From a virus: DNA of 37,597 nt. A model generated the notes under the pieces. That model was given only the letters and a program-made list of their open reading frames with translations. It was not told the DNA's origin and ran no database searches. Where the stretch lies: positions 1 through 37,597 of IMG/VR virus record IMGVR_UViG_3300029787_000141; one strand, 5' to 3'. The number at the start of each line of letters is the position of its first letter. Position 1 is the first letter of the stretch. The translations under genes were made by a program, and so were the position numbers. This document shows, piece after piece, positions 1 to 37,597 of the stretch.

Positions 1-14
1 AAGTCAAATCCCAT
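1..14 (-). CDS. 5' end of a gene running off the left edge (possibly terminase large subunit)
   Basis: An ATG on the minus strand at 14-12 opens a frame reading Met-Gly-Phe-Asp up to the edge. A strong ribosome binding site, AGGAG, lies about six bases upstream, which is why this is taken as a true start. Only four full codons are visible, so the product cannot be identified. It lies a few small genes downstream of the small terminase subunit in the reading direction. In podoviruses the large terminase subunit commonly follows there, so that is the leading guess, from position only. Confidence 0.55.
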
Positions 15-74
15 TTTTGCTCCTTTGTTTGTGGGTTATCATTATTTTTTTTATATAAAATTTAATGGGATATG
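15..74. other. short intergenic stretch with no recognised feature
   Basis: This AT-rich sequence separates the left-edge gene start from the small membrane peptide frame. It contains the AGGAG ribosome binding site of the left-edge gene. I see no convincing hairpin terminator and no promoter pair with good spacing. Confidence 0.4.
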
Positions 75-179
75 TCAAAACAATAATTTAATTAGTAATA
101 AAATTATCACCATACATATAGCGAACCCAATAGGGTTTAACACTAAATAAGCTACTATTTCTACCCATAATCCCATCAT
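75..179 (-). CDS. possible 34-residue membrane peptide
   Basis: A 34-codon frame starts with two successive ATGs at 179 and 176 and ends at TGA 77-75. The product is almost entirely hydrophobic: a segment around residues 4-15 and a strong one from about 18 to 33, so it would be a single- or double-pass inner-membrane peptide. It sits in the tandem minus-strand series between the 100-residue gene and the left-edge gene. No good ribosome binding site is visible, and a short AT-rich hydrophobic frame can arise by chance. Small membrane peptides are common in podoviruses (lysis or superinfection functions), but no specific role can be assigned. Confidence 0.35.
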   Translation of the reverse strand: MMGLWVEIVAYLVLNPIGFAICMVIILLLIKLLF

Positions 180-201
180 TTTGGGATAATATATAGTATT
201 G

Positions 202-504
202 TTAAATTTTTACAATCTTTTTTATTACTGAATTTGGTATTATTGTTGTATTACCTATTGTCTCAATATCCTTATTATTATCGGCTAATGAGAAATCCCC
301 AAATACTCTAGTAATACCTTTAGATTGAGAAAACAAATGACCTTTAGTAATACAAGTAGGTAATTTTTGTTTTTTTAATTCATCAAAACTACTCCAACTA
401 CTATTACTCAAAATGTCAAACCACTCTATTGATACCATAGGATATTTTTCAATTTCATTTTTTATTTTTTTTGGGATTAAAATTTTTTTTCTATTTTTTT
501 TCAT
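202..504 (-). CDS. small phage protein of unknown function
   Basis: A 100-residue protein with a lysine-rich N-terminus and a central Ser-Ile-Glu-Trp-Phe-Asp stretch. The Trp-Asp pattern, a Thr-Lys-Gly-His-Leu turn and a C-terminal Ile-Ile-Pro segment followed by a short helix resemble the many short phage proteins of the general form V-x-W-x-D ... P-x-x-C-x-S-x-G ... I-P-x-x-x-I. The function of that group is not known to me. The frame is open to a TTG at 510, but the ATG at 504 is preferred because GAGG lies at suitable distance upstream. It lies between the terminase region and the left-edge gene on the same strand. Confidence 0.7.
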   Translation of the reverse strand: MKKNRKKILIPKKIKNEIEKYPMVSIEWFDILSNSSWSSFDELKKQKLPTCITKGHLFSQSKGITRVFGDFSLADNNKDIETIGNTTIIPNSVIKKIVKI

Positions 505-586
505 TGGCAAAACCTCATAAAGTTACATATATACTTGATAGCAATATCGTTTAGATTTACATAGGGACCTGATAGTAATACTGTTT

Positions 587-691
587 TCATTTCTTCTTAC
601 CTGCTAATACTGTTACAATACCGATTGAAGTATTAATCAAATGTGAATTGTGAATTTCGTTAAATACTTTCATCCACTGATCACTTCTCAT
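587..691 (-). CDS. possible 34-residue protein overlapping the end of the small terminase gene
   Basis: The frame from ATG 691 to the stop at 587 gives 34 residues with a hydrophobic stretch near the C-terminus and a Lys-Lys-Lys end. The start overlaps the last 11 bases of the small terminase gene, an overlap style common in this genome. The frame is open upstream to 778, but that would overlap the terminase gene by 98 bases, so the internal ATG is preferred. No ribosome binding site is obvious, and it could be a chance frame. The roughly 80 bases to the left of it hold no other recognisable feature. Confidence 0.3.
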   Translation of the reverse strand: MRSDQWMKVFNEIHNSHLINTSIGIVTVLAGKKK

Positions 692-1193
692 TAATTTTTG
701 CTGGCGTAACGTCAATGATGTTCTTGCCTTCCCCGATTTTTTTTTCGAGTTCTGCAAGCCTACTTTCCAATTGCTCACGATTCATACCCTCCAATCCTAC
801 ATGCTTTACTTCTCTTTTATCTACAAACATTCCTGCCATTTGACCAGATCTAAACTCAGCATTTATTGCATGGCCAAACTGGCCTTTTTCTTCTGCTCTC
901 TTACTTAAGTGATCAAATCTATTATACTTACGTAGTTTATCTTTTTCTTTTTTATCTAATTCTATTTGATATTGTTTTTCGAAGTATCTTACAACATGTG
1001 GATTTAAATCCGGATTCATTAATCTGGATGCAATATCTCTAGGGCCATATTCCTGTTTTGATTCATAACCAGCTTGTTTGGCTGCTTCTACCTTTGTAAT
1101 CTTCCCCCAATTTTTTACTAAGATATCCACAAAGCTTCTTTGCTTTACAGTTAACTCACTAGACATTTTCAATTGATTCTTTTTCTTTGGCAT
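681..1193 (-). CDS. terS: terminase small subunit (Terminase_2-like)
   Basis: About 170 residues. The N-terminal third reads as a terminase small-subunit DNA-binding domain: Leu-Thr-Val-Lys-Gln-Arg-Ser-Phe-Val-Asp, then a helix-turn-helix around Glu-Ala-Ala-Lys-Gln-Ala-Gly-Tyr, then Ala-Ser-Arg-Leu-Met-Asn-Pro before a long charged helix. Small subunits recognise packaging sites on concatemeric DNA and present them to the large ATPase/nuclease subunit. The C-terminal part is a charged, probably coiled-coil segment. Three in-frame ATGs (1211, 1193, 1166) lack clear ribosome binding sites; 1193 is chosen as a compromise and the true start is uncertain. It is the first gene downstream of the gene-free control region, so its promoter and possibly the packaging site should lie there. 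Confidence 0.85.
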   Translation of the reverse strand: MPKKKNQLKMSSELTVKQRSFVDILVKNWGKITKVEAAKQAGYESKQEYGPRDIASRLMNPDLNPHVVRYFEKQYQIELDKKEKDKLRKYNRFDHLSKRAEEKGQFGHAINAEFRSGQMAGMFVDKREVKHVGLEGMNREQLESRLAELEKKIGEGKNIIDVTPAKINEK

Positions 1194-1286
1194 ATAGGTC
1201 AACAATACCATAATTTAATTTTTTTCTAATACCTCAACCCTAGAAATTTTTTTTATTTTTTATTTTTTATTAATATTTTGGAACGC

Positions 1287-1379
1287 TTTTCCCAGTTTGT
1301 TTAGGAATTTTCCTAGTGTTTTCCTAGTCTGTTTTGCTCTATTATTATTGATTTATATAGTATTTTCCTAGTTTCCTAG
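1287..1379. repeat. cluster of five TTTTCCTAG-type repeats, candidate packaging or replication site
   Basis: Five same-orientation copies: TTTTCCCAG at 1287, TTTTCCTAG at 1308, 1319 and 1363, and TTTCCTAG at 1372. The steps are 21, 11, 44 and 9 bases, mostly near multiples of the DNA helical turn, so most copies would lie on one face of the helix. The second copy is also half of a perfect inverted repeat, TAGGAA-TT-TTCCTA (1302-1315). The cluster lies just upstream of the small terminase gene, so a terminase binding (pac) site, an iteron-type origin, or a regulator array are all possible. The surrounding DNA is extremely AT-rich. Confidence 0.5.
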
Positions 1380-1440
1380 CTATTTGCGTACAAATAAAAT
1401 TTTTTATTTTTTTTATTTCTAGTAGTTAGGTATGTAGGAA

Positions 1441-1489
1441 TCGTGGCCCGTGACTAGTGTTGCAAATATGCAACAGCCAGGATACACGA
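1441..1489. other. hairpin with perfect 7-bp stem nested in a longer inverted repeat
   Basis: TGTTGCA at 1458-1464 pairs with TGCAACA at 1469-1475 across a four-base loop. Outside it, TCGTG at 1441-1445 can pair with CACGA at 1485-1489. The island is noticeably richer in G and C than its surroundings. It could be an RNA structure, a replication or packaging landmark, or a protein binding site. It is too short to be a tRNA and no T-loop is seen. Confidence 0.4.
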
Positions 1490-1492
1490 CCC

Positions 1493-1520
1493 TTGACATC
1501 ACTTGAAATATCACTATGTT
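1493..1520 (+). promoter_or_regulatory. sigma70-like promoter on the plus strand
   Basis: A perfect -35 hexamer TTGACA (1493-1498) is followed after 16 bases by TATGTT (1515-1520), four of six matches to the -10 consensus. Transcription would begin near 1527. No open reading frame of useful length follows, but a terminator-like hairpin does (1657-1688), so the promoter points at a small RNA. Confidence 0.45.
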
Positions 1521-1526
1521 ACGTAT

Positions 1527-1690
1527 ATCCCTATAGGATACCCTGAGTTTTACTGCTCCTAATAGTTTGGCTCAGGGTTTACAAACACATTCTCATACAG
1601 TAATAATTAAGTGTTATTGTTTTTCATAATAATAACTCCATTTTTAGTTATCATTTCCCTGGGGTCTACCTTTCGGCTCCAGGGTTTTAA
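1527..1690 (+). ncRNA. candidate small RNA of about 160 nt
   Basis: Between the plus-strand promoter at 1493-1520 and the terminator at 1657-1688 there is no frame longer than a few codons. The segment does hold two well-formed hairpins. The first pairs ACCCTGAG (1540-1547) with CTCAGGGT (1571-1578) around a 23-base loop. The second is the terminator stem itself. A short structured transcript opposite to the direction of the terminase and tail genes is therefore predicted. Its role is unknown. It could be a trans-acting RNA, or part of packaging or replication control. The evidence is structural only, and the end points are estimates. Confidence 0.4.
1657..1688 (+). terminator. rho-independent terminator (plus direction)
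   Basis: CCCTGGGGTC (1657-1666) pairs with GGCTCCAGGG (1675-1684) in a ten-pair stem with two G-U pairs and an eight-base loop, followed by TTTT and then AATTT. It is directional: on the minus strand the hairpin is not followed by a T run. There is no plus-strand protein gene upstream to terminate, which supports a separate non-coding transcript. Confidence 0.6.
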
Positions 1691-1782
1691 TTTACAAAAT
1701 TATAGATTTAAGTTATAACGTTAGTATGTGTTCTTTAAAAAGATTACATAAATTCATAAAGCTCTCTTTTCGTCCACCGTGA
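1691..1782. other. remainder of the gene-free region, no further feature recognised
   Basis: This is the right-hand end of the roughly 590-base gene-free region (1194-1782). TATAAT occurs on the minus strand at 1704-1699, but no -35 with acceptable spacing precedes it, so I do not call a promoter. No reading frame over about 15 codons was found here on either strand. Confidence 0.4.
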
Positions 1783-2220
1783 CTAAACTTTTACCGATAA
1801 AAAAATATTACTAATTAATTCATTTTTCGTACTTCCAATATTTCCTCTAGCTCTTAACAATGCAATTCTTAACACGGCCCTTTGTTCTTTATTTTTTTCT
1901 TTACGATGTCGTTGATATAATTCGTTATACTCCTTCCATTTAATATGTTTTAAATGAAAAGATATTTCAAAATTTTTTAAAGCTTTTTTATATCTAATTT
2001 TTATTTCTTCCGGGTCCCAACCAGCCCACCAACAAATCTGATCAAACTCTTCCGAATCGCTAATCCATTCATGTGCATCTATTTTAGTGAGTGCTGATTT
2101 TCTATCCGTATTTTTTATACGAACATCTTCCATGGCATTTAAAATAACATGTCTCCATAATTTCTGCTCATTATTCTGGTGGTTTTCTTTAATAAGATCA
2201 GATGCTATGTTAGTGCCCAT
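1783..2220 (-). CDS. conserved phage protein of unknown function
   Basis: About 145 residues from the ATG at 2220. The first part has the pattern Leu-Trp-Arg-His-Val-Ile ... Ser-Ala-Leu-Thr-Lys ... His-Glu-Trp-Ile-Ser ... Glu-Phe-Asp-Gln-Ile-Cys-Trp-Trp-Ala-Gly-Trp-Asp-Pro-Glu. This resembles a common small phage family in which a helical domain ends in an 'F-x-x-V-C-x-x-A-G-x-x-P-x-x-I-R' segment. The family looks DNA-binding-like, but its function is not established to me. The C-terminal half is very basic and helical. The frame is open to 2316, but the later ATG overlaps the upstream gene by only 11 bases and is preferred. It is the last gene of the small-gene cluster before the control region. 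Confidence 0.65.
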   Translation of the reverse strand: MGTNIASDLIKENHQNNEQKLWRHVILNAMEDVRIKNTDRKSALTKIDAHEWISDSEEFDQICWWAGWDPEEIKIRYKKALKNFEISFHLKHIKWKEYNELYQRHRKEKNKEQRAVLRIALLRARGNIGSTKNELISNIFLSVKV

Positions 2221-2407
2221 AAGTTTTAATAAGTCTGGTGAGTAGATCACTATAATATCCCTTTGAATTAGCCCAATTAAAAGAGGATGCGATCTCCCAA
2301 TGATGATGGATATCATCCATAATTAGAGTGATATCTGCGCCATTCAGTTTTTCATCTTTGATAAACTGTTGCAATTGATTAAAGTCACTTATTAAACTGT
2401 GTTCCAT
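2210..2407 (-). CDS. small protein of unknown function
   Basis: A 65-residue protein if started at ATG 2407, seven bases after the upstream stop; an ATG at 2434 would add nine residues and overlap the upstream gene by 20 bases. The sequence is mixed helical, with a His-His-His-Trp stretch and several aromatic residues near the C-terminus. No domain is recognised. Its place in an unbroken series of overlapping minus-strand genes supports it being real. Confidence 0.55.
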   Translation of the reverse strand: MEHSLISDFNQLQQFIKDEKLNGADITLIMDDIHHHWEIASSFNWANSKGYYSDLLTRLIKTYGH

Positions 2408-2414
2408 ACCAGTA

Positions 2415-2684
2415 TTATAACAAATTGTTAACATCACCGGTACCTTGTATTAGTTTAAGTCTTACAACATTATCTTTTCCATTCTTATCATTTTTATGTA
2501 CACTCCTAATATCTTCAGCGTCTCTTAAAAATTCTGGACCAAAATGAGGATACTGGTAGGTAACACCATTTAATAATGCATATACTACTGAGGTAAGTTT
2601 TTTATATTCTGATTTATTTAATTTTCCAGCGCATATGACCATGCACTTTGTTAGTTCAGTTATACCATCCGTTTTCTTTGCCAT
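2415..2684 (-). CDS. small protein of unknown function
   Basis: An 89-residue protein. The frame is open to a TTG at 2702, but ATG 2684 is the natural start. The N-terminal half is a lysine-rich helix followed by Val-Val-Tyr-Ala-Leu-Leu-Asn-Gly; the C-terminal half is charged. It overlaps the zinc-finger gene upstream by 29 bases. No family is recognised. Confidence 0.6.
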   Translation of the reverse strand: MAKKTDGITELTKCMVICAGKLNKSEYKKLTSVVYALLNGVTYQYPHFGPEFLRDAEDIRSVHKNDKNGKDNVVRLKLIQGTGDVNNLL

Positions 2685-2883
2685 TAATAAAGTCCCATAC
2701 AATTTTTAAAGCTGCCTGATATGTAGGCTCTTCCATTTTATCTGAACCGTGATACGTGGAACCTTTTCCGTTACAAAAGATACATGCTGCTTTTTTCAGA
2801 GATGCAGGGGCCAAGATTTGGCCTGATCCGGTGCATTCTTTACAGTCAATGACCTTAACACCTTCTATATTAATTTTTTTCAT
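2656..2883 (-). CDS. DnaJ-type zinc-finger protein
   Basis: A 75-residue protein with two CxxCxGxG motifs: Cys-Lys-Glu-Cys-Thr-Gly-Ser-Gly at about residues 14-21 and Cys-Ile-Phe-Cys-Asn-Gly-Lys-Gly at about 34-41. This is the signature of the cysteine-rich zinc-binding domain of DnaJ; two motifs would bind one zinc ion. The rest is a short helical tail, and there is no J domain. Small free-standing proteins of this kind occur in many phages, but their role is not firmly established. Some marine podoviruses (HMO-2011 type) carry a DnaJ-like domain inside their DNA polymerase, whereas the polymerase here lacks it. A role in replication complexes is only a possibility. Confidence 0.75.
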   Translation of the reverse strand: MKKINIEGVKVIDCKECTGSGQILAPASLKKAACIFCNGKGSTYHGSDKMEEPTYQAALKIVWDFINGKENGWYN

Positions 2884-2929
2884 AATTGTAAAGTATATAA
2901 TGTACCTATGGTCTAGGTCTATACTACAT

Positions 2930-3076
2930 TTAGTGTTTATTACCGTATATCTTATGCTTGGCTAAAATCTCAAGAGTCTGTATTCTTTTACCAGAAGCCT
3001 TAAGTAAAAACTTTAATGTTTTCTTTTGAGCTTCTAACTGAGTAACCATAGCTTTTAATTCTTCAATTGTCGGCAT
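2930..3076 (-). CDS. 48-residue coiled-coil peptide
   Basis: The frame runs from ATG 3076 to TAA 2932-2930. It is preceded by a strong ribosome binding site (GGGAG, four bases before the ATG), so it is likely to be translated. It begins Met-Pro-Thr-Ile-Glu-Glu-Leu-Lys and continues as a charged amphipathic helix with heptad-like leucines over about residues 5-40. It overlaps the upstream gene by 14 bases. No family is recognised. A short dimeric helical adaptor or inhibitor is possible but not shown. Confidence 0.6.
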   Translation of the reverse strand: MPTIEELKAMVTQLEAQKKTLKFLLKASGKRIQTLEILAKHKIYGNKH

Positions 3077-3290
3077 ATCTCTCCCTTAATTTCAAAAAAT
3101 ATTTTTTACATAGTTTCAACATTCGATCAAATACTGATTCGGCATTTTTAATTTTTATTTTATTACGAATAAATCCATTTACCTTTAATGTAAGAGTGCT
3201 GGTAACAGCGTCATACTCAACAGTAAAATCTTCTTTACCCTTATTTTTAAAATCGACCTTAGTTATTTCTGATGTCGAATGCGTGGCCAT
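3063..3290 (-). CDS. small protein of unknown function
   Basis: A 75-residue protein starting at ATG 3290, three bases after the upstream gene's stop codon. The first 45 residues alternate polar and hydrophobic residues (Phe-Thr-Val-Glu-Tyr, Ser-Thr-Leu-Thr-Leu-Lys-Val), suggesting beta strands. The last 30 form a basic helix. No family is recognised. The opposite-strand frame over the same bases is a shadow. Confidence 0.6.
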   Translation of the reverse strand: MATHSTSEITKVDFKNKGKEDFTVEYDAVTSTLTLKVNGFIRNKIKIKNAESVFDRMLKLCKKYFLKLRERYADN

Positions 3291-3293
3291 ATG

Positions 3294-3491
3294 TTAACCG
3301 GTACCGTTTAATAGTTTCTTTTTATAAACTTCCGGGGTAACTTTTAATTTCTTAGCTTCATAAGTAATATGATTATCAATCAACTTTGATATCATTGCAC
3401 CGGGAGCTCTAAATTTATTTTTACAAATACCTTTTAATAACTGGTAATCTGTAATTCTAACTGCGATTGACTTCCACTTATTTGTGTCCAT
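3294..3491 (-). CDS. small basic protein, possible ribbon-helix-helix regulator
   Basis: A 65-residue protein beginning Met-Asp-Thr-Asn-Lys-Trp-Lys-Ser-Ile-Ala-Val-Arg-Ile. The layout is a short N-terminal strand with alternating residues, a helix (Asp-Tyr-Gln-Leu-Leu-Lys), a turn (Arg-Ala-Pro-Gly) and a second helix (Met-Ile-Ser-Lys-Leu-Ile). That suits a ribbon-helix-helix (CopG/Arc-like) DNA-binding fold, which acts as a dimer on operators. Similar short proteins occur in other marine phages. GAGG and AGG lie immediately upstream of the ATG. Its start overlaps the upstream gene by 14 bases. The fold assignment is tentative. Confidence 0.6.
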   Translation of the reverse strand: MDTNKWKSIAVRITDYQLLKGICKNKFRAPGAMISKLIDNHITYEAKKLKVTPEVYKKKLLNGTG

Positions 3492-3705
3492 CCTTAACCT
3501 CCATATCAGGTGTTAACACCAGGGTTTCATCAGACTCAATTAATCCCAATTGTTTTTTTAGTTCTTTATTCTCAGCTCTAAGTTTTACTACTTCATTACC
3601 TAGCTGGTCTATGCCCTTATTTATTTTTACAAATAAAGGGTCTACTGCTTCATTTATTTGCGATCTAGTTTTACCGACAAATAACTGTACTATACGATTT
3701 ACCAT
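3478..3705 (-). CDS. small coiled-coil protein
   Basis: A 75-residue protein. Residues about 25-55 form a heptad-rich helix (Ile-Asn-Lys-Gly-Ile-Asp-Gln-Leu, Val-Val-Lys-Leu-Arg-Ala-Glu-Asn-Lys-Glu-Leu-Lys) ending in an acidic tail. The first 15 residues are hydrophobic and basic. It probably self-associates. No family is recognised. It starts one base after the upstream stop and overlaps the next gene by 14 bases. Confidence 0.6.
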   Translation of the reverse strand: MVNRIVQLFVGKTRSQINEAVDPLFVKINKGIDQLGNEVVKLRAENKELKKQLGLIESDETLVLTPDMEVKDGHK

Positions 3706-3706
3706 T

Positions 3707-3955
3707 TTAGTTTTCCTGTTGTTTGTTTTTTATTTCATCATGAACCAAAGCTTCAGCAAACTTATTAGTTATTGGATTATGAGCTTCACCTGACTCATCT
3801 CTAATAGTGATATCAAGTGAATCTACATACATAGAGAAATCCATAGAGTCCTCTACAGGACAACCCTGAATATCATGTGTCGGAATTGTCGCTAATTGTT
3901 CGTCAAGTTTTTCTATGGTATCTTTTAATAATATAGATTTGCTTTTTAGTTTCAT
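3707..3955 (-). CDS. small acidic protein of unknown function, first gene of the left-end minus cluster
   Basis: An 82-residue protein with a lysine-rich first 20 residues and an acidic remainder (Val-Glu-Asp-Ser-Met-Asp-Phe). No domain is recognised. It begins only 15 bases from the divergent plus-strand frame. A good promoter, TTGACT-17-TATATA, ends seven bases before its ATG, so the message could be leaderless or nearly so; no ribosome binding site is visible. It is the first of a run of small minus-strand genes that continues to 1783. Confidence 0.6.
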   Translation of the reverse strand: MKLKSKSILLKDTIEKLDEQLATIPTHDIQGCPVEDSMDFSMYVDSLDITIRDESGEAHNPITNKFAEALVHDEIKNKQQEN

Positions 3956-3962
3956 GCAGTCT

Positions 3963-3991
3963 TATATATATGGGAGATAATCACAAGTCAA
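3963..3991 (-). promoter_or_regulatory. sigma70-like promoter for the left-end small-gene cluster
   Basis: On the minus strand TTGACT (3991-3986) is followed by a 17-base spacer and TATATA (3968-3963). Both hexamers are close to consensus and the spacing is ideal. Transcription would start within a base or two of the ATG at 3955. The promoter overlaps the first codons of the divergent plus-strand gene. Confidence 0.45.
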
Positions 3992-4215
3992 TGAAATTTT
4001 TATTAACAATAGTAATGTGTAGTAGTGTTCAAGGCACCTGTTTACCGCCTCATTCTTTTGAGGAATTATACCCAACAAGCTATGAGTGTATGATTGCGGG
4101 CTATCAAAAATCACTTGATAAAACCATTGAAATAGGTAAGGGTGATGTAAATCAGCATGGGATATATATGAAGTTTGATTGCCGAGGAGTAATCCCAGAG
4201 GAAGAAGAAACTTAG
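3991..4215 (+). CDS. small exported or membrane-anchored cysteine protein
   Basis: A 74-residue protein if started at ATG 3991; an in-frame ATG at 3970 adds seven polar residues. The later start is preferred because it gives a clean hydrophobic N-terminus, Met-Lys-Phe-Leu-Leu-Thr-Ile-Val-Met, followed by Cys-Ser-Ser-Val-Gln-Gly-Thr-Cys. The rest has a Tyr-Glu-Cys-Met-Ile-Ala-Gly-Tyr segment and another cysteine near the end. Similar small proteins with this hydrophobic start are common in pelagiphage-like genomes, with no known function. It opens a four-gene plus-strand unit. The next gene's N-terminus has the same spacing of cysteine and Gly-Thr residues, so the two may be diverged duplicates. 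Confidence 0.65.
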   Translation: MKFLLTIVMCSSVQGTCLPPHSFEELYPTSYECMIAGYQKSLDKTIEIGKGDVNQHGIYMKFDCRGVIPEEEET

Positions 4216-4216
4216 A

Positions 4217-4474
4217 ATGATTCTAAAGTATATATTAATTGGCACTGTTTGTTGGTCCTTAAATGGTACTGAAAAATGTGCTCAACAAGTCAATTTAAAC
4301 GTCTCAGATCTAGATAAATGCAAGCATATATCAAATGTGAGTGGTAGGTCATTTAAAGAGAGAATCGCAAAAATTGGGGGCTCTATGACCTTCCTAGAGG
4401 GTCATTGTATGGCCATTGATAAAGACGGATGGAATATTGACGAATCCCTTAAAATATCTTATACTATCCTATGA
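4217..4474 (+). CDS. small exported or membrane-anchored cysteine protein, likely relative of the preceding gene
   Basis: An 85-residue protein with a hydrophobic start (Met-Ile-Leu-Lys-Tyr-Ile-Leu-Ile-Gly-Thr-Val-Cys) and then Trp-Ser-Leu-Asn-Gly-Thr-Glu-Lys-Cys. The pattern V-x-C-x4-G-T-x(0-2)-C matches the preceding protein. Four cysteines in all suggest disulfides if it reaches the periplasm. It starts one base after the preceding stop and overlaps the next gene by four bases (ATGA). No function is assigned. Confidence 0.65.
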   Translation: MILKYILIGTVCWSLNGTEKCAQQVNLNVSDLDKCKHISNVSGRSFKERIAKIGGSMTFLEGHCMAIDKDGWNIDESLKISYTIL

Positions 4475-4734
4475 AGACTTATCGTATCCAAGCCCGTCAC
4501 GGAGAGTCTTATATAGACCATACGTTGAAGGCTGACAACGACCAGGATGCATTAAATAAGTTTTCAAAACTAGTAAGCGAAGGCCAAGTTAAAATCAAGA
4601 ATGAAGGTTTTTTTCTAGGCAATAGAGTTTACATAACTTTTGAGGAGGTAGACAGCAATGTCACTACAGGAGTTGATATCGAAGAAGTTACAGCTGGAAT
4701 CGAAGTGGGCCAGCCAAGCGTTATCACAGGGTAG
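4471..4734 (+). CDS. small protein of unknown function
   Basis: An 87-residue protein. The start shares ATGA with the previous stop. It begins Met-Lys-Thr-Tyr-Arg-Ile-Gln-Ala-Arg-His-Gly and includes Lys-Ala-Asp-Asn-Asp-Gln-Asp-Ala-Leu-Asn-Lys-Phe. This alternation of strand and helix is seen in small phage proteins that modify or bind nucleic acids, but no family is secure. Its last 77 bases overlap the next gene in a different frame. Confidence 0.6.
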   Translation: MKTYRIQARHGESYIDHTLKADNDQDALNKFSKLVSEGQVKIKNEGFFLGNRVYITFEEVDSNVTTGVDIEEVTAGIEVGQPSVITG

Positions 4735-4840
4735 AGTTACCCCTGATATGAAATGGATCGATATCGAATTAAAAGGCCTTAAAGTTAAGATTAACGACCA
4801 AAGTGTTGTTGATGCTATGAAAACTTTAAAAGGCCAGTAG
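4658..4840 (+). CDS. 60-residue protein of unknown function
   Basis: The frame starts at ATG 4658 with GAGGAGG nine bases upstream, a strong ribosome binding site, which supports translation despite the 77-base overlap with the preceding gene. The product starts with an amphipathic helix (Ser-Leu-Gln-Glu-Leu-Ile-Ser-Lys-Lys-Leu), then a Lys-Gly-Leu-Lys-Val strand. It is the last gene of the plus-strand unit and its stop codon abuts the convergent endonuclease gene. Confidence 0.6.
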   Translation: MSLQELISKKLQLESKWASQALSQGRVTPDMKWIDIELKGLKVKINDQSVVDAMKTLKGQ

Positions 4841-4858
4841 TTATTTAAAAAAACTACT
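4836..4858. terminator. weak hairpin between convergent genes
   Basis: AGTAGTT (4836-4842) pairs with AACTACT (4852-4858) around a nine-base A-rich loop, followed in the plus direction by CTTTTG. It lies at the meeting point of the plus-strand unit and the minus-strand replication genes, where a terminator would be expected. The stem is AT-rich and the T run short, so efficiency is doubtful. Confidence 0.35.
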
Positions 4859-5206
4859 CTTTTGTCGTAGGGATTCTGCCGCCTTTTTAAACTCATAATG
4901 ATTTATAATCTTCATAAGTTTATCTCTTTTAGCTGTTGAATATTTAATTAATTTTTTTGCAACTCTTAAAGCTTGTTGATGGCTACATCTCCATCTCCAT
5001 TGTGGTTTTCTACCTAAACCTTTATTTTGTTTATGATGTATTGTTCCCTCTCTTATAACATTATGAAACATTTGCACTGTCTCTAGATCTGTCATTGCTA
5101 TTTCTAATGCAACATTCCATTTCTTATGGTTTTTATTTTTTACTCTATATTGCGCATAGTTAACATTACCTTCACCATCAAATAAACCTGCACACCATCC
5201 AATCAT
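4841..5206 (-). CDS. LAGLIDADG-family homing endonuclease, single-motif
   Basis: About 121 residues from ATG 5206; a GTG at 5224 is an alternative. The N-terminal Ala-Gly-Leu-Phe-Asp-Gly-Glu-Gly-Asn-Val is a clear LAGLIDADG motif, whose acidic residue binds the catalytic metal. One motif means it would act as a homodimer on a near-palindromic site. Further on, Gln-Trp-Arg-Trp-Arg-Cys and a lysine-rich helix fit DNA binding. It lies directly downstream of the DNA polymerase gene (stop 5211), a classic location for free-standing homing endonucleases that target the neighbouring polymerase gene. No intron or intein disrupts the polymerase, so it is probably intron-less. Target and activity are unknown. 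Confidence 0.85.
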   Translation of the reverse strand: MIGWCAGLFDGEGNVNYAQYRVKNKNHKKWNVALEIAMTDLETVQMFHNVIREGTIHHKQNKGLGRKPQWRWRCSHQQALRVAKKLIKYSTAKRDKLMKIINHYEFKKAAESLRQKSSFFK

Positions 5207-5210
5207 TATT

Positions 5211-7061
5211 TCACTTTGCTCCACCCCAACTCCTTCCTATTTTAAAATCTGTCACTGAGGGCACTTTAAATTCTATAGCACTCTCCATTATATTTTTTAT
5301 TTCTTCTGCATGTTTTTTATCTTTTATATTAAAACAAAGCTCATCATGTATTTGTAAAATAGGTAGATGGCCTGCTTGTGCACAATTTAACATAGCTTGT
5401 TTTGTTTGATCTGCTGAAGAGCCTTGGATTAATCTGTTTAAGGCTTTGTATGTAAAAGCTCTTTTAATATTATCTCTACCATATTTTGCTACAGCATTAT
5501 CATATGTTTCAGCTTGATGAAGGCCAAAGTCTCTAGTCTCCCATTTATCAAATCTACATTTTCTACCACGTTTAGTTCTGATTACACCTTTCTCACTAGC
5601 AGTGGTCATACATCTATCTGATAACATTTTTACAAATGGTACTTTTTTATTATACTTACTTATTAATTCTTGAGCTTCTTCTTTAGACAACCCTAATTGT
5701 AAAGATAATTTATTTTTACCCATGCCATACATTAAACCGAGTCCAATTGTTTTGGCCTGTGTTCTTTCAATACCTACTAGATCAGCAACTGTTTGATGAA
5801 AATCTGCCTGACTGTTTTGATAGGCTGTAACTAATTCATTTGATCCTTCATAACCATCACCAATGCTAGCTGCATAATGAACCGTCATGCGTGGTTCTTG
5901 TTGCGAATAGTCAAAACTACCCCATTGTTGGCCCTCTTCTGGTATAAATAAACTTCTTATCTTAGGACCAAAGTCTTTGTTTCTAGCTGGGACTTGCTGT
6001 AAATTTGGGTTACTCATAGACAGCCGACCGGATACAGTTCCTCCAAGATCTGATCTTAATTGATTTATTTCTGCATGTATCCTTCCATTGACCTGGTATT
6101 TCATGATAGAAGATAAGAACGTATTATGAAATTTATTTACTTCACGAGCCTGTACAATCAAATTAGCAATCTTATGATTACAATTAACCAACCAGTTTTG
6201 AGTAAATGATGGCTCCTTTGTTTTTTCAGTACGTGGGTAATCTATTTTCATCTTATCAAAAGCTCTGGCAACTTGGCGTGCTGCCCAAATGTCTATGTCT
6301 AGTCCTGTTAATTTTTGTATTGCCAACAACAATTCTTTTTCTTGGTGCTGCATTTGTTTACGTAATTGTTCAGCTAACTCCACTTCTACTCTTACCCCTC
6401 GTTGACGCATTTTTATAAGTATAGGAATTAAATCTTTTTCAAGCTCCCAAACAGTTGTTAAACTTTGAGATTGTAATTCTTGTTTAAATCTTTGCCACAA
6501 CAACAATGTTAATCTTGCATCTTGTTCTGCATAATATCCAACATGTTCTGCGGGTAACATCCACATATCTTTTTTTGGATCTACACCATGAGCTGCCGCT
6601 GCTTCTTTTAAATCTGTCTCTGCTTTTATTTCACCTAAATAATCTAATGACAAACTGTTTAAAGAATATTGAAATCTATTTTCATCTATGAGTGCTGCTG
6701 CAATCATAGTATCTATTATTTCACCATTTACTTTTATACCGGAAGCCTCAAGCCATCCGACATCGTATTGAGCATTATGAAATATTTTTGGACAAGGTAA
6801 AGCACATATTTTTTTCATGTAAGCTTTGACTTGTTCTGGAATCATATTACCACCACCTAAATGTCCGAACGGAAAATATCCTTGCCATCCTTCTACAGCT
6901 ACAGCAAAACCAACTATCTCACCCTTGTTAGTTGCCCAACCAGCACCATAACCGTTAGAGATTCCATCATCTCTTGTTTCTAAATCAATTGCTATTTCTT
7001 TTGCATTAGATAAATCTTTGTACTCTCCAGGTGTATTCCACATAGATTTTTTAAATGTCAT
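5211..7061 (-). CDS. polA: DNA polymerase I-type (family A) replicative polymerase with 3'-5' exonuclease
   Basis: A 616-residue protein from ATG 7061. The frame is open to 7118, but that would overrun the small gene ending at 7076. The exonuclease domain has Exo I Asp-Leu-Glu-Thr (D26, E28), Exo II Phe-His-Asn-Ala-Gln-Tyr-Asp (about 94-100) and Exo III Tyr-Ala-Glu-Gln-Asp (177-181). The polymerase domain has motif A Asp-Tyr-Ser-Gln (D384), motif B R433-xxx-K437-xxx-L441-xxx-Y445-Gly and motif C His-Asp-Glu (572-574). No 5'-3' exonuclease or DnaJ-like domain is present. Residue 441 matches Phe762 of E. coli Pol I and is leucine here. This is the phage replicative polymerase, expressed with the small upstream genes and the homing endonuclease. 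Confidence 0.95.
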   Translation of the reverse strand: MTFKKSMWNTPGEYKDLSNAKEIAIDLETRDDGISNGYGAGWATNKGEIVGFAVAVEGWQGYFPFGHLGGGNMIPEQVKAYMKKICALPCPKIFHNAQYDVGWLEASGIKVNGEIIDTMIAAALIDENRFQYSLNSLSLDYLGEIKAETDLKEAAAAHGVDPKKDMWMLPAEHVGYYAEQDARLTLLLWQRFKQELQSQSLTTVWELEKDLIPILIKMRQRGVRVEVELAEQLRKQMQHQEKELLLAIQKLTGLDIDIWAARQVARAFDKMKIDYPRTEKTKEPSFTQNWLVNCNHKIANLIVQAREVNKFHNTFLSSIMKYQVNGRIHAEINQLRSDLGGTVSGRLSMSNPNLQQVPARNKDFGPKIRSLFIPEEGQQWGSFDYSQQEPRMTVHYAASIGDGYEGSNELVTAYQNSQADFHQTVADLVGIERTQAKTIGLGLMYGMGKNKLSLQLGLSKEEAQELISKYNKKVPFVKMLSDRCMTTASEKGVIRTKRGRKCRFDKWETRDFGLHQAETYDNAVAKYGRDNIKRAFTYKALNRLIQGSSADQTKQAMLNCAQAGHLPILQIHDELCFNIKDKKHAEEIKNIMESAIEFKVPSVTDFKIGRSWGGAK

Positions 7062-7075
7062 TGATAATTGTAAAC

Positions 7076-7189
7076 TCACTGAGTCCCTTGTATTGAGTAT
7101 CGTAAAACAGTGGTCCAAGGATTAAGATCAAAATCTCTTGCACAACCTGTAAGAATTAAAATGGAAATTATAAAAATTATTTTAGTCAT
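7076..7189 (-). CDS. 37-residue putative lipoprotein
   Basis: The frame runs from ATG 7189, sharing ATGA with the stop of the upstream gene, to TGA 7078-7076, 14 bases before the polymerase start. Residues 1-13 are a typical lipoprotein signal (Met-Thr-Lys, then Ile-Ile-Phe-Ile-Ile-Ser-Ile-Leu-Ile-Leu) followed by the lipobox Leu-Thr-Gly-Cys with Cys16. After cleavage the mature peptide would be only about 22 residues, lipid-anchored and facing the periplasm. Very small phage lipoproteins include outer-membrane spanin subunits (Rz1-like) and exclusion proteins. Its position among replication genes does not point to either. The overlap and clean lipobox make it likely to be real. Confidence 0.6.
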   Translation of the reverse strand: MTKIIFIISILILTGCARDFDLNPWTTVLRYSIQGTQ

Positions 7190-7854
7190 TCATTTTCAAA
7201 TGATTTATCCTCAGCTAAATTTTTTAGCTCATAATCATAAGAACCTTTCTCGTGTTCATCAGTTATCCATTTAGCAGAATTTTCTACCGACCATTTTCTT
7301 GTACCAACTAATCTATGTATTGCAGTTTCGTGTGGATTAATACCCATTGATGGGTCATATATTTTTAATCTGTTGTTTGGTTGTATTGCAAAATTACCAT
7401 CCTCTAATGCTATAACATGACCACACTTGTGTTGATCTGGTTTCTCTGAATAGCCAAAATTTAATTCGTTAAAGTCTCCAGCACACCAGTCAATGGTAAA
7501 AAGATATTTACCTTTTCTTTTAATTTTTCTCCTAGAAGTATATTGCATTGTGCAGCCTGATATCTCATAAAAGGTAGTCACAGATACATTATAACTAAAT
7601 GAATCCCACATTACTAATTCATCAAGAGGTAATTCTTTTACTCCTGGTTTTGTACAGAAAGCTGATATAGGAGCTCTCCACCATAAACCACCATCCTCCA
7701 TTAAGAAATGAAATAGAGGTACCTGATTTGGTATTGAGCTAAAACCAAATACTCCTACCTCGAAATATTTGTCATGAGAATCTTTTTGATCTCTAAGATA
7801 GTTACCTCTTACATAACACTCAATGATTGGTATGTTTGCATTTAAATAAGCCAT
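7186..7854 (-). CDS. conserved phage protein of unknown function
   Basis: A 222-residue protein, hydrophilic and rich in aromatic residues, probably mostly beta. Notable stretches are Leu-Phe-His-Phe-Leu-Met-Glu-Asp-Gly-Gly near residue 50, Phe-Thr-Ile-Asp-Trp-Cys-Ala-Gly-Asp-Phe near 120 and Asn-Arg-Leu-Lys-Ile-Tyr-Asp-Pro-Ser near 160. The tail is acidic. I do not recognise a catalytic motif. It lies between a small membrane protein and the putative lipoprotein, overlapping both by one to four bases, upstream of the polymerase. A replication-linked role is only suggested by position. Confidence 0.7.
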   Translation of the reverse strand: MAYLNANIPIIECYVRGNYLRDQKDSHDKYFEVGVFGFSSIPNQVPLFHFLMEDGGLWWRAPISAFCTKPGVKELPLDELVMWDSFSYNVSVTTFYEISGCTMQYTSRRKIKRKGKYLFTIDWCAGDFNELNFGYSEKPDQHKCGHVIALEDGNFAIQPNNRLKIYDPSMGINPHETAIHRLVGTRKWSVENSAKWITDEHEKGSYDYELKNLAEDKSFENE

Positions 7855-8003
7855 TATAATTTTTTTCTAAGTTCTTTTATATATTGTTCATTTTCTCTTT
7901 CCTCTGCACTTTTTCTATTTATAATATAATATGCAATGAGTGCACCAATTAATAAACATCCCATACTATAAAAAAACATTCCTACACCTAATGCTGCTGT
8001 CAT
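7854..8003 (-). CDS. 49-residue single-pass membrane protein
   Basis: The frame starts at ATG 8003 within the ATGA shared with the DUF3310 gene stop, and ends at TAA 7856-7854, whose last base is the A of the next gene's ATG. Residues about 4-28 are hydrophobic (Phe-Phe-Tyr-Ser-Met-Gly-Cys-Leu-Leu-Ile-Gly-Ala-Leu-Ile-Ala), a transmembrane helix. Residues 29-49 are a charged cytoplasmic helix rich in Lys, Arg and Glu. Tight coupling to both neighbours supports it. Function unknown. Confidence 0.6.
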   Translation of the reverse strand: MTAALGVGMFFYSMGCLLIGALIAYYIINRKSAEERENEQYIKELRKKL

Positions 8004-8239
8004 TTCTTATCCTGTAATTTTTTTATTTCTAATTCACAGTAATGAATTATTTTTTGCAAATCTTTTATTTTATCTTTTTTCAAATACCTACAAACATATT
8101 TCACAACACACCCTTGGAAGAATGATAAATTATTTTTTGAAATAAATTCATAAGGTTGTATGTGAAAATTTTTATAATGGGCACCACCTATTTGTTTGTC
8201 TTGTGGTCTTATCGAATCAAATATACTACTATCTGTCAT
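8000..8239 (-). CDS. DUF3310-family protein
   Basis: A 79-residue protein. The hallmark is Gln-Ile-Gly-Gly-Ala-His-Tyr followed by Gln-Pro-Tyr-Glu-Phe-Ile, then Phe-Phe-Gln-Gly-Cys-Val-Val-Lys-Tyr-Val-Cys-Arg-Tyr, then Asp-Leu-Gln-Lys-Ile-Ile-His-Tyr. This is the DUF3310 pattern, found widely in phages and sometimes labelled nucleotide kinase without firm evidence. ATG 8239 is chosen over 8254 because the codons between them contain a perfect AGGAG four bases ahead of it. It overlaps the end of the SF1 helicase gene by 11 bases. A link to nucleotide metabolism or replication fits the neighbourhood but is unproven. Confidence 0.85.
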   Translation of the reverse strand: MTDSSIFDSIRPQDKQIGGAHYKNFHIQPYEFISKNNLSFFQGCVVKYVCRYLKKDKIKDLQKIIHYCELEIKKLQDKK

Positions 8240-9872
8240 TTTTCTCCTGGACATAAATTAAATAATCTGTTCCAATTGGGTAGTTATATTTATAGTCAGT
8301 TCTTAATAAATGTAAAGTTTTTCTTGCTCTAGTTGAACCAGTATACCAAACTTTTTTTTCGTTTATTTTTTCTTCTCTACTCTTAGTATTATAATGTGAT
8401 GGGTAATTACCTTTACTGTATAACACTACATTATTAGCTTCACCCCCTTTGACTGAGTGTATTGTGTCAATCGTGATCCGTGGATCTTTATCTAATTCTG
8501 CTTGGCCATATCTTCTTAATAATCTAATAAAATGTCTTACTTGATTTGGTTTAAAGTTACGTCTCAATATCCAAAACCAATGTTTCTTTTTATCTTTGTC
8601 TTCTAAATCTAAACCACACCACTCTTTTAATTCAGTAAAATTATATTCTCTAAAGTCAGGTTCCTTCATCCAAAACTTATCGAATCTATATTCTGGTTTC
8701 ACTAACTGTCTTATAAACTGGTACATGTTTCTAGCTGAACGTTTATCTATTTTTTTATCATTACTAATGGCGGTCCAGGATTTTATTGCTAACCATTGTT
8801 TTTCATCAAAGCATTTAGTATCTTTGTTATCTTTAAAATATAACCCTGCGTCTTTGGCTAACATTCTTAATTCATTTACAGCTTTATTAACTCTTCCTAA
8901 TATAAACCAATCACCATCTAAAGACTCAAAAGGTATTTCTTTAAATGATAAATAACTTCTTACATACCCGTCAGCCTCTTCATGTTCATAATCTTTTTCT
9001 TCACTATCTAATATTCCTCTTCTAATTATCTGAGAAAATTTATATATAGCTTCACCAAACCTTCTTGTTTTTCTAAGCTTTACTTTTCGACCAGGAAAAA
9101 ATTTAGTAAAGTATTTTGAATCAGCACCATTCCATTTATATATACCCTGGTCATCATCTCCAGCTAAATATATTCTATCTACCTTATCTGCCATCTTATA
9201 AATTACGGACCATTGTAGTGGAGTGAAATCTTGAGCTTCATCTAGTATCAATACTTTTAAACTTGGAAAGTCTACTTCCTTGATTGTTCTTTCAATCATA
9301 TCATCAAAGTCAATAAAAGATCTTTCACCACCACCTTGTTTGTAGTGTTCATAAGTTGAAATTTTTCTGTGAAATACAACTAACGAATCTTTTTTATAAC
9401 TTTCTTTTTTATATGCTTCTTCTGGATCTATTAATAAATTTCTAGCTTTACTATAAATACCTAATGACCAATCTTTATAAGTAAAGTTATCATCAGCTAA
9501 TCTAGTATCTGATGTTTTTATAATCTTAGTTTGTAATGCGAAATCTATGGTGCAATGTTTAGGGTCAAATACTTCTTCACTAAAGTATCTCCTGCAATAT
9601 GTATGTAATGTTTTAAATCTTAAAAAATCTTCTGATGAATAATTAGGAAAAGCGTCCATGGCTCTATTTACTGCGGTGTTAACTGCTTTGTTTGTAAAAG
9701 ATAAATAAGCTATTTGTTGGGGAGGCACACCTTTTTTCATATGGCCTTTTAAAACTTTTTCTATCAATGTATGAGTTTTACCTGTTCCAGGTGGTCCAAA
9801 TATTTTTATAGTCTTATGATAAAGTTCTTTTAATTTTTTAAGTTCTAAATTTTCCTGTGTGGTACTCATCAT
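8229..9872 (-). CDS. superfamily 1 DNA helicase (UvrD/PcrA-like)
   Basis: A 547-residue protein. Helicase motifs in order: Walker A Gly-Pro-Pro-Gly-Thr-Gly-Lys-Thr (26-33); motif Ia Tyr-Leu-Ser-Phe-Thr-Asn-Lys-Ala (about 56-63); Walker B Asp-Glu-Ala-Gln-Asp (211-215); motif III Gly-Asp-Asp-Asp-Gln-Gly-Ile-Tyr (238-245). The C-terminal motif V is Thr-Ile-His-Ser-Val-Lys-Gly-Gly-Glu and motif VI is Tyr-Thr-Gly-Ser-Thr-Arg-Ala-Arg. These are the features of UvrD-type ATP-dependent 3'-5' helicases. GGAG stands four bases before the ATG. It sits between the primase and the polymerase genes, so it is a likely replicative or recombination helicase of the phage. No DnaB-type helicase is seen in the window. 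Confidence 0.92.
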   Translation of the reverse strand: MMSTTQENLELKKLKELYHKTIKIFGPPGTGKTHTLIEKVLKGHMKKGVPPQQIAYLSFTNKAVNTAVNRAMDAFPNYSSEDFLRFKTLHTYCRRYFSEEVFDPKHCTIDFALQTKIIKTSDTRLADDNFTYKDWSLGIYSKARNLLIDPEEAYKKESYKKDSLVVFHRKISTYEHYKQGGGERSFIDFDDMIERTIKEVDFPSLKVLILDEAQDFTPLQWSVIYKMADKVDRIYLAGDDDQGIYKWNGADSKYFTKFFPGRKVKLRKTRRFGEAIYKFSQIIRRGILDSEEKDYEHEEADGYVRSYLSFKEIPFESLDGDWFILGRVNKAVNELRMLAKDAGLYFKDNKDTKCFDEKQWLAIKSWTAISNDKKIDKRSARNMYQFIRQLVKPEYRFDKFWMKEPDFREYNFTELKEWCGLDLEDKDKKKHWFWILRRNFKPNQVRHFIRLLRRYGQAELDKDPRITIDTIHSVKGGEANNVVLYSKGNYPSHYNTKSREEKINEKKVWYTGSTRARKTLHLLRTDYKYNYPIGTDYLIYVQEKNDR

Positions 9873-11370
9873 CCATCTCCGAAGTTTTATTTTTTGTCTT
9901 TTGTTTTATCTTACCATGATCCACAAAAGAAGGCATCTCTACCTTCCACACATTTTTAACACCCTCATGATATTCTAACCTTTCACATCCTAGTAAACTC
10001 AGAGCTTCACTAGCACTTTTAAATGTTTTATCATTACCTAAAAATTTTTCAAAAGTTATTCTTCTAAAATAACAAGTGTTAGTCTTTGAATCTAATACCA
10101 CATAATTATCTTTTAACTTTTCATAGTCATCTTCTTCTATGTGAGCTTCAAAAAACTTTTTCAAGAAAGTATATTTTTCTTCACCAAGTGTATCTTCAAA
10201 TTTCATTTTATCATTTTCAATTGCTTGAGTTACTATTTCTCTTAACATTAATTCAAATGGTGGTGGACCAGATTTAGGCCTTGGAAGTGTCATCCAATAA
10301 ATTCCATATCTTAATAATTTTGTTCTCCAAGATTTTTCATCTTTCATATCTTCTGGTGTCACAATAATATTTTGTTCCTGATATTTAAAAGAATATTCAA
10401 TTGACTTAGTGCTTTTAATAAAACTAATATCAGTAAAGTCTGAAACAATAGGAGGAGGTTGAGATCCTATACCTAAAGCTCTAAATCTACATTTATCTTT
10501 ATCACATAAAGGTGTGTTACATTTAAGTGCATAATCTTTTTTACTAACTGAGTTTGCTACAGTTGCAATGACTTCTCTTTCAGGTAAAGGCGATGTAAAA
10601 ATTTGTTTGTTACGTTCTAATAAAATAGTTGTGATTTCTTTTTTACTTAAATTACCATCTGCCTTTTTCATTTCAAGAACACCCATGTTGAAAAGTAAAT
10701 CATTTCTATGATTACCAGTCCATTTTTCTTGAACCATTTTTTGGCAGCATGGAGGATATTGTTTCCAATTGCTCTCAGGCTCATATTGTTTTATATTCTT
10801 GTTAAGAGATTGTAATGAAATTTTTTTTGATATTGCTAATTGCAGGAATGCTCCTATCAACATTGGTGTATTATGTTCATTATATGCAAACTCTGTCGTG
10901 GAGTCTTTATTAAAGTATGGCATGTTCAAGCATTTGTTCATTGGAAAAACTTCTATTGCTTGAAAAAAATTATTATTTATTTCATCTAATTCTTTTTTAA
11001 CATCTTTGACTGGATAAAATTTATCAAGAAATAAAAATAAATGTAATCCACCTGATTTAGATCTGGCTGGTACAAGTGGTAAATTGTAATCTCTAATGAT
11101 GTCTACTATTTTCTTTTGATTGTAATCTTTATAATTATAAGGGTCTATATCAATGCAACCCCATTTGCATTGATCATTTTCTGTTTCTGGTTTTATACCT
11201 ATTCGAGTTGATCCTTCCAAATGCTCCTTCCAAATTTGTTTAGTAACAGGAGAGTGGACCGTGAGAGTTTGTGATTCTCTCTTGCCCCGTTCATCTACCT
11301 CCCCGGTGAGAGAGGTAGTAATGAACAGTTTAGAATTTCCCTCAAATAAATTTAAGAGATCAAGTTCCAT
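9838..11370 (-). CDS. archaeo-eukaryotic-type (AEP) DNA primase
   Basis: A 510-residue protein. The N-terminal domain carries an AEP catalytic signature: Gly-Cys-Ile-Asp-Ile-Asp (D74, D76) and Ser-Lys-Ser-Gly-Gly-Leu-His-Leu-Phe (105-112, H110), where the aspartates bind metal and the Ser/His motif binds nucleotide. Further on, Pro-Pro-Cys-Cys (about 206-209) and Cys284, Cys289 and Cys294 form a cysteine set like the metal or Fe-S binding C-terminal region of phage AEP primases. The last 200 residues are unassigned. AEP primases make the initiating primers and some also polymerise DNA. It overlaps the helicase gene by 35 bases and abuts the ssDNA-binding candidate. Confidence 0.85.
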   Translation of the reverse strand: MELDLLNLFEGNSKLFITTSLTGEVDERGKRESQTLTVHSPVTKQIWKEHLEGSTRIGIKPETENDQCKWGCIDIDPYNYKDYNQKKIVDIIRDYNLPLVPARSKSGGLHLFLFLDKFYPVKDVKKELDEINNNFFQAIEVFPMNKCLNMPYFNKDSTTEFAYNEHNTPMLIGAFLQLAISKKISLQSLNKNIKQYEPESNWKQYPPCCQKMVQEKWTGNHRNDLLFNMGVLEMKKADGNLSKKEITTILLERNKQIFTSPLPEREVIATVANSVSKKDYALKCNTPLCDKDKCRFRALGIGSQPPPIVSDFTDISFIKSTKSIEYSFKYQEQNIIVTPEDMKDEKSWRTKLLRYGIYWMTLPRPKSGPPPFELMLREIVTQAIENDKMKFEDTLGEEKYTFLKKFFEAHIEEDDYEKLKDNYVVLDSKTNTCYFRRITFEKFLGNDKTFKSASEALSLLGCERLEYHEGVKNVWKVEMPSFVDHGKIKQKTKNKTSEMDDEYHTGKFRT

Positions 11371-12185
11371 TAAAATGGTGTTGATTCTTTTTTCTCTATT
11401 TGTTGGTCTGAGAAATCAACCTTACCAAAGATATCACTTTTCATTGCGCTATTATAAAAACCTTGACATGCTTCTAAAGTTTTTAAATGCTCAGCTGTGT
11501 TTAGATATTTATCAAAATCTATTACCCAACCGTACCAACTATTTTGTGAATTAGATTCTTTAGTTGAAGTTAATTTATAAGTTGTAGACCAAGTAGGTGG
11601 TGTGAAAAAACCTTTCTTACCCTTAGCTTTTCTAGTCATCATCATAGAATTCCAAGTCTTAGATTTTTTCTTTTGCGTTGATTTCATAGCAATCAATGCT
11701 TGTTCTATTGGATTATAGTCTTTGTCCAATATAAAAACAAAATGATTACCTGTATCTTCAACATAATTACCATTTGCTAGTCTATCTTTGTTATCATCTC
11801 CCCTTGTCGTTTCACTCATAATAGCTGGATCAAGATGGATCTTCACTGGCCTCCCAGGACTATCTCCTCTATCTTTCCATTCATTAAAAGTGTTTATGTA
11901 TAGACAAGGTACTACGATGATACCTTCTTTACCCTTCCATAAATTACCAGATGTTTCACTGTATATGTCACCCTTCTTAGCGGTTTCAATATACTTACCA
12001 TCGCTATCATCTAGCACTGGTGAATTAGCATAAAGTAATTTTATGATTGGTAGTTTTTGATCTCGAGCCGTTACATACTCTTGACCCTGACCTGACAAAT
12101 CTTCTAAGTTAATTTGTGCAGGTAGATTGCTTGCCTTTTTTACAACCTCTTTGGCTTGAGGTTTTGCCTGTTGCTCTTGTGACAT
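11370..12185 (-). CDS. putative single-stranded DNA-binding protein
   Basis: A 271-residue protein. After a Gln/Lys/Ala-rich N-terminus comes Tyr-Val-Thr-Ala-Arg-Asp-Gln-Lys-Leu-Pro-Ile-Ile-Lys-Leu-Leu, then a beta-rich core with Gly-Ile-Ile-Val-Val-Pro-Cys-Leu-Tyr and Met-Lys-Ser-Thr-Gln-Lys-Lys-Lys-Ser-Lys-Thr-Trp. This resembles phage proteins placed between primase and recombination genes that are usually called ssDNA-binding proteins. The C-terminus ends Thr-Pro-Phe, reminiscent of the Ile-Pro-Phe tip of bacterial SSB, although the tail is not strongly acidic. A strong AAGGAG lies four bases before the ATG. The call rests on context and general resemblance, not on a definite OB-fold motif. 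Confidence 0.6.
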   Translation of the reverse strand: MSQEQQAKPQAKEVVKKASNLPAQINLEDLSGQGQEYVTARDQKLPIIKLLYANSPVLDDSDGKYIETAKKGDIYSETSGNLWKGKEGIIVVPCLYINTFNEWKDRGDSPGRPVKIHLDPAIMSETTRGDDNKDRLANGNYVEDTGNHFVFILDKDYNPIEQALIAMKSTQKKKSKTWNSMMMTRKAKGKKGFFTPPTWSTTYKLTSTKESNSQNSWYGWVIDFDKYLNTAEHLKTLEACQGFYNSAMKSDIFGKVDFSDQQIEKKESTPF

Positions 12186-12186
12186 G

Positions 12187-12732
12187 TTACTCCTTCGTTG
12201 TTATTTTAGTCTTGTTTGCAACATAAGTACCAAACAGTTCAGCAGGCACACTTCGTCCTAAGTCTTCGATTTGTTCTCTTACAAATCCTCTTAATGTTGA
12301 AGGGTGCACAGATTCTTTTTGTTTAACTGCTAGTCCTTTGTCTTTTAATTCTGCAACCAAAGCCTTAGCTTCATTATCTTGGTTTCGACCAAACTCTAGT
12401 GACACTTGATTTTTTATTAAGTCACCATGTCCGTTTTCTCTTAACCATACAAATGCTTCTTCAGATTTGGATACAGGTATGCGTGCGGAATAGAAGGGCT
12501 TTACCTCAACAGATGAACCATCTTTGAGTTTAAGCATTGCTATACCCGCTTGTTGCATTAAGTTTGGAATTGTTTGCTCAGAAAGAGTCGTTTCAGCTTC
12601 TTTTAACTTTTTCATTTGTTCTTCAGCCGTTCGTATTTGTTTCTGAGTTTCCAATAACTTATTGCAAGATTCGGCAATATCTTTCGACATGCCAGTATCT
12701 ACCGATACGGTAGATTCTGCTTCTAAGTCCAT
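12187..12732 (-). CDS. conserved phage protein with N-terminal coiled coil, replication-linked
   Basis: A 181-residue protein. ATG 12732 is chosen because AGGAGG lies five bases upstream; the frame stays open to 12855, but that would overlap the divergent helicase gene. Residues about 15-55 form a charged coiled coil (Lys-Leu-Leu-Glu-Thr-Gln-Lys-Gln-Ile). The C-terminal half contains Val-His-Pro-Ser-Thr-Leu-Arg-Gly-Phe-Val-Arg-Glu-Gln and Ser-Val-Pro-Ala-Glu-Leu-Phe-Gly, a pattern conserved in a family of phage proteins of unknown function found beside ssDNA-binding and primase genes. It is the first gene of the replication run downstream of the divergent control site. Confidence 0.7.
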   Translation of the reverse strand: MDLEAESTVSVDTGMSKDIAESCNKLLETQKQIRTAEEQMKKLKEAETTLSEQTIPNLMQQAGIAMLKLKDGSSVEVKPFYSARIPVSKSEEAFVWLRENGHGDLIKNQVSLEFGRNQDNEAKALVAELKDKGLAVKQKESVHPSTLRGFVREQIEDLGRSVPAELFGTYVANKTKITTKE

Positions 12733-12764
12733 AAGAACCTCCTGGCGAATCAATATATTATTCG

Positions 12765-12783
12765 TTTGATTAATGCAATCAAA
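12765..12783. promoter_or_regulatory. inverted repeat in the divergent promoter region, possible operator
   Basis: TTTGATT and AATCAAA form a perfect 7-bp inverted repeat with a five-base spacer. It lies in the 63-base gap between the minus-strand replication run (start 12732) and the plus-strand helicase (start 12796). On the minus strand the repeat contains TTGATT, which with TAATAT after 16 bases makes a plausible promoter for the replication run. A repressor or activator bound here could control both directions. Confidence 0.45.
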
Positions 12784-12795
12784 TAATTTAAAAAG

Positions 12796-14208
12796 ATGAA
12801 AATGTATAACTACAAAACGGAGCCCTTTAAACATCAAAGGTTTGCTCTTACTCAAGGAGCAAAAGAAAAAAATTTTGCTTACTTTATGGAAATGGGTACA
12901 GGTAAAACTAAAGTAGCTATTGATAATGCTTGTTATTTATATCAACAATGTTTAATTAATTATTGTATAGTAATAGCACCTAATTCAGTTTATCAAAATT
13001 GGCAAAAAGAAATTAGTGTTCATTCTCCTGAGAACCACAACATATGGACATGGAAAGTAGATCCAGAAAAAAAACTAGATTTGAATGATTCTAAGTTGCT
13101 TTTTATTTTAATGAATGTTGAAGCTCTATCTCATAAATCTGGAGTAAAATTTTTAGAAAAGATATTACAACTTATAGGATTAAGAAGTATGATGGTTGTA
13201 GATGAAAGTACAACTATAAAAAATCGTACAGCTAGAAGAACAAAATCAATACTTAAATTAGCTCAATATATTAAATATAAAAGAATATTAACAGGTTCAC
13301 CCGTTACTAAATCTCCATTGGATTTATTTACTCAATGCGCTTTTCTAGATTGGAAGTTGTTAGGTTATGAAAGTTTTTTTACATATAGATCTAGATATGC
13401 AGTTATGCACACTATGGAGATGAATGGCAGACAAGTTATGTTTCCTAAATACTATACTAATTTAGATGAATTAGAACATAAGCTTAAAGGTTTTTCCTAT
13501 AGATGTAGAAAAAAAGATTGCCTAGATTTACCTGAAAAATTATATGCTCAGAGATATATTGATATGACTGATGAGCAAAGAAAAATTTACAATGATTTAA
13601 AAAAAAGAGCTATGGCAGTAGTTAGAGATGAAACTATTTCCTATGCAAATAAACTTACTGAAGTATTAAGATTACATCAAGTGGTTAATGGTTTTGTTAA
13701 AACAGATGAAGGTAATATTAAAGAATTCAAATCTAATCCTAAATTAAAAGAGTTAATGGGGATATTGGAGGAAACCGAAGACAAGTGTATCATATGGGCT
13801 AATTATGTTTTTAATATAAACCAAATTAAAAAAGCCATAGGAGAAGTGTATGGGAGAGATTCGGTGGTTTCGATTTACGGAGAAGATTCTGTTCAGTTAC
13901 GTAAAGATGCTGTTGAAAATTTTCAGCATAATGACAGATGTCGTTTCCTCGTTGGCAATCCTACCGTTGGTGGTTATGGTCTTACCCTTACTGCTGCTAG
14001 GTATGTTATATACTTTAGTAATAGTTACAATCTTGAAGTCCGCCAGCAAAGCGAAGATCGTGCTCATAGAATTGGTCAAGGTGCTAAAGTCACATATATA
14101 GATTTAATTGCAAATAAAAGTATTGATGAAATGATCTTAGGATCTCTCGAAGGTAAAATAGAAATATCGGCTAAGACTCTGGGTGAAGAGGTTCAGAAGT
14201 GGCTTTAA
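12796..14208 (+). CDS. SNF2-family superfamily 2 helicase
   Basis: A 470-residue protein. Motif I is Met-Gly-Thr-Gly-Lys-Thr (33-38), preceded by a Q-motif-like Lys-His-Gln-Arg-Phe. Motif II is Asp-Glu-Ser-Thr (136-139) and motif III is Leu-Thr-Gly-Ser-Pro. The C-terminal domain has Gly-Asn-Pro-Thr-Val-Gly-Gly-Tyr-Gly-Leu-Thr-Leu and motif VI Arg-Ala-His-Arg-Ile-Gly-Gln (about 422-428). These are the marks of SNF2-type DNA translocases. Phage members are thought to help replication, recombination or strand separation. It is the only large plus-strand gene, flanked by minus-strand genes, and it overlaps the nuclease gene tail-to-tail by 38 bases. Two ATGs (12796, 12802) are possible starts. 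Confidence 0.92.
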   Translation: MKMYNYKTEPFKHQRFALTQGAKEKNFAYFMEMGTGKTKVAIDNACYLYQQCLINYCIVIAPNSVYQNWQKEISVHSPENHNIWTWKVDPEKKLDLNDSKLLFILMNVEALSHKSGVKFLEKILQLIGLRSMMVVDESTTIKNRTARRTKSILKLAQYIKYKRILTGSPVTKSPLDLFTQCAFLDWKLLGYESFFTYRSRYAVMHTMEMNGRQVMFPKYYTNLDELEHKLKGFSYRCRKKDCLDLPEKLYAQRYIDMTDEQRKIYNDLKKRAMAVVRDETISYANKLTEVLRLHQVVNGFVKTDEGNIKEFKSNPKLKELMGILEETEDKCIIWANYVFNINQIKKAIGEVYGRDSVVSIYGEDSVQLRKDAVENFQHNDRCRFLVGNPTVGGYGLTLTAARYVIYFSNSYNLEVRQQSEDRAHRIGQGAKVTYIDLIANKSIDEMILGSLEGKIEISAKTLGEEVQKWL

Positions 14209-14911
14209 GTTTTTCATAACGCTCAACTCTTTCAAACCATTTATTTTCATACTCATCTAATTTTTGTGCATCCATTTTAAAACCTTGATAGATACCATCC
14301 TTTGTACAAATACAAATTAAACCCTGATCAATAGGTCCATATTGTTCTTGATGAGCTAAAGAGTAAGCCGCTATTTGATAATAATAATCTTCAATCCATT
14401 CTTCTTTTTTTAATTTATTGGATTGTTTAAAATCTATTATAGTAGGTTTTTCATCATATAAACCAACTAAGTCTGTTGATCCTGCCCATCTATTTTTATA
14501 TGCTAAATTAACTTCATTACCCCAGACTGTTTTAAGTAGATCTAAGTTATTAATTATTTCATGAGCCATCATTCTAGCTTGTTCACCCATCTCTGATAAA
14601 TTTAAATAACCTTTACCATTTATATATTGTTCTAATACATAATGCATCTCAGTCCCTCTTGTAGCTGCTTTTTGAGTAACTGCTTGAGCTTCTTGATAGC
14701 CAACTCTTTCTCTCCATCGATCTAAAGATTTTTTCTTTTCTTCTGATTGTGTAGCTGATAATATTGTAGTGACTGATGGTACTTTAACTTCACCTACATT
14801 ATAGGTTCGTGGCCCGTCATTGTCGTTTCTTGTATATGAAGAATATTTATATTTTTCTTCTCTTGTTAATTCTGTAAGTATAAATTTATTTTTTTCTTGT
14901 ATAAGGCGCAC
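14171..14911 (-). CDS. PD-(D/E)XK nuclease, Cas4/RecB-type
   Basis: A 246-residue protein with the RecB-type nuclease core: Arg-Gly-Thr-Glu-Met-His (85-90, His90), Glu133, Gly-Ser-Thr-Asp (144-147, Asp147), Ile-Ile-Asp-Phe-Lys (D160, K162) and the Gln-xxx-Tyr motif (Q179, Y183). These residues bind the metal and cut DNA. Such phage proteins usually act as exonucleases in recombination or host DNA degradation. The start appears to be GTG at 14911: no in-frame ATG lies before the conserved core, and no ribosome binding site is obvious. It follows the holin-like gene by eight bases and converges with the SNF2 helicase. Confidence 0.88.
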   Translation of the reverse strand: MRLIQEKNKFILTELTREEKYKYSSYTRNDNDGPRTYNVGEVKVPSVTTILSATQSEEKKKSLDRWRERVGYQEAQAVTQKAATRGTEMHYVLEQYINGKGYLNLSEMGEQARMMAHEIINNLDLLKTVWGNEVNLAYKNRWAGSTDLVGLYDEKPTIIDFKQSNKLKKEEWIEDYYYQIAAYSLAHQEQYGPIDQGLICICTKDGIYQGFKMDAQKLDEYENKWFERVERYEKLKATSEPLHPES

Positions 14912-14919
14912 AAAGTCTT

Positions 14920-15135
14920 TTAAATCACTTTTAGAACAAGAGCAACTACTATTCCAAGTAAAGTAGTTATTATAAACGCAGAACTAGAAATCATAATTTT
15001 TTCTAATCTGTGTACATCATCATGAAGATCTTTAATTTTTTTATTTGTTTCTCTTTGCATGATAAGACATAACTTTTCATGGTCATCTATTCTTTGATGA
15101 GCTAAAGAGTCTTTATGAGTTGACTTTCTTGGCAC
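14920..15135 (-). CDS. holin-like protein with coiled coil and C-terminal membrane helix
   Basis: A 71-residue protein. Residues about 15-48 are a charged coiled coil (Gln-Arg-Ile-Asp-Asp-His-Glu-Lys, Lys-Ile-Lys-Asp-Leu-His-Asp-Asp). Residues about 49-69 are a hydrophobic helix (Ile-Ile-Thr-Thr-Leu-Leu-Gly-Ile-Val-Val-Ala-Leu-Val-Leu), ending Lys-Val-Ile. This layout matches haemolysin XhlA-type proteins, which work with holins in lysis. The start is GTG 15135, supported by GGGAGG eight bases upstream and inside the end of the preceding gene. No endolysin was recognised beside it or elsewhere in the window. A structural membrane role cannot be excluded. Confidence 0.6.
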   Translation of the reverse strand: MPRKSTHKDSLAHQRIDDHEKLCLIMQRETNKKIKDLHDDVHRLEKIMISSSAFIITTLLGIVVALVLKVI

Positions 15136-17641
15136 TTACAATACCTCCCTTATTAAAAAGATTTAAAGTTTGTGCAAGTTGCATTCTTTCCATATTGTTA
15201 TTTGACATCGGTAGATTTGCTCTTCCAACTTCGGGTAGAGGCACAGAAGCTACAGCTGGATCTTCACTTTGTGGAGTTGAAGTTTCTAATCTAATTTGAA
15301 TAGGTTCTCCATCACCAGGATTTTCTTCAGGAACAACATCCATACCTTTGTACTCTCCTTTAAACATTTGAGCTAATGTATCTTGATTAGCTTCAATATT
15401 ACTTTGTACAATAGCATTTTGTTCTTCAGTTATAATGTTAGCACCAACAAGCCCTGAACCTAATTGTGACATGTATCTAGTATAATTGGCAACGTTTCCA
15501 GTTGTTGTGCCTTTCATACCCTCAGTTACAAGTTTCATTAATTTTGGATTTGAAAATAATCTTGCTAAAGCTGCTGGACCTAATATAAACACACCAGCTG
15601 AGCCTACATCTAAAGTACCTGTGCCTAATGCTAATGCACCCCCTAATTGTGAAATTGCACCTGCTTCTTTTAATTGAATAAAGATTGTACCTCTTCCTTT
15701 ACCAGTTGTTCCTGGTCTAAAAATTTTACCTTCAGCAAATCTCAATGCTTCTACATATTCATCTAGCATTCTAGCTTCTGTTTTATTTATCAATCCACCT
15801 TTTTCTATGAATGGTGCATAATCATCCTTAACAAATTTTCTAGCTGCTGCTGCATCTAGATAAGTATATTGTGCATCATTCCTAGTGGTCTTATCTAAAA
15901 ATCTTTTAAAAAAATGTCCTTTAATACCTGATATCATTTTATCTTGTTCTGCTTTAGGTATTAATGATGTTCCTGCTTTTGTTTTAGCTCTAATTATATC
16001 TAAGAATTCATCTGTAACTGATTTTTGATTTGCTCTTAAAATCATTTCCCCAATTTTTTCTTGACCAAATTCTTTACTAGCTATTGATTTAAAAAGTTGT
16101 TTGTTAAAATTATTATTACCTAATTTAAATAAATCAACTAAGTCAGATCGTTGTGATCTAAGTGCTGTCGGTAAAGGAGCTTTCTCTAAGTATGCTGCTA
16201 ATCTTTTTAATAATTCTGCTTTTACTTTTGAACCTTCAACAGATACAACGCTGCTTTGACCAACTCTTTCATATGCTGCTTGTATTTGTCTAAAGTTAGC
16301 ATTACCTGGTACAGCATTCATTGTTTTAGTTAATAATTCAGTTGCATCGCTAAAATCTGATGCAAATGGATCGTCAGCTAACTTTTTTAATCTATCAATT
16401 GAAAATTTTCTTAAATTATCTACGCTTTCAGTTACTCCTTCTTGTGCATTCCAAACTTTAATTTTACCTGTGTTAGTTTGTAAAGTTTCTAAAACTTGAT
16501 CTCCTATTCTTTGATTAATTTTATTAAACCCTTGGGACACTATTCTTGTATGTAATTGTTGGCTATTCTTTAATACATTTTGTATCATTATACCAAAAGC
16601 TTGAGGATCAATAACTTCAGAGTCAACCGCTTTAAGAGAATTTTCAACAAGTTCATCTATACCACTAACTAAACTTAATCTTGCACCACCAGACGCTGCT
16701 CTCATTCTTCCAGCTCCAAACAAAGATGTTTCAGCAATTGACTGTAATTGATCAACGACTGCGTTCTCAGTTATCATAGCTGGTGTAATACTTCCTGCTT
16801 TTACTTGATCTAAAAAATCTCCACCATATTTTTGTTCTAATGAAGTTATTGTTTTTTGTGCTCTACCAGCATCACTTAAATTTTTAATTTGATCTGTTGT
16901 TAATCCTGGATATTTTTTTTTGAATTCAGCCAATTGTTTTGTGGTAAGTTTAGCACCCGTACCTACCTGACCTAACAATTGATAATATGCTTTTTGTCTT
17001 TCAAAAACTTTAACAGCAGCATCAGCAGTTTGTAATTTGTTAACAGATCCAGTTGCTACTTTGTTATACATTTTAGATAATCCACCGGCTAGACCAAAAC
17101 CTAATATCTCACCAAATGCACCTTGCGCTGCTCCTCTAGCAACTTCTTTGACTATGCTTTCTTTAGGATCCCACGCTTGAGCAACAGCGGCTCCGGTACC
17201 ACCCCCGGCTGCGGCCCCTGTAGTGGCGTATCCTATTTTTCTTACAGTATTTGCATTTATGTTTAATAAAGGTCTAGCTATTCTTGCTACTCTAGCTGCA
17301 AGTCCTGCGGTAGCAATCAAAGAACCTCCTCCGGTAACTGGAGCAAGAGCTGCTCCTGCTATACCACCAGCAATCGCTAAACCAACTTCTGCAACTATTC
17401 TTTTAAAATCTGGACCCGCTAAATAATCTTCTGTATCTTTATTATATTTACCTTTTTGTGCATCAGTTAATACATCTTCTGGTGTAATAGTAAATTCACC
17501 TTGATCTAAAATAGGGCTACCTGTTTTTTCATCGGCCATATTTCTAGCACCTAAAAAAGTTTCAATAGCTAATTGTTCTTGTGAAGTCGGAGTGTCTCCT
17601 GCTATTTTAAATTTTTGTCCTGATACAACTATCTCTGTCAT
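15113..17641 (-). CDS. large internal virion (ejection) protein
   Basis: An 842-residue protein, the largest in the window. After a short N-terminal Thr-Glu-Ile-Val-Val-Ser-Gly-Gln-Lys-Phe-Lys segment come long alanine/glycine-rich stretches (about 80-180) that could form membrane-inserting helices, then a mainly helical body with many Lys/Gln/Leu repeats. The C-terminus has Phe-Asn-Lys-Gly-Gly-Ile-Val, a turn shared with neighbouring virion proteins. In T7- and P22-like phages such large, Ala-rich, helical proteins next to the tail genes are packaged inside the capsid and ejected to make a channel for DNA. No lytic transglycosylase or peptidase motif is evident. Assignment is from size, composition and position. 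Confidence 0.65.
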   Translation of the reverse strand: MTEIVVSGQKFKIAGDTPTSQEQLAIETFLGARNMADEKTGSPILDQGEFTITPEDVLTDAQKGKYNKDTEDYLAGPDFKRIVAEVGLAIAGGIAGAALAPVTGGGSLIATAGLAARVARIARPLLNINANTVRKIGYATTGAAAGGGTGAAVAQAWDPKESIVKEVARGAAQGAFGEILGFGLAGGLSKMYNKVATGSVNKLQTADAAVKVFERQKAYYQLLGQVGTGAKLTTKQLAEFKKKYPGLTTDQIKNLSDAGRAQKTITSLEQKYGGDFLDQVKAGSITPAMITENAVVDQLQSIAETSLFGAGRMRAASGGARLSLVSGIDELVENSLKAVDSEVIDPQAFGIMIQNVLKNSQQLHTRIVSQGFNKINQRIGDQVLETLQTNTGKIKVWNAQEGVTESVDNLRKFSIDRLKKLADDPFASDFSDATELLTKTMNAVPGNANFRQIQAAYERVGQSSVVSVEGSKVKAELLKRLAAYLEKAPLPTALRSQRSDLVDLFKLGNNNFNKQLFKSIASKEFGQEKIGEMILRANQKSVTDEFLDIIRAKTKAGTSLIPKAEQDKMISGIKGHFFKRFLDKTTRNDAQYTYLDAAAARKFVKDDYAPFIEKGGLINKTEARMLDEYVEALRFAEGKIFRPGTTGKGRGTIFIQLKEAGAISQLGGALALGTGTLDVGSAGVFILGPAALARLFSNPKLMKLVTEGMKGTTTGNVANYTRYMSQLGSGLVGANIITEEQNAIVQSNIEANQDTLAQMFKGEYKGMDVVPEENPGDGEPIQIRLETSTPQSEDPAVASVPLPEVGRANLPMSNNNMERMQLAQTLNLFNKGGIVSAKKVNS

Positions 17642-17643
17642 AA

Positions 17644-18534
17644 TTAATTACCTGTAACATCTACGACATCACCATCTTTTTTATAATTAATATCTTCTGA
17701 TAAATTAAATACAAGTTGTTCAGTTATTCCTGATCCTTCCATTATATTCATAGCATCCTCAAAAGTAATATTATTATCTTCTTGTATTTTAATAGTGTCG
17801 TTAATGTATTTATTTAAAGTTTCCATTTTAGCTTCAAATGTTATCTCTGTATCAGAAACTTGCGGAATCATACGTTGTATTCTTTCTGCTTCTTGTTCAG
17901 ATACAGCTGCTCCTGAAATAGCTCTACCTAAAAATGATGTTGTTTGTTGTATGTTAGCTTGCAGTCTTGCAAATTTTCTTGCAGTCTTTGTTCCTAAAAC
18001 TTTTGTCAAAGGAGCTATTTGTCTGTAAGATAAAGGTCCAACAGGTCTATCTAACTCTATGTAATCTTTTGCTATATCTGTTAATCTTCCTTTAATAGCC
18101 ATTAATTCTTTTTTTTGCTTTAATGAGGCAGCATCGGGTTTTGATACAACATTTATTTTACCTTTTGAATCTACTTGAGCAATAGTACCTTTTGGTAAGT
18201 TCATATCTGCTACTTCAACTTCACTTAAAGTTCTTACACCTTTACCTTCTCCTTTTGCTTTTTCTAAAGCAATAATATTTGGAACTACTTTTTCTAATCC
18301 TGTACCAGCAGCTCTTAATACACCTTGAAGATTTGATTCACCAGGTCTTGTTGTAGATTGTAAAAGAGGTGCAGCAAAGGTAGCTGCAATAACAGCTTTT
18401 TGTTGATTAGTAAGACCTCCTTCTTGAAATTTAGGTATTGAGGTAATACCACCTTTTGCAAAAGTTTTTATTTCTTTACTTTTTGTTTCAAGATATCTTT
18501 TTTTGAACATTGGTCTTAATAATGTTTTATCCAT
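17644..18534 (-). CDS. probable internal virion protein
   Basis: A 296-residue protein. The basic N-terminus contains Phe-Ala-Lys-Gly-Gly-Ile and Phe-Gln-Glu-Gly-Gly-Leu, the short Gly-Gly turns that recur in neighbouring virion proteins. Next comes an alanine-rich hydrophobic stretch (about 45-60), then an extended helical region and an acidic C-terminus. Its gene is two bases from each neighbour, so it is expressed with the large ejection protein and the Ala/Gln-rich protein. The role is inferred from location and composition. Confidence 0.6.
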   Translation of the reverse strand: MDKTLLRPMFKKRYLETKSKEIKTFAKGGITSIPKFQEGGLTNQQKAVIAATFAAPLLQSTTRPGESNLQGVLRAAGTGLEKVVPNIIALEKAKGEGKGVRTLSEVEVADMNLPKGTIAQVDSKGKINVVSKPDAASLKQKKELMAIKGRLTDIAKDYIELDRPVGPLSYRQIAPLTKVLGTKTARKFARLQANIQQTTSFLGRAISGAAVSEQEAERIQRMIPQVSDTEITFEAKMETLNKYINDTIKIQEDNNITFEDAMNIMEGSGITEQLVFNLSEDINYKKDGDVVDVTGN

Positions 18535-18536
18535 GA

Positions 18537-19403
18537 TTACCTCGGTTGCATTATGTTATAAGCAGAGTACGCACCTAAACCTGCACCTAAAGCTTGTCCT
18601 AAAGGATTCGAGCCCGGAGCAGTTGTTTGAGTAACTGTACTACTTGCTGTTGGTAAATTAGTCATTATACCTTTTAAAAATTCTATTCTTTGGAATGGTT
18701 CATATGCTCTCTGTAAAGCTGTCTGTCTAGCTGCTGTTAAAGCTTGCTGACCAATGCCTCTTTGTAAAGCACCACCCTGCATTTGAGCTTGTATATCGCC
18801 TAAAGACATAGCTTGTTGTTGTGCACCTAAAGCTCCTTGTAATTGCCCTACATTTATACCGGTTTGTGTTTCAAGATTTCTTTGTCTTTCTGCTGCTCCT
18901 AGTGCAGTGTTAAAACCTGATGCTAAAGATTGTCCAATATTCGCTTGTCTAGCTCTTTCAATCTCAGCTTCAGCTATACCTTGTCTTGCCCCTCCAAAAG
19001 CACCTGCTCCAACGGCTTGAGCTCCTAATCTGTTTGTAGCTATTTGAGCTTGTCTTGTTATCTCATCTGTTACAAAGTTTTGATATGGATTCATGAACGG
19101 AGTTAGATTAAGAGCCGTACCCGCTGTTTGTTGTGCTCCTTGAAGAGACGCTAAACCTGAAGTAACCGCTCCAGATCCTACGCCTGTAGTTCCAAGTCTG
19201 TTTATAGCTGCTTGTTCAAGGCCCGAGATAGGAGCTACTTGAGCAGTAGGAATGTTAACTGGAGTAGATGCTAATTTAGATGCTTGGTCATATAAAGATA
19301 GTTTACGTGACTCAACACCTGGTGCTTCTCTCTGAGTAACTGTTTGTTGTCCTGTAGATGATGCTGGAGCAGAACTTCCACCGCCCCCAAATATAAAACT
19401 CAT
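18537..19403 (-). CDS. internal virion / DNA ejection protein, Ala-Gln-Gly-rich
   Basis: A 288-residue protein with an N-terminal Gly-Gly-Gly-Gly-Ser-Ser region. The long helical core contains Phe-Met-Asn-Pro-Tyr-Gln-Asn-Phe-Val-Thr-Asp (around 100-110) and Gly-Ala-Phe-Gly-Gly-Ala-Arg-Gln-Gly (about 131-139). Both segments are typical of phage ejection proteins related in layout to T7 gp14 and P22 gp7/gp20. The Ala/Gln-rich helices are suited to membrane insertion during DNA delivery. Its start shares bases with the stop of the gene upstream. Confidence 0.7.
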   Translation of the reverse strand: MSFIFGGGGSSAPASSTGQQTVTQREAPGVESRKLSLYDQASKLASTPVNIPTAQVAPISGLEQAAINRLGTTGVGSGAVTSGLASLQGAQQTAGTALNLTPFMNPYQNFVTDEITRQAQIATNRLGAQAVGAGAFGGARQGIAEAEIERARQANIGQSLASGFNTALGAAERQRNLETQTGINVGQLQGALGAQQQAMSLGDIQAQMQGGALQRGIGQQALTAARQTALQRAYEPFQRIEFLKGIMTNLPTASSTVTQTTAPGSNPLGQALGAGLGAYSAYNIMQPR

Positions 19404-19876
19404 TATTCAAACTCCTTTGTGTATAAATATCTTTTAACTTTCCATCCTCTAGTTTTTAAAAAAGGTTCCCAGCCAGGTCTTGCATGAACGGCTATCCTTT
19501 TACATCCGCTTTGCTTGGCTAGTATTTCTATACCTTTTGCAACTTCGTCTTGCCATAATTCTCTTTTTTCACCTTTCAAAAGTATAACTTCAACTTGTTT
19601 GAAGTTAGGTAATTGTGTAATACGTGTAACAAAAACACCAAACACTTTTACAGTCTTACCATCATCTGATCCAAACATCATGAACAATTGTAAATTTTGT
19701 GCCATTATCTCTGACTTCAAATGTTCAATACTCATTGGATCGCCATCAAACTTCAAACCTTCTCTAAGCATAAACTCAACTAACATCCAATATTCATCTA
19801 CAAGATGTGGAGGTATGTGTAGAGCTTCTACCTTTTTTTTAATTTTTACTTTCTTTTGCGCCATTTGTGATGTCAT
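19403..19876 (-). CDS. GNAT-like virion-associated protein (T7 gp13-type)
   Basis: A 157-residue protein with a lysine-rich start; ATG 19864 is an alternative. The pattern alternates strands and helices and ends with Ala-Lys-Gln-Ser-Gly-Cys-Lys-Arg-Ile-Ala-Val-His-Ala-Arg-Pro-Gly-Trp, then Phe-Leu-Lys-Thr-Arg-Gly-Trp, then a Tyr-Leu-Tyr strand. This C-terminal layout is that of acyltransferase (GNAT)-fold phage proteins, including T7 gp13-like internal or assembly proteins. The acetyl-CoA binding loop (Arg/Gln-x-x-Gly-x-Gly/Ala) is not evident, so enzymatic activity is doubtful. It sits among ejection-protein genes. Confidence 0.6.
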   Translation of the reverse strand: MTSQMAQKKVKIKKKVEALHIPPHLVDEYWMLVEFMLREGLKFDGDPMSIEHLKSEIMAQNLQLFMMFGSDDGKTVKVFGVFVTRITQLPNFKQVEVILLKGEKRELWQDEVAKGIEILAKQSGCKRIAVHARPGWEPFLKTRGWKVKRYLYTKEFE

Positions 19877-20780
19877 AAACTCTCTTTAAATTTTTTTGTT
19901 GATTATAAAAAAAGTTAGCACCAGCTTTTCTCATACTTTTAAAATCACTTGGATTTGCGCCTGACATTATACCTGCCCCTAAAACTGCATCAGCTCTTGA
20001 AACAAATTCTCCATCAGCTAATTGTGCTAACATAGTATCTTCGTCTTTATCTCCAGCTCCAGTTGCATCTTCAACATAACCTGAAGCTCTTTGATAATTA
20101 GAATAATCGTGTTCATCTTTTTCTAATTTTGAAGGTAAATAATTTACACCTCCTGTATTGTAATGTGGAATAGCTGTAGCTAAACCTCCCTCGTTTGCAT
20201 AAAACATATTAGATCCAAAAACATCTGAAGGTAAGTCAGATGATCCTGGCATAAATTTACCTTCTAATTTTGCTGATTGCTCCTCATATGCTTTTTTGTA
20301 ATCTTCTTCTGTAAATTGTGGTTTTACTCCCTCTTCCTCTCCTTCTAACAATGGCAAAGCTGCCGATGCTAAAAAAAGTTTTTCTCCAGTACCGAGACCC
20401 TTAATTCCTGAACCCTCAATCATTTCAGGTGTAACTTTAACTCCTTGTTCTTTAAGAGCAGCTACTTGAGTATCTGTTAAACCTTTTTTACCTAATAATC
20501 TTGAAAATAAATTTCCGCCCTGTTGAGTTGTATTACCAGCTTGATAAGCAACTTCTGATGCTTCAACAGCTGGAGTTTGTCCTAAAAAAGGCAATGCTTG
20601 CATAGAGCTAAAAGCAGGCTTACCTGCAAACATCTGACCTATGCTTGATTGTGGCGCTAATGCACCTATGCCATATGCTGAACCTCCTATCAAGGCAGCA
20701 TCTTTAAAAGCTGTTCTTGTTGATTTTCCTCTTAATTTTTGTACGCCAAAAGTGGCTAATGCTAAAGTAAATGGATCCAT
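19839..20780 (-). CDS. probable virion protein of unknown role
   Basis: A 313-residue protein from ATG 20780 (AAGGA upstream). The N-terminal 60 residues are Ala/Gly-rich and hydrophobic; the middle is charged (Tyr-Lys-Lys-Ala-Tyr-Glu-Glu-Gln). Near the C-terminus is Met-Leu-Ala-Gln-Leu-Ala-Asp-Gly-Glu-Phe-Val-Ser-Arg-Ala-Asp-Ala-Val. This short motif recurs in structural proteins of marine phages, where it looks like a self-contained turn-helix segment. It opens the ejection-protein block and lies immediately downstream of the sugar-enzyme cassette. Its exact role is unknown. Confidence 0.6.
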   Translation of the reverse strand: MDPFTLALATFGVQKLRGKSTRTAFKDAALIGGSAYGIGALAPQSSIGQMFAGKPAFSSMQALPFLGQTPAVEASEVAYQAGNTTQQGGNLFSRLLGKKGLTDTQVAALKEQGVKVTPEMIEGSGIKGLGTGEKLFLASAALPLLEGEEEGVKPQFTEEDYKKAYEEQSAKLEGKFMPGSSDLPSDVFGSNMFYANEGGLATAIPHYNTGGVNYLPSKLEKDEHDYSNYQRASGYVEDATGAGDKDEDTMLAQLADGEFVSRADAVLGAGIMSGANPSDFKSMRKAGANFFYNQQKNLKRVYDITNGAKESKN

Positions 20781-20815
20781 ATACAAATTTCCTTATAATA
20801 CTTGATATTATCATT

Positions 20816-21643
20816 TTAAGATGTCCTAATCAACTCATCGTCAAATCTTCCAACGTACTGATGCTCTCCTATATGACTTATTGTTGCCTTAATATATGCG
20901 TGGCATTTACCCCCTAATGATCTCCACCTTTTACAAAAAGCAAAGTCTTCTCCTAAATAAGTGTGATTTTCAGCGTCAAATTCTGTATCAAAAAAGTTAT
21001 AGAAAAATTCTTTTTTCTGCATCTTACCATTTACTATAGTTTCTTGTTCTATTTTCATGTTTGGCCAAGTCTCTATCATTTTTTCTATTACAGTTCTTTT
21101 AATTAACATACAGCCCGTGGGTGAATGAGTTACCTCAATAGTGCCATCAGGTTGAATCTTGATATCGTTTTCATCGTGAAGTTTCATAGGATATAGATTT
21201 GTAGCCATTGATAGTTCTTTAGCATTTTTTGCTCTGCCTTGTTTAACATCATTAAATGCTTTTTCCCAATTCATGGTTTTAAGAGGGTAAGGTATACTTA
21301 TTACATCTTTATCTAAATTTATCATTGTCTCAATATCTTTTGCGTTGAAATCAATATCAGAGTCTATAAATAATAAATGTGAAAACCCAGATGTCATAAA
21401 AAAATCAACACAAAGATTTCTACCCTGAGTTACTAAAGAAGATTTTACTAATTGAAACATAACCTCAATTCCTTTAAAATGACAGAATGTTTGAAATTCT
21501 AATAATGCTTGAGTGTAGTGTAATGATACTTCGCTATGCACTGGTGTAGCAACAAATATCTTATAAGGCTTTTTTGCCTGTTCTAATGTTAACGGTTCTT
21601 TTTTCTTATTTACCCAAATTGGTTTGAGTGGATTGTTTTGCAT
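20816..21643 (-). CDS. GT-A fold glycosyltransferase
   Basis: A 275-residue protein with a GT-A type N-terminus: Tyr-Lys-Ile-Phe-Val-Ala-Thr-Pro-Val (27-35), Ser-Leu-Val-Thr-Gln-Gly-Arg-Asn (about 69-76), and Phe-Ile-Asp-Ser-Asp-Ile-Asp (92-98), whose DxD would bind metal and sugar nucleotide. Later come Ser-Pro-Thr-Gly-Cys-Met-Leu-Ile-Lys and Leu-Gly-Glu-Asp-Phe-Ala-Phe-Cys, typical of acceptor-side and catalytic regions. The sugar and acceptor are unknown. A strong AAGGAG lies seven bases before the ATG. It is the last gene of the cassette and overlaps the GT4 gene by 38 bases. Confidence 0.82.
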   Translation of the reverse strand: MQNNPLKPIWVNKKKEPLTLEQAKKPYKIFVATPVHSEVSLHYTQALLEFQTFCHFKGIEVMFQLVKSSLVTQGRNLCVDFFMTSGFSHLLFIDSDIDFNAKDIETMINLDKDVISIPYPLKTMNWEKAFNDVKQGRAKNAKELSMATNLYPMKLHDENDIKIQPDGTIEVTHSPTGCMLIKRTVIEKMIETWPNMKIEQETIVNGKMQKKEFFYNFFDTEFDAENHTYLGEDFAFCKRWRSLGGKCHAYIKATISHIGEHQYVGRFDDELIRTS

Positions 21644-22574
21644 TCAAAGCTCCTTGTAAAAAATTAGTCCATTGTTGTCCCTTAGCTTTCCAAGAATAAA
21701 AAGTTTTGTAGAAAGTTTGTTGGTTTTTTAAATGTAATTGTACTTCAGGATATTTTAATTGTTCAGCTGCTTGATCTATTGCATAACCAAATGCTTCAGC
21801 TAATCTAGCATGGTTAGGTTCATAATTAACATATATGGGCCATTCACTGCAAGTTTCATAAAGAGCACCATAGTTTGTAGTGATACAATATAAACCTGCT
21901 GATAATGCTTCAGCAGCTGATATACAAAATGTTTCTTCAAATATACTTGGGTACGCAAACATTTGATAATTACTTATGTGATCCAAAATATAATCATTGC
22001 CTTTATAACCAATATAGTTGACGTTAGGTAATTGTCTTGCTTGTTCATATAATTCTGTAAAATTTTTATCTTCTCTGTCATAAAATTCTTGTCCGTATAC
22101 CTCTGTAGAAGAATAAACATCCAATGTAATTTTTGGATTTTTTACATGTTGCATAGCAGCTAATAAAACATTTAAGCCTCTCCAAGGTGTACATTGAAAT
22201 ATTAATCGTATAGGTGCGTGTGGATTAAATTCTTTTATCTCAGGAAAATTGTCTATTCCATTTTTAATTACAACACATCTTTCTTCTGGTATCCCAAATG
22301 CCATTCTAAATTTTTCATAATTCCAATGAGAATTAAATACATACCAATCATATTCATTGTGTCGTGATTTGTTACTAAAAAATTCTTGTAAGTTTGGTTG
22401 ATCATAAGAATTTTTTTGCCATAAAATATTTATTTTACTTTGATCAAGTGGTACTTTTCCTGGAATAGAAGTACATATTTGAAAGTTTTCTAACAATTTT
22501 TTATCTACATTTTTATGTAAATATTCTAATTGAAGTTCTGTTCCACCACGTGGTTCTATATTTGTTAACTTCAT
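21606..22574 (-). CDS. GT4-family glycosyltransferase
   Basis: A 322-residue protein of GT-B layout. Near the start is Arg-Gly-Gly-Thr-Glu-Leu-Gln, the Gly-Gly loop where the acceptor domain meets the donor. The C-terminal domain begins Arg-Leu-Ile-Phe-Gln-Cys-Thr-Pro-Trp-Arg-Gly-Leu and includes Tyr-Pro-Ser-Ile-Phe-Glu-Glu-Thr-Phe-Cys-Ile-Ser-Ala-Ala-Glu-Ala. That is the E-x7-E retaining motif of GT4 enzymes, followed by Gly-Ala-Leu-Tyr-Glu-Thr. The length is slightly short for the family. Probably it transfers a sugar onto a phage or host glycan in the cytoplasm. It overlaps the gene before it by four bases. Confidence 0.85.
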   Translation of the reverse strand: MKLTNIEPRGGTELQLEYLHKNVDKKLLENFQICTSIPGKVPLDQSKINILWQKNSYDQPNLQEFFSNKSRHNEYDWYVFNSHWNYEKFRMAFGIPEERCVVIKNGIDNFPEIKEFNPHAPIRLIFQCTPWRGLNVLLAAMQHVKNPKITLDVYSSTEVYGQEFYDREDKNFTELYEQARQLPNVNYIGYKGNDYILDHISNYQMFAYPSIFEETFCISAAEALSAGLYCITTNYGALYETCSEWPIYVNYEPNHARLAEAFGYAIDQAAEQLKYPEVQLHLKNQQTFYKTFYSWKAKGQQWTNFLQGALNAKQSTQTNLGK

Positions 22575-22972
22575 ATCCTTTTAAATTCTTTAGTATTCCA
22601 CGGCAGCACATTAAAAGCTTCTCTATATTTTTTAAAATTTTGATTAACTATATCCATGGTAGTAAGCTCTTTTAACTCTTCTTGCATAATTCTGCAACCA
22701 TTAAAATTTCTTTCACAAGCTATTATGGATAAATCAAGAGTAACCTTTTCTTGTTCTAATTTACACTCCCAAAGGTTTATTTGGTAAGGATTGAGTAATT
22801 TATAAAAATTTGCAATCGGTCGTATACCATTTATGAATATTCCTCCATGATCATAAAGCACCTTAAAACAATTAGTTTCTTTTTTATCCCAATGGTAGAA
22901 AACAAAATCATCAAATAAATATCTCCATTGATAATCTATTGGTTCGAAACTGTGTAAAATTTTATCAATCAT
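22571..22972 (-). CDS. short GT32-like protein lacking the DxD motif
   Basis: About 133 residues from ATG 22972. Residues 37-61 (Lys-Val-Leu-Tyr-Asp-His-Gly-Gly-Ile-Phe ... Ala-Asn-Phe-Tyr-Lys-Leu-Leu) line up with the GT32 enzyme encoded just upstream (Val-Leu-Met-Tyr-His-Phe-Gly-Gly-Leu-Tyr ... Lys-Asn-Phe-Tyr-Asn-Ile-Leu). Where that enzyme has Asp-Leu-Asp, this one has Asn-Gly-Ile, so the metal-binding DxD is absent. It is also only about 60% as long. It could be a partner subunit, a binding-only relative or a decayed copy. No frameshift is apparent and it remains in tight operon arrangement, overlapping the GT4 gene by four bases. Confidence 0.55.
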   Translation of the reverse strand: MIDKILHSFEPIDYQWRYLFDDFVFYHWDKKETNCFKVLYDHGGIFINGIRPIANFYKLLNPYQINLWECKLEQEKVTLDLSIIACERNFNGCRIMQEELKELTTMDIVNQNFKKYREAFNVLPWNTKEFKRI

Positions 22973-23002
22973 AGTGTAACCCAATCTCTTTCTTGCATAA
23001 AA

Positions 23003-23668
23003 TCAGGTTCTCCTGAGAGTATCATTTCTTTCATCAAGCCAAACTCCCGTACCTAAATGTCTACAAGGTATATCAGATTCCTTAAGTTTTGCACATTCTT
23101 CTTGTGTTAAATTAAAAGGGTCTCTAGGTAAAATATTAAAATCATCAGGAAATTTATTTACATAATTTGTAAAAAATAAAGATGAGGATATTTTCATTAC
23201 CTTGTTGTACCACGTATCAGATCTATCAATTGTTTCAAAATTAATACCAACTTCATCCATTACTCTTAACCAAGTCTTATGTTTTGCAGGAGAAGCAAAA
23301 AAATTGTTTTGTACTTTTTCATTTAGAGTATGTTTATACATTCCTTCTATTATTGTAGGTTTATCATGTTTTAAAATGTTATAAAAATTTTTGTATACTA
23401 AAAAATCAAGATCAAAATAAAGGCCACCAAAATGATACATTAATACATTTCTAAAAAAATCTAATTTAGTTATAGATGGTAGCTTGTGCATTAACTTTAA
23501 ATATTGGGGATAATGCTTTTCTACAAATGGAAAAACTTCGCTATTACGCCATAGTTTATGTTCAAACTCTGGAAAAGTTTGTTTCATTAATTTATGTCCC
23601 TCAACCCAAATGTAAGGCCAATTTATTTCTTTGTCCGGTCCCATTTGATGTATTATCTTTGGTATCAT
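23003..23668 (-). CDS. GT32-family glycosyltransferase (DxD sugar-binding)
   Basis: A 221-residue protein. It opens Met-Ile-Pro-Lys-Ile-Ile-His-Gln-Met, the standard start of GT32 (OCH1/toxin-type) enzymes. It then has Lys-Leu-Asp-Phe-Phe-Arg-Asn-Val-Leu-Met-Tyr-His-Phe-Gly-Gly-Leu-Tyr-Phe-Asp-Leu-Asp (about 68-88), with the DxD at 86-88 for metal and sugar nucleotide. A His-x-x-Thr-Gly segment near the end fits the second metal-site region of the family. The donor sugar is unknown. Its start shares ATGA-type overlap with the carbamoyltransferase stop. Confidence 0.88.
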   Translation of the reverse strand: MIPKIIHQMGPDKEINWPYIWVEGHKLMKQTFPEFEHKLWRNSEVFPFVEKHYPQYLKLMHKLPSITKLDFFRNVLMYHFGGLYFDLDFLVYKNFYNILKHDKPTIIEGMYKHTLNEKVQNNFFASPAKHKTWLRVMDEVGINFETIDRSDTWYNKVMKISSSLFFTNYVNKFPDDFNILPRDPFNLTQEECAKLKESDIPCRHLGTGVWLDERNDTLRRT

Positions 23669-25167
23669 TTATTATAAGATTTATCTCCAATAACCATAGA
23701 ATCAATATCTGAGTTTTTTAAAAGGGCTAATGCATCAGCTGGTTTACCTGCGATTGGTTTTCCATTATCGTTTAATGAAGTATTTAGTAACATTGGTAAA
23801 CCTGTAATTTTTTCAAATTCATTTAGTAATTCATTATAATACCATTGATCAGAGGTAACTGTTTGAATTCTACTAGTGCCATCTATATGAGATATGGGAT
23901 TAAATATTTTATCTTTAAACTTTACACTGTATAACATAAAAGGACTTTCACCTTCCCAATCAAAAAATTCTTTTGTTCTTTCAATTTTTATTGATGCTGC
24001 AAAAGGTCTATAATCTTCTCTGTGTTTAACTCTATCATTCAATATTGATTTACCATTTTTAACTTCAGGACTCATTAATATAGATCTGTTTCCTAATGCT
24101 CTTGGACCTATCTCACCATGGCCTTGATACCAACCTACTATTTTACCTTTAGCTAAATCTTGTGCAGTATCTCTAATTGTTTTTTCCGATGGACCTTTGA
24201 TAGGTGCTTCATCAGATTGCCAATAAGGAAAATTTTTATTATCAAACTTTGGTTGTTCATATAATTGTCTTAGAAACTCTACACACCCTAATGTTAAACC
24301 CTCATCATTACAATGTGGTGGTATAATTATTTTCGGGAAATGTTTTTTAAGTTTACTATTAATACACACATTTTGAGCTATACCTCCTGAGTAAGTTATA
24401 ACATTTGTAGGATGAGCATGTTTTAAAAAAAACTTAGGAAATGCTTCTTCCATGTAGTCGTGGACCGTGCGCAGAAAATCTAGATACTGATATTGTGCAG
24501 CAAGTTTACTTCCCACTATTTTTTCAAACGCATGCCAATCAAATATATTTTTAGAGTCTTTTAATTCATATTGTTGTAAATGATTATAAAATTTATGATT
24601 AACATTTCCAAATTGTTTTAATGCCATTAACTTTCCAGCTGCATCATCACCTATTCCTAATACTCCAATATGCTGACCAAAGTTAGCTAAAAATTTACCA
24701 AATGAAAACATCGTCTCTAAAGTATAAACATCCATCATCTTGTTTCTTGAAAAAACACTGCATGATCTATAGAGGTCACCAAAACCATCCAAAACAAAAT
24801 CTGTCGCTGAGTTATCTTTTAAAGGCCAACAAGATAGACTGTGTGCATAATGATGATCAACTCGATAGACGGGACACTTTAAATCTTTAAAAGGTTCTAC
24901 TGGTATAGTAATACTTTCGTATAAAGCTTCAGGATCTTCTCTCTTACACCATGGATGCCTGAACACATCTATTACTAAAGCTATGGCATCAATCTCACTT
25001 AGCTTAAAATCTAATATTTTTTCGGCTTCTAACCATGCAGATAAATTGTTGTAACCAAAATGTTTTATTTGATTGTTTCTTTCAGGCTTAAAATATTTTA
25101 CATTTACTCCATCAGTATATGTAATATTAGAATCGTGTTCATCTAATCTAATACCTAGGAATTTCAT
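23665..25167 (-). CDS. NodU/CmcH-type carbamoyltransferase
   Basis: A 500-residue protein covering both domains of the family. N-terminal Kae1-like domain: Val-Asp-His-His-Tyr-Ala-His-Ser (103-110) and Asp-Gly-Phe-Gly-Asp (127-131), then Gly-Ile-Gly-Asp-Asp-Ala-Ala-Gly-Lys (about 170-178) and Tyr-Ser-Gly-Gly-Ile-Ala-Gln-Asn (258-265). C-terminal domain: Gly-Trp-Tyr-Gln-Gly-His-Gly-Glu-Ile-Gly-Pro-Arg-Ala-Leu-Gly-Asn-Arg (344-360). Such enzymes use carbamoyl phosphate and ATP to form carbamoyl-AMP and carbamoylate a hydroxyl, usually on a sugar or antibiotic. Together with adjacent glycosyltransferases this suggests carbamoylated glycans on the virion or host surface. All key histidines appear intact. 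Confidence 0.9.
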   Translation of the reverse strand: MKFLGIRLDEHDSNITYTDGVNVKYFKPERNNQIKHFGYNNLSAWLEAEKILDFKLSEIDAIALVIDVFRHPWCKREDPEALYESITIPVEPFKDLKCPVYRVDHHYAHSLSCWPLKDNSATDFVLDGFGDLYRSCSVFSRNKMMDVYTLETMFSFGKFLANFGQHIGVLGIGDDAAGKLMALKQFGNVNHKFYNHLQQYELKDSKNIFDWHAFEKIVGSKLAAQYQYLDFLRTVHDYMEEAFPKFFLKHAHPTNVITYSGGIAQNVCINSKLKKHFPKIIIPPHCNDEGLTLGCVEFLRQLYEQPKFDNKNFPYWQSDEAPIKGPSEKTIRDTAQDLAKGKIVGWYQGHGEIGPRALGNRSILMSPEVKNGKSILNDRVKHREDYRPFAASIKIERTKEFFDWEGESPFMLYSVKFKDKIFNPISHIDGTSRIQTVTSDQWYYNELLNEFEKITGLPMLLNTSLNDNGKPIAGKPADALALLKNSDIDSMVIGDKSYNK

Positions 25168-25676
25168 TTAACAACAACATTACCACTTATTGTCATTGAT
25201 TTATATGATTTTTTTACCATGTGTTTTAAATAACTTGGCCATAAAATCATTTGATTTTGTTTTATGTCTGGTAGCATATAGGGTGAGATATACTTATCAA
25301 CACCAGTTGCATATATTAATTCATGTGCAGGATGTTCAAAAACTGTTTGAGGTTTACTTACTTTTTCATAAATAGTGAATGAAAACATAGAATTAACATG
25401 ACAGTGTTTTTCTTGATAGTCACCATTGTTATAAATGTTTCTCCAAATTTGAATAATGTCTATGTCTTTAATTCCAAACTCTTGAAGGCAAAAAAGTATT
25501 TGTTCTTTTAAATAATTTTTCCCATCTTCATCCATATAATTATCTTCTTCGTTTTCACTAAATGAAGAAGGTGTCTCACTTAACCAATTTGGTTTAAAAT
25601 TTTTACTAACTAGGTTAAGTCTTTTAGGGTCAATATTTTGAATCCATATAGGTGTTTCAAAAAATTTATGATGCAT
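25164..25676 (-). CDS. putative 2OG-Fe(II) oxygenase (TIGR02466-like)
   Basis: A 170-residue protein. The core pattern Ile-Trp-Arg-Asn-Ile-Tyr-Asn-Asn-Gly-Asp-Tyr ... His-Cys-His-Val-Asn-Ser (H91, H93), then Ile-Leu-Trp-Pro-Ser-Tyr-Leu-Lys-His (H152), then Met-Thr-Ile-Ser-Gly-Asn, is that of the phage and bacterial family known as putative 2OG-Fe(II) oxygenase TIGR02466. In place of the usual arginine before the last strand there is lysine. Enzymes of this class hydroxylate a substrate using O2 and 2-oxoglutarate; the substrate here is unknown. It overlaps the carbamoyltransferase by four bases, so the two may act together. Confidence 0.7.
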   Translation of the reverse strand: MHHKFFETPIWIQNIDPKRLNLVSKNFKPNWLSETPSSFSENEEDNYMDEDGKNYLKEQILFCLQEFGIKDIDIIQIWRNIYNNGDYQEKHCHVNSMFSFTIYEKVSKPQTVFEHPAHELIYATGVDKYISPYMLPDIKQNQMILWPSYLKHMVKKSYKSMTISGNVVVK

Positions 25677-25873
25677 TACTCTTTTGTTTTACCAGTCAAA
25701 GTCAATTTAGCAACAGTTATTTCTAAGTCTTGTCTAAAGTCTTCATTAGTAGTATCTGTATTTGGGTCTGCAACATCTGCATCAAATTCAGCTTTACTAG
25801 AATAAACTTTACCAGTTCTTTTGTGTTTAACTATTTCTTTAGCCTCTGCTGGTATCTTGATCGGTTCTGACAT
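25676..25873 (-). CDS. small conserved marine phage protein
   Basis: A 65-residue protein beginning Met-Ser-Glu-Pro-Ile-Lys-Ile-Pro-Ala-Glu-Ala-Lys-Glu-Ile-Val-Lys-His-Lys. It continues with a Thr-Gly-Lys-Val-Tyr-Ser-Ser-Lys-Ala-Glu-Phe turn, an acidic stretch and a final Val-Ala-Lys-Leu-Thr-Leu strand. I recall small proteins of this layout among the structural genes of marine podoviruses, with no known role. It shares its last base with the next gene's start and overlaps the gene upstream by 35 bases. Confidence 0.65.
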   Translation of the reverse strand: MSEPIKIPAEAKEIVKHKRTGKVYSSKAEFDADVADPNTDTTNEDFRQDLEITVAKLTLTGKTKE

Positions 25874-26066
25874 TTTTTAATCCTCCGTTTAAACTTTCTT
25901 CAGGCATTACTTTTTTCAAAAGTTTCATTGAAACCTGCATTAAAGATTGTGCAAAATCTTTACCTATGCTTGCAGGAAAAAACAAAGCTTTTGTTTTTGT
26001 AATTACTTTAATTTCTTCATCTGTGAATTCTATCACAAAACTATCTTTTTCTTCTATAAACTTCAT
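25839..26066 (-). CDS. small protein of unknown function
   Basis: A 75-residue protein starting Met-Lys-Phe-Ile-Glu-Glu-Lys-Asp-Ser-Phe-Val-Ile-Glu-Phe-Thr-Asp-Glu-Glu-Ile, followed by a hydrophobic Phe-Phe-Pro-Ala-Ser segment and a helix. The layout (strand, acidic helix, turn, helix) is shared by small proteins seen beside the preceding family in marine phages. The start shares ATGA with the stop of the basic 44-residue gene. The opposite-strand frame over these bases is a shadow. Confidence 0.65.
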   Translation of the reverse strand: MKFIEEKDSFVIEFTDEEIKVITKTKALFFPASIGKDFAQSLMQVSMKLLKKVMPEESLNGGLKNVRTDQDTSRG

Positions 26067-26197
26067 CTGTGTCTTCCTTGTCGGTTGTATTTCTTATACG
26101 ATCTTTTTTCGTTTTTGTTAAGTCTTTTCTTATGCCTTCTAGGTCTTTTAGGTGGCTTATCTCTTGGAGTATAATGTACAAACTTAACTCTAGCCAT
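26063..26197 (-). CDS. 44-residue very basic protein
   Basis: The frame runs from ATG 26197 to TGA 26065-26063, overlapping the upstream stop by eight bases and the downstream ATG by three. After Met-Ala-Arg-Val-Lys-Phe-Val-His-Tyr-Thr the product is dominated by Lys, Arg and His (about half of all residues), with Lys-Pro-Pro-Lys-Arg-Pro-Arg-Arg. Such composition fits nucleic acid binding or a virion-packaged peptide. The ribosomal-protein-like look is only compositional. No family is recognised. Confidence 0.5.
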   Translation of the reverse strand: MARVKFVHYTPRDKPPKRPRRHKKRLNKNEKRSYKKYNRQGRHR

Positions 26198-26531
26198 TTT
26201 CCTGGGATCTATCTAATAATGCATAACTAATTACTCCTTGCAAGGTGCTTGCTGAAGCAGCTTGTGCTTTTAATGCATCTCCTGCTTCTAGATTTAAAAC
26301 CTGACCTGCAACTTGTTGTGTTGTTTTAGCTCCTAAACTTTGTGTAAAAAAAGTAAAATCTGTTGTAGCAGATTTGTCTCTTAATTTTAAAGTAGCATCT
26401 ACTGCCCCTGAGCTCGTATTAGCTACCGAAATACTTTTTACTATTGCTACAGCTGTTACAGCTATATTTAAAACTGTTGTAAGATTAGTTGTACTTAAAT
26501 TAAATCCTTGGTTTTTATATTGTATTGTCAT
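26190..26531 (-). CDS. small virion-type beta protein
   Basis: A 113-residue protein, rich in Thr, Ser, Ala and Val. It contains Ile-Val-Lys-Ser-Ile-Ser-Val-Ala-Asn-Thr-Ser-Ser-Gly-Ala-Val-Asp-Ala-Thr-Leu-Lys in the middle and a Leu-Asn-Leu-Glu-Ala-Gly-Asp-Ala-Leu-Lys-Ala-Gln-Ala turn. These alternating strands are typical of small beta-sandwich virion proteins found beside tail genes in marine phages. Its exact site in the particle is unknown. The start shares ATGA with the upstream small gene. Confidence 0.65.
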   Translation of the reverse strand: MTIQYKNQGFNLSTTNLTTVLNIAVTAVAIVKSISVANTSSGAVDATLKLRDKSATTDFTFFTQSLGAKTTQQVAGQVLNLEAGDALKAQAASASTLQGVISYALLDRSQENG

Positions 26532-26692
26532 GATAAAAAAAAGTTAAATGCTGTTAGTTCTTCTTTAAGATCATTTTGAAAAGAAAAATTTAATTGATTT
26601 TTTAACGTGTCAAGCTGTTCTAATATTTGTCTTAGATTAGTCGCTTCATATTCTGGTTTTGGTTCAGGTAAATTTATGTTTATTTTTGCCAT
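26528..26692 (-). CDS. 54-residue structural-region protein
   Basis: The frame runs from ATG 26692 (GAGG about 11 bases upstream) to TGA 26530-26528, sharing ATGA with the next gene. The product begins Met-Ala-Lys-Ile-Asn-Ile-Asn-Leu-Pro-Glu-Pro-Lys, followed by a long helix with Leu-Arg-Gln-Ile-Leu-Glu-Gln-Leu-Asp. It ends with Ser-Phe-Gln-Asn-Asp-Leu-Lys-Glu-Glu and an aromatic tail. Short proteins with this 'QLN ... QND ... EE ... F' ending are common among marine phage tail genes. Role unknown. Confidence 0.65.
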   Translation of the reverse strand: MAKININLPEPKPEYEATNLRQILEQLDTLKNQLNFSFQNDLKEELTAFNFFLS

Positions 26693-26694
26693 TA

Positions 26695-27243
26695 CTAAAT
26701 ATACCTCATATTAAAAGATAGTGCTAGTCTAGGTTTTTTGCTTTTATTTACTTCTGTTTTATGAGGAAGATAAGATGGAAAAAAAATTATCATTCCTGTT
26801 TTTACTTTTTTAGTATACTTACCCCACCAGCATGGATCTTTAATAAAGTTATCTGCCATGTGAACACAATCATTGGGGTTTCTAAAAACTAGTCCACCAC
26901 AGTCATTAGGCGCAGATATATAATAAACTCCTGATATATCTGAATTACCATGTACGTGTAAATCATTAAACGAACCTGTAATATTTTTACATATCCAAGC
27001 ATTACCTATTTCTACCTTTAAACCTGTTTCCATAATGTAATAATTTTCTATTCTTTTTTTGGTATCACTAAACTCTTTTGAGATACATAAATCTTGTGTT
27101 TGTTCAGAACCATTTTGAGAGCTTTTACCAGAAGCTATATAATTAAGTTCTTTAGATTTATCAAAAAAATGTGATAGTAATTTATTATTTAATTGAATGT
27201 TACCTTCCCAAATTGGGTTTACAAATAAATCAGTCCTAATCAT
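26695..27243 (-). CDS. putative 2OG-Fe(II) oxygenase (TIGR02466-like)
   Basis: A 182-residue protein from ATG 27243; ATG 27255 is possible. It contains Asn-Ala-Trp-Ile, then His-Val-His-Gly-Asn-Ser (H96, H98), then Ser-Gly-Val-Tyr-Tyr-Ile, Gly-Gly-Leu-Val-Phe-Arg-Asn-Pro, Ile-Ile-Phe-Phe-Pro-Ser-Tyr-Leu-Pro-His (H161) and Arg-Leu-Ala-Leu-Ser-Phe-Asn (R172). This is close to the full TIGR02466 signature, including the 2-oxoglutarate-binding arginine. The substrate is unknown. The gene overlaps the upstream oxygenase by eight bases, so two distinct oxygenases are encoded in tandem. Confidence 0.78.
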   Translation of the reverse strand: MIRTDLFVNPIWEGNIQLNNKLLSHFFDKSKELNYIASGKSSQNGSEQTQDLCISKEFSDTKKRIENYYIMETGLKVEIGNAWICKNITGSFNDLHVHGNSDISGVYYISAPNDCGGLVFRNPNDCVHMADNFIKDPCWWGKYTKKVKTGMIIFFPSYLPHKTEVNKSKKPRLALSFNMRYI

Positions 27244-27748
27244 AAAAAAATCCATTTAATGTTAATCTAATATCTGAATCTTCTCCATAGTTCAGCTTAG
27301 ATTTATGAGGTATTTGTCCATTAAATAATATTGCTCTATTATTTACAAAACTTATATCAGTTATTACTTCTTGATTATCATTGTAAAAAACTGTTCCAGA
27401 ATTTAAATTAGTCTTAGATAAATAAACTATCAATGCATATCTTGAAGAATCTTTGTGTGGCCAATCTTTTTTGTTATCTTTAGTTCCTCTTCTATGAAAA
27501 AAATATGCATGCTTATCAGACTCTATGTTAAATTTTTTTTCAACACTATGTTTAACTAATGTATGTAAGACGGGCTGTTGATCTAGACAATAAGTTCTGG
27601 TCCCTGGCCAAGCATCACTATGTCCAGTATTATAATTGTATTCATCAACTGTATAAAATTTTTGGGTATTTGCTAGCGAATTTATTAAATCAATATCATC
27701 AAAGAAATTTTCAACTAATTGAATATCTGTTATTTTACCTTTGTCCAT
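27236..27748 (-). CDS. 2OG-Fe(II) oxygenase
   Basis: A 170-residue protein if started at ATG 27748. Longer starts (27778, 27826, 27868) would overlap the nozzle-like gene by 44-134 bases and add a segment with no clear domain role. The catalytic set is His-Lys-Asp (H98, D100), a distal Ile-Pro-His (H148) and Arg (R161) before Leu-Thr-Leu-Asn-Gly-Phe-Phe, with Asn-Ser-Gly-Thr-Val-Phe-Tyr between. This is the double-stranded beta-helix pattern with 2-oxoglutarate-binding arginine. The substrate is unknown. It directly follows the large nozzle-like gene. Confidence 0.75.
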   Translation of the reverse strand: MDKGKITDIQLVENFFDDIDLINSLANTQKFYTVDEYNYNTGHSDAWPGTRTYCLDQQPVLHTLVKHSVEKKFNIESDKHAYFFHRRGTKDNKKDWPHKDSSRYALIVYLSKTNLNSGTVFYNDNQEVITDISFVNNRAILFNGQIPHKSKLNYGEDSDIRLTLNGFFYD

Positions 27749-29909
27749 CCGGTTGCACATCAGCTCTAAAAGTTCCATATCTCCAACTTGTATTAGTTGA
27801 TGTATTAGAAACTTTAAGACTTGCATATCTTGCTCTTGCTCGAGTGTCAACTTTTTTTGTATTGGCATCTACTGTAAAAGGACCTAATGGTGATGACGCT
27901 TCGGTTTCCGCAGGGAAATCTTTCAATAAAATTGATATAGTTGCATTACCTTCAATATCTTTAAAATCAGGTATAAATCTTCTCATTGATAAAAAGAATT
28001 GTCCGTCTCCTCCATCATTTAAATCAAAATCTCCACTTTGAATAAAAGCGGGTATCGCAATTGTAGTTCCGTCATTCATAACTTCATTGCTTCCTATTTC
28101 ATGAGCATAATAAGTTGTGCATCCATTAATATTAGTGACCCCGTTAATAATAGGAAAATTAGGTAAGCCTGTAGCGTTGTATTCAGTTGCATAGGGATTG
28201 TCAAACAGTGTAGCATCGTAATAAGTAGTTCTAGATAGTGATCCCGTTGTCCAAGTATTTTCATCGTAATTATAAGTAACTATTCTATCAACCGCATCTG
28301 ATCCAGCTTTTGGATAAAACCAATTTATTTCGGAGTATAAAGTATTATAACCTGCGTAAATTAATTCACCTGAAGTAAAATTAAGTCCGAGGTCCGTGCC
28401 TGCTGTATCAAAAACAAAGTCTTCTACTAAACAAGGTAAAGATTTAACTGTACCATCATAAACAAAAAATCCTCCTGACTGTCCCATCCAGTACACAGCA
28501 CCATTTACATATTCAATTGCATGCTGTCCTATTAATCCACAGTTAGAACCTACTTGTCTAATAGAAAAAGTAAACGGTGGACCAACAAACTGCATTACAT
28601 AGGCTGAGGTATCAGTACAAATCAAAATGTAATCTTTTGCTTTTGCTGCACCTACTATTTTAGTTCCTGAGTCAAGTCTAAAAGTACCTGCGGTATTGGT
28701 AGACGTAGGAGTATAATCTTGATTGTTTTCTTGATCAGAAAATCTAATAAACATTTTATCTTGAGATCCTGCGTTACCTATATTTGTTTCAGTTCCTAGA
28801 ATAATTAAATGTCTGTCTCTTTCAGAAACAATAGACATTACAGATTTTGTAGGAGCACCAGTTAAGGTTGCTGCTCTTGTTACTAAAGCAGAAGAGTTAG
28901 ATGCAATTGGATTCCAAGTAAACGTCTTACCATTTTTGTTAGTTGCTATTAGTTGTTGGCCAAAATTATCTAATGACCAAGACGCAGGGTCTAGAATAAC
29001 AGTAGATTCAGTGGTTGCTTCACCCCATCCGATATAATCTGTAGCGTTAGTTACCGTTTCACCATTGCTGTGAGATGATCTAGTTGAGCCAGAAGCACCC
29101 CTCGATATTCCTGTAAGATCATTACCAGCAACTCCAGAATATGTTATGAGTTCAGCTCCTATTTCAACAGTCCCTGAAGTAGGAAATCCGGTAGTGTCAA
29201 TTAAAGTAATGTTAGTAGCGGATCCGTTGTTACCGTTAGCGTCATCAGCTAAAGCACCGTCAAGTGTTGTTGCAACAGCTGAGTTGACTGAACCTCCGTA
29301 TAATCCAGTGCCCCATCCATAACCAAACGTTTGAGTTAAGGGTCCAAATCCGACATATGGATTTATATCCACAGTTCCTGAAGCTGTAAAAGTTCCCGCA
29401 GCTTGTTTAGTAATAGATATTGTAAAAGTATTAGCAGTTACAGGTGTTAAAACTTCAAAAGGGTTTGCCTCTAATTCTGCTGCTGTATATCCGCTGCTAC
29501 CTGGTGGAGTTACATTTGATAAAGTAATTAAGTCTCCTGCGATCAGACCATGTGAAGTCTTATTAACTGTAATAGTTTGAGGTGAAGATAAACTGCTGAC
29601 GGTTAAGGTTGCACCAGTTTTTGCTGTATCAAGTGGAGTGATATCGTAGAATGCACCAGAGTAATAAACAAATAAAGCTTTGTTTGTGCCTACGGCAGCA
29701 TAAATTCTTCCATCTAAGTCAGCCCAAACATGTTGCTCTCTAGCTGCACCTACTAATAAATTATTAGTTATCTGTTCATAACCACCGATTTTTTCAGGTA
29801 GACCATATCTAAACCTTACAAAGTCTCCATCGATCCATTGCCCTTCGGCACCTGTCTCGGTAACTTGTTTATTAAAACCAGGTTGAATTACTACATTTCT
29901 TAATGCCAT
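27735..29909 (-). CDS. large tail protein, probable nozzle or hub (P22 gp10/T7 gp12 role)
   Basis: A 724-residue beta-rich protein. The first 60 residues (Pro-Gly-Phe-Asn-Lys-Gln-Val-Thr, then Trp-Ile-Asp-Gly-Asp-Phe-Val-Arg-Phe-Arg-Tyr-Gly) are the start of a common marine podovirus structural protein. Long Thr/Ser/Gly-rich stretches follow, with inserted beta domains at about 95-165 and 220-285 (Ile-Gly-Ala-Glu-Leu-Ile-Thr-Tyr and Gly-Ile-Ser-Arg-Gly-Ala-Ser-Gly). The C-terminal part has a propeller-like feel. With a P22 gp4-type adaptor in the same transcript, a nozzle or packaged-DNA stabilising role is likely. TATAAT lies five bases before the ATG on the minus strand, a possible separate promoter. 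Confidence 0.7.
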   Translation of the reverse strand: MALRNVVIQPGFNKQVTETGAEGQWIDGDFVRFRYGLPEKIGGYEQITNNLLVGAAREQHVWADLDGRIYAAVGTNKALFVYYSGAFYDITPLDTAKTGATLTVSSLSSPQTITVNKTSHGLIAGDLITLSNVTPPGSSGYTAAELEANPFEVLTPVTANTFTISITKQAAGTFTASGTVDINPYVGFGPLTQTFGYGWGTGLYGGSVNSAVATTLDGALADDANGNNGSATNITLIDTTGFPTSGTVEIGAELITYSGVAGNDLTGISRGASGSTRSSHSNGETVTNATDYIGWGEATTESTVILDPASWSLDNFGQQLIATNKNGKTFTWNPIASNSSALVTRAATLTGAPTKSVMSIVSERDRHLIILGTETNIGNAGSQDKMFIRFSDQENNQDYTPTSTNTAGTFRLDSGTKIVGAAKAKDYILICTDTSAYVMQFVGPPFTFSIRQVGSNCGLIGQHAIEYVNGAVYWMGQSGGFFVYDGTVKSLPCLVEDFVFDTAGTDLGLNFTSGELIYAGYNTLYSEINWFYPKAGSDAVDRIVTYNYDENTWTTGSLSRTTYYDATLFDNPYATEYNATGLPNFPIINGVTNINGCTTYYAHEIGSNEVMNDGTTIAIPAFIQSGDFDLNDGGDGQFFLSMRRFIPDFKDIEGNATISILLKDFPAETEASSPLGPFTVDANTKKVDTRARARYASLKVSNTSTNTSWRYGTFRADVQPDGQR

Positions 29910-29939
29910 AACCTATTATACCAAAAAAAAGAGGTTTGT

Positions 29940-30503
29940 TTAAGGTCTTAAAGTAGCATAATCATTAAGCTGAGGATAGCCTACATCCTGTCTTTTATCA
30001 TATTTCCAATCTTTATTTTTACCATTTGCATCAATATAATGTAAAAAAACTTGAGATTGCCCATCGCCTTTAAACTCTGCTCTTTCATGTTCAATATCAC
30101 ATCCTTTATAAATAACTGCATCTCCAGGAGGAATGTCTATCCATGTTTTATTCATACGAATTGGCCATTTTTCACCCGTTGAATATAAAGTAACAGTGAC
30201 TGAGTATTCACAGGAAGGTCTATCTGTGTGTGGTCTTAAAGTAGCGTTTCTAGTGTACATCCTCCAAAATGAGTATGTAGGAAAAAGTTTTAAACCAGTT
30301 TCTTTTTCCATTAAAGGAAGTTTGGTTTTTAACAAAGACTCAAATACTTTATCATGATAAACAAAAGTATCTAAAGTGTCACTTAACTCTCCTGTATCAA
30401 AATTTTCAGTATTAAATCTATGAAATATTTTTGTATACTCTTGAAGTAAAACTAATTCTTCTGGAGTTAAAAATCCTTTTACATATTTATATTCTTTTAT
30501 CAT
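29940..30503 (-). CDS. 2OG-Fe(II) oxygenase
   Basis: A 187-residue protein from ATG 30503, which shares ATGA with the upstream stop; ATG 30512 is possible. The core has Phe-Trp-Arg-Met-Tyr, Leu-Arg-Pro-His-Thr-Asp-Arg-Pro-Ser (H92, D94), Tyr-Ser-Val-Thr-Val-Thr-Leu-Tyr, Pro-Pro-Gly-Asp-Ala-Val-Ile-Tyr-Lys-Gly-Cys, and Ile-Glu-His-Glu-Arg (H139), followed by Gln-Val-Phe-Leu-His-Tyr. This is a clear HxD...H iron site in a family common in marine phages. The usual distal arginine is not obvious, so the 2-oxoglutarate anchor may differ. The substrate is unknown. Confidence 0.78.
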   Translation of the reverse strand: MIKEYKYVKGFLTPEELVLLQEYTKIFHRFNTENFDTGELSDTLDTFVYHDKVFESLLKTKLPLMEKETGLKLFPTYSFWRMYTRNATLRPHTDRPSCEYSVTVTLYSTGEKWPIRMNKTWIDIPPGDAVIYKGCDIEHERAEFKGDGQSQVFLHYIDANGKNKDWKYDKRQDVGYPQLNDYATLRP

Positions 30504-31093
30504 CTCGCCCATGCTACTATACTATATCTAGTTCCTTCCGTTATTGGTTCAACCATATGTGGGTATAAAAAATTACTAGGCCATATTAACATAGAATTTG
30601 GTTTTGTTTTAGATCTATGAAATTCTTTTCCATGCATTGACCAAACTAAATCTCCACCTTTGTAATCGTTATTTAATCTCCAAATAAAACTTAATGTACG
30701 TGGTATTTCGAAATGATCATCTACATGAGTTATGTAATGACCGCCTGGTTCATATTTAAGTAATTGCATATCATAAACACTTTTTATAGAAGTTAACGGG
30801 TGCATACTTTTATATCGGTGACATGCTTGAGTAAATATATTATGAACAAGATTGCACCAGTGTTGATCGGTAATTGATTCATTCAAATTTGTTAATGAAA
30901 AATTTTTAGTATTTCTAATTTTTTTGTTTTCACCTTCTTTACCTTTGCCAGCGTTTATAATTGTAGCTGCATTGAAAGCCCCTTGTGAATCTTTAAAAGA
31001 TACATACTTTAAAAGTGCAGCGCATTGTGGAATCCCCATCACTTTTTCTATTTCCATTATATGATCTTTTAAGTGAAATTTTTCTTGTTCCAT
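30500..31093 (-). CDS. 2OG-Fe(II) oxygenase, prolyl hydroxylase-like
   Basis: A 197-residue protein with Leu-Leu-Lys-Tyr-Glu-Pro-Gly-Gly-His-Tyr-Ile-Thr-His-Val-Asp (H123, D125), Arg-Thr-Leu-Ser-Phe-Ile-Trp-Arg-Leu-Asn, Lys-Gly-Gly-Asp-Leu-Val-Trp, and Tyr-Pro-His-Met-Val-Glu-Pro-Ile (H179) followed by Gly-Thr-Arg-Tyr-Ser-Ile-Val (R189). This is the complete set for a prolyl 4-hydroxylase-type 2OG-Fe(II) enzyme. An N-terminal helical region of about 100 residues is unassigned. It overlaps the DUF6065-like gene by 25 bases. Confidence 0.85.
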   Translation of the reverse strand: MEQEKFHLKDHIMEIEKVMGIPQCAALLKYVSFKDSQGAFNAATIINAGKGKEGENKKIRNTKNFSLTNLNESITDQHWCNLVHNIFTQACHRYKSMHPLTSIKSVYDMQLLKYEPGGHYITHVDDHFEIPRTLSFIWRLNNDYKGGDLVWSMHGKEFHRSKTKPNSMLIWPSNFLYPHMVEPITEGTRYSIVAWAR

Positions 31094-31800
31094 GTTTGTT
31101 TCTTATATTTATGTTGAAATCTAGTCAACCATTTAAACCAGTATTTGTCACTAGTTTTTTGTAAATTAGAATTATCTTTTATAACCATTTTCCATGACTC
31201 TCTTTTAAAAGGTATGCATTGAGCAAAAATAATACCTTTTTTTAAAACAGTATCTAATGTTTGATATTTGTCTCCATTCACAACATAAGGAAAATTTATA
31301 TTCATCGGATATGTATCCGTGTCTACTATACCAGGGATAATACTAAATCTATCATCGTTATTATTCATTGGAGGTAAAAACAAACACGAATAGCCTGGTT
31401 CAGTTTTTATAACCCATGGAAAAATAATTTTTTGTATAGTGGTATTTCTATTTCTATTTAATATGGGTGAGCCTTCTAATTGAAATCTAGGATGAACACT
31501 ATCATCTCGTGTTTGAAGATTTAAATTAAATTTTTTAATAAAATCAGGATCAGTTGAAAATGGACAACTAGCTTTTGTAGTGCCTTCTTTGTTAAAATTT
31601 AATTCAATATCTGAAGGAAGTTTAAGACCGTACCCTGCCATCAAAGTATCTAAAAATGGCATACAATTTTTTACTGTATTTTGTTTGCCTGATATTTTTT
31701 TAAACCAATCTGGTATAAATTTTTTAATAGGTTCAGGGTGATTATCTTTATCGCTAAGAACAATTTTTGGAGCAATAAACTCTATTACATTTGAGAGCAT
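31069..31800 (-). CDS. DUF6065-like protein
   Basis: A 243-residue protein. The segment Phe-Pro-Trp-Val-Ile-Lys-Thr-Glu-Pro-Gly-Tyr-Ser-Cys-Leu-Phe, then Ile-Pro-Gly-Ile-Val-Asp-Thr-Asp, then Ile-Phe-Ala-Gln-Cys-Ile-Pro-Phe resembles the core of DUF6065 proteins ('TPPGYS ... G-x-V-x-T-D ... P-F-x-Q-x-x-P'). These are found beside oxygenase genes in cyanophages and other marine phages; a beta-barrel fold is likely but activity is unknown. The N-terminal third includes Ile-Pro-Asp-Trp-Phe-Lys-Lys. It stands at the head of the first oxygenase pair. Confidence 0.6.
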   Translation of the reverse strand: MLSNVIEFIAPKIVLSDKDNHPEPIKKFIPDWFKKISGKQNTVKNCMPFLDTLMAGYGLKLPSDIELNFNKEGTTKASCPFSTDPDFIKKFNLNLQTRDDSVHPRFQLEGSPILNRNRNTTIQKIIFPWVIKTEPGYSCLFLPPMNNNDDRFSIIPGIVDTDTYPMNINFPYVVNGDKYQTLDTVLKKGIIFAQCIPFKRESWKMVIKDNSNLQKTSDKYWFKWLTRFQHKYKKQTWNKKNFT

Positions 31801-31832
31801 TCAAATGTTATATAATGAAATGTAAGATTTTA

Positions 31833-32303
31833 CTATGGTAATCTTTTAATATTTTTCCAAGTTGAAATACCGTCTCCAACAAGACCTGCTAAAGGGTGTG
31901 TACCAGCTTGAGGCCAAGTTTTGCTACCTAAATCAATAGCAAGTAACTCATCTCTGTAAGATGTCCATGATGCTTTTACAGCATCGCCTGCTATTTTAGC
32001 TTCTTTAGATCCTAACCAATTATTGATATCTGAAACATAGCCATCGATAGCATCTTGTGCGTGTTCTTGAGTTGCTTCTAGAGTAGCATCATTTTCATTG
32101 TCCCAAACTAGACTGCCATCTCTTAATTCACAAGCTTGTGTTACATCATGTTCTTTTGCAAAATCTGCATCACTTACTTCAACATAAGTGACTGTTCTGC
32201 CAAAAGCAGCATCAACTGATTCGCATACAGCTTTTTCTGCATCTGAATCACAATGATGATCGCAGTTGCCTGAGTTATTTCTAAATCCTAAATATTTTGC
32301 CAT
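31833..32303 (-). CDS. probable tail fibre assembly chaperone or accessory protein
   Basis: A 156-residue acidic protein. The N-terminus has Asn-Asn-Ser-Gly-Asn-Cys-Asp-His-His-Cys-Asp, a possible metal-binding cluster. The C-terminal third contains Trp-Thr-Ser-Tyr-Arg-Asp-Glu-Leu-Leu-Ala-Ile-Asp followed by Thr-Trp-Pro. That resembles the 'W-x-x-Y-R-x-x-L ... W-P' end of phage tail fibre assembly chaperones. It directly follows the tail fibre gene, the usual place for such chaperones. AGGAG lies just upstream of the ATG. The function is inferred from this pattern and position. Confidence 0.55.
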   Translation of the reverse strand: MAKYLGFRNNSGNCDHHCDSDAEKAVCESVDAAFGRTVTYVEVSDADFAKEHDVTQACELRDGSLVWDNENDATLEATQEHAQDAIDGYVSDINNWLGSKEAKIAGDAVKASWTSYRDELLAIDLGSKTWPQAGTHPLAGLVGDGISTWKNIKRLP

Positions 32304-32312
32304 CTCTTACTC

Positions 32313-33683
32313 CTATTCTACAATTACACCAAGAAAAGCATTTCCTTGACCTGTTTGACCTGAACTTGCTCCTGGAGGTGAACCTTCACCACCTTGGTTT
32401 AAACCTAAACTTCTATCTCCTGGAGGTAATCCAAAAACAGCAGCTGTACACTGTCCAATAATTTTTTGGTTAGCAGTCAATACTAAGTTATTTGTTAAAG
32501 TGCCGTCACTACCTAAGTTAGGTGCAAAACTGTTTGTTGGAGCAAAAGGTGCAAAGTTAATAGTCGCTGCTGGGTTTGTTGTTGGTAAACTTTGACCTTG
32601 GCTTGGCCCTCCGCCACCTGAGTTTGGACCTCTATTTCCGCCCGGTCCTGCATTTCCTCCTGGTGCTTCTATAAAATTTGTAAACGTTGTAGCATTACCG
32701 GCTTGACCTGGATTTGGCCCAGTGTTACCGCCAGCTCCATTTTGTCCTAATGAATATGGTTGTACAGAGTAAGCTCCGGCTAAAGTTGTAGTGAAATAAC
32801 AAACTTGACCAGCAGATCCTCTTCCGCCACCTACAGTTGGAGCACCATTTTGGCCTTGGTTTCCACCGCCACCGCCTGCTCCGCCTTGACAAAAAATATG
32901 TAGAGTTGCTGCTGATGGAATTGCATCACCGTGATTTTGTAAAATTCCTGTATCACCAGTACCCTCGATAAAAAAGAATTCTGTTAAAGCTGCTACTTGA
33001 CCTGAAGATGCAGATGTTAATCTACCTTGTTGGTCAACTGTGATACTAGCTAAAGTATAAGAACCTGGAGTTACAGCTGTGTCTGAAAGTTTTGCAGGAG
33101 TAATTGCTGCGTCTGCAACTTTAGCAGTAACAACTTGGTTTGCTGAAATCTTAGCAGATAAAACCGCATTGTCTGCAATTTTAGTTGTCGTTACAGCGTT
33201 AGCTGAAATTTTAGCAGCAGTTATTGCGTTAGCTTCTATTTGTGCACTAGCAATAGTGCCTCCCATAGTATTTAATGAAATTTCATTTAAATTTGTTCCG
33301 TCAGCATATGCACCAAAAATTTTTGATGAGTCACAAGTAAAACCAGTCCCTGAAGATGTTTTAATTGTTAAGTTTGTAGCTGCTGATACCGCTGAACAAT
33401 CGAATATGTAATATTTTTCTATGCCATCAGGAATACTTACAGTTGTTGCGCCTGATAAAGTAATTGTAGCAAATTTAATTACCATGTTACGAGCATTTGA
33501 TAATGCTGCGTTTGACATAACCAGATTGACGTTACCACCATCTGATAAAGTTACTTGTTCAAAACCCGCTACTGCTTGTTGTACTAAATTTAAGTTTGTA
33601 TTAGTTTTATCACCCCATTGACCAGCGTTTTCACCTGTTACCATCAATTCTAGTTTCAGGTCTGTAGAAAAACTTGATGTCAT
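32313..33683 (-). CDS. tail fibre with glycine-rich tip
   Basis: A 456-residue protein. The N-terminal 60 residues (Leu-Glu-Leu-Met-Val-Thr-Gly-Glu-Asn-Ala-Gly-Gln-Trp-Gly) are a common virion-attachment segment of marine phage fibres. Residues about 145-200 repeat an Asn-Ala-(Ile/Val)-Thr-x-x-Lys-Ile unit, expected to form a trimeric coiled coil. The C-terminal 200 residues include runs of glycine and Gly-Asn-x-Gly, the loop-rich glycine domain of adhesins, ending in a beta strand (Phe-Leu-Gly-Val-Ile-Val). Such tips often set host range. A promoter with ideal spacing lies 20-50 bases upstream, and AAGGAG precedes the ATG. Confidence 0.85.
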   Translation of the reverse strand: MTSSFSTDLKLELMVTGENAGQWGDKTNTNLNLVQQAVAGFEQVTLSDGGNVNLVMSNAALSNARNMVIKFATITLSGATTVSIPDGIEKYYIFDCSAVSAATNLTIKTSSGTGFTCDSSKIFGAYADGTNLNEISLNTMGGTIASAQIEANAITAAKISANAVTTTKIADNAVLSAKISANQVVTAKVADAAITPAKLSDTAVTPGSYTLASITVDQQGRLTSASSGQVAALTEFFFIEGTGDTGILQNHGDAIPSAATLHIFCQGGAGGGGGNQGQNGAPTVGGGRGSAGQVCYFTTTLAGAYSVQPYSLGQNGAGGNTGPNPGQAGNATTFTNFIEAPGGNAGPGGNRGPNSGGGGPSQGQSLPTTNPAATINFAPFAPTNSFAPNLGSDGTLTNNLVLTANQKIIGQCTAAVFGLPPGDRSLGLNQGGEGSPPGASSGQTGQGNAFLGVIVE

Positions 33684-33705
33684 ATTTTTTTCTCCTTAAA
33701 ATCTT

Positions 33706-33734
33706 ATTATAATAAATTTATGCTGCAAGATCAA
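33706..33734 (-). promoter_or_regulatory. sigma70-like promoter for the tail fibre gene
   Basis: On the minus strand TTGATC (33734-33729), a 17-base spacer and a perfect TATAAT (33711-33706) are followed by a predicted start near 33699, then AAGGAG (33697-33692) and ATG at 33683. It overlaps the last codons of the Trp-Gly repeat gene. It is the best-formed promoter seen in the window. Confidence 0.6.
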
Positions 33735-35016
33735 CCTCAGTCCAAGTGTTATTTACACCTAAATCAATTTCTTGCCATGAGAATATATTAGGGGTATTGG
33801 TAGCCGCTGTCAATGCTATGCCAGTTAAAGTAACTTTTCCATCTCCAGTAATAGATGGGATAGATCCCACATTTATTGTTGCTTGAATGCCAGAAACACC
33901 CACTATTTGTGTAGGTATTGGACCTTCATTTCCAATAGAAATTGTTGCCTCTACACCAGTTGGTGATTCAACAGTATTTTGTTGTAGACTTGCAGGAGTG
34001 AATCCTAAAGTCATTTCTACCATAGTAACATCGACTGGTGTTTTTAATCCACCTACAGCTTGACCTACAGCTAGTGTTCCTTGTACTCCAGTTAATATAC
34101 CAGTAAATCCATCACCGTTAATTTCGTCAATTCCAGAGGTAGCTGTGACCATTGCATTTTCAGTTGCGTTAACAAAAATGTTTCCGTCAATTTGAATTGC
34201 AACACCAGCACCATTTAATGATAGTTGTAAAGAACCTAAAGGATTATCTGGTACAACAAAAGTGAAATCTGTTCTCGGTGTTTCATTACCAATAGAAGCA
34301 GTAAGATTTTGTCCTTGAGCAAATGCTGAAAATTCAGAACCCCAAGATCCATTACCCCAACCGTTTGCACCCCAACCTGCATTAATTTCAGCTGTTATTG
34401 ATACACTACCTAATGATGATGTCATAGGTAATTGACCTAAAAGAACGGTTCCAAAAATACCCCATGAGCTTGATCCCCAAGTATCTCTACCCCAACCATC
34501 AGAAGCTTGCGCATACGCAAGTGTTCCTAATGCTGTGGTCATTCCAAGATTAGTTGGACTTATTACAACTACATTTGTAATTAATTCACCCCAGTAGTTT
34601 TCACCCCAGGAGTCTCCACCCCAACCTTGATTTACGACACCTTCAGCTGCTACGGTTCCTATTGACGTAGATAAGCCAAAGCTATTTGCTAATACACTGC
34701 CAGCAATACCCCAAGAACCTCTTCCCCACGTTCTTGAACCCCATCCTTCTTCAGATGCAGCATAATCAAGTGTTCCGATAGATGAAGTTAAACTAATTCC
34801 AGATACGATCGCTACTTCTGGCTGTAGATTGCCCCAAAGGTTTTCACCCCAAGTGTCTCCACCCCAACCTTGTTCGATTGTTCCTTCAGCAGTAAATGAT
34901 GAACTTAATAATGTGCTTATTCCTGGAGCTTCACTGAAACTTCCTGATCCCCAAGAGCTGGTTCCCCAACCTGTGAAAGATCCCGGTGTACTTACAACAA
35001 CAGTAATATCAGCCAC
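33718..35016 (-). CDS. Trp-Gly repeat protein, probable tail fibre or adhesin component
   Basis: A 432-residue protein. Six units of the form Gly-Trp-Gly-x-x-x-Trp-Gly-x-x-x-(Trp/Phe)-(Gly/Ser) start at about residues 16, 50, 91, 131, 174 and 214. Each is followed by a segment including (Leu/Phe)-x-x-(Ser/Thr)-(Ser/Ala)-(Ile/Leu)-Gly. Units alternate between a Gly-x-Gly-Ser-Trp-Gly type and a Gly-Glu-Asn-x-Trp-Gly type. The last 200 residues carry shorter repeats of strands around Ile-Gly-Asn/Gly-Ser. The layout predicts a repetitive beta structure with exposed tryptophans, as in receptor- or sugar-binding fibres. GGAGG lies upstream of the ATG. It sits between the small structural protein and the tail fibre genes. 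Confidence 0.65.
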   Translation of the reverse strand: MADITVVVSTPGSFTGWGTSSWGSGSFSEAPGISTLLSSSFTAEGTIEQGWGGDTWGENLWGNLQPEVAIVSGISLTSSIGTLDYAASEEGWGSRTWGRGSWGIAGSVLANSFGLSTSIGTVAAEGVVNQGWGGDSWGENYWGELITNVVVISPTNLGMTTALGTLAYAQASDGWGRDTWGSSSWGIFGTVLLGQLPMTSSLGSVSITAEINAGWGANGWGNGSWGSEFSAFAQGQNLTASIGNETPRTDFTFVVPDNPLGSLQLSLNGAGVAIQIDGNIFVNATENAMVTATSGIDEINGDGFTGILTGVQGTLAVGQAVGGLKTPVDVTMVEMTLGFTPASLQQNTVESPTGVEATISIGNEGPIPTQIVGVSGIQATINVGSIPSITGDGKVTLTGIALTAATNTPNIFSWQEIDLGVNNTWTEVDLAA

Positions 35017-35033
35017 CGGGGTCCTCCTTTAAA

Positions 35034-35468
35034 TTAAGATATTCTTAGTATAGATGCCGAAGTTGTAAATGCTGGGAATTGAATTGTAAATGTTCCAGCA
35101 GTCGCTGTTTTATCTCCGCCAAAATCTAATACACATACAGCTTTGTTAGTAGCTGAAGTGTTATAAATCAATGCTCCTCTTGCAGTTAAAGTTACGTTAG
35201 TAAAAGATAGATCAGAAAAATCTGTAATCGCTACAGATGATGAAACTGAAGTACCAGTGTTTACTAAAAGTTTTCCGCCAGAAGTATATCCTGCTGGAGA
35301 AGTAACTTGACCACCAGTCGTGAATGAAGTTGTTGATTTTCCTAAAGTAGCCGTTGAAATATACATTGCTAAATTGAATTTATTTCCACCGGGGTTACTA
35401 AAATTGTGCACTGCTTCAAGAAGCTCTTTCTTGAAAGAGTTGCATATTGCGTTAGTTGTTATTGCCAT
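35034..35468 (-). CDS. small beta-rich structural protein
   Basis: A 144-residue protein. After a helical N-terminus (Phe-Lys-Lys-Glu-Leu-Leu-Glu-Ala-Val-His-Asn-Phe) it is Ser/Thr/Gly-rich with alternating hydrophobic residues, e.g. Leu-Thr-Ala-Arg-Gly-Ala-Leu-Ile-Tyr and Phe-Thr-Ile-Gln-Phe-Pro-Ala-Phe. Proteins of this layout occur in marine phage tail modules, where they may be small fibre-base or decoration proteins. AAGGAGG lies five bases before the ATG. Precise role unknown. Confidence 0.65.
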   Translation of the reverse strand: MAITTNAICNSFKKELLEAVHNFSNPGGNKFNLAMYISTATLGKSTTSFTTGGQVTSPAGYTSGGKLLVNTGTSVSSSVAITDFSDLSFTNVTLTARGALIYNTSATNKAVCVLDFGGDKTATAGTFTIQFPAFTTSASILRIS

Positions 35469-35480
35469 TTGGCCTCCTTA

Positions 35481-36155
35481 TTAATATGTTGTGTTTGGAG
35501 TAGGTGAAGGTACTTTTATTCTTGGTACTCCATCACTATACTCGCCACGTCTTCTTCTGCCCATTTGTTGTAGAGCAAAATTTTGTATCTCTTCATCATA
35601 CTTTGTTTTATAGAGATTGTACAGATTGTCTGGTCCTTTTAAAAACCTAAAACACTCTGCTAACACTCCATGTAAAAGCATGGATTCTTGGTATTTAGCC
35701 AAAAATGTTTGATTTGTACTAGTAAAATTAGGTGGATCTTTAATGTAATTTAACTGCACAGTAAAATTTGAGCTTGGTATTGGTGCTACCACTATATTGA
35801 ATGCATTATAATTAGCAAAAAATTTAGGTTCACCTTGCGCTGCTTGGTTATTAAATTCTGAAATAAAACTTACATCTTTTTCTTCTAGAAAAGTTCTAGT
35901 AGTTGTTGAGCCACTAGTAATAATAGATTGGACTGATCTCACTACCATACAATCTGCTGGGAGACTGACTGCTCTGTTTCCAGAGTTATAAGTTGAAGTC
36001 GCATATTTTCTTAACTCATCATAATCTACTTTACCCGCAACATCTAATTCTACATTTCTAATAAATTCACTTACTTGGTTATCTGTAAGAACATTACTAC
36101 CTACTTCAGTGTAATTTCTGACTTGAGTTACAAAATTTGAAAAAGTTATAGACAT
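35481..36155 (-). CDS. phage head-tail adaptor protein (SU10/T7 gp11-like)
   Basis: A 224-residue protein. The N-terminus (Val-Arg-Asn-Tyr-Thr-Glu ... Leu-Thr-Asp-Asn-Gln-Val-Ser-Glu-Phe-Ile-Arg) and the later Val-Ser-Leu-Pro-Ala-Asp-Cys-Met-Val-Val-Arg-Ser follow the helical-hairpin plus beta layout of phage adaptor proteins. It ends with a helical segment (Tyr-Lys-Thr-Lys-Tyr-Asp-Glu-Glu-Ile-Gln) and a basic tail. Such proteins form a ring between portal and tail. A P22 gp4-like adaptor is also encoded at 36586, so the two may make successive rings. Confidence 0.7.
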   Translation of the reverse strand: MSITFSNFVTQVRNYTEVGSNVLTDNQVSEFIRNVELDVAGKVDYDELRKYATSTYNSGNRAVSLPADCMVVRSVQSIITSGSTTTRTFLEEKDVSFISEFNNQAAQGEPKFFANYNAFNIVVAPIPSSNFTVQLNYIKDPPNFTSTNQTFLAKYQESMLLHGVLAECFRFLKGPDNLYNLYKTKYDEEIQNFALQQMGRRRRGEYSDGVPRIKVPSPTPNTTY

Positions 36156-36586
36156 TATGTAATACTAACCTCCACATTACCCTGGGATACAATTAAATTT
36201 CTTCTTCTATTTTGTAATGAACCATTTTCAGGTATCATTGTATTTCCAGGTGTTGTAATTCCATTTCCTGTAAAATTAACAGTCGGTACTCTAAAAGCAA
36301 ACTGGCCAGGTAAACTTAAATTTGCCACTCCTACAGTAATACCGCCTGAATCGGCAAACACACCACTTCTATCTTTAGGTTGTTGAAATCTTTGTGGTCT
36401 AGGATTTCTAAGAGCAATAGCATCAGCTCTATGATAAGGTGGGTCTAGTTGTGGTTGTTTAGGTTCATACTCAGAGATATGTACTAATGCACCAGTCCAT
36501 TCTTTAACCATTTCCAAATAAGGAAATGCTTGACCAGATCTATCAGAAATAGATAATGAATATTTACCTCTTGCATATTTTGCCAT
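36155..36586 (-). CDS. small structural protein of unknown role
   Basis: A 143-residue basic protein. The N-terminus has Lys-Tyr-Ala-Arg-Gly-Lys-Tyr-Ser-Leu-Ser-Ile-Ser-Asp-Arg-Ser-Gly and Tyr-Leu-Glu-Met-Val-Lys-Glu-Trp-Thr-Gly. A proline/arginine-rich middle and a C-terminal strand follow (Leu-Ile-Val-Ser-Gln-Gly-Asn-Val-Glu-Val). Proteins with this start recur between adaptor genes in marine podoviruses. A small tail-completion protein is likely, without closer identification. It shares single bases with both neighbours. Confidence 0.65.
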   Translation of the reverse strand: MAKYARGKYSLSISDRSGQAFPYLEMVKEWTGALVHISEYEPKQPQLDPPYHRADAIALRNPRPQRFQQPKDRSGVFADSGGITVGVANLSLPGQFAFRVPTVNFTGNGITTPGNTMIPENGSLQNRRRNLIVSQGNVEVSIT

Positions 36587-37275
36587 TATACACCATCTCC
36601 AAAGTAAGACTGAGGAGCAATATATGAAGATGTTCTTTGACCATCCTCGTTTACAGCTCTAAATATCTCGTCTTCATAAATTAATTTTAATTGTTGAGTT
36701 AATTGTGGGACTTTTTTCATTGATAAATAATATGCAAGTCCCGAACACATACACGAAAAAAATCTATAGACTACATCAGTATTATTTGTAAAAGCACCAG
36801 CGTCTTCAATTTTACCAACGTAGTAATATTTTAAATAAGTATAAGTCGTAGCATCAGGGGCTTGATACAAACTAACTGTGGGGTTTTCTAGTCTTCTCAC
36901 AAAATATTGTGATGGCTGACCAGTCGAACCTTTATTAGGTAAAGCAGCATAAGCTGATCTATCAATTTTTGTTAAGGATACATCATTTATATCAGTTCCT
37001 GTACCAGTTCCTGTAGAAACATAAGCCTCTAACACATCTGCGCAATCAGAAGGTGTTGCGTAAGTAATTGTTCCGGCTGTTAAAAGTTGTTCTTTTAATT
37101 TTACTTTCCATAGGTGAATACCACGGTTACCCCATTCAGAAAAAAGAATATTTAAACTCCTTCTTGCTGTTTTTAAATCATAACCGCTAGAGGTTGTTAA
37201 TCCGCATCTTTCATATGCTTCTTGTATTACCTCTTCGACTGATAAATCGAAATCTGTAGTTCCTGATGTTGCCAT
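36586..37275 (-). CDS. P22 gp4-like tail accessory factor / head-completion adaptor
   Basis: A 229-residue protein. The start Leu-Ser-Val-Glu-Glu-Val-Ile-Gln-Glu-Ala-Tyr-Glu-Arg-Cys-Gly, then Tyr-Asp-Leu-Lys-Thr-Ala-Arg-Arg-Ser-Leu-Asn-Ile-Leu-Phe and Trp-Gly-Asn-Arg-Gly-Ile-His-Leu-Trp, is the standard signature of the P22 gp4-type family. These proteins bind the portal ring and close the head so that the tail can attach. The C-terminal part has Thr-Tyr-Leu-Lys-Tyr-Tyr-Tyr-Val and a final helix. In P22 gp4 also has muralytic activity; no such motif is claimed here. Head genes would be expected upstream, beyond the right edge. Confidence 0.85.
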   Translation of the reverse strand: MATSGTTDFDLSVEEVIQEAYERCGLTTSSGYDLKTARRSLNILFSEWGNRGIHLWKVKLKEQLLTAGTITYATPSDCADVLEAYVSTGTGTGTDINDVSLTKIDRSAYAALPNKGSTGQPSQYFVRRLENPTVSLYQAPDATTYTYLKYYYVGKIEDAGAFTNNTDVVYRFFSCMCSGLAYYLSMKKVPQLTQQLKLIYEDEIFRAVNEDGQRTSSYIAPQSYFGDGV

Positions 37276-37281
37276 GGCTCA

Positions 37282-37597
37282 TTATATTAAATCTTTAATA
37301 TAGTCTCCACCTTTAAGAACATAATTTTGTCCTGGTTTTAAGGATTCATCTTGAAGTCCCATTCCAGACGTTCTAGCTGCACCAAAACCTCGAGTCGATG
37401 GTTTGTTTACCATTGCACCCATATTGGCTTTTAACATTTTACCTTTACGAGCTTTTCTCTCTTTTTTGATTTCTTTTACAAGTCTTTTCTTTTCAGCTTT
37501 AAGATTTTTTTTACCTTTTTTAGTGTAAGCTTTTTCTGCATCAACTCTACCTAACTCTTCAGTATCATCAATCATTTTACCTACTCTAGCTTTCTTC
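37282..37597 (-). CDS. basic protein, open to the right edge (5' end may be missing)
   Basis: The visible frame has an ATG at 37575, but the codons before it remain open to the edge (Lys-Lys-Ala-Arg-Val-Gly-Lys) and no stop intervenes. The true start may therefore lie outside the window. From that ATG the product is 97 residues, with a highly charged Lys/Glu/Arg helix over about residues 10-48, followed by a Gly/Ser-rich C-terminus (Gly-Phe-Gly-Ala-Ala-Arg). Its position before the adaptor gene suggests a small head or head-tail protein. No family is recognised. Confidence 0.55.
   Translation of the reverse strand, partial: KKARVGKMIDDTEELGRVDAEKAYTKKGKKNLKAEKKRLVKEIKKERKARKGKMLKANMGAMVNKPSTRGFGAARTSGMGLQDESLKPGQNYVLKGGDYIKDLI

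Follow-up and report, generated by a model that had tools for sequence, protein, structure and literature searches.

A conserved plus-strand structured RNA predicted at the early/terminase junction of HTVC023P-type pelagiphages

Between the terminase small subunit gene and the gp19-like gene of HTVC023P-type pelagiphages, whose hosts are the commonest bacteria of the ocean, there would be a plus-strand gene for a small non-coding RNA, situated at the early/terminase junction and acting in trans as an antisense RNA, a reading to which, taken as a whole, we would give a probability of about 0.5. A covarying RNA at a fixed locus, whose base-pairing site can be predicted, offers a concrete candidate for regulation of the early-to-late step that lends itself to testing; if the reading is true, a single RNA would command the translation of a set of post-terminase genes.

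The window analysed is a virus record of 37.6 kb (37,597 nucleotides), in which no end repeats were found, and which, judged from its sequence, is a fragment of an HTVC023P-type pelagiphage; its 842-aa protein has 36% identity with that of Pelagibacter phage HTVC023P. The gap of interest (1212–1782) is bounded on both sides by minus-strand genes, as the preliminary description had stated, and its parts are the following:

681–1211, minus strand: terminase small subunit gene, left flank (PHROG 51, E 1.7e-6; 67% identity with the HTVC023P terminase small subunit)
1287–1385, no strand assigned: element of about 99 bp carrying TTTTCCTAG repeats, kept in relatives and placed upstream of the terminase small subunit gene
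1493–1520, plus strand: P1, promoter-like and lineage-specific (TTGACA 1493–1498, 16-base spacer, TATGTT 1515–1520)
1540–1578, plus strand: hairpin hp0 (ACCCTGAG 1540–1547 with CTCAGGGT 1571–1578), from the fold and from two pair changes in L082
1578–1606, plus strand: P2, conserved promoter-like site (TTTACA 1578–1583, TAATAA 1601–1606), from the invariance of TTKAC in relatives
1608–1692, plus strand: core RNA, matched by the covariance models R1 and R2, both trained without the window's group
1613–1636, plus strand: AU-rich hairpin hp1 (GTTATTGTT/AATAATAAC, loop TTTCAT), from the fold and the covariance models
1637–1656, plus strand: single-stranded linker TCCATTTTTAGTTATCATTT, counterpart of the relatives' CCTCTTTGTTAGTT
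1657–1693, plus strand: hairpin hp2 and T run, like an intrinsic terminator (ten-pair stem 1657–1666/1675–1684)
1783–2316, minus strand: HTVC023P gp19-like gene, right flank, from synteny

That description had read in this place a stand-alone structured RNA of about 160 nt, with a promoter at 1493–1520, a hairpin, a ten-pair terminator-like stem and a T run, in a stretch with no usable reading frame. The letters of the promoter are all there, as are the hairpin, the stem and the T run at the plus-strand positions given for them, and there is no open reading frame of at least 60 aa on either strand of 1493–1690. Synteny, covariation, strand-specific wobbles, the TTKAC motif and the lack of a shared minus-strand frame lend good support to the idea of a structured plus-strand RNA standing alone, whereas its extent and parts have to be redrawn: the conserved unit is of about 80 nt (approximately 1610–1690), starts from the promoter at 1578–1606 and has hp1 as its first hairpin, while the promoter at 1493–1520 and the hairpin at 1540–1578 are found only in the window's small group, outside the conserved core. 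Both hp1 and P2, conserved in relatives, had been overlooked.

The relatives were gathered through a protein search with the terminase small subunit, which gave 76 loci in viral contigs, and another with the gp19-like protein, which added one contig. About 65 loci, with 45 distinct gaps, share the arrangement of terminase small subunit, gap and gp19, and four groups can be aligned across the gap: A (the window, L002, L006 and L082, which are three distinct sequences), B (HTVC023P, L013–L020 and L025), C (L032–L037) and D (some twenty others), a fifth, E, being more remote. Among these loci a plus-strand gene in the gap, gp20, is carried by HTVC023P, L014, L017 and L019. In HTVC023P, an isolate, the predicted RNA occupies 10,809–10,904 of the record, on the minus strand. 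One plus-strand layout is common to groups A to D, in 37 distinct cores: a -35-like TTKAC, about 17 bases, TANNAN in most, hp1 directly after the -10 with a T-rich loop (usually containing TTTCAT), the linker, and hp2, often terminator-like with a T run; several phages of group D have CTAAAAAA rather than T after hp2. The T, T, A and C of TTKAC are invariant in the 37 aligned cores. A promoter-like site with at most two mismatches from consensus is present in 21 of the 37 and in 2.7% of shuffles, the former figure being a minimum, since some -35 boxes fell outside the stretch that was scanned. The fit of the -10 is poor (TANTAM), and the two cores of group C fit a promoter poorly (TTAACG). The linker is near-invariant across the cores, reading GCCTCTTTGTTAGTT in most (group D), GCCTTTTTTGTTAGTT in B, CTTCTCTTGTTAGTT in C and CTCCATTTTTAGTT in A.

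When the pattern formed by the linker and the start of hp2 was scanned in viral contigs, 25 of the 30 stretches found lay at the terminase/gp19 junction, and the remaining five, with another linker or context, look like chance. Across 85k bacterial and archaeal genomes the linker pattern gave 28 scattered matches, none of them titled Pelagibacter, the host genus; one of these, in a Falkowbacteria MAG (L131), reaches E 0.007 with model R2, and the others score weakly. HTVC027P, a relative with published RNA-seq, has a different terminase neighbourhood, without a model match there.

The structure was tested for covariation in 23 group D-type sequences with a MAFFT alignment that was not fitted to it. 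In this alignment 95.8% of the pair cells are standard, against 24–40% paired when the structure is slid from its true position, and 11 of the 20 pairs have changes on both sides; for four of the five covariation measures the observed level is reached by none of 500 shuffles, and for the fifth by one. Adding groups B and C through the model gives double changes in 19 of the 20 pairs, in an alignment that leans towards the structure. The wobbles also have a direction, with 46 G-U cells on the plus strand against six that would be G-U on the minus strand; these cells are not independent events, and the bias is present at many columns. Compensatory structure, and structure on the claimed strand, both expected of an independent phage non-coding RNA gene, were found. 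It is very probable, as far as comparison of sequences can tell, that a conserved plus-strand structured RNA exists in this family; its own promoter and terminator are predicted from sequence signals.

Whether the window carries a member of this family was approached with two covariance models, R1 made from the D-type sequences alone and R2 from these together with B and C. Within the window's gap the best match of R1 is at 1608–1692 (19.5 bits, E 0.0014 in 501 bases), with all pairs kept, although in a larger search of 500 kb the window copy was not reported by this model; for R2 the best match of the whole window is at 1610–1692 (27.1 bits, E 0.019 in 176 kb), and L006 and L082 are also matched. 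A custom covariance model, proposed as a check in the preliminary description, has therefore recovered the window copy without having been trained on its group. The scores are modest, and the group has three distinct sequences; synteny and the shared layout from TTTACA to the linker add weight to the membership. We consider it likely that the window has a working member of the RNA family, in which hp1 would form the 5′ end of the core.

In the window itself, the fold of 1526–1690 reaches -47.2 kcal/mol against -28.7 ± 3.6 in shuffles (z -5.2; none of 200 shuffles is as strong), and it is this same fold that reveals the middle AU-rich hairpin at 1613–1636. The linear signals are another matter: in positions 1–6000 there are 24 sigma-70-like sites against 30.2 ± 6.2 in shuffles, and three terminator-like sites against 2.7, so that P1 and the terminator signals, each taken alone, carry little weight. 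The stem of hp2 has seven G-C among its ten pairs and is followed by TTTTAATTT, with a short T run, and P2 has an alternative -10, AATAAT at 1602–1607, with an 18-base spacer. Within group A the counterparts of P1 have identical spacing (TTGACT/TATATA in L006, TTGACT/TATCTT in L082), TTGAC and a TAT-like -10 being kept in all three sequences; P1 is nevertheless less certain, because its -35 falls within a conserved block, ACGACCCTTGAC. As to hp0, whose 3′ arm abuts the -35 of P2 and which is either an RNA hairpin or an operator, two pairs differ on both sides between the window and L082 (T-A to C-G and A-T to G-C), and the loop is rewritten. The refuting outcome named earlier, stems lost among close relatives, did not appear: both L006 and L082 have retained the first hairpin as well as the terminator stem, with one G-T to A-T change in hp2 and the compensatory changes in hp0 of L082. 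HTVC023P and L025 have comparable pieces that are unrelated to P1 and hp0; P1 and hp0 together would yield an optional longer form.

The sequence of events that we propose would begin with sigma-70-type initiation near 1612 and end with termination near 1690, the window's group having in addition a longer form from P1 that would include hp0. The RNA would then work in trans as an antisense RNA, covering the Shine-Dalgarno and start codon of genes of the gp23, gp26 and gp27 types (HTVC023P), whose translation would be delayed or limited by this masking. The reason for thinking of a pairing partner is the unpaired linker, near-invariant beside stems that change freely. Moreover, if the linker is taken together with the 3′ arm of hp1 and the CAU of the loop, the sequence nearly equals the reverse complement of an initiation module, AACTAACAAAGGAGCAAAAATG, that recurs in the phage genes immediately after the terminase small subunit; with such near-complementarity the RNA would mask the start sites of those genes. 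In HTVC023P, G001 and G005 the best non-self duplex of the linker genome-wide is a translation start: in HTVC023P that of gp27, with a perfect 15-base match, AACTAACAAAAAAGG, and in G001 and G005 those of open reading frames of 117 and 82 aa. Composition-shuffled linkers reach the energy of the best start site in 2, 10 and 4 of 300 cases, respectively. On the coding strand of HTVC023P, outside the RNA locus, AACTAACAAA has five copies, four of them just before starts, and AACTAACAAAGGAG or a close variant precedes the gp23-type genes in most relatives and is absent before gp22 and gp25.

Other observations do not go in the same direction. In the window's group the linker has drifted (CTCCATTTTTAGTTATC), and the target search there gave no start that beats shuffled linkers (194 of 300 reach the best energy); the window stops where its gp23-type gene begins, and part of the target cluster lies beyond its end. 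Nor do the linkers of groups A and C, compared by eye, track the start region of gp23, so that the pairing with start sites is not backed by covariation; and, as the linker's complement makes a well-formed translation start by itself, its likeness to other starts could have another cause. The antisense mechanism on translation starts is for these reasons put forward tentatively, and somewhat more doubtful still is the wider proposal of a lytic marine phage lineage with a trans-acting RNA, the 5′ half of which would be antisense to its own initiation module (spacer, Shine-Dalgarno and AUG) and would command the post-terminase gene set.

The well-formed start in the linker complement leads to an explanation in which the minus strand is the one that matters, the conserved part being a leader peptide or upstream ORF start in the transcript that runs from gp19 to terminase, and the hairpins a part of that transcript. 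In 35 of the 37 cores the minus strand does have, at start-like spacing, an ATG, mostly with AAA after it, and a AACTAACAAAGAGG-like motif. The frames after this ATG, however, go from 1 to 54 aa (six codons in the window) with none in common, ATG is followed at once by a stop in L010 and L027, and it is absent in L021 and L023; a minus-strand small protein was accordingly rejected, for there is no conserved frame across the cores. With neither frame nor length conserved, the wobbles at 46 to 6 in favour of the plus strand, and both the promoter-like site and the T runs on that strand, the leader peptide is improbable. Slightly less probable again is a relic, in which promoter, leader and tandem terminators would remain from a plus-strand gene since lost, either gp20 or the small membrane-protein genes of groups C and E. 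It would agree with the position of gp20 just upstream in the four loci that have it, and with the small plus-strand gene found just after hp2 in groups C and E, but the end of gp20 falls within P2, and phages that have no plus-strand gene there still possess P2, hp1, linker and hp2, with covariation; the persistence of promoter and core without gp20 disfavours in particular the gp20 version. Least probable of all we judge an element acting as DNA, such as a replication origin, a packaging site or an operator, with the inverted repeats working at that level: the region has a conserved repeat element and the terminase small subunit gene as neighbours, and palindromes overlap the promoter in L008 and L045, yet strand-biased wobbles would be unexpected in DNA palindromes, and the linker, invariant and left single-stranded, and the T runs, present on one strand, count against it as well.

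The alternative to be taken most seriously, while still unlikely, accepts the RNA and changes its action to a local one: a short OOP-type counter-transcript at the early/late junction, working in cis as antisense or insulator and pairing with read-through from the gp19 side, which may invite cleavage by RNase III or block transcription into the terminase genes. Its place opposite the main operon at a module boundary, and its length, resemble those of OOP-like RNAs, and any minus-strand read-through would be fully complementary to it. Antisense action in cis, however, needs no conservation of sequence, and here a linker of 15 bases is nearly invariant while the stems change.

Among the systems already described, the OOP RNA of lambda is antisense to cII, and the sar RNA of phage P22 is encoded opposite its own target. 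The first is a short, terminated RNA that runs against the main operon where two modules meet, and the second acts in antisense to prevent a phage gene from being translated, at the initiation step (PMC12197685). With OOP the pelagiphage RNA, compared by description only, shares being a short RNA opposite the main operon at a phage module boundary, and differs in that the conserved linker points to targets elsewhere; with sar it would share an antisense effect on translation initiation, while differing in that several distant starts have the complementary module in common. Trans-acting base-pairing sRNAs of bacteria, and the phage RNAs VpdS and PreS, which bind Hfq and have been shown to act (PMC12197685), offer the same arrangement of hairpin, single-stranded seed and terminator, with a seed complementary to Shine-Dalgarno regions; in contrast to these Hfq-bound and demonstrated cases, the targets predicted here are the phage's own genes. 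The packaging RNA of phi29 (Rfam Phage_pRNA) is likewise a structured phage RNA of similar length, and the present one adjoins terminase genes; the difference is that Rfam has no match to it in the window or the relatives. Indeed, at gathering score Rfam gave no match in the window nor in 11 relatives, and at permissive thresholds only weak ones, far below the cut-offs and none credible. In the literature searched, no non-coding RNA was found to have been described from these phages. In kind it would be a phage small RNA, and as a family it appears undescribed.

Several minor features of the same region may be added. The element at 1287–1385 has 91% identity in HTVC023P, against 36–67% for the compared proteins, with weaker matches in many others, and is a candidate packaging site or late promoter. 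At 1440–1498 of the window, and in the equivalent place in relatives, directly upstream of the RNA promoter, there are degenerate 7-base repeats of the CCGTGAC / CCGAGAG type, direct and inverted, a possible operator. The gp20 of HTVC023P (L003, 6454–6852), a lone plus-strand gene in only four loci of the set, has no Pfam or PHROG match at useful scores. In loci of groups B to D (L029, L003 and others) a further hairpin lies in the gap beside the gp19 stop, for example at about 7030–7075 in L003. Its loop, CGATTGCTCC, hardly varies, the stems are exchanged, being GAGGGTGG/CTGCCCTC in B and D and GCAACTTAG/CTGGGTTGC in C, the wobbles are read on the plus strand, and in B and D TTCATAT..ATATGAWTCCTTTC stands before it; this hairpin is missing from the window's group, and the RNA may be longer in the phages that have it. 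A small membrane-protein gene (PHROG 4276) follows hp2 on the plus strand in group C (L037/L032), and in several group D phages (L029/L021) the same gene, compared by eye, is on the minus strand and runs into hp2, an apparent inversion. Finally, in the HTVC023P record (12,900–16,600) a separate TTGAC... promoter-like site seems to belong to each of the post-terminase genes gp23, gp26, gp27 and gp28, and ATGGGATA is often near these sites.
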